Under the pieces are notes generated by a model. The model worked only from the letters and a program-made list of their open reading frames with translations, was not told the DNA's origin and made no database searches. A stretch of DNA of 64,000 nucleotides from contig JAGVRJ010000011.1 in the NCBI GenBank assembly GCA_019059635.1, positions 1,364,001 through 1,428,000 on the forward strand. Direction: 5' to 3'. The stretch comes from Proales similis (Eukaryota > Rotifera > Eurotatoria > Ploima > Proalidae). This document shows, one piece after another, positions 1 through 64,000 of this stretch (positions are counted from its first letter, which is position 1; each line of letters opens with the position of its first letter). The position numbers and the translations under genes were made by a program.

Positions 1-1172
1 GCTTGAGCTAGACGAGTGAGCGAGCGAATGAGCGAGTCATTGGGCTTCGAATCTTCAACCGATCGCCTACCTCCATAAGAGGGTCGAACAAGTGCTCGTT
101 CAGGGCCAAGAGGACATCAGATATGGCTTTGTTCAGGTCGGTGTCCTCGTTCATCAGCGAATCGACGTCCAGACCGAGCGCAATCTTGAATTTTAAGGGA
201 GCAGGGTCTAAAATTTAGCTCACAAACCCTAAAGCACCGGCCTTTACCTGAGAAATAATGTCCATGGTCACTTTGTTGAGTTCAGGCATCAGCTCAATGT
301 AGCCCGACTCGGAGTATTTCGAGCGCAGCTTGTCGATGAACTGGTCGGCCTTCAGATTGAATGACTCGATCGCGTTTAAGATGACGCTGAAATTGGCCAA
401 TTTTATCCCGAGACTCAAATCATTCGCTCGGCAACCGATGCCTACCTTCGATGGAAGCCTGGGTTGAAGAAAGCGCGTCTCAGGCGCCATTCAGCCTCGT
501 CGATTTCGGTTACAAGGCCTTTGCCCAGCAGCCTGAGCTCAGCCCATGTAGGTTTTTCTTTCAATGAATGGCGAGATGGCCTTACCGTTCTTTAAATGGC
601 GCTGCTATTTTTGAGTATGCTTGATTTGTTTTTGGAAAGTTTGGCTGCTCGTCGATAGCCACTGTCTTTACAAACACTAAGAAAATGGTTTTTTGTTCTT
701 AACGCAGTTAGATAGACGCACCCTGATACCATCCGGATCGGAGAGTACAACCAGAACATTTCCCAGAAACCTTATTTTGTAAATAGGGCCGAAAACCTTT
801 GACCTGAATGTAAATTGAAAGGGAAAAATCTTTTTGAATTCTGAATAGTTTAACACTTATTATTACCATTCAATGAGGACATCCGAAAACTTGGCACCTT
901 TTTTTATTTTCGCCATTATTTCCAAGTAGTTACCAAAAATAAAGCCAGATAGTCTTTTGGATGATGGGGTCACAGAAAAAGGAAATTTTCAATCAGCTTG
1001 AAATGATTCGAGCTGACTTTGCCTACCCATTTGCAGCCGGACCAGGCAGATGCTCGTACTTGCGCAAATGTCTGTAGCGTCTCACAACGAAATAGGCCAA
1101 GGCGGTCGAGCCGAGAGCCAAAAGGGTCGCGCCGATATGTACCGTTCTTGAAGCAACCAGTTGTCTAAGCAT
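1..1172 (-). CDS. CYP46: CYP46-like cytochrome P450, copy 1 (N-terminal part; 3' part beyond the window)
   Basis: Membrane-anchored P450 monooxygenase, most like vertebrate CYP46A (sterol 24-hydroxylase); the substrate here is unknown. The start codon is at 1170-1172 and opens MLRQLVASR followed by a hydrophobic anchor and the proline-rich hinge HLPGPAA. Short GT-AG introns separate exons covering LSGFIFGNY, the PNFPKAY-type region, the RRAFFNPGFHR helix-C region, the DQFIDKLRSKYSESGY exon and the MNEDTDLNKAISDVLLALNE exon. The last visible coding base is about 71; bases 1-70 are intron. The I-helix, ExxR and haem-Cys exons lie left of the window, so activity cannot be judged. It is the leftmost of three head-to-tail copies. 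The stretch 1-510 is nearly identical to 3009-3520 in copy 2, introns included, whereas upstream exons are more divergent. Confidence 0.85.
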
Positions 1173-1937
1173 CGCTTTGCTCAACTTTCAAGTTCTTTAC
1201 TAATTTTGTGCATAAACAGGGTTTGATCGAATTTTTCTAAACATTTCTCTAGATGAGGGAGAGAAAATAATTCAGGACCTTGATCTTGATTATGCAGGCT
1301 CAAGTACCTTTTTAAGCTATTAATCTTCATGAACCATAGATCTTATTTTTGCCTGTAAATCTTTTATTTAGCATGGTTTGATTCGATTACATCACGAAAA
1401 CAAAACGCACTTGACAATTGCTGGCCGGATCTTTTCGGCTTGGTGAGGTGGCTTAGACACAAACAAAACTTGTGGAGCAAATCTGTCCAAGAGATTTTCC
1501 AATGCATTTAATATTGAGATTGTCCTAAATCGTCAAACACCCAAAAATATTGAACCAGAATAAACAAACCACTGAGCTTTCTAAAAATTTTCGACCGCAG
1601 TCAAGTTATTTCCTCTAGCAATCAAGAATGTTGAGTCTTTATTCAGATCTGATCCGACTGGAATTCTGTTAATTATATCAGTGTAAGCAACCTCAAAGGG
1701 GTCGAATGCATCCAATTTTAAGATAAAGTCATATTTTTAATTTCTTAAAAGTGAGCCCAGGAATATGTCAGCAAGTTGGACAAGCCTGGTCCCCTGCTCT
1801 CATCTCTAAGTTTTATTTTCCTTTTAAAAAAATTCAGCTTTGAAATACTCTGGCTGTTGTTGGAAACTAAAAAAGTCTTTTCGGTAATCGAACTACGGAT
1901 AACTAATGCCTGGCCTGGTTGATGGTGAAGGTGAAAC
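1173..1937. other. Intergenic: copy 1 upstream region, P450 relic and copy 2 3' flank
   Basis: About 1173-1330 resembles the upstream flank of copy 2 (4183-4320; both contain a shared stretch ending ATTATGCAGGCTCAA), so promoter DNA was duplicated with the gene. About 1371-1510 matches the 3' end of copy 3 in broken form (separate entry). From about 1511 to 1937 I see no gene, only AT-rich sequence. Confidence 0.6.
1371..1510 (-). pseudogene. Decayed P450 3'-end relic
   Basis: The plus-strand block beginning GCATGGTTTGATTCGATT at 1371 matches the block at 4394 that holds the last codons of copy 3 and its 3' flank. The match resumes at about 1440 with GAGGTGGCTTAGAC, compared with GAGGTGGCTAAGAC at about 4573 next to the haem-binding exon. 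The intervening coding exon is deleted and the frame is lost. It is best explained as the trapped end of an upstream P450 gene left by tandem duplication. It has no coding capacity. Confidence 0.6.
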
Positions 1938-4182
1938 TCAGCTGCGCGCTATCAAATTGACACGGCAACCGTCTTTTGGACGCATAGTGAACGCCTCAAG
2001 TGCGTCGAACGATTGATTCGGGTCTGATTTTATGTCAAAGCTCTTGACAAGCTTGGCGAGTAGAATTTTCGCCTCGATCTAGCCGAACAGGGTGAGACAT
2101 TGAGCTGAAGCTTGAGCAGCTGTTGAAAACTTACTCGAGCAAAGTTTTGTCCGATGCAGTTGCGAGGCCCCAACCAGAACGGGAAGTATGTGTAGTTAGT
2201 GATTCTGAACAAATGAGTTGCGCAAGTCGCAGAGAGTGAATTTCGACTGCTCACGTGTTCTTCTTGGAAAAGTCGGAGCCTTCCAGAAAGCGCTCGGGAA
2301 TAAATCGATCCGACTGAGGGTAATAGGCTTCAGTGCGAGTCATGCCCATTGCCGGAATCTTGGAAGGAACACTTAAAATTCGCGTGAGAGGGTGTGAGGG
2401 GCACTATGTTAATTACGGAAATTCGGCTGCCGGCCGGTATGAACTGACCGCACAGGGTCGTGTCTTTGGTTGCTGTTCGGCCGAAGAAAATCGCCACTGG
2501 CCACATGCGCAACGCTTCTTTTATAGCACAGGAAGCGTATTCCATTTTGCTCGCCATTTCGTAAGTGATGACCGTCTGCGGACTAGGCATAAAGCTGTCG
2601 ACCTCCTCCTGCAGTCTGCGTCAATTGAATAAGAATGATGCGGTAAAGAGAGAGAAAGGGATTTAAAACCGTTTTAGAACGTCCGGATTGCGGCCAAGCT
2701 CTTGAATGCAAAAGCCCAGAGTGTTGGCGGTTGTTTCTTGTCCGGCGATGAAAAACGTCAAAAAGTCGTCGATGAGACGCTCCATTTCAAGTTGACTCTC
2801 GCCTTCACATTTTGGCGAAATGGTCTTGTGGATTTAGGTGATTCGAGATGTGGCTTACCGCTCTGCTTGATGATCGTGGTCAAGATGTCCTTTTTCTCAA
2901 AGTTCTCGTCTCGCATCTCTTCGAATCGTTGCTCGATCTTTTGTCTGGAAAAGCGGCGCAGGCTCTTGATCAGTTTCCGGTAGCCGCGAATCTTGGCGAA
3001 TTTGCTAGGCTTGAGCTAGACGAGTGAGCGAGCGAATGAGCGAGTCATTGGGCTTCGAATCTTCAACCGATCGCCTACCTCCATAAGAGGGTCGAACAAG
3101 TGCTCGTTCAGGGCCAAGAGGACATCAGATATGGCTTTGTTCAGGTCGGTGTCCTCGTTCATCAGCGAATCGACGTCCAGGCCGAGAGCGATCTTGAATT
3201 AAAAGAGAACTCCCTCTTAACTTGAGAAGCAAACGCCAAAGCACCGGCCTTTACCTGAGAAATAATGTCCATGGTCACTTTGTTGAGTTCAGGCATCAGC
3301 TCAATGTAGCCCGACTCGGAGTATTTCGAGCGCAGCTTGTCGATGAACTGGTCGGCCTTCAGATTGAATGACTCGATCGCGTTTAAGATGACGCTGAAAT
3401 TGGCCAATTTTATGCCGAGTCTCAAATCATTCGCTCGGCAACCGATGCCTACCTTCGATGGAAGCCTGGGTTGAAGAAAGCGCGTCTCAGGCGCCATTCA
3501 GCCTCGTCGATTTCAGTTACAAGGCCTTTGCCCATCAGCCTTATTCATGCTCGAAGAAATTGTCTATTCAAAAAACGGTGAGACGGCCTTACCTTTCTTT
3601 GAACGGCGCTGCTATTTTTGAGTAGGATTGATAGGCTTTGGGAAAGTTTGGCTGCTCGTCAATAGCCACCGTCTTGACAAGGACTTCCATGCAGAGTTTT
3701 TTAATAAAAACGGTTTTATAGTTGTACCTTGATTCCATCAGGATCGTTGACAATAATCAGCACTTCTCCCAGAAGTTGAACTTTGTAAATGGGACCGAAA
3801 ACCTTTGACCTGAATGTAAATTGAAAGGGCAAAATCTTTTTTAGTTTTGAATGGTTTAAAACGAATGATTACCATTCAATGAGGAGATTCGAAAACTTGC
3901 CGCCCTTTTTAATTTCTGCCATCAGTTGGCTGTAGTTGCCAAAAATAAAGCCAGACAGTCTTTCAGTGAGAAAGGCATAAAGTGTTCGTTTTGACCCTAT
4001 TTGAATGATTCGGGATGGAGTCTGGTTTAGATTTACCCACTGGCAGCCGGACCAGGCAAATGCTTGTACTTGCGCAAATGTCTGTAGCGTCTCACAACGA
4101 AATAGGCTAAGGCGGTCGAGCCGACGGCCAGAAGGGCTACGCCGATCTGGGCCGCTCTTGAAGCAGCCAGTTGTCTAAGCAT
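1938..4182 (-). CDS. CYP46: CYP46-like cytochrome P450, copy 2 (complete)
   Basis: Full-length microsomal P450 of about 500 residues in roughly a dozen exons. The start at 4180-4182 gives MLRQLAASRAAQIG, then a hydrophobic anchor and a PGPAA hinge. The I-helix exon reads FLTFFIAGQETTANTLGF. The K-helix ExxR motif is in KEALRMWPVAIFF. The haem loop is FWLGPRNCIGQNFAR (FxxGxxxCxG; axial Cys present). The last exon, after an intron starting GTAAGTTTTC, ends RVNLIARS with the stop at 1938-1940. The run YTYFPFWLGPRNCIGQ closely matches the CYP46A haem region. All hallmark motifs are intact, so it is probably functional; substrate and physiological role are not inferable. An intron at 3540-3592 splits PFKER from LMGKGL; copy 3 lacks it. 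Confidence 0.9.
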
Positions 4183-4409
4183 CGCTATGCTCTACTTTCA
4201 AGTTCTTTTTTAAATTTTGCATAAGAAGCGTCTGCGTGATTTTTCAATATTTCTCCAGAAGAGGCTGAGAAAATTATTTGAGACCTTGATCTCGATTATG
4301 CAGGCTCAAATGCTATTTATCATTTTTAAATATTTTAGCCATTATCTACATTAAGCAAAACTTTTATTTTTCTCATCTATATATTTTATTTAGCATGGTT
4401 TGATTCGAT

Positions 4410-6563
4410 TCAATCACGAGGCGTTAAGCGCACTCGACAGCCGCTGGCCGGTCGCATCGTGAACGCCTCGATCGAGCCGAATATCTGGTCGGGATCGGCT
4501 TCGATCTCAAAGTTACGAATCAGCTTGGCCAGCACAATCTTCGCCTCCATCTTCAATTTCGAATCAATTAGGCTTGTTGAGGTGGCTAAGACTCAAACAG
4601 AATGTACCCGAGCAAAGTTCTGTCCAATGCAGTTGTGCGGCCCGAGCCAGAACGGAAAGTAGGTATAACTGCTTATTCTGGAGCGAGGCTCTTGAGCAGG
4701 AATGCTCAATTAGGGCAAAGTCGAGTCCCAACTTACTTGTTTTGCTTGGCGAACTCGCTGCCTTCCACAAAGCGTTCGGGTATGAATTGAGAGGCGTTTG
4801 GAAAAACGGACTCTTCTCTTGCCATTGGGATGGTCGGTATCTGCGAGCAGGGTCACAGTCAGTGAACGGAAAGAGATGAGGACAAAAGTACGAGAATGTG
4901 GCTGCCGGCTGGGATGCGGTGTCCGTTGATGACCGTCTCTTTTCGGGCCAGACGATGAAAGGCGATCGCTACCGGCCATTTTCGAAGCGTCTCTTTGAGC
5001 ACGCACGACAAATATTCCATTTTGTTGACGGTCTCGTAGCTCAGCTGGAAGTGTCCGTTGGGCATATTGGCGTCCACCTCTTCTCGGAGTCTGAGTCGAT
5101 CGATTGATTTGAAAGCGAGTCTAGACTCGTCCACAGCTTGTTTTACTTTTTCAATATCTGTGGACTGCGGCCGAGCTCCATCACGCAGAAGGCGATCGTG
5201 CTCGCAGTGGTCTCTTGGCCGGCTATGAAAAACGTCAAAAAGTCGTCGATCAAATCCTCCATGTTGATTTCGCTCTGTTCTGTAGGCGCCATTAGACCGA
5301 CTCCGATCCAACACAAACTTGGCAAATGCAAGTAAGCACTCACTCGACTCTTGAATGGTTACGGTCAGAATGTCCTTTTTCTCAAAGCCCGAGTCGTTAA
5401 TTTCGGCGAATCGCTGCTCGATTTTAGCTCTGGCGAACTGCCTCAGCTCTCTGATCTGATTTCGGTAGCTTCTCACCTGTGTCCACTTGCTCGGCTTGTA
5501 CTGTTCGGGTTCAAGAGAAGTTCTGAGCTGTTTTGCATTAAACAAAGCGAGCTACCGGCATCAGAGGGTCATTAATCAACTGACACGTGCCGGCCAATAC
5601 TTCGGATATGTTTCGGTTAAGATCAGTCTTGTCGTCGTGAAGAGACTCGACGTCAAGGCCAAGAGCGATCTGTGTCACACAAAATCTGAATCGCTTGCGG
5701 CACTGATTGACCTTCTGCCTTGTACCTGGGAGATGACGTCCATGGCCACTTTGTTCAAATCGGGCAGGAGTTCAAAGTACTGCGACTGACGCTCTGCTCT
5801 GCTCTGCATCTTTCTTATAAACTGATCGGCCTTCTCGTTGAACAGATCGGCCGCGTTCGTGATTACACTATTTTGCAGCGGAGTGAAATACGGCGATTCG
5901 GTTGACTGAGCAGTGTCTACTTGCGATGGAATCCGGGATTGAAAAATGCTCTCCTCACTTTCCAGACCTGGTCGTCAGTGACCGTCTCAAGACCGCGTCC
6001 GAGAAATCTTTCGTTAAACGGGTAGCCCATTACTTTGTAGACTCCGTCGTATTTGGGGAAATCGATGTAATCGTCGACTGCGATTTTCTATCAACGAGTC
6101 TATTGGTCGAATTGGCCGTCTACGGTCGGTGTCTTGTCTCAACTTACTTTGATACATTCGGCGTCATTGACCACCACCATCAAGTCGCCCAATACCTGAA
6201 TTTTGAACACTTTGCCGTATTTTTGCCGCCTTTAGAGGCAAATTAATGAGGCAGAGAAGACGCAGAGTTGAATTTGCCCGACCAGTGAAGCAACAAGTCG
6301 TTGAACATGTGGCCTTTGCCCATGTACTCGAGCACTTGGTTGTAGTTGCCGAACAAGAAGCCAGACAGTCTTGAGAAATGGCGTCACAGTTACAATCTGC
6401 ACGCTGGCTCTCGAGTTGAGACTTACCCGCCCGCGTTCGGTCCAGGCAAGTGTCTGTGTCGCCAGCGCAGACGAAAGCGCTCAATGAAAAAATAGGCCAA
6501 AGCCGACGAGCCCAATGCGATCGCCGTCAACGCAACCGCTTCTTTTGCTCTTATTTGCAGCAT
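4410..6563 (-). CDS. CYP46: CYP46-like cytochrome P450, copy 3 (complete, diverged)
   Basis: Third tandem P450. The start at 6561-6563 opens MLQIRAKEAVALTAIALG (membrane anchor), followed by HRHLPGPNAGG. The exon LSGFLFGNYNQVLEYMG joins through a 53-nt intron to HWRQKYGKVFKIQVLG, with a canonical GT donor inside TGGTCGGG. The I helix is FLTFFIAGQETTASTIAF, the ExxR motif is in KETLRKWPVAIAF, and the last exon is MEAKIVLAKLIRNFEIEAD...RLTPRD with the stop at 4410-4412. The helix-C segment PFNERFLGRGLETV sits in one continuous exon where copies 1 and 2 have an intron. A TATAA on the minus strand at about 6652-6656, 88 nt before the ATG, may be its core promoter. It is the most divergent of the three and probably the oldest paralogue. 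Confidence 0.88.
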
Positions 6564-6651
6564 TTTGATGATAGAAAGTTGCCGTTTGCTGGGTATTTTC
6601 GCTCCGCGCTTCTTCTCTTGCGTATTCTGGCTTCTTTTCCCGCGCTCGCTC

Positions 6652-6656
6652 TTATA
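6652..6656 (-). promoter_or_regulatory. TATA box of P450 copy 3
   Basis: TGTGTATAAG on the minus strand, 88 nt upstream of the ATG, is followed by pyrimidine/purine-rich 5' UTR sequence. It is the only TATA-like element in the 6564-6919 gap, which otherwise holds the 3' flank of SLC35B1 and no further gene. Confidence 0.4.
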
Positions 6657-6919
6657 CACAGACTCTGATAAAGTTTTATGATAATTCAGACTTTGACGAG
6701 TAATTGCCAAACTGATGTCGAATGTGGAGCAATGCAACGCGTCTACTTGTCTGCGCTGCCTTCACCTCGAACCACATGTCTTTGCCTAGCCCTGAACCAA
6801 GGCCTAGATCTAGACCAACTCAAGTCCTCAACTTAACAGCCCTCAGGCTCGCACCGTCAAACACTCAGTTGATGAATAAAATGATTTATTTGTTAAGAGA
6901 ATAACGCTGCTGCACAAAT

Positions 6920-8198
6920 CTACTTTTCTTTGACTTTTTTTATCTCTTTGCCGAATTTGCTGTCGAGGCCGAGGCCGGCGAACACCATGACGGTGCCGAG
7001 CCACTGCATCTGCGTCATCGGATGGTTGAAGATGAAAATGGAGCCGAGTACAGTGAAGAACTTGCGCGTCGTAGTTATTAGCGAGCAAGTCAACGGACCA
7101 AACGTGGTGATGGTCGTGAAGATAAAGTGCTTGATAACGCCTTCAGACATTTGAGACCCAAGCAAGTTTGAAGTGTCTTTACCTGTCCGACGCTGCCCAG
7201 AATGGCCAGCAAGGCGATGTAGCCCAGCACGATCGGATATTTCTCCACAAATATCATGAATTCGAACATTTCGCCGGTGAGCAAGATCGCTGGTGGAGGA
7301 GACACAAGTTAATTTGATTGTTTAGAACGCGTGCCGGCCGCTTACCGATGAACAAGTAGAGACACGACCAAATGTTCATGCTGTACATCATGCGATGCGG
7401 TTCGATGTTCTGTCCGCTCTTGAGTCGATCCTGAATGGCGCCGGTGAAGCCGTCCATGGCAAGCGAGAGCAACACCAGCATCTCGCCGTAGCCGATCAGT
7501 GCAAACGGATGATTCGGCAACGGGTCGTCAACGGGCTCTTTTTGCTTCTTGTCTTTGTGCATGAAGAGAACGATGCCTGGCGAAGACGCCGGTGAATTCA
7601 TTTTGACTCAAGTGCCGAGTTTGCAAGTTGGCTCACCCGAGACAACCATCAGAATGGCGAGGTATTTGACGAGCGGATAGCGCTTGCCGGCCAGCAGAAC
7701 GCCAAGCACCATCACTGGCACCGGCTTGGTCGACTTGCCGATCACCTGCGTCGGATAGGAAATGTGCTGGAGCGCTTCGTTGCTGGCCAACATGGCTATC
7801 AAGTAGGTCAGCGAGCAGAGCGGGAACATCCAGTTTCTGCCAGACGATAGGCGCGAGCCCGAGCTAAACTGAAGTGCAACTGAAACAGATCGGCCATGAT
7901 TGCCTTGAGTCAGACTTTAAGTTAGCAGCAGAGACGTTTACCGAACGAGACCAAGGCGTTTGCTACACATTGGGCAAACACGAGACAGTAGGTGAATGTG
8001 AAGCGGTCGCTCTTCTCGCCGTACTTTGTCTTTGTGCTTTTGAAGAGCGTGAGAATGCGGTGCATTAGGAGCAGAGGCCCAGAGCTTGCTTGCTTACATC
8101 CACTCTTGAATGATGCCGAATATCCAGTAGAACACGAATATGCCCACAAAGCATTTGAAGAACTCAAATTTGGAGGCTTTGGCCACTTTGGGCTGCAT
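6920..8198 (-). CDS. SLC35B1: SLC35B1-type ER nucleotide(-sugar) transporter
   Basis: Multi-pass ER membrane carrier of about 320 residues, homologous to SLC35B1 (described as a UDP-galactose-type and ATP/ADP ER exchanger). The start at 8196-8198 gives MQPKVAKASKFEFFKCF, then GIFVFYWIFGIIQEW. A split codon joins this to ITKTKYGEKSDRFTF, which matches the human ITRGKYGE region. The signature exons SYPTQVIGKSTKPVPVM and FGPLTCSLITTTRKFFTV are intact, and MQWLGTVMVFAGLGLDSKFG precedes a lysine-rich tail ending KVKEK, a KxKxx ER-retrieval signal. Introns are about 50-70 nt. The stop is at 6920-6922. It lies between the P450 cluster and the ANGEL gene on the same strand. Confidence 0.93.
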
Positions 8199-8662
8199 GC
8201 TGCTATTCGCAATCGAACGATTCGAGCCGCGCTATTGATCAATTTATTGATTAATTCAGTCGCAAGGAGAGAAAAATGCGTTCTGAACGCCGTCTGAATA
8301 CTCGACGTGCTTTGATTTGTTGAGTTTTGTTTGCAACCACATCTGACGTGGCTTGCACTCATTTGACGCTCTTTGCCATTTGTCTTATGAGCCGCGATAA
8401 CCATCAGACGGCAATTATTTCCTGTCAACGCTCATTCGATCTTGGCCAAGACATTTCACGCCGCTTCTGTTTATGGTCAAGGCAAGCTGGACGTCATTGT
8501 CCTTCGCCATTTTATTTTGCTTCAACCGGTAAATTAAACACAAACAGGCACAGAGGGAGGGATAGAGAGAGACGAACAGAATGGAAGAACTGGAAGAATG
8601 GAAGAACAGACTGGAAGAAATGAGAAGACAGCATGAAACACTAAATTGAATGGTGGGCTCGT
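8199..8662. other. Intergenic gap with purine-rich repeat
   Basis: Upstream flank of SLC35B1 and 3' flank of the ANGEL gene. About 8550-8635 is an imperfect GAGGGA/GGAAGAA purine repeat. No gene seen. Confidence 0.5.
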
Positions 8663-10459
8663 TTAGTCGAGCGAGAACTTGGCCGCGAGCAGGAAATGAT
8701 CCGACGGGTAGTACTTTGACGGCAGAGTGGTGTTGAACAGTTGATCCAACGTGAACAGTTCGAGCCGTCCGACGACTCGAAGCGGCGGCTTAACAGTCAA
8801 CTCGCCGGTCTGCGCATCGGCGCCGGACGTAATCTTAATCTCTTCGGTCTTTAGCACCGTGTCCTGGTCTAATCGTTGCTCCTCGAGCACTCTCAGCTCT
8901 TGAAAAGTGTCCAATTGAACGCGTTGAACGTCGCTTGTGCCCGAGTGGTAGAATATGTAGTCGACTATGCGATGATCGTAGTCGACACACGAGGTCACTT
9001 CTGCCTGTTTGCTAGAGTCGTTGAAATGCTTGTAAACCGATTTGAACTTGAACGGATGCGAGAGGTGGCGTCCGCCGAACTTCCAGTATTCGTCCAGACT
9101 CAAGTTGACCAGCGCCTTGATCAGCTGGTTGTCCGTGTTCAAATGCTGCTCAGCGTCTTTGAGGCGCTTTTCAACTTGCTCCTTGAACTGGCAGCGATCG
9201 CTGATGCCCAACGACTCGGGCAGAATTGTGTTTTGAATGCATACTGGCGAACGGCTGCTCGAGTGCTGACCACTGAGCACGTTTCGCACGAGCTCTTTGT
9301 AGTCGAACAGATTCGACTTGAACACAAACTCGTAGAGCTTTGAGTTGTTTACACAATTAAAGTCGCCGCACAATATGGTCGGATGATAGAGGAACTCGAC
9401 GCGGTTCTGCGAGTCGAGTCGCCAGCTCTTGTAGGCCATTTTGTCCATTCGAGCGAAGAGAAGCTGAAGCTGAGCGAGCTTGCAGTCGCCTCTTTTCGGA
9501 TTGTACAACAGGTGAGTGGTGCTCACGCACAAGTGCTCATGGGCGCCCGCCGCTCGGCTCGAGTCTGCTTTCACTCTCAGCAGGAGAATGAGCGCAACGT
9601 TTTCACTTTAAACCGGCTCGTGTGACTTTGTGGCCCCGCAATTCTCGTCTAAGTGCAGCCCTTACCGACACAGTGTTTCCACGCCGGGCACGTAATAGTC
9701 GACAAGGTCTTTGCTCACCAGACTGAACTTCCTGGCCTTGTAGCAGATCGAGCAGCCGTCGGTTTTCAGCTGACCGTAGCGCTTCTTGAAAAAGCATTTG
9801 TAGCCTTTTTTAAGCGTTTCACTTGGTGAACGCTGCCGCAGATGGAACGTTTCTCAGCGGTTACCTAGACTGCGCATTCGTGGCATGAAAAACTCCCTGA
9901 ATTGATCTTCTTGCATTTCTTGGAAGCAGTAGATCTGGACATGGAAATGGCCTGAGTTAACCAGAACAGAACGAGTCGGGCGGCACTCACGTCGGCGTTC
10001 AGGTCCTTGAGTTGGCGAAGTATTTTATGTTTGCGGTTGTTCCAGTCGACAAAGCTCGGATGAATGCTTCGGTAGAGCGCTTGATTCTGCTCGACCAGAT
10101 CGGGCGCGAGCAGATTGTAGCTGCAGATTTTAAAGTTGAACGCTGCAGAGCTGGTCGACGCAGCTTCGTCGACAGGCGGCGGCAGCCTTCGCTCGTCAAG
10201 CTCATACTGCCAACGACGTCGACGGGGCAGAAATCGGTTGTAGGCTCGTCGTAGGGGCTGCTCTGGCGCCGTTTGCGGACTAGCGCTGGCAGTTGACCAC
10301 TTTATTTGTTGTGCTGCGAATTCTAATCGATTCTGGCTGATTGCGAGCGCTCTGGTCAAGCCGCTTACCTTGAACGCCATGTCGGAGGCAATCTTGAGAC
10401 AACTGCTCTTTAACTTGCTCATTAGACGACTCATCATTCTGGGCCGCTGCTTCATCCAT
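8663..10459 (-). CDS. ANGEL: ANGEL-family endonuclease/exonuclease/phosphatase protein
   Basis: EEP-fold (CCR4/nocturnin superfamily) protein of about 515 residues, closest to ANGEL1/2; vertebrate ANGEL2 acts on RNA 2',3'-cyclic phosphate ends. The best start is 10457-10459 (MDEAAAQNDESSNEQVKEQ). In that frame the 55-nt intron (GTAAGC...TTCGCAG) joins correctly to AQQIKWSTAS, while the longer unspliced frame (MKQRPRMM) does not. Core motifs are KICSYNLLAPDLVEQN, the catalytic Glu in YCFQEMQEDQF, STTHLLYNPKRGD, LCGDFNCVNNSKLYEF, VDYIFYH and the final YPSDHFLLAAKF. All metal/phosphate-site motifs are present. An extended segment lies between the GDFN motif and VDYIFYH. It is divergent from CDK20 across a 569-bp gap. 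Confidence 0.88.
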
Positions 10460-11028
10460 TCTAGGGCTTTAAATTAAAACGCACATATCAACAACCAGAA
10501 CACTATCGCATCGCGCTCTCAAATGCGCATAATTTGCTTCATGTTGTGCATTTTGAACTATCGAAAAGTCGTCGCTAGCCGTGCATTCGCAAACACCCAC
10601 ATGAGCACATTCACGAGCCGAGTGAGTGCTCAGTGTTTTATTCTCGCTTCCCGTCTCTTTCATTCTTTTGGCGTTCAATGTGAACTTTTATTCTGTTCTT
10701 GAGTGATCGCACAAGAACGATAACGAAACATGTACCGACTCGACGACGACGACGACGACGACACAGGCTTGCCCTCGACATTCTCTTTTATCTGGCTGCT
10801 TCGAAATTGTTTTTCTCTTGTCCTCCTGTCTTATTTTCCTGATGCCTTCATGCGAGTGAAATTTTCGAGATTGTTCGAATAGAAATCTTGGGTCAGAGTC
10901 CCGATCGAACAGGCCAAGTCTATTTCCTGGTCTGCTCGTTAGGCTAAGGAGAGTTTGGTTGTCATGGAAACGCGCTGATTCAGGTTAGGTTTTGTGTCTT
11001 GCTCGAGCGGCCGTCGAACGCTGACAAA
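10460..11028. promoter_or_regulatory. Divergent intergenic region between ANGEL and CDK20
   Basis: The 569 bp must hold the promoters of both divergent genes. It contains a GAC trinucleotide run (about 10742-10761). No TATA box is obvious and no coding exon is recognised. Confidence 0.45.
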
Positions 11029-12036
11029 ATGGACAAGTTCAACATACTGGGCAAAGTGGGCGAGGGCGCGCACGGCATCGTGTTTCAGGCCAAGCACATT
11101 CAGAGCGGCGAGGTGGTCGCGCTCAAGCGTGTGTCGCTCAAACGCATCGAGGACGAAATACCCAACAACGTGCTGCGTGAAATAAAAGCGTTGCAGGCGA
11201 TCGAAGATAACGAGAACGTCGTAAAACTGCTCGACGTGTTCGCGCAAGGCACCGGCCTCGTGTTGGTGTTTGAATACATGCTGAGCGATTTGGCCGAGGT
11301 GATTCGCAACAGCGACATGCCGCTCACCGAGGCGCAAGTCAAGAGCTACATGCGAATGCTGCTGAATGGCGTGGCGTTCTGCCACCACAACTCAATAATG
11401 CACCGCGACCTGAAGCCGGCCAACTTGCTGATCAGCTCGACCGGTCATTTGAAAATATGCGACTTTGGCCTGGCGCGCGTCTTCGACAAGGCCAAGTCAG
11501 ATCGACTTTACACGCCGCAGGTGGCCACGCGCTGGTACCGCGCGCCCGAGCTTCTCTACTGCGCCAGTAAATATGACGAGGGCGTCGACCTCTGGGCGGT
11601 CGGCTGCATATTCGGCGAGCTGCTGAACAACAGTCCGCTGTTTGCCGGCGACTCGGACATCGAACAGCTCTCGCTGGTGATCAGAGCTCTGGGCACTCCC
11701 AACGAAGCGGTGTGGCCAAGTCTGAGCGAGCTGCCCGACTACAACAAAATTGAGTTTCCTCACTACGAGCCCATACCGTTCGAGACGCTGGTGCCGGACG
11801 CCTCGTCCAACGCAATCGATCTCTTGCAGTCATTCCTGGTCTATCGCTCTGACTTAAGGATAGCGGCGAGCGAGGCGGCGCTCCACTGCTATTTCTACAC
11901 CGAGCCGCTGCCTTGTCACCACACCGACCTGCCGATACCGAAACGAGGCAAGAAAACGGCCACCTACGAGTACGACGTGGAACGACCGATCGAGGACTCG
12001 ATAATCGATCCCAATCTCTTTGTAAACTTTGTCTAG
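11029..12036 (+). CDS. CDK20: Cyclin-dependent kinase 20 (CCRK), intronless
   Basis: Serine/threonine kinase of the cell-cycle-related kinase family, known from cell-cycle and ciliary control. It has 335 residues starting MDKFNILGKVGEGAHGIVFQ; the first ATG in frame is at 11029. The glycine loop GEGAHG, the catalytic Lys in VALKRVSL, the PNNVLREIKAL helix, HRDLKPANLL (about residue 125), DFG (about 145), an activation segment with ATRWYRAPELLY, and the family-typical FEYMLSDLAEV are all present. The length is close to the vertebrate protein. There are no introns, although neighbouring genes are intron-rich. AATAAA follows the stop at about 12054, only about 160 nt before the PIGW start. Confidence 0.95.
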   Translation: MDKFNILGKVGEGAHGIVFQAKHIQSGEVVALKRVSLKRIEDEIPNNVLREIKALQAIEDNENVVKLLDVFAQGTGLVLVFEYMLSDLAEVIRNSDMPLTEAQVKSYMRMLLNGVAFCHHNSIMHRDLKPANLLISSTGHLKICDFGLARVFDKAKSDRLYTPQVATRWYRAPELLYCASKYDEGVDLWAVGCIFGELLNNSPLFAGDSDIEQLSLVIRALGTPNEAVWPSLSELPDYNKIEFPHYEPIPFETLVPDASSNAIDLLQSFLVYRSDLRIAASEAALHCYFYTEPLPCHHTDLPIPKRGKKTATYEYDVERPIEDSIIDPNLFVNFV

Positions 12037-12052
12037 CCAGCTGACTTGTCAA

Positions 12053-12059
12053 AAATAAA
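12053..12059 (+). terminator. CDK20 polyadenylation signal
   Basis: AAAATAAAT lies 17-23 nt after the stop codon. The 3' UTR is therefore very short, and the signal is the only AATAAA before the next gene. Confidence 0.5.
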
Positions 12060-12215
12060 TGTTCTCTAATCGTCTGGTGAAACGCTTGTCATTGTGTGCT
12101 TTCATCATTCTGTTCGGGCCAAGTTGTCGTGGCCAGGCTGCTAGTTGCGATTCGAGTCGATTGACAGACATTTCTGCCAGAGGCTATCAAGCAGATCAAT
12201 CAAGCAGACGCCAAC

Positions 12216-14061
12216 ATGAGCAACTACGCCGACAAGAAGAGAGCGTTTGTGAGCAACTTGAACGGCACTAGTGTTCAGGAGCTCCTCACGCTCATCACTC
12301 TGTTCCCGATGATCTACTTTCTCTCCGCTCTCGTTCGTGTTCATCTATTCCGCGCTTCGACTGCGACCGACTCGTTCTATTTGTAAGTTGAAATGTGTTG
12401 CTCTACATGCAGGGGATTCATGCTCGCGCCTAGACGCTCGATTCTCTTCGACTTTTTCACTCAGCTTGTTCCTCTTGTGGCTGTTTGCACGCTCTTGGCC
12501 GACTCGTTAAATCTGGTGCAGACCGGTCTTGCCGCTTCTATCTTTCTTCTTCATTTGAGTCTGAGCAAGCCAAGTGCTCAACCGTCGACTCGAGTAGAGA
12601 AAAGCGAATCTTCCAGCGGCAGTAATCAGTCGATCGAGTACAAAATTGTTCAGTTGAGCATCAGCAGCTGGCGTCTATGGCTCTACTTGCTGACCACATT
12701 CGCAATTCTGGCGGTCGACTTTCCGATCTTTCCTCGTCGCTTTGCCAAGACCGAGACATACGGTCAGTCGCCAATGGTAGTTCAGTTAGACGCCGCATTC
12801 TCACTCAGTTCTCTCACGTTTGAATCGGACCAGGACTTGGGCGTCGGTCTCTACATTGTCTGTCATGCCATGAAATCGATTCGCAACATCGACTCAACTC
12901 AGCCGGCTGCTTCGTTCAGGTAGATATTCAAACGTGCGTTTTGGCTCAAACAAAATTGCTCGAACAGCAACTCCCAAGGCAGTTTATGAGGCGACTCGGC
13001 AGAACCATCCAGAGCTCGAGCATTCTGCTTCTCATCGGCCTGCTTAGACTTGTCTCGGTCAAATCGACCAACTACGTCGAGCACGTGAGCGAGTACGGCG
13101 TTCACTGGAATTTTTTGTTCACAATTGTGACCGTGAAAGTGAGTTAAAGTCAGCGAAAAGCTTTTGCTTGTGCCCTAATCTTGAACCAAAAGATACTGGC
13201 CGTGCCGCTTGAAGAGGCCACTCGGGGAAGCTCGTTAAAGATGATGGCGTTGGCCTCTGCCCTCGCCGGCTACTACCAGTACTTTTTAAAGGCCAAGAAC
13301 TACAGCAGCTATTTGCTGCTGGACAAGCGCGATCTGAACAACTTGCTCGACGCCAACAAAGAAGGCATATTCAGCTGTGTGGGTTATTTGGCCATCTACA
13401 TGGCAAGCCGGTCAATATTCGTACGTGTTAAGTCGCTCATTGACACCAAGTAAGCCATGCGAGCTGTTGCCATTGGCCAATTTGAATTCAAAGCGTTCGC
13501 ATCAAATAGAAAAGACAAGCCGCTGAAGGAGAGCTACAAGAACTGTCTGAAAATCATCCTCAATGTGTTTGTCTATTTGGCTCTCTTCTGGCTCGTCCTT
13601 GAATTCAGCCGATCTAGCGTTGAGAACGCATCTCGACGCCTGTGCAATTTGGCCTTCATCAGTTTGGTGGTAAGATTGATCATGAATGGATGTCGTGTCA
13701 CACGCCCTTATCCATTTCCTTGAAGCTGCTTGTGAGCATGATTCTGCTCGGCTCGCTGATGACCGTCGTTCTTCTCGTGACCAAGTTGATCGAGAAGCGT
13801 GAAAACGTGTCCAATGCTGGTCAACTGGCCGCCAGACTTGACCAACTGTTTTACTTGGCTCGAGCAGTGGATGCCAAATTCGTCGGACTAGCCATATTCT
13901 TGCTCTCCAACTTGATGACCGGTGCTGTGAACCTCTCGCTCAACACAATAAGCGTGCCCGACTCGCAATCACTGCCCATTCTGCTCGTCTACTTCTTCGT
14001 GGCCATTTTCGTTCCCACAACGGCGTGGACTGGCCTCAGGCTAAAGCAAAAGAGCGACTAA
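12216..14061 (+). CDS. PIGW: PIGW, GPI-anchor inositol acyltransferase
   Basis: Polytopic ER enzyme that acylates the inositol of GlcN-PI during GPI-anchor assembly. The start MSNYADKKRAFVSNLNGTS at 12216 aligns with the vertebrate N terminus (KEAFVSNLNGT). Family landmarks are FAILAVDFPIFPRRFAKTE, EYGVHWNFLFTI and LDANKEGIFSCVGYLAIYMA. At least five short introns start at about 12383, 12921, 13139, 13421 and 13670. Intron 1 is either 30 nt (ending GCAG) or 51 nt (ending CCTAG); both keep frame. The protein is about 520 residues with a dozen hydrophobic segments, and the stop is at 14059-14061. AATAAA at about 14095 is the likely poly(A) signal. The short spacing after CDK20 leaves little room for a promoter. 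Confidence 0.93.
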
Positions 14062-14373
14062 ATCGTTTCTTTCTCTTCTTCGAATTACAATCAGAATAAA
14101 CGCTTGCTTCGATTATTGTCTTGTCAATCTGCCGTTTCAGCTCCATTTGCAAGAGAAGGGATAAACAACTGTGAGCAACAAAACCAGCGAACGGCGTTTA
14201 CATGGCGTGAACAAGAATTTTTTATTTTTCAACACTTTCGCCATTCGCGCGCTGTTTGTTTTCTTTTACTTCAGCTGAAATGCTTATTTACAATTTTGAC
14301 TGATTTTGCTTTTGTTGTTGATGATTACGATGAGCGAGCGAGCGGATGGAGAAGAGAAAACATTCAACAACAG
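14062..14373. terminator. Tail-to-tail gap between PIGW and DCAF8
   Basis: The 312 bp hold the PIGW poly(A) signal (AATAAA, about 14095) and AT-rich 3' UTR sequence of DCAF8 on the other strand (TTTATT near 14220 reads AATAAA on minus). No gene seen. Confidence 0.45.
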
Positions 14374-17057
14374 TCATTGAAAGTAAAATGCAGGATTGGA
14401 GCTTGTCTCGCTTTCGTTCTGGTTGGAGCTGGCGTCGAGCTCTGCCGAGTTGGACATGTCCAGATGCTGCTGAGCTGCGCCCAGAGTCTCCACGCAGTCG
14501 AACATGCTCGAGCTGGCGTTCGACTCTTGATCGACCGAAATGTTCACGTTCGAGTCGTTGCGGTAGTTGGACGACTCCAAAAAGTCCTCGTCCCGTTCAT
14601 TGTACTCGTCCTCTTCATCGTCCATTTCGTCGTCGATGAAGTCTCCATTAAAATCTTCATCGTCGTCGTCGTCCTCCTCCTCCTCATCGTCCTCGTCATC
14701 ATTTTCGTTCAAATAGCTCAGATAATAGTCTTCTTCTTCGTCCTCATCGCCATCGTCGTCGTCGTCGTCATCGTCAAGAGTCTCGTTAGACTCGTTCTCG
14801 AACGGAGCCAGTTGGCGGTCAGAGCCGTTGCTGTTCTCTCCGTTGGGCGAATCGGCTCTTGGCGCTCTGGACGCAGTGAATGTGCCATCACGGGTCCTGA
14901 AGAAGACGCGATTGTGCGGACGATGCATAAGCAGCAGGAGCAGCTCGAACTCGAAACTCGACAGGCTGAAGTTTCGACCGCTCTCGCCCGAACGCTGGTT
15001 TTCGCGCAGTATCTGTTCAAGTTTGCAAAATGTCAAAAGTCAACAAGACTCAGCTGGCTCAAGCCTACTTCTTCTAGATTGTCCAATTTGGTCTCTTGTT
15101 CGCTCAAGGGCATCCAGATCTTTATGTCTAAATCGAGGCCACTTGTGGCCAGAACTGGAAAGTCCGGATGACCTTCGAGCACGTTCACCTTTCACCGATC
15201 GCTTTAGGACGAGTCGGAACAAAACATGACCGGCTCGCTCGCTTACGATTCCTCGCTCGTCGCCTTTCAGCACTTGCACTATTTGCTCGCTCTCCTTCTC
15301 CCAGAAGAATATGTGTCCACAATCAGAGCCGCTCACGATGTAGTCGGAGCTGGCGCCGTAGTAGTTCACTCCTTTCACTGAATCAACGAACGATAAGCCG
15401 CACGCTGGCGCACAGAGCTGAAGGACTCTTGCCTGTGTCTGAATTGCGATGTCCGGTGTATCGGTGCACAGCGTCTTGCTTCTCCGTTTCGCTCAGGTCA
15501 AATGTGAAAATGTCGTTGTCGCTGTAAGATGCGACAATCTCTTTGAAAATGGACAAAAAAGAGTCTCGCCTGTGTAAAGAGTGAGATTTCTTCAATTGGC
15601 TTAGTACCCGTTCCCGAATGGTTGTAAGTGGAGCAAGTGACGCTCGCCCGCTCCGAGTCCTTCAACGAGCTCGGGCATAGCAGTCGAAGCGGATTTGAGT
15701 GGCCACCGGTCGCTAGCGTTCGCTTGTCGTACACTCGCAGCTCTTTGTCGCGGCCAGAGACCACGAACTGAAACGTGTCACTCGGATTGGTCGATATCGA
15801 ATAGAGAGGCACTCGATAGCCGCGGCTCAAGTTTTTCACCGTCAAGATCCTTTTCAAATGCGATTCAAACGGCTGAGGGCACTGAGAGTCGCCAGCTGGC
15901 TTACTTGGCCGGGTTCTTTTGACGAAGGTCGATCTCGTAGACAACGCCGTCCTCGCCACACGACAAGAACATGTTGGACGAGTCGTATTCAATTGAAAGC
16001 TGAAAAGCAAAGTCTCGTTAGCAGTCGGCAATTAGCAAAGAGCGCCGTGCGGCTGTGCCGACCTTGTGACAAGAGTCGCTGTGCTTTGCCAGCCGCTTGG
16101 TTCCGATGTGTGTGCCGCTGGACGAGATCAGAGCCAAGCGAACCTGACCATCGCGGGCGCACGTGACGATCTGAGTGTCTCCGGTGTAGGGCATGAACTT
16201 GCTCTAAATTGACTTGAACTGTGAAAGAAGGGAGAGCCGCCAAGAGACGGATTGAGGCCACTCACCTGGAAGACGTTGCTCTTGTGACCCGAGTCGAACG
16301 AGAGAATAACGCTCGGCTCGGCCCAGTTCCACACGCAGATCTGGTAGTCGTCAGAGCCGCTGGCGAGCAGCGTTCCGTTTCGATTGAAGTTGAGACAGTT
16401 GACGCAGCCGTCGTGGAAGGCCAAATTGTGCGAGAGCTTGAGCCGTCTCACATGGCTGAGACTGGTGACCGCTTTGTCTTTAAACTGACGAGCAGTTTGA
16501 ATGCGCAAATCGTAGAGCGGCCTGGTTCGTCCGAACACTGACATGTTGGTGCCGTGGCCCAGCGGCGAGCTGAAGCCCATCTCGCGGCTCAGTATATTCT
16601 TAAACAGCAGACTTTTATTCAAAACAACGTCACTTTTCTCAAGTGCGTTCCAGTCCGGTTGATTGCCTTTGCTCGTCTGAGGCGAGCTTGTCGCTTGCTC
16701 GTCAACCGATCTGTCCGCTGCAGTTTCGGTTCGTTTGCGTTTGCCTGCTCGAGTCATGCCGCTCTCTTGATCAGCAGTGGCCGCAGTAGACGATGAAGCA
16801 GCCACTGCATCGGCTCCGTCGCCCGCCGCTGCTTGTTGTGATGTGGCGTCCATTTTGTCAGGTTGTTGGCTCTCAATCGTGGTGGTGTCAGCTTGATCGG
16901 ATCGTTGTCGCTTTGAATCTCTTGGCAATGTCGGATCAGCATTGGCACTCAATCGAGAAGATGCAGCCTCGCTCGCTTCGTCTGGATGGCAGTCAACCAA
17001 TCCAGAAGGCGGGCATTGGTCGTGGTGTTGCGATGAACTCTCACGATTGCCTTCCAT
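14374..17057 (-). CDS. DCAF8: DCAF8-like WD40 substrate receptor with acidic tail
   Basis: WD40 protein of the DDB1-CUL4-associated factor 8 family, an E3 ligase substrate receptor. The start at 17055-17057 ([13 protein letters not shown]) opens a low-complexity N-terminal region. The core begins [18 protein letters not shown] repeats include [20 protein letters not shown], a [13 protein letters not shown] repeat (DWD-type DxR), [17 protein letters not shown] and [20 protein letters not shown], which match DCAF8 closely. Several short introns interrupt it. The last exon encodes a long Asp/Glu-rich tract (about 14600-14790) and a Ser/Asn-rich tail ending NPAFYFQ. Length is roughly 750-800 residues; vertebrate DCAF8 is shorter, and its acidic region is N-terminal as far as I recall. 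Confidence 0.88.
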
Positions 17058-17556
17058 TTACATCAAAATGGGACAATCAAAACAACGGCTCGGACAAGCC
17101 TCCGATCTGGCCACTTCTATTTCTCTCTAAATTGACACAAACACAAACGCCAAGTTGGCAGGTAAGAGTCAACAAGCAATAGCAGCGATTGTGGGTACTT
17201 GATTCAGATCCAACAGCGATCAGCTCTTTCCAAGCACACATATGCACACACACACACACTCTCGCTCTGTCTGTCTCTCTCGTTTAGCTTTCCGTTCTGC
17301 TTTTCATAATTTGCGTTGTGCATGCGTTCGCTCGCAATTTTATTATAAGATATCTAAATTTAGAAGATCTGATGAATGTGGACGACGCTCATTCTTAGTG
17401 TCACTTTCAACCATTGCTCCAAACAGGGAAGGAAGATGTGATTCAAACCAGAGCCACAGGGCTTTCATTTGCGTTTAGTTTATTAAGAAGCTAATCAGAG
17501 TCTTTTAATTCTAAAACATCTTTGACAAGTTCAAAGTTGAAAAGCTGCTACAGTGC
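17058..17556. other. DCAF8 upstream region and MOXD copy A 3' flank
   Basis: 499 bp with a short CA run at about 17242-17262. It carries the DCAF8 promoter by position. No TATA and no coding exon recognised. Confidence 0.4.
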
Positions 17557-20041
17557 TCAGTGGCGTTTGCACTCTTTGTGTTCCATTTGTCCAACTTTCA
17601 TTGGTTCGTTAATAGATGCAGTATAGCTCTATGTTTTAGAGGAAGTAGAGAAGTATTCGCAGACGAATTAAGATGCAAGATTTCACTTACGGTGCCCAAG
17701 TTGCAGACCTGATAACGCTCGACTTGTTTGTAAAACTGGTTTATCTTGCTTGTAAGTCTCTCTCCTGGCTTCAGTGCGTGCATTTTTCCCTCTTTGTCGA
17801 ATCGCACCAACTTCTCCCTGTGGGTTGTGTCACAAGTCAAGTGCAAACGACAGCTTGGTGCTGCGAATATCTTACTCTTCGAGGCTCTTGAACAACGGCT
17901 CCATCATCTCGTAAGAGAAGCCTTCAGTACAATCTAGATGGCCACGTCGTCTCGGGTAGTAGAAGGCAAGCACGATACTATTTTTTATTGGCAGTGAATG
18001 CAAGACTTGGAAATTTCCGAAAAAGATGGCTCAGGTGGTTACCACTGAAATGAATAAATTAGAAAAGGGAAATGGAGAAACAGTCAGAGAAAGGCCAACT
18101 CACCATTTCCTCGCGCGTAGACAGTCCTCCCTTTAAAAAGCCGGTTACTCTTTGGTCTCAATAAACAAGCCAGATCAACTCACATAGGTGAAGTCGTCTG
18201 TGCCCATGCTGTTGTACTTGCAGGTCAGTTTGAGTTGGTCGTTCTAAAAGAGGGTTATATTGCTTAGTGAACAAGTATTGCTTGAACAGAGCTAGCAAAC
18301 TCACTTTGAACATCTTGACAGGCTCAGACAAGAAGTTGAAGTATTGGTAGTTGAAGTCGTAGTACGGATTGTCTGTGATCAGAGCTTTCTCTTTTCCGTC
18401 ACGGACCAAACTCATACGAACGCTTGTTCCTCTCAAGTGTGTGTGAGGGAAAGTGGCAAAGATGTTTACTCCTCCTTCGTGTTCCAAAATATTCTAACCC
18501 AAAGATATACATGTTGAACGGTTGAAGGCTGAACTTGTCAAGGCAAATTACATTGAGACAGTCACTGCGACAGTCATAACTAAGATCGTATTCCTGGGCT
18601 TTTGGCGGAATCATGATCCCAAGAGGATCTGAGTAACCTGCAATTCCGAGCGTTCCGATCTCAATCGGTCGGTAGTACTCTGTGGCATAAAGTCTGATAC
18701 CAGATCGATCCATCAAATCTTAAAGCAAGTTTATTAATAAGTTGCAAAGCTTGTTTTCGAACATGATCGAACTTGGCTTAAGAGTTGGGTTGTCGTAGTG
18801 CATCTCCATCATAAAGTATCTGGAGGCTTCCTGACCACCTGTGGGAAGACCCATGTTCTCTGGAAAGTACATTTCCTTTGACAAGCAACTGTTAAGAATA
18901 AAATAGGTAATTTGATTTTAAAAATGAAGAAAACCATTTGTCCACCGATAGCCCAAGCGAGCTCCATTCGACCGCAATATTGCTTCACTTTCTTCCATTC
19001 TTCTAGCTGATCGAGGTTAGCAGCAGGTGGTTCGCAGGAGCCAGGCTTAGGTATTTTGCCATTCGCTAAGAACTCATCGTCGAACTGCTTGGTACACCCT
19101 GATTCGTTTCATAAATAGAAATGAATTTTCAAAAGCTTCGAACCATCTTTACCATAAAATATCCAATGATGAACGTACTGCTCATTTCCAGGCTGCACAA
19201 TTGTGTCGTACTGAAATTGAAACCCATTTGATGGACGCTATCATGTCATGTAGAGTCAGCTCGATGTTCACCTTCAGCAAGTGTCGTTTCTTCTGAGTCC
19301 ACGCCTGAGGAAGCTCAAACATCTGGCAATAGTACTCGGTGTCCAGATTCGGCTGCATTGTGGCCTAGAGCGCCCCTAAGGTTAGTCAGGGCCTGAAGAG
19401 AGGGTCGTTTGAGAATGAGTTACGTTGACGCGGAACTCGACCACCTCCATCTCGTTCATGTTGAGCTGCGGCTTGTCCTGGGAGCTGGTGAGCAGAGGCA
19501 GCACCTTGGAGCCGCGCTGCTCGTATCCGTGGTAGGTGAGCATGTTGCCTGTGAGCAGGTTCTCGCCGTACGAGTAGATGACGTACGGAGTGCCCACGCT
19601 CACGTCCATGTCCTCGCCGGTCTGGTCGCAGATCTCCACCTTGCGGGTGAACCTGGCGATCAGGTACTCGTCGCGTCTCTCGGCGTGCAGCAGGAACCAG
19701 TTCTGCACCGCGTCCACCGGCACTGTGGGCGGCTGCGTGCCTTTGATCGAGCGGTCGGTGAAGTGCACCGTGTTGTCGTCGTTGATCCAGACCACCACCA
19801 CGTCCGAGCCCTTCATGCCGCCGTTGGGCGAGAGGCCGAACGCAGCCCACTTGGTCGTGCGCACGTGGATCTCGAACTCGATGTCGGTGGTGTTGAAGTT
19901 CCAGTAGAGCTGGTAGGCCCCGTTCTTGAGCAGCTCAGCTTCGTTGCTGTAGCTCTGCGTCGCCTGCGGCAGCTTGGCCTGCACCCTCGAGACCACAGCG
20001 CATACCGCCAATGTAGCCAGCAATAGTCTGTTCATCTTCAT
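17557..20041 (-). CDS. MOXD1: MOXD1-like DOMON/copper monooxygenase, copy A
   Basis: Secretory-pathway, ascorbate- and copper-dependent hydroxylase of the dopamine beta-hydroxylase/MOXD1 family, about 570 residues; the substrate is unknown. A signal peptide (MKMNRLLLATLAVCAVVSRV) precedes a one-exon DOMON domain (about residues 25-205). Later exons carry VNATMQPNLDTEYYCQ, the CuH pair in YVHHWIFYG, the third His in MMEMHYDNP, the CuM pair in FPHTHLRGTSVRM, and GGLSTREEM with the Met ligand. The next residue, the conserved disulphide Cys, needs a 2-nt exon TG at 18043-18044; translation then continues IVLAFYYPRRRGHLDC. The C terminus is NEPMKVGQMEHKECKRH with the stop at 17557-17559. No C-terminal membrane segment is seen, so it is probably luminal or secreted. 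All copper ligands are intact. Confidence 0.88.
18043..18044 (-). other. Candidate 2-nt microexon, MOXD copy A
   Basis: On the minus strand the order is GAGGAAATG|GTGAGT...CATTTCAG|TG|GTAACC...AAAATAG|TATCGTG. Only inclusion of TG keeps frame and yields Met-Cys-Ile-Val-Leu-Ala, the family consensus at the CuM Met. Skipping it gives a frameshift and an early stop. Confidence 0.7.
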
Positions 20042-20793
20042 ATTTTCCTCTTAAACTCTCTTATTTAGTATGAGGCAACACCACCTTAGGTATTTAAATG
20101 CGCTTGCTTGTTTGCTTTGATCTTTTTTTTTTTTAAAATGTCGCCATTTAAGGAACATGGCTCAACCAGCTTTAGCCATCAGGTAATTTCTTTCCTTTTA
20201 TGGGATTGTTCTTTAGTTCGTCTTTATTTGTCTTCTTTTTGCTTTTCTTTTAAAGCAGCCTTATTCAACTTTTGCTTAATTTGGTCATTTACCTCTTTTA
20301 TGTCCTATCCTATTGAATTTTAGCAGTTCCCCTTTTCCAGTTTTTTCATGTTCTAAACCGAAATTCTAACTAAGCAAAAAACCTTTAACAAATGCCGAAT
20401 TCCTCTCTCCTGAATTCTGAGTTCCCTGATTATGAACTAGTCACAAGCTTGTGTTCTTTTGTCCTAGCTATTACTCTCATTTAGATAGAATTTCACCAAG
20501 AATTTTATTTTTTTCATTCAGCCCATTTTTTCGTCAGCCCCTTACAGCTCATTCTGTTGTGTAAGGAATGATTTACGTTAATTCAAATCGATAAAAAATC
20601 AATAACTTATCAACAAAAAAAAGACTTTAACACACAATTTATCTGCGATAATCAAAAAGCAGTGATTTGCTCTGAAATCTGGTTTTACTATTCAAGTTTG
20701 AATTTATTGTATTTCAAATTTTATGTTTGAAGTTTATGTTGGCTAAAGTTTGAATCTGAAGCAAAAGTTTGATAGAACACTTTCTGAAGGATT
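20042..20793. other. Promoter of MOXD copy A and 3' flank of copy B
   Basis: 752 bp, AT-rich with T-runs. The first about 60 bp upstream of the copy A start are almost identical to the same interval in copy B. No gene or known element beyond the TATA-like site. Confidence 0.45.
20091..20098 (-). promoter_or_regulatory. TATA-like box of MOXD copy A
   Basis: CATTTAAATACC on the minus strand, about 50 nt upstream of the ATG. The same element occurs in copy B at 23371-23378. Confidence 0.45.
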
Positions 20794-23321
20794 TTAATTG
20801 CGCTTGCACTGTTTTGTTCCGATTGTATCCACTTTCATGGGAAAGTTGACCGATACGTCAAAGTTCTTTGGTTGAAGTAATTTTTTGAAAAAATGATTTG
20901 CAATTTGAATGAGACCGAAAGTTCATCTTACATTTCCGATTATACAGACTTGACTTCGCTCAGACTCTTTGTAGAACCTATTAAGCTTGTTAGTCAGCGT
21001 CTCTCCTGGCTTCAGTGCGTGCATGTTTCCGTCTTCGTCGAATCGTACCAACTTCTCCCTGTGGGTTGTGTAACAAGGCAAGTTCATACTTCCATCATGT
21101 ATTGGGGCTTGGCCTCACAACTTACTCGTCTAGGCTCTTGAACAACGGCTCCATCGTCTCATATGAGTAACCCTCAGCACAATCGAGATGACCGGCTCGT
21201 TTTGGGTAGTAGTAGGCGAGCACGATGCTTTGTGCAGGAAATGTAAGACATTAACTTACCGGGAGAGTAAGGGCAAAAGCGTTACCACTGAAATGCATAG
21301 ATCAGAAAAGGGAAATGGAGAAACAGTCAGAGAAAGGCCAACTCACCATTTCCTCGCGCGTAGACAGTCCTCCCTTTAAAAAGCCGGTTACTCTTTGGTC
21401 TCAATAAACAAGCCAGATCAACTCACATAGGTGAAGTCGTCTGTGCCCATGCTGTTGTACTTGCAGGTCAGTTTGAGTTGGTCGTTCTAAAAGAGGGTTA
21501 TATTGCTTAGTGAACAAGTATTGCTTGAACAGAGCTAGCAAACTCACTTTGAACATCTTGACAGGCTCAGACAAGAAGTTGAAGTATTGGTAGTTGAAGT
21601 CGTAGTACGGATTGTCTGTGATGAGAGCTTTCTCTTTTCCGTCACGGACCAAACTCATACGAACGCTTGTTCCTCTCAAGTGTGTGTGAGGGAAAGTGGC
21701 AAAGATATTGATTCCTTCCTTCTCGTCCAAAACGTTCTAGGGCAAAAAAGGATAAAAAAATAAGATATTGAATATAAGACTAAAAGATATTGAAAGATAT
21801 TGAATGCAAAAACTGAAAGGATTACATTTAGACAGTCGCTGCGACAGTAAAAGTTCAAATCGTATTCTTTTGCTTTTGGCGGAATGATTATTCCCAGAGG
21901 ATCTGAAAAGCCTGCGATCGCAAGCGAGCCGATCTCAATCGGTCGGTAGTACTCTGTGCCAAAGAGTCGGATCCCAGAACGGTCCAACAAATCTACAAGC
22001 TCAGTAAGGATGGGACCAAAGAGGATAAATTCTGAGAAGACAAAACCGTACTGGGCCTCAAAGTGGGATTGTCATAGTGCATCTCAATCATGAAATATCT
22101 AGAAGCATCATGGCCACCTGTAGGTAGACCCATATTCTCTGGAAAGTACATTTCCTTAAACATAAACGTAAAAAAAACATGAAACCGTACAAAATTAGAT
22201 CAAGTAAGAACCATTTGGCTGCCGACTGCCCAGGCAAGTTCCATACGATTGCAATACTGCTTCACTTTTTTCCACTCAGCTAAAAGTTCAGGATTGGCCG
22301 CAGGCTGTTCACATGCACCCGGTTTAGGGATAGCGTTGTTGGGCAAAAACTCGTCATCGAATTTCTTGTTGCACCCTTTCATGTGAAATATCTAGAATTA
22401 AATTGTTTAGAAAGATGGTAAAGAGGCTCTCACCATACAATATCCAGTGATGAACGTACTGCTCATTTCCAGGCTGCACAATTGTGTCGTACTGAAATTG
22501 AAACCCATTTGATGGACGCTATCATGTCATGTAGTGTCAGCTCGATGTTCACCTTCAGCAAGTGGCGTTTCTTCTGAGTCCACGCCTGAGGAAGCTCAAA
22601 CATCTGGCAATAGTACTCGGTGTCCAGATTCGGCTGCATTGTGGCCTAGAGCGCCCCTAAGGTTAGTCGGGGCCTGAAGAGAGGTCATTGGAGAATAGGT
22701 TACGTTGACGCGGAACTCGACCACCTCCATCTCGTTCATGTTGAGCTGGGGCTTGTCTTGGGAGCTGGTGAGCAGAGGCAGCACCTTGGAGCCGCGCTGC
22801 TCGTATCCGTGGTAGGTGAGCATGTCGCCTCTGAGCAGGTTCTCGCCGTACGAGTAGATGACGTACGGAGTGCCCACGCTCACGTCCATGTCCTCGCCGC
22901 TCTGGTCGCAGATCTCCACCTTGCGGGTGAACCTGGCGATCAGGTACTCGTCGCGTCTCTCGGCGTGCAGCAGGAACCAGTTCTGCACCGCGTCCACCGG
23001 CACTGTGGGCGGCTGCGTGCCTTTGATCGAGCGGTCGGTGAAGTGCACCGTGTTGTCGTTGTTGATCCAAACGACCACCACGTCCGAGCCCTTCATGCCG
23101 CCGTTGGGCGAGAGGCCGAACGCAGCCCACTTGGTCGTGCGCACGTGGATCTCGAACTCGATGTCGGTGGTGTTGAAGTTCCAGTAGAGCTGGTAGGCCC
23201 CGTTCTTGAGCAGCTCAGCTTCGTTGCTGTAGCTCTGCGTCGCCTGCGGCAACTTGGCCTCCACCCTCGAGACCACAGCGCATACCGCCAATGTAGCCAG
23301 CAATAGTCTGTTCATCTTCAT
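20794..23321 (-). CDS. MOXD1: MOXD1-like DOMON/copper monooxygenase, copy B
   Basis: Closest paralogue of copy A, with the same exon plan. The signal peptide begins MKMNRLLLATLAVCAVVSRV at 23321 and the DOMON exon is nearly identical to that of A. Visible ligands include the His of EMHYDNP, FPHTHLRGTSVRM and GGLSTREEM. A 2-nt exon TG at 21286-21287 again builds the Cys codon before IVLAYYYPKRAGHLDC. The last exon reads NFDVSVNFPMKVDTIGTKQ and ends CKRN, stop at 20794-20796. The interval 21315-21705 matches copy A 18072-18463 with one or two differences, introns included, while the middle exons (21720-22440) have diverged. It is probably active. Its upstream region is shared with the divergent neurochondrin gene. 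Confidence 0.88.
21286..21287 (-). other. Candidate 2-nt microexon, MOXD copy B
   Basis: Minus strand: GAAATG|GTGAGT...CATTTCAG|TG|GTAACG...GCACAAAG|CATCGTG. TG plus C makes the Cys codon TGC (copy A makes TGT). An alternative donor farther on (CCCG|GTAAGT) would include an in-frame TAA. Confidence 0.7.
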
Positions 23322-24153
23322 ATTTTTGTCTTAAACTCTCTTATTTAGTATGAGGCAACACCATCTTAGGTATTTAAATGCACATGGTTGTTTTCTTTGA
23401 CTAACACGACACATCTTTAAAGGCCAAATGTTCAAAATCGGTTTGGTTTTTATTTACTTTGTTTTAAGTAAGCAGACTTTAGCCAAAAACTAGATTTGTT
23501 TTCAACCTTTGAGCCGTTGATGAAAGTTTCAAACCGGGTCGGGTAAATTTTAAATTTTATCTCTTTTGGGATCCGGTATCTATTTGCTCAAAATTTAAGT
23601 TCTAGAGCTGCCGGGGCTTGAAACGAAATTTCTTTTTTTTATATTTATTAATTGATGCTGATTGATGCTTGATGCTTTTAGTCCTTATTTATTTTGTTTT
23701 ATTTTAATCTTGCTTTAGTCAAATAATGAGATACGATAGATATGATGAGTTAGTTGTTGATTCATGTTCTTGACAGTTTTTGTGTAAATTTCATCTATTT
23801 CTGTTTTCGGCCTTACTAACTGCGATATTCAGATTAAGAGCAGCTTTGATCGGCAATCTGCCTTACGTTCTAGACTTTGAGGCTGTTGTTTTAAATAAAA
23901 TTTGCACTGTTGTAGAACGATTGTTTTCTCTTTTATTTGTTGGTTGACTTTTGTTTTGAGTTTCTGGGTCTTTTAGTCTTGGGTCTATATCAAAGGCCAT
24001 CGATCGAGTATTACCGCTTCTTAAGTCAGAATCTTGAAAGTTGGAGTATTATTTTTTATCGGACATGATTCTCGTCATAGTTGTTTAGGTTTGAAAGCTT
24101 AATTTTTTCTAAGTTTGCTTGTATAGGGGCCATTTCACTTGGCAATAAAGAAA
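23322..24153. promoter_or_regulatory. Divergent region between MOXD copy B and neurochondrin
   Basis: 832 bp AT-rich intergenic DNA. It holds a TATA-like element for copy B (23371-23378) and, by position, the neurochondrin promoter. No coding exon recognised. Confidence 0.45.
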
Positions 24154-25713
24154 ATGGACCAGCTTCACAAAGTTATTCTTTCGCTAGAGAAGGCTCAGAC
24201 TGACAATGAAAAGTTTGCCCTTCTGCTCATTTTGGCCCAGTTGATAAAACTGAACAAACTTGAAGAATTGGACCGGTTGCCTAAAGAAGAGAAAGAGAGC
24301 ACCTACGAGCGGCTTTTCGAGGCGATTGGTGCCAATTTTCTTGCTCGCTTGATCAGCACAAGCCAAACTGTGGAGGGCAGCTCTGCTTCCCTATACAAAT
24401 CGGTCGGCCTCAGCATTCTGAATCAGTTCGCGTCTTATCCGAAGCTTATAACCGATCCAGTAATCATGTCAAAGCTGAGCCAGATCAGCCAAGTGGCCAT
24501 CATCTGTCCGCCTATTCGCACCGAAGAGACGCAAAAGCTCAGAGAGGAAGCGTTCAAGTATTTGTTTACATTGAGTAAGCTTATTCCGGAGCATTTATGT
24601 CAAAATCTGGGCATCGGCGAGCTTCTTGTCAAACAAGTGCTTATCAACGAAGCTTTTGGTACAAACGAGCCATTCAGAGTTTGGTTCGATCCCTCGAACG
24701 AAAATTGCTCGGATGATCTGCGACTTGTCAGCTGCCGTTTGCTGGCTAGCATTTGCGAGCAGCCGAATTTAAACGAACAATCACAGCAGAGTATTCATCA
24801 AGCGTTCGCAAGTCTATTAAGTTTCATCGATTCTGATCGAACTGAGCTCAAATTCAAGCTGATCAATTATTTGAACTATCTCCTAGCAACACCGTCCACC
24901 AGGGCCTACTTTGCAACTGAAGATCAGCAGCTAAAGGCCCAATATTCGCGACATGTCTACAATATTCTAGAGCATTTGTTCAAGAGCAATTTAAAAGAGG
25001 CGTACATTGAGCTGGCGTTCGTGTTGCTCGATCAGTTTGTTCGCATTTACGAGCTTGAGAGCATCTGCTTTTACGACAGAAAAACGATCTATTTGATTGT
25101 CCACCTGCTCTGCATTCGATTGGCAACCAATCTGACCGAATGGAATCATGTGGACGAAGAAAAGATCAGCAAGATGAGCATTTTTTACTCGTTGCTTGAG
25201 CAAGTAATTGTTCTTCTCTCGGCCGCCTCGTCCTCTGGCCAATCAGAGCAGCTAATTGGCGAGCAAGAAAACGAGCCAGAGTTTGAGAGTGTGGTCAAAA
25301 TCGTAGTCGAAGCCATTCAAAGTGTGATTCTGTACGTGAAAGATTCAATAAATGGGCTTGAAAGACTCGACTTTCAATCGCGGCTCTTGCTTGCCTCAAG
25401 CATCCGTATTGTCGCTTGCTGGCTTGTACATGAGCAGCTGCTTGAAGACGAGATAATTGACATCATTTCGGGAGTAATACAGTTCAGCCGACAATTCGAC
25501 CATGAATGCAAGTCAGAAGATTCTAGCCTTGGTGATCTGATTAGTGCCGGCCTTAAAAGAATTCTACACGACGAACAAACCGAACTCAACATTCTCGAAC
25601 AGAGTCTCAGAGATCGATCCGACGATCGCGAGGCTGTTTTGATTCAGATCGATCAATCAAATGAAAAGATCCGCAATCTCCAAAGCTTTCTCAACTCTCT
25701 TCAAAATGTTTAA
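24154..25713 (+). CDS. NCDN: Neurochondrin homologue, intronless
   Basis: 519-residue helical-repeat (ARM-like) protein. The N terminus, MDQLHKVILSLEKAQTDNEK followed by FALLLILAQLIKLNKLEELD, matches the neurochondrin pattern (repeated helix; KNDSEQFAALLLVTKAVK in vertebrates). Further alpha-helical repeats continue to the C terminus. Neurochondrin is a cytosolic, membrane-associating protein linked to signalling and neurite growth in vertebrates; the role here is inferred only from homology. ATG 24154 is the first in frame. No introns, signal peptide or membrane segment are seen. The length is shorter than vertebrate NCDN (over 700 residues), so the protein is compact or C-terminally reduced. 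Confidence 0.8.
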   Translation: MDQLHKVILSLEKAQTDNEKFALLLILAQLIKLNKLEELDRLPKEEKESTYERLFEAIGANFLARLISTSQTVEGSSASLYKSVGLSILNQFASYPKLITDPVIMSKLSQISQVAIICPPIRTEETQKLREEAFKYLFTLSKLIPEHLCQNLGIGELLVKQVLINEAFGTNEPFRVWFDPSNENCSDDLRLVSCRLLASICEQPNLNEQSQQSIHQAFASLLSFIDSDRTELKFKLINYLNYLLATPSTRAYFATEDQQLKAQYSRHVYNILEHLFKSNLKEAYIELAFVLLDQFVRIYELESICFYDRKTIYLIVHLLCIRLATNLTEWNHVDEEKISKMSIFYSLLEQVIVLLSAASSSGQSEQLIGEQENEPEFESVVKIVVEAIQSVILYVKDSINGLERLDFQSRLLLASSIRIVACWLVHEQLLEDEIIDIISGVIQFSRQFDHECKSEDSSLGDLISAGLKRILHDEQTELNILEQSLRDRSDDREAVLIQIDQSNEKIRNLQSFLNSLQNV

Positions 25714-26377
25714 CCTTTCTTGACCTGTTGCAATGAAGTCGATCTACAACAATCTGAGTGTCGGTTTTCTAGTTAGATTTTGATGGATTGGGATTGTTAA
25801 GAGGGCTGGGCAGATTTTGTTCGATTTGGTGTGTAGCTGTCTCGACACTTCGAGTTCCTCTACATCAATGATTCAAGCTGGCGAAATTCTTTTTAGCTTT
25901 ATTTATTAATTCGTTTAATTAAATCTTTGTTAAATACAGTTTTGATTCAGATTAATCAGACTTTGAAGTTGGGGTAACAAGCGGACGTTGCTCCCTCAGT
26001 ATTTTAAGCCAGAAGTACACTCTTTGACACTAGCGAGTCTTGGCTACTTCATTCAGTTTTTTGATGCGTTTTTCGATTCTTACAAAGACTGGTTGAAGTA
26101 AACAATAAAAGAAAAAACTGTGCTGAAATTAACCTGTCCTGGTGCAGTGATCCTGCCAAACCATTCAACGTAGCTGACTATTATCCGCCGCAACAGAGGA
26201 TTACCACCAGTGCCTATTTAGAAATGGGAGTCAAGTTTTAAGATTTAGTATCAAAATCGGATTCTCTAGTTTATTATCCTAAAATTCGCATAAAACATTT
26301 TATGACCGCTAAAGTTGAGCTTGACTAGGTTATTGGCTAAACGCTATAAAACAACACTCGGTGTTCATTCTCTCAAG
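25714..26377. other. Gap between NCDN and the coiled-coil gene, with possible small exons
   Basis: Convergent 3' flanks. On the minus strand, about 26134-26214 is an AG...GT-bounded stretch that can read LLRRIIVSYVEWFGRITAPG. A second piece near 26040-26100 can read RIEKRIKKLNEVAKTR before a stop. The frames of the two pieces do not join cleanly, so no gene is called. Confidence 0.25.
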
Positions 26378-26992
26378 CTAATGTTTCCTCTCCATGAAAA
26401 ATGCTGTGGTGATCATAATTAAAAGAATAATGCTGCTGATCACGGAGACAATAAGACTTAGTTTTTCAGCTCTCAAAATGATTTGGTTGCTGAAAATATA
26501 CGTCTTGAACGCTTTAGGTAAAGACAATACTGCTTGAATGGCGTCTAGCGCGTATGGAACAACGCACAGAAATAGCTGATCAGAGTTCGCCCTACAAAAC
26601 ACGAATCCGACCAACTTGGCAAAGTGCAGGAATGTGTCGGTCAATGTTACAGCGTGAGCGATCTCAAAGCCACAAACTAATTAAGTAACTCAGCAGTCTC
26701 TGAAAGATTGTTGGTGAAAAAGTGAAGTGGGTTTACCTTTGATTGATAGGCCTAGGTCATTTCTGATATCTTGAATCTGTGATCTAAGCTCCTGGATATC
26801 GGCTTTCAATTCTTGGTTTTCGGCTCTCAGCTCTTGGATTTCGGCTTTCAATTCTTGAATGAGTTCTTGAATCTGCGATTGTCCTTCTGTTTGCCGATCC
26901 TTCATTTCCATCTCAGATTCCAAGTTTGTATCTTGAACTGACTTGGCTGCTTGCTTGGGAGCTTTTTGGTGGCTTTGCTTCTGCTTTTTCAT
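26378..26992 (-). CDS. Unrecognised coiled-coil, single-pass membrane protein
   Basis: Two exons joined by a 60-nt intron (26677-26736, GTAAAC...AATTAG) give about 184 residues. Exon 1 begins MKKQKQSHQKAPKQAAKS at 26992 and runs into a strongly heptad-patterned, charged coiled coil with repeated IQELRAE/NQELKAD units, ending RNDLGLSIK. Exon 2 continues VCGFEIAHAVTLTDTFLHF and ends with one hydrophobic segment, LSLIVSVISSIILLIMITTA, and a short FFMERKH tail. The layout suggests a tail-anchored-like membrane protein with a long coiled coil facing the cytosol. I recognise no family. The upstream 515 bp show no additional exon I can support, but a 5' exon is possible. Confidence 0.55.
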
Positions 26993-27507
26993 TTCTCAGC
27001 TTACTGAGCACGCTAAATTTAGAAGTTAAGCCAGTGTCAATCTAGTTTCATTGCAACTAATGCTGGTTACATTCACAGCCCATTGAAAGGCCATTTGCAA
27101 CCAGTCGAGAGACAAAGCAGAAGTTAGTTGTTCGAAGATTGCCATTTGAATCGTTTCAGTTTTCCCCTCTCATTTCCAATTCTCAAGGGTCGAAATCTTT
27201 TCTATACTTAACAATCAGAGACTTTTCTTACCTCTTGGACCCTTTTACTCTTCAGTTTCACTTGATTTGAAGAAATTTTTAAGGCTTGATCATAGTCTAG
27301 ATTACCTTCTAGATTGGTCGGAAGCTTGAAAATAGGCAACGGCTCAAAGTTTGAATTTACTGAAAATGAAGTAACTCGAGTTCAAATCGATTGACTGATT
27401 ATGCCATCTTTCAGGTTCTTTTCCAGACATTAATTCGTCAAACAAGAGGATTGTTTGCAGAGATTTTATTTTTGAATTGTTATGAAGTGATTCAATGAGG
27501 GAGCCGT
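26993..27507. other. Intergenic, nothing recognised
   Basis: 515 bp of AT-rich sequence upstream of the coiled-coil gene and downstream of MOXD copy C. No convincing exon or repeat. Confidence 0.4.
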
Positions 27508-30020
27508 TTATAAGGGAGCCGGGCAGCTATTGTTCTCGAACTCTTCGACTTTCATCGGAAAGTTAATCGTCATGTTATAATGCTTTAATAGGAAAGTCAT
27601 ATTTAGAACAAATCATCAAAATAGAGCGTGAAAAAGTTTGAATTACCCGTCCGACAGTGCAGATCTGCATTCGAGGTGTTTGCTTGTAGAACCTGTTAAA
27701 TCTACCGGTGAGTTGGTCGCCTGCATTCACGGCCTGCATTGCTCCTTGTTCGTCGAATTCAATCAAATTCTCGCTGGTTTCGAAAGCGTGAGTAAGCCGA
27801 GCTCGGATGAATAGAAGAAAAAGGAGCATTACTCTTGCAAACTTCGGTAGAACATGTACATTGCATCTCTGGTGTAGCCCTCCACGCAGTCAAGATGTCC
27901 ATTTCTCTTCGGATAGTAGTAAGTAAGAACCACACTTCCATTTTCAGAAGAATTGCGGCTGAGACTTCAATTCGAAAAGCAAGTTCGTGCTCGTCCTACC
28001 ACTAATAGAAAACATCATTTAATAAACAAGATAAAAAATGCAACGATACGCAAAAAGCAATTTTTCACTTACCATTTCCTCGCGGGTCGATAGTCCTCCC
28101 TTGACAAATCAAAATCTGCCCATTCAGCAACTCAAGGGAGCAAATGGCAATTAGCTTACGTAGGTGAACTTGTCTGTGTTCATGCTATTGTACTTGCAGG
28201 TCAGCTTGATTTGATCATCCTTCATCCAAGTTGATGAGTATCAAACTTCTTTTACGGCGCCGCACGGGTCATTAGGCTACCTTGACCATTTTGACGGGCT
28301 CTGGTGCAAAGTTAAAGTACTGGTAGTTGAAATCGTAGTAAGGATTGTCGGTGATCAGAGCAGTTTCTTTTCCGTGCTGAACCAAGCTCATTCTGACACT
28401 TGTTCCTTTCAGATGCGTGTGCGGGAATGTAGCGAAAATGTTGATTTCTTGATTGTCTTTGACCAAATGCTTTTTAAAGGAAAAGTTTAAAAACTGGCTG
28501 AAAATGCTGAAGACGGACTCACTTGGAGACAGTCACTTCGGCAATAGTAGTTAAGATCAAAGTCCTCAGCTTTGGGGGGAATCACGATACCTTGCGGATC
28601 AGAAAAGCTGGCCACCACAAATGAGCCAATTTCAATTTCTCTATAGTTCTGGGTGCCATACAGCCGAATGCCCGATTGGTCTGTGATGCCTTAAAAGGTA
28701 AATGAATAGGTCAATTCGGATCTAATTTTGCTATCTTATTCAAATCTTACTCGGCTGAAGGGTTGGATTGTCATAATGCATTTCAAGCATAAAGTACTTG
28801 GAGCCCTCGTCGCCGCCGGCAGGCAAGCCCATTCCATCAGGAAAGTACATTTCCTTTAGAAGCAAGTTTTTCAATCTTAGGAAAAAAACCCAGTTCTCAG
28901 AAAAGGTGTTGAAACGATTTAACTTCCAACAGCCCAGCCGAGCTCCATTCGAGTGCAGTATCCTTTGACCGCTCTCCATTGAGCTAGAATTTCTTGATCA
29001 ACAGCCGGAGCTTCACAGGCACCTGCTTTAGGCTTTCCGTATTTGTTCAAGTACTCTTGTTCAAATTTTTCCGAGCAGCCTTCACAGCACTATTGATGTT
29101 TGACTCTTAAACTTAATCTGGCTTGGACAAGCTTACCGTAGAGTATCCAATGGTGGACATATTTCTCGTTGCCTGGCTGCACAATTGTATCGTACTGCAA
29201 AGAGAAAGTATTTTTAAAAGTTGAAGATTCTGGTGGAGTGTGAATCTGGCACCTTTAGCAGATGCCGCTTCTTCAGGGACCAAGCTTCAGGCAGCTGGAA
29301 CAGCTCACAGTAGTACTCGGTGTCTGAGTTGGGCTGCATAGTTGCCTTCAATACAATCGTGTGGTTGAAAGCAAAAAGCCTAGGCTTGTAGATATAGCTT
29401 ACATTGACCCGGAACTCGACCAACTCTATCTCGTTCATGTTTAGCGGAACCTTTTCCTTGAAGCTGGTGATCAAGGGCAGCACCTTGGAGCCACGCTGAA
29501 GATAACCGTGATAAGTCAACAAGTTGCCTTGAATTAATTTCTCGCCGTAAGAGTAGATGACGTAGGGCGTTCCGATGGGAATGTCCATGTCCTCGCCGGT
29601 CTGGTCGCAGATCTCCACCTTGCGGGTGAACCTGGCGATCAGGTACTCGTTGCGTCTCTCGGCGTGCAGCAGGAACCAGTTCTGCACCGCGTCCACCGGC
29701 ACTGTGGGCGGCTGCGTGCCTTTGATCGAGCGGTCGGTGAAGTGCACCGTGTTGTCGTCGTTGATCCAAACGACCACCACGTCCGAGCCCTTCATGCCGC
29801 CGTTGGGCGAGAGGCCGAACGCAGCCCACTTGGTCGTGCGCACGTGGATCTCGAACTCGATGTCGGTGGTGTTGAAGTTCCAGTAGAGCTGGTAGGCCCC
29901 GTTCTTGAGCAGCTCAGCTTCGTTGCTGTAGCTCTGCGTCGGCTGCGGCAGCTCGCACTGCACATTCAGGGCCAATAGGCCTATTGAAGCAATAAGAAAA
30001 AGAAATTTCATATGTTGCAT
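27508..30020 (-). CDS. MOXD1: MOXD1-like DOMON/copper monooxygenase, copy C
   Basis: Third family member, diverged from A and B outside the DOMON exon. The start at 30018-30020 reads MQHMKFLFLIASIGLLAL (signal peptide). The DOMON part from about 29581 to 29945 is almost identical in DNA to copies A and B. Diverged exons still carry YVHHWILYG, the His of MLEMHYDNP, FPHTHLKGTSVRM and the EEM ligand. A 2-nt exon TG at 28000-28001 builds the Cys before VVLTYYYPKRNGHLDC. The last exon is HYNMTINFPMKVEEFENNSC and ends PAPL, stop at 27508-27510. A TATA box lies only 30 nt upstream of the ATG. The catalytic set is intact; the substrate is unknown. Confidence 0.87.
28000..28001 (-). other. Candidate 2-nt microexon, MOXD copy C
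   Basis: Minus strand: GAAATG|GTAAGT...TTCTATTAG|TG|GTAGGA...ATGGAAG|TGTGGTTC. The flanking introns are unrelated in sequence to those of A and B, yet AG|TG|GTA and the resulting Met-Cys are conserved. Confidence 0.68.
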
Positions 30021-30050
30021 TGTTTGTCGCAAGATTAACTCAATGAACGC

Positions 30051-30058
30051 TTTATAAA
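30051..30058 (-). promoter_or_regulatory. TATA box of MOXD copy C
   Basis: CGTTTATAAAGCG on the minus strand, about 30 nt upstream of the first ATG, leaving almost no 5' UTR if transcription starts at the usual distance. Confidence 0.5.
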
Positions 30059-33000
30059 CGGCCGCTCCCCAACATGTGTTGATTTCACCTGGAAAGCGAG
30101 ATAAGTGCGATTATGATCCAGCACTATTAACACTTGGGCCGTTATAGTATTACCAGCCGTTGGGGTTTTTAAGCTCATGAGCATTCGGTCAATGAAAAAA
30201 TAACAGAGCAGCAGTTTTAAGGTCGTAGATTTATTAAAAGTTCGAGCCGCGACCAGGAGGTGAGCATGCATCCCGCCTGAGCTCAGTGAGGTTTACAAAT
30301 TATTCTACTTTGAATCAGTTACTGTTAATCAAGCATCGAATGGCGCAATAGAATATCTCGTCGATTCGGCTTCTGATTGATAGGTGCTGTTCGAGATCTG
30401 GCAGTTTATTTCCAGCTGGATCTCATCAAGAGAGCTATTGCCGTGGGCAACTCTGCTCGTGGATCTGCTTATTTCAAAATCAGCATCAAAACCAGCATGT
30501 TTACACGCCTCTGTTGTTGTTGTTGTTTCTATTTTCATCTTCCTCGCAGCAATTCCAAGCGCTATTTTCGATTCGATAAATTTCGAATAATAATCGGCCG
30601 ATTTCTGACGAGTCTCATTTGACTTGAATTTGTATCCGTCTGAACTTGCTCAATTCAGGTCATTTCGTTCAAAGAGGCTGGCCAAAAGGGAGGAGAGAAA
30701 GTGCGTCTGGACGGCAAAGATCAAGCGCTGTCTGATTGACTTGGCATTGCTCCTGATCGAAAGAGCATGACAGAGGAAAGAGGAGACCGATTGAGAGCGC
30801 ACAGGCGTTTATCAAGATGAGATAAGCATCTAAGCCGATGCTCGCTGGCCCTTTGCGCCTCATATTCATGCGGACTAGCTTCTAATTGAAAAGCAATTAG
30901 ATCGAGCCTTTTTCGTTTATAATTGTTGTGGGGCCAAATTGGATGAAAATATTTACAGGCTGAGGAAGCCATGCCGAAGCGAAGGCCGCACATTTGCCAC
31001 CGCCAGATGATGATCGCGAACCAAACAAAGAGATTGCTTTCTTATTGCAGTTTACTTGGCTTCACGAGAAGAGGTTGCCTGGCCGGCAGTTCTGGCCGGT
31101 AGATTAATCGCTTCAAGACAGCAGCGGCGGCCTTCTTCCTGCTTAATCAATTAGCTTCGCATTTGCCTGTCTATTTCAATCAGAAACTCACTCGGCCGTT
31201 TGTCGACTTATCATAAGTGGAATGAATGAACGAACAGATTCACGTCGACGCTTGAGCCTGGACGAGCGACCCGAGTGCAACTGGCCAGCGACACTCAACG
31301 CGTCGGCCTCTGCAAGCCAAATGCGCTCAAGTGCTTTGCCTAATTAAACGGAAAATGTGTTTCGATCGTGCGAGCGATACAGAAAAAGCGACGAGTCAGC
31401 GGCTTGCAACTGCAAATGAGGTGCTCTGCGATTGCATCATTTGGCGATTGCGATGGACGCCAATATGCTCGCTGAAGCATTTGCTCGCTTCAATCGATTA
31501 GAATACGCTTGGAATGCTGTTTGCTCGCCTCTCCATCTAATTTTTCTTTTCTTGCTTGGAAAATTCGATCCGCCTTTTCTCTCTTTCGAGTTGTGCTCCT
31601 TTCGCCGCGCTTTTTTTTTGCTGCACTTTTTTGAATGCAATTAATCGAAACAGTGACTTGTGCGCATGCCGACGAGCATTGTTGCGTGCAACTTATCAAT
31701 GCTGCTTGTAAAGTTGTTGTTCACACACACACACGATGGAAGGCGCGTAATTAAAATCGATAATTGTGTTTACAGTCGACTAATGAGTTTATGCGCCCTA
31801 GACCAGAAATATGCGCGCTAACAAATTGCTCCTCATCAACGTCGGGTTTCTCAGTCCGACTGCCACCAGTACTACAAGCACCGACTAGATGGCCGCAATA
31901 TCTCGTTCAGCAGTGAAAAACAACCAAACAGCCCAGTTTGGCTTCTCAAAGAGTTGTTTACCCTCGCCGCCTCGTTCGCCTTTAAACTTGCTTGCTGCTG
32001 AGTTCTCTCCTTTTCTCTCTCTCTCTCTCTTTGTTGTTATTCTGCTCGATCTCATTAAGATTAGGCTTGAACGCTATTGACAATCGATTCGATATTCGCT
32101 TGACACTGTTGATCTCTGTGTCTAGTCTTGATTGCGACTTGAGATGGCTGAAGCTGGTGCAGCGGCGATCGAAAGTCGAGATGTTTTATCTCAATTTTGC
32201 ACTCTCCCTTTCTATCTCGTCGTCGTTCTAATCAACTCGGCAAATATTTCTTCTTATCACTTTGGCTTTGTCTATTCAGAGAATCTTTCTTTTGCTTGAC
32301 CGGTCTGTAGATGGAAAAAAGTGACAAGTGTATTTTCCCTCGCCTCGAGTGTGAAAATTTTCCGCCACAGCCAAAGGGACTTTTTCTATTTCTCTTGTTC
32401 GCTGGCTAGTTGATTGTGGGCTGCGTTCAATTTAATTAATTCGGACGCCTTTTCCCAATCGATTTGCCCGATCGCCTGCCTGCTGGCCTGTTTGCTACTA
32501 GATGCAAGATGATGCAAACGATGGAGACACTGTGGCGAATGAATGAGCCGGCCGGGGAGCCGATAAATGATTGAACAAGCGCAGTGTGAGAAAAACGACC
32601 GAGACCAAGAGACCGAGGGAAAGAGAGCCAGAGCGGAATGAGAAAGAGGACAAGAGACACTCGCATACGCCGAGGGCAAAGAGCAAATTAAATTGATGGA
32701 TTCGCAATCGAGCCGGCATCATTGAGCAATCGGAGATTATTCAAGAGAATGAATGAATATATTTCGAGATGTATTGAGTTTCTTATTGTGCACCTTGGTC
32801 GCAGAATCTGAATTTGATTAATGCAAATTCGCATCTAATTGATTGATAACGACGCCTGCATGCGCTCTACTGGGGATTACAATTCAAAATGGACGGTCCA
32901 GAGTGGTGGACGAATCGCTATGATGGATTAGAGCCAAATTGAACAAGAAATTTCTTCTCTTCTAATTGTCGCTCTCTTGATGGCTTGTCTCGTGCCACTG

Positions 33001-36000
33001 TGAACCAGTCAACACGTCTCAGATCACGTTCAGGATTGTCTTGGCGAATCTGGCCGCCACAAGTTCTGCGATTTAAACATAAACAAGGCAAGCTGAGCGG
33101 CGAAACAAGTACACAAACACTTACGTAACGCAGCCAGTAGTAGAAGTAGTCAGCGGTTCACTCAAATTTTGGCATTCACATACAAACGCCACTTTCAAGA
33201 GGTCTCCTTCAATTCTCGCTATCGCTTATTAATTCTTTTGTTTGCTTCTATAAACAGATTATAGACTGACTTGGTTCAGCTTTGCCTGCCTGCCTGGCTG
33301 CGCTCAGTGCCCTGCCTATAATAATGCATTTCGATTTACTTTATTTTATTTAGTTGCATTTAAGAGAACTTGAGCGAGAGGAGGAGAAAGAGAGAGAGAA
33401 ATGAAAACAAGCCAGGACGCCCAAGGCTCCATCCAGCTTCCCTGTTCATTGATCCTCTGAATTGTTAGATGAATGAATTCATTATGAAATGCCCCTACAC
33501 ACCAACACACACACACACGCGTGCGCTCATGGATTTTATTGATTTTCCATGTCTTGGTCGCTTGAGAGGCCCTTCCTTCATTACAAGAATCGTGGCATTA
33601 ATTATTGGCTGCGCGCGTTCAAATTACACGAATTGCAGCATCCTCTTCTGCCTTACTAAATTTGACTGATTGATTCCACAATAGCAGTCAATTCGCTCTT
33701 TCCTTTCTATTTCTCTTTTCTCATCCAGTCGTTAGTGAGTCACTCGGTCCGGTCGCGAATTTTCATTGATTGCGCCAGCGACGACGACTGACTATTAGAT
33801 AGCAGCGCCCTGCCTCCGCTCTGGGCGTTTCTTTCTCTTTCCTTCTTGAATGCGCGCTCCACTTAAGTTCATTTCATTTCCACTCTAAGCTGTCATAAGC
33901 CGTGGTCGCGTATGTAAATAGGGGGATGCGCGCCAACTCGCATGCAAATTACGACTTTTGACCATTCGATCTGGAGCGGCAGGCCGACGCAAATGATTCT
34001 TGACCGGAAGGGTTTTGCGCTCGCCCATCTCTGACCTCAGTGTGGCTCTGTGAGCTGGCCAACGAACAGAAGCAGGGCTATGAATGAGCACAGTATTATT
34101 AGCCGAGATTAAATTCAAGCGACAAAGAACGCTGCCATATTGCCTGTAAGAGACTGACTAGAAAAGGACCAGAAGCGAATGAATTATTAATAGCCCGAGC
34201 ATTCGGCGAGCAAGCGGAAGAGTATTATTCGCGAGGATTAGAGCCTTTGCTACACTTAATAATAAGCTTAGCCGATTGAATATTTGATTAATTGAAATCA
34301 TCCATTTGCTCTGCCTGGCTTACTCGTTCGCTGGTCGTTCGCTTGCTTTCAAATGGAGAATATTGAATTTTGCTCTCTGCTTCGAGTGCCCGTAAGATTA
34401 TGTCTTGTATTTTATTGATTGAGTCTCTCGTTTTCTCTATTTCGCCTTTTCACCCGCCCGCTCTCTTTCTACCTCTCTCTCTCTCTCTCTCAAGTCCTTT
34501 CCTCTCGATTGACCATTTATCCGTTTGGTGCACTCGGTCTAGAGCTTACCAACATCACATAGGCCAGTTGCTCTCTATTTTCATTCTATTTTGCTTATTG
34601 CTCGATCTCGTTCTCTTTGCTTTTTTTTCTAATCCTTAAGCTGCCCCCAACGAGCTAATTCTCTTTTATAGGAGCGAGAAACGCCGGCTTGTATTAGCGC
34701 CACCTGAGCGTGATGCCCGGCCAGATTGTAGATTCTGGAATTTGTTTGCCTTTCCGCTTTAGAACGCACACAGAGCAGACTGGCGCTGCCGACTTGTATT
34801 AGAGATCAAACATGCTCGAACGATCGCTGGCCCCGCTGAGCGTTCATATCGATTTTTATGTAATGCACGAATGCAAATCATCTGCCATTGGCTTCATTAA
34901 TTTCGCTTCTGCCAAGTGAAACCCGAACCGCCACGAGCCATTTTTTCGGTCAGCTTGATGCTTGTCGTGGAATTATGGATGCAATTGTTTAGTCACGCCA
35001 ATCGGCATGCTGCGACACGATTGAACGGGTCGGACATATTTCGCATCCGGTCGCACCTCGCCTCCTCCCGGCCCGACTTGAACTTCTTCATCTGCCATTC
35101 AGACTCGCATTACGCAATTGGCCCTGTCACTCTGTCGGCTTTCCGGGCCGCCTTGCGCAATGCAAATTAGCACTAGCTGGCGATTAGTCTGCTACTGCTG
35201 CTGCTGCTGCAACGCCAGTGCCAACCATAAACGCCTGACTGGTTCTTTTAAGTAGCTCAGAGTGCTCTTTTTATTAACACTCGGAATGTGGCTAATTTAT
35301 TCATTTGGCAGCGGCCTTGTTCCTTTAATAATCTTCATCGTGTTCGATCGTGATCAACCAGTTCTTCGAGTTCCTTGTGTTTTTTTTCCATGTTCTGTAA
35401 TAAGTTGAAGCATGGGCCGCATGAGGAGAAGTACGGCGTTAGTGCCAGTCGTAGAAGTGGTTGCAATCGCAATTGAGTGAACTACGGCCTTATGATCCTC
35501 TTGTTTTTTGTGCTGCTTCTGCAGACGACTTTAAATGAGAGCGAGGCAAGAGAAATGCTCTCAAGTGAGCATTGGCACTCGATTATGTAATCAACAAAGC
35601 AATTATCGATTTTGGCAAGCACTGCGCTCCTGCATAGATCAATGAGAGAGAGAGAGAGCGCCGTTAAATATTTGTTCTCTGCCTGAACACTCACATGAAC
35701 AAGCGCAGCAACAACAACCACAATGCCAAGCACCAGTCCGCCCCAGCACAAACACACACGACATGAAATTTCCAGAACACAAAACGCATTCAGGAACAAA
35801 CTTTTCGCAATTAACTTCATTTACATTGGCTCTGCTCACTCACATAACCGACAACAAAGAGAGTGCATATAAACGACCAGGAGCAGGCAATCAAAACAGG
35901 CAGCCAAACAGGCAGCTAATAAGAGGCATTAGAGGCCGAGTGGAATGCAACTTTGATGCTCTTATTTGACAGGCCATATGCCGCAAGATTGAGCCAAGCT

Positions 36001-36135
36001 GCGATTAGCCAAGAACGTCTCGTCTTGAAAATTCCTCATTCTCAAGTTCTCTCTCTCTCTCTCTCTCTCTCGGTATTCATCTCTAATGCTCTTTATTCTA
36101 CTTCATTTTATTTTGCAAAGCAACTTGGCACAACA

Positions 36136-36165
36136 ATTTGCATTTAATTAATTCGATTATCTTAT
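36136..36165. promoter_or_regulatory. Composite octamer/homeodomain/GATA site cluster
   Basis: ATTTGCAT is followed directly by TTAATTAATTCGATTA and TTATCT. Binding identity is inferred from motif shape only. Confidence 0.3.
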
Positions 36166-39100
36166 CTCGCCGCTGCCTCTAGCCTTGCATTGATTGATTA
36201 TTTGCAATCAACAAGGCAAGAGATAGTAGGGCCTCATTTCTCTTCGTCTAACATGCTCTCTCTCTCTCAATACTCACCAGTTAGTTTGCAGTTTAGATTG
36301 ACTCAAATGCGCGTTCGGGCTCATTCGCACCATTTAGCAAGCATTCGAGGCTCGACCCACTCTTTCCCTCTCTCTTTGCATTTTTCGCTCGGCCCATTGC
36401 GCCCTGTGGACTAATTAATCGATGCTGTTTTGTTTATTTGAATTGATCGCGACCCTCGCCGCCTAGTTAGCAAGCACGCTTGCGCAATCAAGTGCTTCGG
36501 TCTCTTAGGCGAATATATAACAAGCTCGACATTGTATTTGGCCAAGTGCAGTGGCCGTTCTAACAAGGCGTCAGAAAGCGAGGGTTCAATCAAAAGGGTA
36601 AAGAGAGAGAGGAAGCAAAACAGAGCGCCTGTCCGTCCCTCCTCACAGGGGAGCAGCAGAGAGGGCGAAGGAAGAGGGGGCAGATTTGGCCGCCTTCCAA
36701 GCGTGCCGCCCAATTCAATCAAGTGTGAATGCCTCCAAGAACTTAGCAAACGGCTTGTCAATAGTCGCTTTGGAAGCTTGTCAAATGAAGCGCATGAAGC
36801 CATGTCCTTCGAGAGCGGCCTGCTGCTGCTGTCCGCAGTCTGGACACGCTCCAACTGATTTCTCCCGCTCGCTCTCTCTCTATCGCTCTCCTTCTCTCCT
36901 TGTTATTCGTGTTCATGTAGTAATTAGGATCTCGCGTGGCTCTCGAGCGATCGCGCTACATCACTTGAGAGGCAGTGAAGTTGAATCAAACGGAACGGAT
37001 GCACACAGCCGTCGGCCAATCCGTGCTCGCCATCGCCGCCGCCGCCTCCTGTTTCTCTATATTTTCAATTAAATTTGCTGCTCTTCTCTGCCATGCGTCG
37101 TCCAATCTGAGCGCATAAGCAGATTCCATCGCCATCGACCAAACAAAATCATGAAGCGCGTCCGGCAAAACATTAAGGCAAGAAGCAGAGGGAGGTCGGT
37201 CGGTCGTCGTCCAGATTGTGTTTTGAGCGGCGGCATTAAGCGACACGAGAGCGCCGTGTCGGCTACTGCCCGCTAGCCAGTGGGGGCAGGCACGCGAGCC
37301 AAGAGTTTGTTCCGATAAATGATTGACAGCGAGAGTGAGTTTGTGTTTTATGTTTGACTGTGTTAGGACAGCTTGCATGTGATGCATTCACTTGTGGGAG
37401 CAGATTAGAATCGATTAGTGATGGCTGCCCTCATGTTGACCAAGCATCTGCACGGGCAGCATTTGTTGGCCAAACTCAAGTGCCATCATCATCCTCCTCA
37501 TCATCATCATCTCCTTCTTCTTCTTTATAGAGTTTTTAAGTGTTGCTCTATCGGCCCAGCAATGGTTTTTAATCAAGTAGCCTCGCTTTTAATTAAGCAA
37601 ATGGACCACGCGCGCCGCGTGTGTGGCCAAGAGGCGATCAAGCCTGAGAGAGAGGCAAAGGGCGAGTCCGCTGAAACACAGTGGACGAGAGAGAGCTAAC
37701 TCAAACAAAGCAGGGACTTGAACTTGACCACATCGGGCATGTCAACGCTGCATGAGAGCGCTGTTTGCTAATGTGCACAATTAATAATTAAAAAGAAAAG
37801 GCGAGAACTACACATATGAATGGAAGCGGAACTCACAGAAGTTCTAGCGAGCGGTCGCGACAAAACTCTTTCTCTCTATTGCTAATTCTCTTCATTCTCT
37901 CGTTTTGCTGCTGTTCGACTCGATCGGCGAATAGGACAGCGACCGCTCGCGCATGACTCTGTCGGCAAAGTTGTGGACCACGACGACAACGACGGCGGTG
38001 GCGGCGGCGGCGGTGTTCTATTTACTTTGCAGATAAAGTGATAGCCGAATAGTGCGAGTCGAGTCTTGGCCAATGGCGGCAACGGCTCTAGAGCGAATAT
38101 CGACAGCAGCAATAACCAACCAACCGAGTGGACGTCGAGCAGTGGCAGAATATTAAACCGAGCCCGGATAATGAAGCCCTCATGCCTGCCTCTTAACTTC
38201 TTCCATTTCTCCAAAACGTTTTCTATTTCTCTCTCTCTCTCTCTGGATTGCTCTCTATTTTTATTAGCTATTCTCGTGCGTGACTTTTTATTTTATTGCG
38301 AAGACGATTCTGCAAATAATGAGTCGCCGCCGTCTATCGGACTCTCTCAATCGGCCTCACACAGAATCGTCGACGCAAAGAGCACATTGAGCACTCTGTG
38401 GCATGACTAATTACAGATTCCGAGTCAGTTCATTCTCTAATCCGATCTCAGCATTTGGTTTCGCCCCGCAGTCGGCAAATCTCTAGTTCCGTAATGCGCT
38501 CAAATCATGTACGTGTCCTTCCAAATTAATTACTTTCGAGCGCCATTGCCACCATTTCAGTTTTGCTCGGCAGTAGTCGCCCTCATCATAATCATCATCA
38601 TCATCGTTTGATTGTCGTCGTCGTCGTCTGTCAATCAGCATGATGATGAATTGAACCGCACGTGTCTCGTTTGCACACAGCGGTCTAGAGAGCCAAGTGT
38701 GTGTGTGTGTGCCTGTTCGAATGGACAGTGCTCGTGCCGGCTGTGCGCTTAATCAGAGGCCGGTGTCTACTTGCCGCCGGCCGGATGTAAATGTCTGTTC
38801 GTGTGCCTGATCTTCGCTTTTTCCATGTTCGAGGCCATTAAGGTCGATTCACGTCGCAGCGGCCGGCTATCACAACGCGCTCTCACCACTGCTCTGTGTG
38901 AGAGCGCCACTGGAGACCATCGGTCACATAAAATGATGATAAATGCATCCAAATAATTCTCTCTCTTTTGCTCCCTCCTGACTCGCTTGCGTTCATTTGT
39001 TTGATTAGCTTTGTCGCCACAGATATCTGTCCAGTATGAATTAATCATGAGGAGCTGATGACCGACAAGCATGTTTTATGTTCTCTGGCTTGTTTGTTTT

Positions 39101-40081
39101 TTAATGCGAAAACGTTTGCAGCAGACAAGTCTTGAAATATTTTATCTCGCTGCCTGCTTCCTTCGCCGGCTCGCTCTTGACGTGTTGCTCTAATTTGCAA
39201 TTCGCACTGGGCAGTGCGTGTCCGATTGAATGTGTCACATTTGTTTATTCATGATGGTCAGAAATGATTCTGGCAGTGGCTCCCCCGTCTCTCTTTTCCT
39301 CTCTCTCTCTCTTCTTTCTCTCTTTGCCACATATTGGCAAATCTATTCGCCCGCTTACAGTTTTTCTCTTCTTTTTTTTTTGACAAAGTTTTGCTGCTTG
39401 CCGGGCTGACGGCAGCAGGCGCCTCAACAGGATATGAATTTGCACAAATAATTAAAGCGAATCATTAAATAGAATTGTAATTATAATAATTATTCTCATT
39501 TAACTATTTACTAATCAATAATTCGCCCGAGTCGACATTCGAATCTTTGTAATCAGCTCGACTTTCTTCTTCATTCCTTCCATCTCGTTCCATCATTGAT
39601 TCATTCAAAGCAGACATGCATCGTATGTCGGTCCAATTCCCGCATGTACCGTTCGTCGCGCTGTTCTATTCACTTGTCCGATGCTAAATCAGAGCGGCCT
39701 CATTCTCTTGTCCGGCCAGCCAGTTGGCCTCGCCGCTCCTCCTCCGCCCCCTCGACGTAGTCGTCTTTTTCTTTTCTAAAAATCGATTTCAATTCATCTC
39801 GTCCTCTAACAATGGGCACCGTTTACTCGCTCTTCTTGTCGTCTCGTTCTGCTTTATTAGATTAGCCACTCGATGAATAAGCCGGTCGTGTGTCACACGC
39901 GATTTGACACACGCTCGCATTGCTTCTTGTGCCCACATCCGTCCAACTCGTTCGCTCTCCGGCGCGCTCTGTCTCTCTTGTTTTGGCGTTCAATCGTTTG
40001 TGTACAAATGCTCGCTAAACATTCGCCAGGAAATTTTTAGTTTTAATCGAGTAAATACGAACGAGCCTGTTTGTGTGTGCT

Positions 40082-40085
<4 letters not shown>

Positions 40086-40129
<44 letters not shown>
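40086..40129 (+). repeat. (TG)n microsatellite, about 22 units
   Basis: Uninterrupted TG dinucleotides about 270 bp upstream of the Ig-gene start codon. Alternating purine-pyrimidine DNA can adopt Z-form, and it may be length-polymorphic. Confidence 0.9.
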
Positions 40130-40131
<2 letters not shown>

Positions 40132-40400
40132 AGTAAATGCCTGTTTTGGTGCTGCGTTCTTGGCCTCTTTAGGTAACATTAACGCGCCCCACTAACGAAG
40201 GCATTTTATTTGCCAACGAAATCAAACACATTTAGTAGTTGTTGGTTGACACAGTTGAACCAAGAGAGTGCAAACAAGGACGACAGCGCATGGCTCCTTT
40301 TCGCCTGCTCAATCTTCTCTCGTCGTTCGCCTCGTCAGCTAAACTCTTTTCTTTGATTGTCTTTAGAAGCTAGCAATTGCCGATCAACTGCCAGAACAAG

Positions 40401-42001
40401 ATGAAGCTTCAAATTTTAATCGCTTTCCTCTCGGCCAGCTCGATGCTGCTCGCCGAGAGCGTGCCCGCCGTCGGCCACTACCATCACATGATGAGGCAGC
40501 AGCGCAATCTTCTTCCCACTCTAACGCTGGACGTCGAGCCCAAGCCGGGCGTCGTGCAAACGCCCACTTCACAAAAGGAGACACCCGAGCACTATTTTCA
40601 GCGCAATGCCAAGCTGTTCAACTTCACCTGCACGATCAAGCACCCGTCGTTGAGGTACCAGCTTGTGATCACCCGAGAGCAGATCCTCAACAGTAAGTGC
40701 TTTACTCGTCCTCTCATTCTGCTCTGAATTTATTCAATTGTGTGTTTGAAAGACGGAGAGATGAGTGCGCCGCTTGAATTGACCGGCATTGGCTACGTGC
40801 TGAATCCACAGATCAAGGACTCGCGCATCAGCGTCGAGTTCTCAGAGCCCAACTACCTAGATCCGGAGGCGCATTTCATGCGTGTGTCGCTCTTGATTCA
40901 CGGTAAGTCGACTTGGCTGAATTTAGCGACGCCAGTCGTCATTCAATTCTTCGCAACGTAGACATGGACTTGCAGGACAATGGAGTGTACACTTGCCGAT
41001 ACAGCTCGATTGTGAAGAAAGTGAAAGTGATCGTCTTCGGTAAGCTGCATGCACTCAAGTCGCAGACTCACCGCCATCTGACTGAAAATTGACGCAGATC
41101 CGCTCGCTCAGAACAAGATCGAGCTCGAGTCGGGCCTGACCAACAAGTACTTTCTAGACCTGGTCACGCCGGTCAGCTGCAAAGTGAAAGATGTCTACCC
41201 CAAGCCAGAGATCAAGCTGTCGCTCGGCGATCGACAAGATATTAACGAACAAGTGGCAATCAAAGACTTGTCAGAGGCCAAGGGAAAGGATATTTACTTG
41301 TACAAGCTGCTGGCCTCTACCCAATTCAAGCCGACCTATCGCGACCACAATCAGCTGCTGAACTGCTCGGTCAGCCTGCAGACGAACGCCAACACCACCG
41401 AAACAAAGTCGATTCGACTCAACGTTGAGGGAGTTCAATTCATCGAGGAGGATTGTCCACTTCACCAGATCGCTGAGATCGGCGAGAAGGACGTCGAGAT
41501 CGGCTGCGTGTTCTTTTTCAACCCGAACACGCCGAGTCCGATCTGGCAAACCAACAGCAGTGTTCAAGCAGAGCTTCAAGCCGAGACAGTTGCCGACGCA
41601 GTGATTCCTGGCCCGGCGCTCGTTGCCGATCTGATCACCATCTCGACTGGCGCCGAAGTGGCCAACTACCAGGCGCTGGTGGAAAAGTATGGCGAGCCCG
41701 GATCGGGCCTCTACCGAGCCGTTCTTAAAGTCAAGGAGGTCTCACAGCAAGACCTCAAGAAGTACACTCTCAGGCTGAACCAGCACAGCCGAGAGATCAG
41801 TCTGCTCAGTCCAGAGACTGCAGGTAAGCAACGTTTCCACGCCTCGCCACACGTCTCTGTCTAAATCTGTGAATCTCAACAGCCAAGAGAGGCTTAGGAA
41901 GTAATCCAAACGCGGCTATGACGAGCAGGCATTCCGGCCTTGCGGCTATCATCAGCCTCGCTCTTGTGCACTTTCTACTCAATATTTCACTTCGCCAGTG
42001 A
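40401..42001 (+). CDS. Ig-domain cell-surface protein, probably GPI-anchored
   Basis: About 450 residues in five exons, starting MKLQILIAFLSASSMLLAES (signal peptide). The first Ig-like domain spans exons 1-3: cysteine in FNFTCTIKHPSLRYQL and the classic pairing motif DNGVYTCRYSS. The larger fourth exon (from DPLAQNKIELESG) contains further Cys pairs (VTPVSCKVKD with LLNCSVSLQ; EDCPLH with IGCVFFF) suggesting one or two diverged Ig-like units and several N-glycosylation sites. The last exon reads GSNPNAAMTSRHSG then AAIISLALVHFLLNISL and stops, a small-residue site plus hydrophobic tail with no cytoplasmic segment, which is typical of a GPI-anchor signal. Splice phases join cleanly. I do not recognise an orthologue. 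An adhesion or recognition role is inferred from architecture only. Confidence 0.75.
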
Positions 42002-43877
42002 GCGTCAAACTCGTCTCACGCACTTGTCGGTGTCGGTCTGCCGCTCTGACCAAAACGCAACAGAAATCAAATCCGCGAACGCCGTCAATCCCCAGCACAC
42101 AATCAGCGCGCATCCATCTTAGCAGACAAGCAGAACTCGTCGTACAGACGCGTCGCCTGCTCTTATTTAGCCACAGTTTTTGCTGTTTCGATTTCAATTA
42201 CTTATTCGCTTCGGCACACTCAACTCAGAATTTAAATCGTAGACTGAGGATCACAATCAGCTCGTCGACAAATCTCTTACAATTAGCACCGACCAGCTGC
42301 ATTTAGACGACTTGGCCAGTCGATTTATATCTGTCGCCATCTCAAATCCAGTCTTTGCCTCTTCTCATCCTCAGCTCCTTTCCTCGACTTGAATTCAGTT
42401 CGTCTCGGCTCCTGACTGCTGCGTATTGGCGAATTTCACAAACTTTTTTGGCCATTTAAAGCAAAAGTAAATTCAATTCCTCTCGCTTATTTGGTCAGGA
42501 TTTTACAATTTTCGTTTTTACTCTTCTTGTTTACTTTGCGTGTCTTTTCTCTCTTCAGGCAGCGAACAGGCGGTAATCTCAGCCAGACTCGCTCGATCTC
42601 TGACGCCTGTTCCAGTCTGCTCCCCCCCAATTCTTACTCATGTTCTCACTTCCCAACTACCACAATTGTGCGACTGATGATTAAACTCTCAAACGATCAA
42701 AGTCACTCTATTGCTCTTGTCCTTCTTCCTCTTTTAGCAGAGACTCAGCCAGTCACACCTTATCAGCCAGTCATTCAGTTGGTCAGTTAGTTGTTTAGCT
42801 GGTCAAGCAATCGTTCAGCGAGCGAGCTTGCTTTTCTTGATATTCACAAAGAAACATGAATTTTTTTTAATCGCGCACAACATAGTCAACACAATCGACC
42901 CGACTGATTGACTCTGAACAACACCAGCAGCAGCGCAACCGCGAATATTGTTTTCTTTTTCTTTCATTTCTTTTCTCAATTCTGTTGCATTTACTTTCAA
43001 CTCGTTCTTTCCTTCATTTCTTTCGTTGCTAATTAAAATGTTGATTACTATGATTATTGATTATTTGTGTTCGTCTCAACTCGAAAAATGAATAAAACCT
43101 CGTATGTTCAAGTCAACTTTTGTATTAAAAAAGTCAAATCAATTAAACAACAACAAGAGTGCATGCAGGCAAGGACAGAGTGGGAGCGGGCAAATGTAGA
43201 GCGAGAACGCTGCTCAAGAGCGAGTGCAGCTGCGACGAGAGAAAGAGGAATCAACGATCAGGAGACAGATTGACACGTGCCTTTAAGCCACTTAATCCAC
43301 TTGGCTCTAGTGAAAAAGAAGCTTTTTATTGTGGACGAGAATGACGTTTGTTTGACAGTTCCAATCGGAGCAGGGGCAGGAAATCTCGATTCAAATCTGG
43401 AATAAATCATTAACGCTGCTCGTTCTAATCTTTATTTATCAAACAGCACTAAAGCGGATAAAAAAGATGTTCGTGTCAGAATAATGGCTCATTAGGACAG
43501 CATTGATTGATGGATTCTGAATGACCTTTAATTTGGACGGAAGCACAACAGGACACCCTTAAAGTAGAAAAGAACTGATGGCCAGATAAGCCGCTAATGA
43601 ACGCTTAGAGACCGACAGCCGGCCCATGTCCCTGCCCCCACTCCCTCTTTGTCTCGTCAAGGCTCATGGGCCGGTTGTCTTTTGGATTGCTTTGCTCTCT
43701 CAGTGCGATTGCGCAACCTTATTTCTGCACTGAGTTGCAATCCGTCGTTCTGTTGTTGAATTGATCGAGCGACTAGTAGATGGTGGTCGAGACTGCTCCT
43801 AAGAGGCTCAGTGAGATTTATTCTTCAATACGCTCAATTTGCTACTCGAGCTGTGTTAAGGGTTCAACAAGTCGAAA
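42002..43877. other. Intergenic between Ig gene and HAT1
   Basis: 1.9 kb without supported exons. It contains a degenerate CAGT/GTCA-rich stretch (about 42750-42830) and AT-rich spacers. The HAT1 promoter must lie toward the right end; no TATA seen. Confidence 0.4.
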
Positions 43878-45389
43878 ATGGCCGAGTCGGCAATGTACGA
43901 AAAGCTAAAAGTCTACAAAAACGAAGCGAACGAATGTGTTCACTTCAAGTTCATATTTGACGAAAGCGACGCCAATCAACAGGCCAGAGAGTCGAACGAG
44001 CAAGACGTCGATACGTTCAAGCCTGAGTTTACTCATCAGATATTTGGCGACGACGAGATCATATTCGGCTACAAGGATCTGCGTGTAAACTACTTTCTGA
44101 CGCCGGGCTTGTTGCAAGCGTATGTCGGCCTCGCTTACAAAGAGAAAATCACGCCGCAGCGCTTTGACGGCATTGAGCCTGACGATGTGCACCACGCTCT
44201 GCGCGAGTTCGGCTGCTCTCCGGGCTACGCACAGAATCTGAACGTGTTTCTAAAAGAAATAGTGCCAAAGGACGCCGAGTTCACTCCGTTCGGTCAGATG
44301 ATTCACGCCTACAGTCGCCCTGTAGAGAAATGCGTGAGCGGCGCCTCTGGCAACAGCAGCGAATTCGAAATCTACAAAATAGACTCGACCATGCCTGACT
44401 TTGGCTCGGAGCGATTCATCAATTACATAGACCAAGTGCAAACAATGCTCGTTTATTACATTGAGACGTCGAGCTTCATAGACAGCGAGGACCCTCAGTG
44501 GGTGCACTTTTTGCTGTACGAAAAGAGAAGGCATTCGTCGTCGTCAAAGAGCGGCTATCGTTATGTGACCGCCGGCTATCTTAGCTTGTACAACTACTAC
44601 GCCTATCCGGACAAGAGCCGCTCGAGAGTGAGCCAGATTGCCCTGCTGCCGCCGTATCGAGGCAAAGGCCACGGCAGTGAGCTGCTAGACGCCGTGTTCC
44701 GAGACGCTCTCCAAAACAAAAATGTGTTGGACATAACGGCCGAGTCGCCGTCGCCCGAGTTCATGCGTCTCAGAGACTTTGTGACCACTCGATTGTGCAG
44801 CACCATCGATCAATTCAGGGACAAACAATCGCTTCAACGAGGCTTTAGCGCAGACATGATTAACGAGGCCATGAGGCGATTTAAAATTCCGAAATTTCAG
44901 GCCCGACGCTGCTACGAGATTCTACGCCTGCACGTCACTAATCAATGCAAGCAGGACGAGTGGCGCGATTTCCGACTCGACATGAAAAAGCGTTTGTACA
45001 TGCCGTTCATCCGGCGCAGCAAACATGCGCGAGGCGGCGGTGGTGGGGAAGCCAGCGATTCGAGCGAGCAGGAACAGAGCACAAACGCCTTGAGCTCACG
45101 ATTCGGACGAGAGTGCAGCGAGTCAGAGACCACTATTGGATTCGGAAGCAAGCCACTTAACGGCTCGTCGTCTAAAAGTGTAAGCTTCAAGACGCCATCT
45201 TCGACCCTAAACACTTCGAACGGCTCATCGGACGACGATAATGAGAACCAGCCGCTAAATGAGGCGAATCTGTTTGTAAACGAGAACGAGCGCAAACAAT
45301 ATTTGGAGAGCGCCTTTCAGGAAGCAGTGGGCGACTATAGACGCGTTCTGGCCCGTCTAGAACGCGCCAATGTCTTCTTATCAAACTGA
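43878..45389 (+). CDS. HAT1: Histone acetyltransferase HAT1 (type B), intronless
   Basis: 503-residue type-B histone acetyltransferase, which acetylates newly made histone H4 with an RbAp46/48 partner. The start MAESAMYEKLKVYKNEANEC leads into the HAT1 N-terminal domain (THQIFGDDEIIFGYKDLRVN). The GNAT core shows YLSLYNYYAYPDKSRSRVSQ then IALLPPYRGKGHGSELLDAV, with the acetyl-CoA loop RGKGHG at about residues 261-266, and the catalytic-region acidic residues in ITAESPSPEFMRLRDFV. The C-terminal part after about residue 380 is a Gly/Ser/Asn-rich, low-complexity extension ahead of a final helix (ERKQYLESAFQEAVGDYRRV). The gene has no introns. AATAAA follows at about 45614. Confidence 0.95.
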   Translation: MAESAMYEKLKVYKNEANECVHFKFIFDESDANQQARESNEQDVDTFKPEFTHQIFGDDEIIFGYKDLRVNYFLTPGLLQAYVGLAYKEKITPQRFDGIEPDDVHHALREFGCSPGYAQNLNVFLKEIVPKDAEFTPFGQMIHAYSRPVEKCVSGASGNSSEFEIYKIDSTMPDFGSERFINYIDQVQTMLVYYIETSSFIDSEDPQWVHFLLYEKRRHSSSSKSGYRYVTAGYLSLYNYYAYPDKSRSRVSQIALLPPYRGKGHGSELLDAVFRDALQNKNVLDITAESPSPEFMRLRDFVTTRLCSTIDQFRDKQSLQRGFSADMINEAMRRFKIPKFQARRCYEILRLHVTNQCKQDEWRDFRLDMKKRLYMPFIRRSKHARGGGGGEASDSSEQEQSTNALSSRFGRECSESETTIGFGSKPLNGSSSKSVSFKTPSSTLNTSNGSSDDDNENQPLNEANLFVNENERKQYLESAFQEAVGDYRRVLARLERANVFLSN

Positions 45390-45406
45390 CCCTATCATCA
45401 TCATCA

Positions 45407-45423
45407 CCCCCCCCCTTTCTCTC

Positions 45424-45456
<33 letters not shown>
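45407..45456 (+). repeat. C-run and (CT)n tract in HAT1 3' UTR
   Basis: Nine C residues followed by about 19 CT units with one interruption, directly after the HAT1 stop codon. Confidence 0.85.
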
Positions 45457-45613
45457 AAGCTGTTCTCATCTCAAGATTTGTGCTGCTACTTGTATTTCTC
45501 ATTCCCCCTATTCTTCTTCGTCTTGATCGACTCGCTCACTTTGACATGTGTGTGAGCGAGTGAGCGTTTGTATATGTGCGTGCGAATCGGTGTGTCTATA
45601 CGGGTTTAATTCA

Positions 45614-45619
45614 AATAAA
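45614..45619 (+). terminator. HAT1 polyadenylation signal
   Basis: AATAAA about 225 nt after the stop codon, the first on this strand after the gene. Confidence 0.5.
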
Positions 45620-48600
45620 TTGATGTGTGCTTTTTATTGGCCAAGTTTGCAATGGAATAGCAGCGGCCGAGCCGCGAGCTACGATCATCATCTTCATCAT
45701 GTCGGTGAATAATGGCCATTGCTAGAGCGGCTTGCAATCGAGCCCCCCCATGAACATGTTCGAAAGCATAAATCGTGACTTGCACCGACGTTTAATAAGA
45801 TTGCAGACGAGCCGATTAAAAGTAAATCGGCGCGCGTTGCAGCTCTTTTTCAAGCCATTGCAATGCATCTCGCCGGTCCAGCCGGCCTAAAGCTCAGCCT
45901 TTCGATTGTTCGTTGGCCCGCTCGCTCGCGTGCTGACTTTGCAAGTGATCATTTACCAGCTTTTATGCGCCTCCTTCATACCCGGCCCGGTCCATATGGA
46001 TGCCGGACGAAGATGGTTTTATTTTCGCTCGGTCTGCATGCGCTGCCTCGTCCGATTCTCATCGCTTTTAGAAGAAACATCGGAATTTCACGTAATTGGC
46101 CATAAGCGTCCATAATGGCTGTGATTTATTCTGCTCACAAATAAACACTGAGAGCAAAATAGCCAGAAACGATGCGAGAGAGAGAAAGAGAGATTGAGGG
46201 GGAATGAAAGAGAAAGGCACAGAAAGAGAAAACGAAGCAGAAACGAAGCACGGGGAGGGAGAGGACGGGCGAGCAAACATCAAATAAACGCTCTTGTTTA
46301 TTTACGAGCGTCCCTCTCATCATCAGCAGCGCCTTCATCTCGTGTCCGCCATTTACTGCGTCTTTCAAACAAATCGATCGAAATTAAGCGACCGCACTAG
46401 TAGCAGCAGCAGTAGCAACACCATCGCCGCCATTAAAAGCACGAAGCAGTAGTGGCGATCGCAGAACAAGTTTTGGCCCGAGTATGAATTGCTTATTGTA
46501 TTTGCGACGATAAGTGCATGCGAGCCAGCGGCATCGACGACAAGCGAATGGCCATTACAAACACCACGAGGACTTGAAATGCAATTGTGTATGCTTTTAT
46601 TTAGACGTCAACTGCTTCATTTCATTTTGTTTGCCTCTCGCATTTGCATGCACTCGAAAACAATGATGTGTGGCCGGAGTAGCTGCGACCAACAACAAAT
46701 TGCAGCAGGAATAGTAGGCGGCGGCGACTGCAGCTTGTTAGCGGCTTTAGAGTCGACAAATTTCTCATTAAAGAAAGAAAGCGCAGCCGGACAGTGTCGT
46801 CGACCTTCCAGAGCCGGCTGACTAGGCCATAATTGCCGCAATTAGTCGCAGACACCAGTTTGGCCGAATTTGGCCGCGCGAGCGAGTGTGTGTGTTGCCA
46901 TCGCCGCTCAAGCAGCTCGCTTCTGTTTGCTCATAATTAAAATAGAGGCCAAACTTGCGCGGCAATCAAGCAAACGGCCAAGCAGGCAGACAGGCAATCT
47001 CTCTGTTAGAGGCGCGCCAAAAACAAATAGGCCTTACTGGATTCGGCCTCGGGACATTTACTGCATCTCGGCCGAGGCGTAATTTAATAAGGCCAAGAGA
47101 TACCCGGCAAATGTTGGTGCGCGCTCGAGCGATCAACATTGGTCATGTGTTTGTAAGGAGGGACTATTCGCCATCTCTCCCTCCCCTTCTTTCTCAGTCT
47201 GTCTGTCTGTGTGTGTGTGTTTGTTCGGACGGACGACTGCATGTGTGCAAAAGAGAGAAGAGTCGCCAGAATACACAGAAGCTCTCATTTAATTAACTCA
47301 ATCGAATTAATTCAATCCTAACGCTGTATGGCAGACCTTATCGGAATTTGGCGTGCAACACGACCATCTACACGCTTCTTGTCCGCTGCAGTCACACACA
47401 CCCAAGAGAGATGCAACCACGCATTACCAGTTTGCTCTCTTTTTCTGCCCCTCTCTCTCTCTCTCTTTCGGTTCAATATTTGCAATTTATATCTCACGCG
47501 AGAGATTTGCGTCTGACCAGCTAGTCAGTCAGTCAGGCAGTCAGTCAGCCTTCTCTCACAGCCTGATAACTTAAATAATTAATCAGATCAATCTTTGTTT
47601 GATGCTTGCTCGCTCATTCGTTGGGTTGTAAACTGGCCGACGGACGGGAGATGATTCTTGGCTACTGAGGCAAGCGAGCAAGCCAACCGGCTGGCTAGCA
47701 GGCCGACGATGGGCTGCCAACAAATCGTCCGGCCGTCTGTCAGCCTAGAAGCTCGCATGAGAAAGAGAGAGAGAGAGAGGAGGGAGAGAGCGGCGCATTG
47801 GAGGAGGATATGGTGTGCGGTGGAGCGCAGTCAGAATGCCACGACGTGTTTTGTCCGGTTCGAGTTGATTTGTTTTAAATTACTCGCCAAATAATGCGGC
47901 CGATGGCGATGATGAGGCGAATAATGGATGGGTATCTCAATTGTATCGCAATTTGCAGGGGCAAGTAGATTAGCAGTGATCAGGCAGCAAAGCGGTTTAA
48001 GCTCTCGCCAATGCCTTCGGCTCAATCTAATCTTGCAGCTCGCATTCTCTATTCGTTCATATACCATCGTTCCTGGCTCCATTTTTCCCCCCTATATTCA
48101 AATTCATTTATCAGGAGAGCGCGGCCGCTTTCACGAGTCATGAGTCTTATCGACCGAACGCAGACGAGCACTTTCACATGTGTGCTGCTCGCCTCTTCAC
48201 ATCGAGTGCTGGCGCGTGTTGCCTGCTCGAGTAGCCCGAGTGGAGCACCTGTCCGCACGACGTCATAGCAACCTATTCTCTTTTCCACTTTAATATTCGT
48301 TCCTTATCAGCCCGCTTATGGCCGTCCTCCGCCTGGCCCATTTAATTTGCATGCGTCCCGTTTACAATCTAGTCACATTGGCCGTCTGCGCCCGCCTCTC
48401 TCAGCCGGCCGGGCAGTAAATATCATGAGCAGACAAACCCTCGGGGCTCTCTCGATTATCTTTCCGCCGTCCAGCAGGCCTTTGTTTCCCAACCGCTCTG
48501 ATTTAATATTCTAATTTTATTTGTAATTCTAATTTTGTATGGACGCGGCTCGCCGAGCAGCCAAGCGCGCATCGACTTCTGCTGCCCCCCTCCGACTAAT

Positions 48601-51600
48601 TGAGGGCGGTCACTCTCTGAATTGCGAAGATGCGCCGCCGACTATTAGTCATTCGATGATGATGATGCCACTACTGCTACTACCACTAGGACTACCACTG
48701 CTACTGCTGCTGCCGCTTCTGCTGCTTTTGCTTCTCAAAAAGACGCTGACGAGCTTGGAAGGAGGTCTGCGGGCAGCAGGACGCCAATTTGCGCTCGAGC
48801 AGATGCGCCGCCGCCGCCGCCGCCACTCTCAATGCAGTTATGCAAGGAAGGTCCCGAGCGGACTCACGGGCCGCACTTAATTTCATTAAGCAACTGAACA
48901 AAGTAGCAGCAGCAGCGGCAACAATCATTTCAGTATTAGTGGCTGCGACGTCAATAATGGCGGTGGTGGCAGCGTCAGTTTGAAGCAAATATTAGGCAGA
49001 AGTGAGCACGCAATCGCAGGCTGCGACCAATATTGAAATGTTAATTTGCCTATTGTGGTTAGCCGGCCGAGCGAGTGGCTTGTTTGAAAGGGAGCAGTTA
49101 TGCAACTGGTGCCTTTAGGCATCGATCGCTTTCCTCTTTTGAGCCAATCGATTCAGCCATTCAGTTTGCGCATTTGTACTGCCTTCAACGAATTGGCGTC
49201 GAATTATTTGTTTTCGTTCTCTGGCTTGGCCTAGCTTGTTTATTCCGATCATCGACGATCATGATATTTGCCGCTCTCTTCAATGAGCCAAGTGCTCTGC
49301 CCTTTTCGCCGCCCATTGCTGTTCGCTTTCTTCTTCTTCTTCGAGCGCATCGGCCTTGGGCATGAGCATGAAGTTGAATGAACAAATAATTGAATCGCAT
49401 GTTGTTAACTGGCCAATGCCGCCTAGATTAAAAGGCCAAAGCAAACCGACAAGACTTCATCACGGAGCGCATATGTTTCGTTTTAATCGAAAGTGGGCAT
49501 CTCTAGCTCGGCTGCGCTCGGCCGAATCTAAAAGACGCTCGCTCGAGAGGCAAAGAGGGAGCGAGGGGCAGCCACAGAAAGAGAGAGAGAGAGTGGGCAG
49601 GCGGCCGGCTAGTTATTCGAACAGTTCAGAGCGACTAATGAATGGCGCGGCGATCATTTCCGCGCATTCATTGACATCCACTCGACTCTTTTCAATTCTA
49701 TTCGCCTATGCCCGTTCGTTCAAGGGTCATCCGATTCTTTCTTTCTCCTTAATCCGACGCTTATTGTTTCACACAAGCAAACACAAGCGCGTCCGTGTCT
49801 TTATTAAAATCGTTGCCTTATTTGCCCAGCATCGCATTTCATACACATACGCATTTCATCTACAACAAGCGACAGATAGGAGCCGCCATGGTGGTCGCCC
49901 GTCCATCCGTCGTCCGTTGATCGACAAAGACTCACTTTGGCCGGTCGCAGCTTAGTGCGTCGGCACCGAGAGTGACCGCGTATCGAATGGCCGGCGAATG
50001 TGTTTATGACGCGCAAATCTCGAGCTTACGATTCGATCAGTTCGGAAGCAGGTCCGTCCTAAACGCACCCATCCGTTAGATGGTCTGAACTAGCCGAATG
50101 AGAACAAATGCCGGCGCGATTCAGGCGCGCGTGCGCCCGACCGAGCGAGCTTATTCAACGCACAAGACGCAAGCGGAAATCAACTCGGCAGGGCGTCGAA
50201 TTTAATTAAACTCGCCTGCACTGCGGCGCCGGCGTTCGAATCTTGGCTCGATTCGCTCGAGCTATCTTCAGACAATTGACCCGCCTTCCCGTCTCCAGCG
50301 CAATCACGAGCCGCCACCAACGCCGCCAAATCACCACAACCATCCATCTAAACGATCGTCATCACTTTCGTCTATTTTCTTTTTCATTCGTCACAAACAT
50401 TGTCACGACCAATTCGTTCGGCACATTTGAGCCGCGCATTCACCCGTGCGATATTCATCGAGCGCGTCTTCATTTCGCGCTCAATTTCACTCGCCTTGGT
50501 GGGGTTCAATAGTTTTCAAACGAGAGAAAACAAAGAATCAAACTATCGACGCAGACATTAGACCTGGCACGGACGGCCGGACGAGCATAGCTATGAGCGG
50601 TGTCAATGTGTCAACACCGCTCTCTCTCTCTCCATTCCTTCCCCCCCATTTCTCTCTCTTGAGAGCCTAGTTCCGGCCATTACGTCCGCATTTAAGGTGT
50701 CATTCCTCAAATCGTTTCGTTTATTTGCTCTGCGATTCAGACAGGCCTAAATACTCGCGGCTCTCTCTCCAAAATCGCTTACCAAAATCGCAGATATTAA
50801 AAATTGAGGCCCGAGAGGCTATCGCCTCTCAGCAGTTTATGGTGTGGCCGAGGGTGTGTGTGTGTGTGAGTGCATTCGCTTGTATATTTGCGGCTGTTAA
50901 TTTTGGCATTTAAATAATTGATCGCGCTCAGTCGGAGTGCGCTCGCCATGATTGATAAATTCAATGAGGCAAGTAGTATATATGATTCTCGTTTACAAAT
51001 GCCACTCGATCGACGAGCGAAAACGGCTTCAGTTGAGAGAGCCAGCCACATCGATCGACCATAACCCTAATCGCCTACTCCTCAACAACAACTACGATGA
51101 CCATCACAATAAAAAAAAAGAGGCCTCATCGCGTTTTAGAGCACCTTCACGGCCCGCTAAGCATTCGTTTGAGTTAGCCGCGATCGATATTGAAATCGAT
51201 ATGAATGCCCAAATATTTAATTTCGCTAATTGCACTCGTCGTCGCCAGATCGCTCTGTTTGGCTCAATGGGCAAAGCCTGTGCCGCCACCGTCACTGCTT
51301 AGAAGCTCATAATTTGCCGCGTTTGCCTCCATTGATAAGAGGCGAGGTGTTAAAAGGTGGTCGAGCCGTCGGCCGTCAATCCACTCGTCGTTTGCTTATC
51401 TTTACGACCGCGCACTCAATCGCCTGTCTCTCTATGTCCATTCACACTGACCGCTCGTGGTCATCATCGTCGTCGCCTCTAAGCGCTTTTGCTTGTTTTT
51501 GTTCATTCGTCGCTTGCCGCCCGACTGTGCGTGTGGCGCTCGCTTTTTATTTTCGGGTCTAAAACTGCCCCAAGGGCTCCACCACTTGCCAGGTCTCTTT

Positions 51601-52442
51601 CGTTTCTATTTTAGCGTTTCTTGGCGCTCGCCTCGGTGCATAAACCGACCCGATCTATCGATCGTCGCCTCGCGATCGATAAATTCTTAATTATTTTTCT
51701 GCGAGTTGCTTCTTGGGCCCCACTTGCGCAACCTGGAATGGTTCCCTAACCTGCTGCTCATGGTGGTGGTCGTCATCAATCATTCAGACTCGTTCAGTCA
51801 TCTTGATCTTAATCCTAATCGCCAGTGCGGCATTGACCGCCTCTCCTACTCTAATTTGCATATTCCGGCACCGAATACGATAAGCGATAGAGGCACAGTT
51901 CGCTCCAGCTGAGCGAAAGTTCATCATCATCATCGACTCGACTCGAGCTTCTACTACTACTACTAATAACTACTGCTCTACTCTTGTTGATGGCGGCATC
52001 CGGCACCTCCGCATGTGGCATGTCCGGCGCTAATTGGATTTGGCGTCACGGGCGCAACATGTGGCCGCTGGCCGGCCAGCCGTCTTCTGAATGTCAATAT
52101 TTGCCATTAAATTACGAGCCGTCACGCATCAAGGCCACGTAGAAGCGCGTGACCACCATACGCTCTATGGCGAGCCATTCTTGTCCATTATACAATCGCG
52201 CTGCTTAACGGACCGCCCCCTTTCCTGCATACATTCACCGCCGGTCATGTTTATTGGATCGGACACTTGTCCGTCCTATCTATTTTCGCTTACACACACA
52301 CACACACACCATCGACATGCACTTGACCACTCTCGCTGCTTAACTCCCTCTCTCTCTCTTCGCTCGTCTCTATTCATTTTGACTCTTCACATGACCTTTG
52401 TGTGCCCTAACAGTTTAGATTCGGAGATGCGAAAGTTTTAGG
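45620..52442. other. 6.8-kb desert upstream of Robo, probable regulatory domain
   Basis: No supported exon on either strand. Octamers occur at 46642, 48345 and 51854, with many ATTA cores (for example ATTAATT runs near 47295), GA/CT tracts (46175-46245, 47765-47785, 49580), a GTCA tetranucleotide run (about 47524-47550), a CCG run (about 48807-48825) and a short TC tract with TG/CA repeats (50855, 52295). Its 3' end abuts the Robo start. The Robo 5' UTR and possible non-coding first exons must lie here but cannot be delimited. Confidence 0.45.
47524..47551 (+). repeat. GTCA tetranucleotide repeat
   Basis: Six or seven GTCA units with one GGCA variant. Confidence 0.8.
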
Positions 52443-55400
52443 ATGCGAAGGAGACCAATGAGTAAAGTGGCTTCAACGTTACTAGTGTTGGCCTCTGTCG
52501 TGCAAGCTCTTGCGGACGCCGGCAACGCGCCTCGAATAGAACAGCATCCAAACAGTGTACTGGTGAATGCCAGCGACCCCGTCACACTAGAATGCCGAGC
52601 GAGCGGTCTGCCCGAGCCGCGCATCTCATGGTACAAGGACGGAGAAAAGATCGATCTCGATCTGCGCTCCGACCATTTCGCACTGATTCATCACTCGAAC
52701 TTGTTCATCTACGCGGCCAAACTGGGCAAGAACTCGGACGCGGGCGTCTACAGATGCCAGGCAGAGAACGAGCACGGACTCGCCGCGAGTCGAAACGCCA
52801 CTCTCTCGATAGCCTACCTCAAGCCGGACTTTCGCGCCATTCCTGAGAGTCGACAAGTGAGCTCGGGCGCGCGCGTGCTAATGAGCTGCGTAGCGCCCAA
52901 GGGCGAGCCGGAGCCGCGACTTTCCTGGGAGAAGAACGGCGTGCCACTTGGCTTGCCCAGCTCGAGCGAGTACTCGATGCTGCCCAACGGCTCGCTGTTG
53001 ATCGCCAACGCCAGCGTCACCGACAACGGCGAGTACGTCTGCGTGGCCGAGAACGAGGCCGGCCTGAGGCGATCGCAAGCCGCCTATCTGAACGTATTCG
53101 AGCCGCCCTCGTTCACCGTCGAGCCCAAGACGGGCAAATACGCCATTCACTCACGAGTTACGCTCACTTGCTCGGCGACCGGCTTTCCAAGGCCAACCAT
53201 CGAGTGGAAACGGGACGGGTCGCTCGACCGACTGCCGGTCAAGGCGGTCATCACCGACGACTGGTCTCTGGTCCTGCCTGACATTCAGCTCGAAGACGAA
53301 GGCGAGTACACTTGTGTGGCGAGCAACCACTTGTCGAGCATCGAGGCGCGCGCCTACCTGATCGTGTACCAGGCGCCGGAGTTTGTCAAGCCTCTGGCCA
53401 ACGTCACAGTCGGAATCGAATCCAAATCGCTCACGATCGAGTGCAACGCCCGAGGGCGTCCTACTCCCGTCATCTACTGGGCCAGATCGGCCGAGAGTCC
53501 CGGCAGCGCAGTGACCTCTCAGGACGATTTCATAATTCTGGACAACGGCAATCTGTTCATCGAGCGCCTAAGTCCCAAATACGAAGGCACCTATTTGTGC
53601 GAGGCGAGCAACGAGCACGGAAGTGTCCAGAGTCAAACACACGTCAAAGTGAAGCCTTTAAATGGTCGCTCGCCGCCCTACGTTATCTACGCTCCGCAGA
53701 ACCAGACCATACCGCTGAACACGCAGGCCATGCTCGAGTGCGTGTCTGGCGGAGGAGCGACTCGCACTCGCTGGGTCAAAGACGACGCACCTCTGGCAGC
53801 CGGCTCGCTCAAGTACAGACAGCTCGACTCGGGCGCCTTGCTCATCAATTCTGTGCAGCCTGCCGACTCTGGCTTCTACAAGTGTGTAGTCTCCAATGAG
53901 ATCGGACAAACCGAGTCCATACCGGCCTACTTGAACGTGCAAGATCCGAGCAACGAGTACATTGAGTTCAAACGCAGCTATGACACGTCCGCTCTGCCCT
54001 CGGCGCCCACAAGGCCAACAGTGCTGCAGATCGGCATCGACTCGGTGGCCATTGAGTGGAAGCCAAGCGCGCACACTGGCCACTCTCAGTTGGCCGCATT
54101 CTCCATCGAGTACTACTCGCCCGAGTGGGGCGACGAAATGAACGGCTGGCGACCTCTGGGCGTCCAAGTGCCCGCTCACTTGGACCGATTTCAGATTCGC
54201 GGCCTCAAATCGGACACTCACTACATGTTCATGGTTAGAGGCAGGAACGAGCAAGGCTTCGGCGCGCCAAGCGAGCCGTCAGATCTGGTCAAGACCATGT
54301 TCGAGCCGGCGCTGCTGCTCGATCGGACGCACTCGTCGCAGGAGTTGATCGAGAAAGCGCTCACCGGCGAGATAGTGCAGCTGAACGAGCCGCCCCAGGT
54401 TCTCTCGTCGACTGCGGTCAACATTTCCTGGACCATATTCAAGTCGGCCTATCTGATCGAGGGCTTCTCGCTCAAGTATCGGCCCATCGGCGCCGACAAT
54501 TACAAGGTCGACGTAATAGCCAACCAGCAGCCGTCGCGATCATTCTACGTCCTGCGCAATCTAAAGCAGTTCACCACCTACGAGATCATGCTGGAGCCGT
54601 TCAGCGGCCAAGTGCGCGGCTCCGAGTCCAATGTGGTCCAAGTGAAAACTCTCGAGGACGCGCCCACTCAGAGCCCCACTCAAATTCAAGTTGAACTAAC
54701 CAGCGTGACGAGCGTGTCCATTCGATGGCAACCGCCGCCGGACGAACACCTCAACGGCATCATTCTCGGCTACAAGATCTCGTGTCTGTGCAACGAGAGC
54801 GCCTACGACGTTCACGTGAAAGCCAACTCGACCACTCGGGCGATCATATTGGGCAACCTGCGCACCGGCTACAAGTATTGCATTCACGTGGCCGCGTTCA
54901 ATCGGGCCGGAACGAGCCCCGGCACGAGTCCCAAGTGTGTTGAGACTACCGACGAGTACTTGGCGGCGATCAGCGAGCAAACAAGCCGAGCCAAGTTGAA
55001 CGAGCTCACAGGCAATACCACAACCTGGATCGTGACCGCCGCTTCTCTGCTCGCCACTCTGGTCTTGTTCGCGCTCTGCTTTCTGTTGTGCACTCGCTCT
55101 CGGCTGCGCTCAGGGGGCAAACAGGCGCCGGCCTACGTGGCCGCATCCAACGACTGCACGCTCGGTCATGTGCCTCACAAAATGGACAGCGGCAATCGCT
55201 ACAAACTGGTCAACGACGCCATCTGGCTAGACACTCTAAACTCAAACAGCAACCAGTCGTCAAGCAATCCGGACTGCTGCTGTTTGCCCGAGCTGCCGCA
55301 TCAGCTATTCGCCAACCAGAGCTCGAAAATGACCAGCGAGGCCGGCCTGTGCACTCTTGAGCACAAGCAGCGGTCCAATCTGAACGCGTCCACTCGATCC

Positions 55401-56609
55401 AGAATGAACGGCTCTGAGGCGTACAAACACGCCACTCTTTCATCGTCGTCAAACGGCCCACAGTACGCCGAGATCTACGGTCCGCCCAGTCAATATTTGG
55501 CCGCCAATCCGTACGCCACCACGGGCCTGTTCTCTCATATTGACCCGAACGGCTGCCAGTTCCAACCGGCACAGCCCCGCTACGCCTCTTACACGATTAA
55601 GATGTTGGGCCCAGGTGGCGCCAATGGAGACATGCAAAACGTGATCACTGTGCCGATCGTAAGCGGCGAGCATCGCCAAGTGCTCAAGTACATGCAGGCC
55701 ACGCAGAGCCAGACCAACACGCCCCGAATGAACATCAAGAATCTGAGCCAACGAGTCAAATCAGTTGAAAATCAAACAGGCCACGTATTTGTGCCCAGCA
55801 GTGTGGCAGTTGACCACCAGCAGCATCATCATCATCAATTTTGCCCGTCGCACACGCTGCATCCCAGCCAGCTGATGGGCATGATCGCCCATCCTCACGT
55901 AAATCCCGAAGTGTTTAAGCAGTATTTGGAAGCGAGTCAAGTAAACGGGCAGTCGACGCCAATGCCCACTCTGCCTATGATGCCGCCTCCGTCGTTGGCG
56001 TCGGCGCTCCAGCAGCAACAGCAGCATTCGGAAGCAGACAGGCGACCGGACGAGGCTCAGTCGCCTGTTCACTACAACATGCCCTGGAGCCGCAATCTCG
56101 AATCGTTTGGCAACGCGTCAAGCGTCAGCTTCAACAACAACCTAAACAACAGCAACCAACAAGCACACAGTCAGTCGTCAAGCGGCAAGAGCAACAGCAG
56201 TTCGGTGACTAGCAATTTCACAACCCAATCGACTCTTTCCAGAGCCCGACAGTCGCCTTCACACGGCCCTAACGGCGCCTCACCGTCTGCTGATGCGGCA
56301 CAGGCCAGTCAGGACTATTCGTGCATCGGACCTGAGGAAGAGTACTCTGAGTTCGACTACCGGGCGCTCGATCCGATTGTGAACAGCGCGTCGAACAACG
56401 CGACCAAGAGCGGATCTGAGCGCGTTTGGAATGATCGAAACGCGCCGCTGGCGACCAGCACGTCCACATACAGCTCTCGCTCATCGTCGCACCACGACCA
56501 CGACGCCGAGTACAAGCCCAACAGGTCAGAGACGCGTGGCGACGACCAGGCGCTGTTGAGCGAGAGCGATCGCCTCTTCATCAACGATCTGCCTCAAACC
56601 ATTCTCTAG
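52443..56609 (+). CDS. ROBO: Roundabout (Robo) axon-guidance receptor, single exon
   Basis: 1388-residue type I receptor with the full Robo ectodomain. After a signal peptide (about residues 1-26) come five Ig domains (about 30-500; Ig1 begins PRIEQHPNSVLVNASDPVTL and has the YRCQAENEHG motif) and three fibronectin III domains (about 520-840). One transmembrane helix (about 862-884, WIVTAASLLATLVLFALCFL) precedes a 500-residue cytoplasmic tail. The tail has a CC0-like YAEIYG and a clear CC1-type motif PYATT (about 1022-1026), then His/Gln/Ser/Asn-rich low complexity. I find no Ena-binding LPPPP (CC2) and no CC3 polyproline. Slit-binding Ig1-Ig2 look conserved. The 4.2-kb ORF has no intron, unlike typical multi-exon Robo genes. 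The first ATG at 52443 fits the signal peptide. AATAAA follows at about 56860. Confidence 0.95.
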   Translation: MRRRPMSKVASTLLVLASVVQALADAGNAPRIEQHPNSVLVNASDPVTLECRASGLPEPRISWYKDGEKIDLDLRSDHFALIHHSNLFIYAAKLGKNSDAGVYRCQAENEHGLAASRNATLSIAYLKPDFRAIPESRQVSSGARVLMSCVAPKGEPEPRLSWEKNGVPLGLPSSSEYSMLPNGSLLIANASVTDNGEYVCVAENEAGLRRSQAAYLNVFEPPSFTVEPKTGKYAIHSRVTLTCSATGFPRPTIEWKRDGSLDRLPVKAVITDDWSLVLPDIQLEDEGEYTCVASNHLSSIEARAYLIVYQAPEFVKPLANVTVGIESKSLTIECNARGRPTPVIYWARSAESPGSAVTSQDDFIILDNGNLFIERLSPKYEGTYLCEASNEHGSVQSQTHVKVKPLNGRSPPYVIYAPQNQTIPLNTQAMLECVSGGGATRTRWVKDDAPLAAGSLKYRQLDSGALLINSVQPADSGFYKCVVSNEIGQTESIPAYLNVQDPSNEYIEFKRSYDTSALPSAPTRPTVLQIGIDSVAIEWKPSAHTGHSQLAAFSIEYYSPEWGDEMNGWRPLGVQVPAHLDRFQIRGLKSDTHYMFMVRGRNEQGFGAPSEPSDLVKTMFEPALLLDRTHSSQELIEKALTGEIVQLNEPPQVLSSTAVNISWTIFKSAYLIEGFSLKYRPIGADNYKVDVIANQQPSRSFYVLRNLKQFTTYEIMLEPFSGQVRGSESNVVQVKTLEDAPTQSPTQIQVELTSVTSVSIRWQPPPDEHLNGIILGYKISCLCNESAYDVHVKANSTTRAIILGNLRTGYKYCIHVAAFNRAGTSPGTSPKCVETTDEYLAAISEQTSRAKLNELTGNTTTWIVTAASLLATLVLFALCFLLCTRSRLRSGGKQAPAYVAASNDCTLGHVPHKMDSGNRYKLVNDAIWLDTLNSNSNQSSSNPDCCCLPELPHQLFANQSSKMTSEAGLCTLEHKQRSNLNASTRSRMNGSEAYKHATLSSSSNGPQYAEIYGPPSQYLAANPYATTGLFSHIDPNGCQFQPAQPRYASYTIKMLGPGGANGDMQNVITVPIVSGEHRQVLKYMQATQSQTNTPRMNIKNLSQRVKSVENQTGHVFVPSSVAVDHQQHHHHQFCPSHTLHPSQLMGMIAHPHVNPEVFKQYLEASQVNGQSTPMPTLPMMPPPSLASALQQQQQHSEADRRPDEAQSPVHYNMPWSRNLESFGNASSVSFNNNLNNSNQQAHSQSSSGKSNSSSVTSNFTTQSTLSRARQSPSHGPNGASPSADAAQASQDYSCIGPEEEYSEFDYRALDPIVNSASNNATKSGSERVWNDRNAPLATSTSTYSSRSSSHHDHDAEYKPNRSETRGDDQALLSESDRLFINDLPQTIL

Positions 56610-56946
56610 ACAGAGGCGGTCAACTTCAACAGACTCTAGTCGCTGTCCTCGCTCGCTCATGCACCTTGTAGAGACGGCTCACCGCCGCCAAATCACAGTA
56701 GACGGCCGACTCGTTCGTTATTTAATGTTATTCTCTCTGTTGTCTTGGCTGTTGTTGATTAATAATTTTTATTCAATTCTCTCTCTACTTCTATCTGCCT
56801 CTCTCCTAAATCCTCAGGTTTCTTCACTCATTTCCTGTATATTTTAAGCCAGTCGGCCAAATAAACACGCAAAAGTGAACTCGTTTTTCTCGGATAATTT
56901 ATTTTTTTTTGTATCAACACAAATAGGCCCGATTGGATTAGGCGCT
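56610..56946. terminator. Convergent 3' flanks of Robo and RPL8
   Basis: AATAAA on plus (about 56860) for Robo, and TTTATT at about 56899 (AATAAA on minus) for RPL8. The two transcripts end within about 50 bp of each other. Confidence 0.5.
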
Positions 56947-58404
56947 CTATTTGGCTTCCTTGTCGATGATGACTCTGGTGCCGCGCACTCTACCAGTACG
57001 ACGAGCAGCAATCAAACCGACCTGAAAGAGAATTGAGAGTTAGAGCGAGTGACAACCGCAGAGCAGTTTAGGAACGAACGCAGGAATGTGTGGACGCCCG
57101 TCAGACAATCGGCCTCATACGAACTGCCGACTCGATTGGGACGAGCGTCGCAACGTTTTGGCAAATCAAGAAAAATTATTAACAACTATTGGGCTGGAGA
57201 GTTGAAAACAGAGTGCGATTTGCGTTCGTTCGTTCAGGAGTGAATCAGGGCTGTGTTGTAGTTACCTTTCTACCCGGCGACTTGGTTCGCGAGACAGTCG
57301 ATGGTTTACCAATGTGCTGATGGTTACCACCACCGAATGGATGCTCCACAGGGTTCATGCAAACACCTCTGACCTTGGGCCAGCTGTGTCGCTTGGCCTT
57401 GTATTTGAAGTAAGCACGGCCGGCCTTCAAGATCGGCTTGTCGATACGGCCACCGCCGGCAACAATGCCTGAGGAGAAGAGTTTAGTCAGTTTTGCGTGC
57501 AGACGGATGGCGCCGCCTGCTGGACACGCGTCGGCACTCAGTATGTCTTTAGGCATTCTAATCACGGATGTTCATATCCCAATGCTCTGAATAATTGAGT
57601 ATCATCATCGAAACCGTGACGCGTGTCTCCATGGGCGGCGCCAGAAAGGTAGAGAGGCGCTTACCGATCATGGCTCGGTTCTTCGAAGAGATGGTCTTCT
57701 TGCTGCCTGATGGCAACTTGACTCGGGTCTTTTGCGCATCCGGATTGTGCGAGATGATGGTGGCGTAGTTGCCCGACGCACGAGCCATTTTACCGCGATC
57801 GCCGGTCTTCTCCTCGATCTGGCACACGATCGTACCCTCAGGCATTTGACCAACAGGGAGCACGTTGCCGACCGCAATGTTGGCTGCGAAAATTTCCGAA
57901 TTAGATGGCCAGCAGAAAAGAGCGGAGGCGAGGAATTTGTGAGGATGAGGGAGCGGTCTTGCGTCAGGCGGTGGTCGTCAGACCGGTTCTATCAACACAG
58001 AATTGATTCAGGTCAACGTGAAGATAATTGTCACATCATCGCAGACCGGCAATTTGAGAGCCAAGTGGAATTACTGCAGACGAGACGAGATGTGGACTAG
58101 GTGCATGCAGATTAGGTAATTTACCTTTCTTGCCGCAGTAGATGTACTGGCCAGTGTAGAGACCCTCGGCAGCGACCATCAGCTCCTTCTTCAAGCCGTA
58201 CTTGTATCGATCGCGGAAAGCGACCACAGCGAGCGGAGCACCTCGGCCCGGATCGTGGATGATCTCTCTGACCACGCCCTTGATGTAGCCGTTTCGCTCG
58301 GCAAAGTCAATGGAACGAAGCTTGGCGGCGCCCTTGCGATGGAAAGTGTGCGACTTAAACGCCGGACTGCTGCCTTTTCTCTGCGCTCTGATCACCCGAC
58401 CCAT
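56947..58404 (-). CDS. RPL8: Ribosomal protein uL2 (RPL8)
   Basis: Large-subunit ribosomal protein lining the peptidyl-transferase region. Four exons: 58125-58404, 57665-57883, 57266-57468 and 56947-57021. The start [20 protein letters not shown] is the family N terminus. Conserved blocks are [80 protein letters not shown] (the conserved His near the peptidyl-transferase centre) and [15 protein letters not shown] at the end. The three introns (241, 196 and 244 nt) are about four times the local norm, and introns 1 and 2 contain C/D snoRNA candidates, which explains their size. It is divergent from METTL5 across 542 bp. Confidence 0.97.
57022..57265 (-). other. RPL8 intron 3 with a long hairpin (possible H/ACA RNA)
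   Basis: On the minus strand GACGCTCGTC and GACGGGCGTC pair (10 bp, one G-U), enclosing CAATCG/CGATTG (6 bp), with CCACACA just 3' of the stem. This resembles the 3' half of an H/ACA snoRNA. I could not find a convincing H box and 5' hairpin, so this is weak. Confidence 0.25.
57522..57626 (-). ncRNA. C/D-box snoRNA candidate in RPL8 intron 2
   Basis: Minus strand: perfect C box ATGATGA (57602-57608) and D box CTGA (57538-57541) about 60 nt apart. A C'-like GTGATTA lies internally. The flanks form a strong terminal stem: GACACGCGT pairs fully with ACGCGTGTC, and farther out GGCGCCGCC pairs with GGCGGCGCC. A guide upstream of D would be GCCTAAAGACATA; I cannot assign a target. Confidence 0.65.
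57972..58050 (-). ncRNA. C/D-box snoRNA candidate in RPL8 intron 1, putative 18S guide
   Basis: Minus strand: C box ATGATGT (58033-58039), internal D' CTGA and C'-like GTTGATA, and D box CTGA (57978-57981). The outer flanks pair imperfectly (TGGC-type stem outside an internal loop). The sequence just upstream of D, ATAGAACCG, is complementary to the universally conserved 18S segment CGGTTCTAT. The fifth base before the D box points to a G there, comparable to the human Gm867 site guided by SNORD98. The target assignment is from memory and untested. Confidence 0.6.
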
Positions 58405-58946
58405 TGTTGCAGGTTACAAGTCTCTCTAAATGACGCCCAACACATTTTATCCTGGCTTCGATTAAAACAGATATATTCAGATCTCGGCGCTTTGCGATGC
58501 CCGCTTTGTCTTGTGCGCTTGTGCGTTAGAGCGAGCAAGCAAGCGGCCACATGTGTGCAGAAATAAATTCAACGAACGCGAGTATGTGCGACTTGAGCTC
58601 GACTCCTTTCATTTAATGCGTACGACCTTAAACGTGGCCACGACTGCAGTTAGAGCCGCCATCTCGCCTGATGTGTCTGATTGTTTGCCTTGGCGCCCTT
58701 TTCTTCTCACCAGAGGGCCACTTTCATCCAAGCCCTCCGCTCTTGGCCCCCCTAAATCCAATGAGTGCCACGCTTCTTTGATTCTCTTCTTTGCCCGGGT
58801 CGACTGGTCACGCCACGACCAAGTCGATTTGCTTCAATGTCAAGTTTTGCCTCCATTGCCCAATTCAAGCGTTAAAAATCTTATTTTTCAAATTAGGACA
58901 AAGAGAACCTGCGCGTCGATTCAAATCAGCCGAGCAGAAAGAGGAG
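58405..58946. promoter_or_regulatory. Divergent RPL8/METTL5 promoter region
   Basis: 542 bp shared by a ribosomal protein gene and an rRNA methyltransferase gene. A pyrimidine-rich stretch near the RPL8 start (TTGTAACCTGCAACAATG on minus) may be the transcription start region. No TATA seen. The METTL5 5' UTR may contain an intron ending AAATTAG at about 58897. Confidence 0.45.
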
Positions 58947-59645
58947 ATGAAACTAAAGGAGCTGCAGGGTCTCTTGGAGCAGGTCGAAGTGTTCGAGAGG
59001 CCTAAGGCTCATTTAGAACAGTTCGCCACCACAGCTCATTTGGCCAGTCAAATAGTCTTCAACATTGAGCAAATGTACGGCGATCTAGAGGGCAAGCTGG
59101 TTTGCGATCTCGGCATTGGCACCGGAATGCTCAGCATCGGCTCGGTGTTCATGGGCGCGCAAAGAGTTCTCGGCTTTGACATCGATCCAGACGCGCTGGA
59201 CGTTTGTCGACGAAATCTGATCGAGTTTGAGATCGACAACGTCGACCTGGTCAACATCGATTGCAAACATTTGCTCAAGCAGGGCCTCGACGAGCCGAGC
59301 CTGTTCAAGCAGTTCGACACGGTGATCATGAATCCGCCGTTCGGAACGAGGAGTCAGCCGAACGAGTGCAACAGCTCGCTCGAGCGCTTGGGAATCGACA
59401 TGCAGTTTGTCAAGCTGGCCAGCCTGCTCAGTCGAGGCGCCATCTACAGCCTTCACAAGAGCGTGACGCGCGACTACGTCAAATCGCTGAGCAGCAAATG
59501 GGGCCTCGACATGAAAGTGATCAGCGAGCTGCGTTACGACATTCCCAAAGTCGACTCGCGCAATCGTCGCCTCATGAAAGAGGTGCCCAAAAAAGACATT
59601 CAAGTTGACTTTATAAGATTTGTGCATAAAAGTAGTTCAAACTAG
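58947..59645 (+). CDS. METTL5: METTL5, 18S rRNA m6A methyltransferase
   Basis: 232-residue class I SAM methyltransferase. In animals METTL5 with TRMT112 makes one m6A in 18S rRNA. The start MKLKELQGLLEQVEVFERPK at 58947 aligns with the family N terminus (an upstream in-frame extension is not METTL5-like). The motifs are LEQFATTAHLASQIVFNIEQ, the SAM loop LVCDLGIGTGMLSIGSVFMG, the acidic GFDIDPDALDVCRRN, and the catalytic NPPF at about residue 129 within TVIMNPPFGTRSQ. The C terminus ends KDIQVDFIRFVHKSSSN. It is slightly longer than the human protein (209). No intron within the coding region. Confidence 0.95.
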   Translation: MKLKELQGLLEQVEVFERPKAHLEQFATTAHLASQIVFNIEQMYGDLEGKLVCDLGIGTGMLSIGSVFMGAQRVLGFDIDPDALDVCRRNLIEFEIDNVDLVNIDCKHLLKQGLDEPSLFKQFDTVIMNPPFGTRSQPNECNSSLERLGIDMQFVKLASLLSRGAIYSLHKSVTRDYVKSLSSKWGLDMKVISELRYDIPKVDSRNRRLMKEVPKKDIQVDFIRFVHKSSSN

Positions 59646-60878
59646 TTCACACAGCGAGTTTGGTTCAGACTAGTTAGACTGTTTGCACTGTGAGAGCGAA
59701 GGGAGCGGGTCGAAGGGCAGAATGCGGATGGAGGCTTCGCCGCCATTAGGTCGCTCGGACGGTTCATTAAACAACGGCCACGGCCGCCGCCTTTTTCGTC
59801 GAGGTCGTCGCAAGCGCCCGTTTCGGTTCAGGTGCTGATTAATGACGACGGACCACGAGCGAGAACTCTGACGCTTTTCCTCTTTCTCTGTCTGTCTGTC
59901 TTCTCTTTTCTCTTTCTAAAACTCTCTCTCTCTCTCTCTCTTGTGCGTTCATGTTAAACCGACGACTCGATTTCTTTTCCTGTCTACTCGCTCTCTCTCG
60001 CTGTTTATTTCGCCTAGTTAGTTCAGTGTTTGCCGATATGATTCGACGAACGAGTGAGAACGCGAACTTTGCAGCTCACCTCTGCCGCCGAGTCGGGGCC
60101 GTATATAATTAGATTTCAAACAATGACAATTTAGGTTAATATTCACCAATGCTATTCACTAATGCCTTGCGCCAATGCTATTCGCCAATGCTGTGCTTAC
60201 GAATCGCTCGCTGACCAGCGTGGCCTCGCTCGTCTCCTATTCGCCCAGTTGCTTGCTTGCCAACTTGGCCACTCTTTTAATTTATGCCTCAGCTTGAAAT
60301 ATCATAATGAAGAGATTATGATTATCGCTGATCATGATGATGATGATGTTGTTGATGGTGTCGACTCACGATGACGACAAAGACCACATAGACTACAACA
60401 AGCAAAGCGACAATAGCCGCAAACAAGACCGCTAAGACTGGCCACGCAATGAAATAATCGCAAATTAGCAAGCAAGCAAAGAAAAACAGCAAAAGGCAGT
60501 AGCGATAAGAGTCGGACCTGGATGATCGAGAGTCAAACGGCTTCGACAAGTCACCTTTGTTCGCTCACTAATCTCAGCCGCTAGGTCGCTGGGTTCGGCC
60601 TCCAGAAGAGGCCGCGTGGCTCATCATTCGCCTCAATTTCCTTTCAACTTCGCTTTCTTATTCACTCTGGCCTTGTCTTTAGATTCGGTGCTGTTGATGC
60701 CTGCTAGCGCTGTCCTAGCTGCTGCTACTGCTGTAAATGCCTAGAATTTAGACATTGCGAGTGGAACAAGCGAGACGACCAAGATTTTTCCAAACAGAAA
60801 AGTGTCTGCAAGATTTGGCCTTTCGACGACACAAACAGACGCTGAAAAGAGGAGACGAATCTGTGTGCTAGCTGACAA
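59646..60878. other. Intergenic between METTL5 and GCKIII kinase
   Basis: 1.2 kb with CT tract (59920-59940), a degenerate CCAATGCTATTC(A/G)C repeat (about 60147-60192) and a GATGAT run (60333-60350). A hydrophobic minus-strand frame at 60322-60549 was considered and not called. The kinase promoter must lie at the right end. Confidence 0.4.
60147..60193 (+). repeat. Short tandem CCAATGCTATTC-type repeat
   Basis: Three to four imperfect units of ACCAATGCTATTCAC / GCCAATGCTATTCGC, about 13-21 nt apart. Confidence 0.6.
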
Positions 60879-63164
60879 ATGGCAAGTGCTGGAGGAGGCG
60901 CAGCCAACGACTCGTCCAAAAAGACAAGCAAAATAGACCCGGAGAAACGGTTCAGCAAGCAGGAGAAGATCGGCCGCGGCTCGTTCGGCGAGGTGTTCAA
61001 GGGCATTGACAAACAGGACAACTCGGTGGTTGCGATCAAGATCATCGACTTGGAAGAGGCCGAGGACGAGATCGAAGACATTCAGCAAGAAATTCAAGTG
61101 CTCTCCCAATGCGACAGTCCGTACGTCACGCGCTACTTTGGCTCTTTTCTGAAAGTAAGCGTTCGCTCGCCACTCGCTTTTGCGCTTTTTCGCTCAACCG
61201 CTCTGGTGTCAAGGGCAGCAAGTTGTGGATCATAATGGAGTATCTTGGCGGCGGCTCGGCTCTCGACCTCATGAAGCCGGGCGCATTCGAAGAGCCCTAC
61301 ATCGCCATCATTCTTCGCGAGGTCCTCAAAGGCCTCGAGTACCTTCACGCCGAGCGGAAAATACATCGCGACGTAAAAGGTAAAGTGACCATGACTGTGG
61401 TCAGTTTTGGGCTTGGACTAATCGCAGACTCGTCGAGTAGCTGCCAATGTGCTCTTGTCCGAGCACGGCGAAGTAAAACTGGCCGACTTCGGCGTGGCCA
61501 AACAGCTCACTCAGTCGGTGTGCAAAGGAAACACGTTCGTGGGCACACCGTTCTGGATGGCGCCCGAGGTAATCAAGCAGGACGCGTACGACTACAAGGC
61601 AGACATATGGTCGCTGGGGATCACTGCGTTCGAGCTGGCCAAAGGAGAGCCGCCGCACTCTGACCTGCATCCGATGCGAGTGCTGCTTCAGATTCCGAAG
61701 AACGCGCCGCCTCAGCTGCAGGGCAACTTCTCGCGTCCGTTCAAGGAGTTTGTCGAGACCTGTCTGCAAAAGGACCCGGCCAACCGGCCCACTGCCAAAG
61801 AGCTGCTTCGCCATCCGTTCATAAAAAAGGCCAAGCGCACCACTTACCTTGTCGAGCTGATCGAGCGGCACAGAGAATGGAAGCGAAACCGCGCCAACCA
61901 ACAGCACTCGGACACTGAGTCGAGCAGTGACGACGACGACGCCAACGGCGACTACAACAGCCGAATGCAGGACGACGACGGCTGGATTGAGACCATTCGC
62001 GACAACAAGCGAGGCACTGTCCTGCGCACCAACGATTTGAACGCCTTGAGTCTCAACGACGACGACGACGACAACTCCTCGGCCGCAAGTGTCATCTACA
62101 GCAACAACAACCACGCATCGGACCGACGCGAGCATGCGGCCGCCGTCACCAACGCCGGCGCCGAGTTCATGTACTACCACTCAAACGACGTAATGTTTCA
62201 GCCTCGCTCCCAACTGGCCGCATTTTAATTCGCAAAAACACTAAATAGGAAATGGATGAGACAAGTGCAGAGCAGAGCTTTGTAGGCGCTTTTTTCTTTG
62301 TTCCATCTGCTTGTTCAGTTGTGTTTAACGCGTTCTTCACTGTCTGTTTTGCAGGACTCTGGAAAGCACGTGGGCAACGCGCTCCCATCTCGCGCCCAGT
62401 CTGTGTTGGAGAAGCGCTCTGATTTGGTTCGTTGCCGTTCATTTCTCTTGCCTTCTCCGTTCTAACGATTTACGTTCACTTGACTAATAAAAGAATTCGC
62501 ACAATTACACACGAGCCGCGGCCGCGAATGAGTCGTCCAAACTCAACCGAGCCGTAAGTGACCAGAACAAGTTGAACACTCAGCAGCAATCTAAAACCCG
62601 TTTCAAGTCTTCGCAGCTGGTTGGAAACAATCAACAGCAGCAACACTCGAGACGAAGTGGCGATCGACCGGTTAGCTACTACCAACCATCGAACGTAAGT
62701 CGTGTCGGGCGCCTGCTCAGAGCGAATTGAACGAAAAGAATTGAACGCAAAAGGTCGAACGGCCGGTACGGGAGAGAAGACAAAGCAGCAGTCCACCGTT
62801 GCCTCCGCCTCCCTCAGCGGTCATATCGTCGACAACGGCGCCCTTGTCTACATTTATCACTGCAGGACCGAATCGGGCGGCTTTCACTGCCGACGGGCGA
62901 GCTCGTGGCGTCGTGAGCACTGTGAGTCACTCACAAGCGGCAACAAGCTCAGCCGCCTACAGCAACGTCATTGCGCCCATTCTCTCTCAGCTGGCTCACA
63001 AGCACATGGGCGAAGGCGCACAACTCGAGCAGTGGATCGACGAGCTCAAGTACGCGTTCGGACAGCTTGAGCATCACAGTCCGGGTTCTTGCGATTTATT
63101 CATCAAGAACATATTGGGCCTCGTTCAGCGCGCCTCGAGCGCTTCGATCACGTCCAGCCACTAG
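60879..63164 (+). CDS. STK24: GCKIII-family Ste20 kinase (STK24/STK25/MST4-like)
   Basis: About 620-residue Ser/Thr kinase. The N terminus [20 protein letters not shown] precedes the catalytic domain: GRGSFGEVF, the Lys in [32 protein letters not shown] (split by a short intron), [20 protein letters not shown] and [13 protein letters not shown]. After an Asp-rich linker an exon ends NSND and joins at 62355 to [20 protein letters not shown]. Two further exons (Asn/Gln-rich, then [18 protein letters not shown]) lead to the C-terminal module [16 protein letters not shown]...SITSSH, which matches the STK24/25 dimerisation/CCM3-binding tail, including the final TSSH. Reading through the 165-nt intron (62190-62354) instead gives an early stop after SQLAAF, a possible truncated isoform. 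Confidence 0.92.
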
Positions 63165-63612
63165 GGGCTCAGTTGTAAAATTTCTTTTTCAAAATTCAGT
63201 TCACTCCAATTTGCAATAACTCGCCCATCCAAATCAAATCGGTTGCAACTTCGCTTTGTCCTCTTCTTTGGCCACGCCATCTGAATTGCCTTTTTCTTTT
63301 CTCTCTCTCTCTCTCTCTCATTCTCTATCCAAGCAGTCGATATCTTTGAGAATCTTATTTTTTTACTTAAATGGCCCATCCAAACATTCGGGTTCATCGC
63401 CAGCTTAATGATCCAGCATTTTCCATTATTTAAGTAATAAACGCATTAAATTCATCGCCTTTCCAACAAGCTTTTCCTTCAATCCAAATATGAAGCTGTA
63501 TTGGCCAAGACCCGACTTGCGCCTAAACACATGTGACGTTTGTTTTGCAACGAGCTAACTCGACTGCTTAAACCTTGTGGCGACATTGACTTTGATTATT
63601 GTTGCCTGGAAA
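63165..63612. other. Gap between kinase and RBMX2
   Basis: 448 bp with a CT tract (63301-63320) and AATAAA at about 63436, a candidate poly(A) signal for the kinase. No exon seen. Confidence 0.4.
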
Positions 63613-64000
63613 ATGAACCCTCTAACGTAAGACTTGAGCGAAATTTGTGCTAGAGTTGGTCAGTTTACTGTCGCGAGTTGTAGGCTCATTCAGAATTTGA
63701 ACAAGCTCAACGAGAATGAGATCAGAATTGGAGCGGTTGGCACAAAGGCCTCGTGGCACAACCAGTACCGTGACAGCGCATGGGTTTACTTTGGCGGTCT
63801 TCCTTACGAGCTGACCGAAGGCGACATAATTTGCGTGTTCTCTCAGTAAGTTGCCATCACGTCAAGTTTTCATGCCAGTTTATATTGCTGTGGAGCAGGT
63901 ATGGCGAGGTGGTGAACATCAACCTGATTCGAGATAAAAAAACCGGCAAGTCAAAAGGCTTTGGCTTTCTCTGCTACGAGAATCAGCTGAGCACCGACTT
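63613..64000 (+). CDS. RBMX2: RBMX2 (Ist3/Snu17 homologue), 5' part
   Basis: RNA-recognition-motif protein of the spliceosome-associated RES complex; truncated by the window end. Exon 1 is only 14 nt (MNPL plus two bases of Thr, 63613-63626). Introns are at 63627-63683 and 63846-63898. The joined protein reads MNPLTLIQNLNKLNENEIRI, then DSAWVYFGGLPYELTEGDII, CVFSQYGEVVNINLIRDKKT and GKSKGFGFLCYENQLSTD, almost matching the vertebrate RRM (RNP2 VYFGGL; RNP1 KGFGFLCY). Start and frame are secure because the short first exon reproduces the family N terminus. Confidence 0.95.

Follow-up and report, generated by a model that had tools for sequence, protein, structure and literature searches.

A two-nucleotide coding exon predicted at the Met-Cys site of four MOXD1-like genes of Proales similis

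Introduction

Land plants, Arabidopsis among them, have a 1-nt exon in APC11. It resembles the exon predicted here, the dinucleotide TG in four MOXD1-like genes of Proales similis, in that it is shorter than 3 nt, lies between two introns and is essential for the reading frame (PMC4674806, PMC8831610). The 1-nt VPS55 exon of land plants is likewise tiny, long conserved and missing from annotations; in the same account (PMC8831610), however, one duplicate or isoform is without the exon in some lineages, whereas the TG site is found in all four members of its clade, with predicted inclusion. The 1-nt exon of Fusarium CYP621A shares with the TG exon a phase mismatch within a conserved motif, an intronless relative that serves as length marker, and a gap roughly double the length of a usual intron (PMC12940212). 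As these sources describe them, the APC11 exon is a plant exon of 1 nt validated with RNA (PMC4674806, PMC8831610), and the CYP621A exon belongs to fungal orthologues and is backed by SRA reads (PMC12940212), whereas the exon of P. similis has 2 nt, lies in animal paralogues and is predicted from the DNA. Proales similis is a monogonont rotifer. With 1-nt exons on record from plants and a fungus, the TG exon would be an animal case of a known kind.

In Drosophila, recursive splice sites are found inside long introns, and no nucleotide of them is taken to stay in the mRNA. At these ratchet points an adjoining acceptor and donor are used successively (PMC6110457, PMC8605326), an arrangement which the TG exon resembles; unlike at ratchet points, its 2 nt must remain in the mRNA and its introns measure about 60 nt. 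A recursive splice site, that is a zero-nucleotide exon, was rejected for these genes, as two nucleotides are needed for the frame and the Cys. Microexons are described as 3-27 nt in size (PMC7935315) and often as a multiple of three (PMC4674806). A neuronal microexon of the SRRM4 type was also rejected, since the exon has 2 nt, is not a multiple of three, and its skipping breaks the frame. A literature phrase search on 2-nt exons returned no related study, as judged by titles and abstract openings.

Results

The window, the whole stretch of 64,000 nt that was analysed, carries three MOXD1-like genes, copies A, B and C (Table 1). The GGLSTREEM exon (exon 9) closes in phase 0 after ATG in all three copies, and the YYP exon (exon 11) starts in phase 2, phases that agree with the original prediction. 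Direct reading of all three sites found exon 10, TG within AG/TG/GTA on the minus strand, exactly where it had been placed. Joining gives TG+T in copy A, TG+C in copy B and TG+T in copy C, Cys in every case, and without TG the frame shifts and runs into a stop in these copies, both as anticipated, and likewise in a fourth copy (4/4 genes). The three genes first credited with the exon thus all stand, but the actual number is four. AG and GT directly flank the 2 nt in 4/4 genes, and within the paths and joins tested TG was needed in each of them for both the frame and the Met-Cys motif.

Table 1 Positions of the modelled features in the three window copies (window coordinates) and of the TG exon in the fourth copy
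Feature	Position	Strand	Remarks
Copy A, MOXD1-like gene	17557..20041	-	12 modelled exons, 20041-17691
Copy A, last exon	stop near 17557	-	inferred by eye
Copy A, exon 9	18104..18130	-	27 nt, GGLSTREEM, phase 0 end at CuM Met
Copy A, intron 9	18045..18103	-	59 nt, GTGAGT...TTTCAG
Copy A, exon 10	18043..18044	-	TG, codon TG/T, Cys; acceptor CATTTCAG, donor GTAACC
Copy A, intron 10	17978..18042	-	65 nt, GTAACC...AAATAG
Copy A, exon 11	17876..17977	-	102 nt, phase 2 start, T/IVLAFYYPRRR
Copy B, MOXD1-like gene	20794..23321	-	12 modelled exons, 23321-20932
Copy B, last exon	stop near 20794	-	inferred by eye
Copy B, exon 9	21347..21373	-	GGLSTREEM
Copy B, intron 9	21288..21346	-	59 nt, 95% identical to copy A intron 9
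Copy B, exon 10	21286..21287	-	TG, codon TG/C, Cys; followed by GTAACG
Copy B, intron 10	21228..21285	-	58 nt
Copy B, exon 11	21126..21227	-	C/IVLAYYYPKRA
Copy C, MOXD1-like gene	27508..30011	-	modelled exons 30011-27650
Copy C, last exon	stop near 27508	-	inferred by eye
Copy C, exon 9	28073..28099	-	GGLSTREEM
Copy C, intron 9	28002..28072	-	71 nt
Copy C, exon 10	28000..28001	-	TG, codon TG/T, Cys; followed by GTAGGA
Copy C, intron 10	27935..27999	-	65 nt
Copy C, exon 11	27833..27934	-	T/VVLTYYYPKRN
Fourth copy (L046), same TG exon	C8:1,724,915-1,724,916		different contig, outside the window

The assignment to MOXD1-like enzymes was borne out by the domains DOMON, Cu2_monooxygen and Cu2_monoox_C (Pfam), which all passed the cut-off in the two proteins scanned among the four, A and C. 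An alignment of copy A with 13 other proteins showed H251, H252, H337, H418, H420, M493, C472 and C494 to be invariant, with the CuH ligands HH and H and the CuM ligands HxH and M in place; the same ligand and Cys motifs were seen by eye in B, C and the fourth copy. EMC was present in 13/13 of the other aligned proteins and also in the DBH and PHM structures, and the partner Cys is kept in 4/4 TG-exon genes. In human DBH, Met487 is described as a CuM ligand and C466-C488 as a disulphide (PMC4846438). By our own count the two Cys lie 22 residues apart in the four spliced copies, as in human DBH, so that the disulphide predicted for the Cys after the CuM Met is supported by homology. Of the Cys codon behind the CuM methionine ligand, two of the three bases would come from the TG exon.

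Fourteen paralogues were found, comprising four with the TG exon, two with one intron at or beside Met-Cys and eight uninterrupted; seven paralogues of the same genome have EMC in one open frame. Two paralogues, L041 and L042, were read as open frames only and stand outside the modelled set. The four TG-exon genes form one clade (support 100/100), and according to this tree the TG exon arose, most simply, once on the stem of the clade. Whole-length dN/dS was 0.14-0.18 in the three pairs with measurable dS, and the four genes are, to judge by their sequences, under purifying selection. A protein search gave nothing above 44% identity. A HAT1 search pointed to rotifers; a COX1 search gave no match, so that the mitochondrial genome is probably absent from the assembly. 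The exon 4/5 junction of copy C is odd, as VGSQM-like residues are kept by no enumerated canonical join; a second tiny exon was sought there and no convincing solution was found.

Alternative joins between exons 9 and 11 were enumerated for the four genes as in-frame GT-AG paths with a minimum intron length of 40 nt, which yielded 14 one-intron and 31 two-intron paths. EMC resulted from five of these, all five through the TG exon, and in copy A the TG path was the sole enumerated solution with EMC. A longer microexon in place of TG was ruled out, because every enumerated EMC path ran through TG. When any dinucleotides were allowed at conserved length, 0/40 single joins per gene gave EMC in the four genes, so a single intron, GT-AG or other, gave no EMC within the break points tested. 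Results therefore agreed with the original prediction that TG restores Met-Cys: within the paths and joins tested, EMC was obtained solely via TG. In query-guided gene models, 14 other queries (ten proteins from outside the genome and four paralogues) picked TG in 54/56 runs and missed it in 2/56; the ten outside proteins alone picked it in 39/40. With these ten proteins, just 3 further exons no longer than 12 nt were called in ten genes, out of 866 internal core exon calls. In some runs the margin of TG was narrow, at 1 (P0009) and 5 (L043) score units on C and 8 score units (L040 and L045) on the fourth copy.

Chance occurrence was assessed with 4000 dinucleotide shuffles per gap, the first and last six bases fixed. 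AGTGGT with both introns of at least 50 nt occurred at frequencies of 0.0010 (A), 0.0022 (B), 0.0015 (C) and 0.0055 (fourth copy), and a coincidental AG-NN-GT was ruled out at these values. A 2-nt exon of whatever sequence, with introns no shorter than 50 nt, was found in 2-9% of shuffles, so the 2-nt form is weak evidence on its own. The MicroExonator authors report that exons of 1-2 nt make up most of their false discoveries (PMC7821500); their caveat concerns read mapping, yet shows how readily such exons arise by chance. Between A and B, intron 9 is 95% identical and intron 10 is 51% identical. A and B are not independent because of the near-identity of intron 9, and the window therefore holds two independent cases; with the fourth copy outside it, three independent lineages are available, and in these four genes TG is conserved despite the divergence of the introns. 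The introns of C had been called unrelated to those of A and B. Strong divergence stands, as introns outside the A-B pair are 22-49% identical, but some similarity remains: 8/10 comparisons lay 8-15 points above the shuffled-control mean (29-39%) and 2/10 below it.

The introns that flank TG measure 58-71 nt, within the 49-89 nt of the 91 introns kept from our own GT-AG-constrained models, a set hand-chosen by the analyst from the well-aligned core. Taken as one merged intron the gap would measure 119-138 nt, beyond all 91. Left out of the set were short dubious introns of 34 and 41 nt (L045) and 40 nt (L048), an 85-nt intron (L047), all of L039, and the introns at gene ends that aligned poorly. 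Many of these last introns exceed 100 nt (maximum 1554 nt), and the end exons that they join are probably spurious. These statistics describe the core only, and longer true introns are possible elsewhere. Donor and acceptor of intron 9 outscored those of intron 10 in 4/4 genes, and the intron 10 sites were weak (donor percentile 0.11-0.36, acceptor 0.07-0.27). Removal of intron 9 leaves the nine bases of the intron 10 donor as they were in 4/4 genes, and removal of intron 10 likewise leaves the intron 9 acceptor stretch as it was.

Discussion

Exon 10 (TG) of the four MOXD1-like genes of P. similis is very probably a real 2-nt coding exon. Our analysis demonstrates its frame, motif, conservation and selection; TG would in addition be spliced into the mRNA, and constitutively. 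If one larger intron instead lay between exon 9, extended or as modelled, and exon 11, the Cys would be lost or an insertion would result. In-frame one-intron GT-AG paths exist for every copy (5 in A, 1 in B, 3 in C and 5 in the fourth copy) and 9/14 keep the Met ligand, but not one of these paths yields EMC, and the single path in B loses the Met ligand. Among the joins listed, those of conserved length that keep GGLSTREEM place Ser, Gly or Val after Met. Such an intron would also be longer than every one of the 91 kept introns, and the partner Cys is retained in all four genes; we regard this reading as very improbable. Slightly more improbable still is that the copies are pseudogenes with AG-TG-GT as a relic or coincidence: the odd exon 4/5 junction of copy C speaks for it, against purifying selection, preserved copper ligands, an equal exon structure in the four genes and a shuffle frequency of at most 0.0055 per copy. 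The 2-nt exon could also be real but regulated, with skipping leading to frameshift and nonsense-mediated decay and inclusion tuning the enzyme level. Skipping does bring a premature stop in 4/4 genes, the intron 10 sites are weak, and some plant 1-nt exons are described as alternative in certain lineages, for example that of VPS55 in Selaginella and hornworts and that of APC11 in a moss (PMC8831610). However, the 1-nt exon of Arabidopsis APC11 is called constitutive (PMC4674806) and nothing in the sequence points to regulation; we regard a regulated exon as unlikely.

For the constitutive 2-nt exon, splicing would be stepwise and intron-defined. A 2-nt exon leaves hardly any room for U1 together with the 3' splice-site factors, and each flanking intron (58-71 nt) would for this reason be recognised across itself. 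Intron 9, with the stronger donor and acceptor in the four genes, three of them independent, would leave first and join ATG to TG. The intron 10 donor would then read unchanged (GTG/GTA...), because exon 9 and intron 9 both end in G, and the U1 site would therefore be intact for the second step. This order, intron 9 before intron 10, is likely. The reverse order has a precedent in the 9-nt exon of potato invertase, cited in PMC4674806, and the unchanged acceptor stretch of intron 9 would allow it equally; since the weaker donor and acceptor belong to intron 10 in 4/4 genes, we consider it possible but doubtful. The original prediction had placed a 2-nt exon near the physical limit for exon definition; the limit of splicing itself lies lower, as 1-nt exons are already documented (PMC4674806, PMC8831610, PMC12940212). 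The chances are about even that, at the catalytic core of an enzyme family, this animal maintains a constitutive 2-nt exon through an obligate order, in which the strong intron 9 would always go first and the unchanged donor would then serve the weak intron 10, the arrangement being kept over a time that suffices for synonymous sites to saturate between copies.

If confirmed, the TG exon would be an animal exon of less than 3 nt that four paralogues back and for which uninterrupted paralogues of the same genome serve as length markers, and a 2-nt exon could then stay stable over long times. With about 130 nt, the site would offer a small and testable system in which to follow how, and in which order, two introns lying 2 nt apart are removed. 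It also suggests that, in such genes, ordinary gene prediction would fail right at a catalytic residue.

Gene structure around the 2-nt exon

We modelled the MOXD1-like copper monooxygenase genes of the window (copies A, B and C) by our own spliced alignment, in an assembly of 32,716,893 bases and 15 contigs. Each model has 12 exons on the minus strand, and a fourth copy outside the window (locus L046, contig C8) has the same structure. In these models exon 9 ends with the CuM methionine, exon 10 is TG, and exon 11 contains YYP. The original prediction had claimed this 2-nt exon, yielding Met-Cys, in A, B and C, and the models recovered it at the same positions. The frameshift and stop expected on skipping TG were also seen, in 4/4 genes with the fourth copy included. 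In copy C, GWAVGS in the exon 4-5 region is followed in frame by a stop. The canonical join selected there, GWA/EMYFPDG via the weak donor GTTGGA, is without the VGSQM-like residues that A and B have.

Coordinates of exon 10 and of other features (window positions unless a contig or locus is named)
Feature	Position	Strand	Basis
Copy A exon 10 (TG)	18044-18043	minus	spliced alignment
Copy B exon 10 (TG)	21287-21286	minus	spliced alignment
Copy C exon 10 (TG)	28001-28000	minus	spliced alignment
Fourth copy (L046) exon 10 (TG)	C8:1,724,916-1,724,915 (reverse-complement positions 3585-3586)		spliced alignment
Copy C exons 4-5	28751-28990	minus	
L044, around the phase-0 intron	3800-3994		
L048, around the phase-1 intron	reverse complement 3303-3469		
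L049	1464-3304 (C1:756968-758198)		
Copy A, region of patchy similarity	17876-20041		
Copy B, region of patchy similarity	21126-23321		
1396-residue open frame, one exon	52419-56609	plus	
528-residue open frame	24127-25713	plus	

A HAT1 gene is also present in the window; among 120 listed of its 189 protein hits, the best one assigned to a species is from the rotifer Brachionus calyciflorus. The 1396-residue single-exon frame, which by eye resembles repeated immunoglobulin and fibronectin-type stretches, shares the window with the intron-rich MOXD1-like genes, and the 528-residue frame separates copy B from copy C and runs on the opposite strand to them.

Support for the TG exon

The first alignment query carried the copy A Met-Cys and was hence biased, so the runs were repeated with 14 other proteins (ten database proteins and four paralogues) against each of the four genes. 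Results showed that TG was picked in 54 of 56 runs, and in 39/40 with the database proteins alone. The two misses were paralogue L043 on the fourth copy and the compared protein P0008 on copy C. Four runs chose TG narrowly, by 1 to 8 score units: on C those with P0009 and L043, and on the fourth copy those with L040 and L045. Besides TG, just three of 866 internal core exon calls in ten genes were of 12 nt or less: a 4-nt exon in L045 (twice) and a 3-nt exon in the fourth copy (once).

Between exon 9 and exon 11 we enumerated in-frame GT-AG paths that included YYP, with either one intron or two, each 40 nt or longer. Of 14 one-intron paths over the four genes, nine kept the Met ligand and none gave the conserved Met-Cys motif EMC. 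EMC appeared in 5/31 two-intron paths, every one of which used TG; copy C had two EMC paths, differing in the last acceptor. With the GT-AG requirement dropped, EMC was found in none of 40 single joins per gene at the conserved length. As one intron, the gap would measure 119-138 nt, longer than every one of 91 retained introns, which have a median of 60 nt and a range of 49 to 89 nt. This set comes from the well-aligned core of ten of our own gene models, which require GT-AG, and includes the eight introns adjoining TG. Fusarium CYP621A has been argued on the same intron-length grounds (PMC12940212).

Chance was assessed with 4000 dinucleotide shuffles per gap, scoring AGTGGT with both introns at least 50 nt. 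Because any AG-NN-GT arose in 0.020-0.093 of shuffles, that form by itself is weak evidence.

Junctions, shuffle frequencies, splice-site scores (matrices built from 83 other introns) and in-frame path counts
Quantity	A	B	C	Fourth copy
Exon 9-10-11 junction (all Met-Cys)	ATG-TG-T	ATG-TG-C	ATG-TG-T	ATG-TG-C
AGTGGT, shuffle frequency	0.0010	0.0022	0.0015	0.0055
Any AG-NN-GT, shuffle frequency	0.020	0.021	0.079	0.093
Donor score, intron 9	7.8	7.8	9.6	7.4
Donor score, intron 10	4.8	3.6	4.8	5.6
Acceptor score, intron 9	7.4	5.3	5.0	6.3
Acceptor score, intron 10	2.6	4.6	3.0	4.0
One-intron paths	5	1	3	5
Two-intron paths	11	4	2	14

Active site and gene family

Copies A and C, the two scanned of the four, matched DOMON, Cu2_monooxygen and Cu2_monoox_C above cut-offs, in agreement with the predicted MOXD1-like identity. 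Aligned to copy A, 13 further proteins, six of which come from named animals, showed EMC and the copper ligands without variation. Human DBH has CuM ligands His412, His414 and Met487 and a disulphide C466-C488 (PMC4846438). By our own count, the cysteine pair is spaced by 22 residues both in the DBH 4zel alignment and in the four spliced copies, so the TG exon would complete half of a conserved disulphide beside the copper ligand. We infer this disulphide by homology to DBH, which supports the earlier claim that the Cys after the Met ligand is disulphide-bonded.

We searched the genome by domain and by protein and grouped the matches by locus; with counts taken as lower bounds, the family has at least 14 genes, four of which have the TG exon. 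EMC lies in one open frame in L039, L040, L041, L042, L043, L045 and L047. L044 has one phase-0 intron directly before the Met and L048 one phase-1 intron within the Cys codon. The two positions differ but both lie only a few bases from this Met-Cys, as if the spot attracts introns. The uninterrupted L049, a DBH-family relative with PHTYS for PHTHL, ALC for EMC and several ligands missing, is probably non-catalytic. In a 25-row tree the four TG-exon genes formed a clade (support 100/100) nested in a group (97/96) with the compared proteins P0001, P0002, P0004 and P0006. The simplest reading is that the TG exon arose once, on the stem of this clade.

Conservation and origin

Intron 9 is 95% identical between A and B, and their dS is ~1.0 in exons 2-6, 0.40 in exons 7-12 and 0.04 in exon 1, where the two are near-identical and C is close as well (A vs C dS 0.26). 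This pattern looks like patchy gene conversion, and the patchy similarity led us to count A and B once. All other intron comparisons gave 22-51% identity against shuffled-control means of 29-39%. Outside the A-B pair, eight of ten were 8-15 points over their own control and two under, so some residual similarity may remain; the introns of C are strongly diverged from those of A and B, though perhaps not quite as unrelated as originally predicted. Synonymous sites of the fourth copy are saturated against A, B and C. Whole-length dN/dS was 0.16 (A-B), 0.18 (A-C) and 0.14 (B-C), with single segments from 0.08 to 0.41. The predicted TG exon has persisted through great change of the surrounding sequence.

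Across the family, introns occur at four positions within ~6 nt of the Met-Cys codons. Both introns beside TG are of full normal length and 0/91 kept introns reach 100 nt, which favours two intron gains over the origin suggested for Fusarium CYP621A, where a cryptic exon inside a single intron was captured (PMC12940212). We offer two intron gains as a suggestion only.

Proposed splicing of the TG exon

A 2-nt exon leaves hardly any room for U1 and the acceptor factors together. What we observed at exon 10 was two adjacent short GT-AG introns, the frame and the motif; splicing probably proceeds in two steps under intron definition, a route proposed for the 1-nt exon of APC11 (PMC4674806). Intron 9 scored above intron 10 at donor and acceptor in 4/4 genes. 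None of the nine bases of the intron 10 donor would change on removal of intron 9, because exon 9, like intron 9, ends in G. Together these favour removal of intron 9 first, after which intron 10 would be spliced from an unaltered donor, and on sequence grounds we consider this order the somewhat likelier one. Removal of intron 10 first is known from potato invertase, a case cited in PMC4674806, but with the weaker sites in every copy it seems less likely here. Intron 9 before intron 10 is therefore our preferred order.

Most false discoveries described in PMC7821500 were 1-2 nt exons; those calls concern read mapping, whereas the present case does not rest on it. Exons of 1 nt are documented in plants (PMC4674806) and a fungus (PMC12940212), and phrase searches, within the set of papers they covered, returned no clear precedent for a 2-nt exon. 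The predicted TG exon is notable for its animal host, its presence in four paralogues and its location at the active site.
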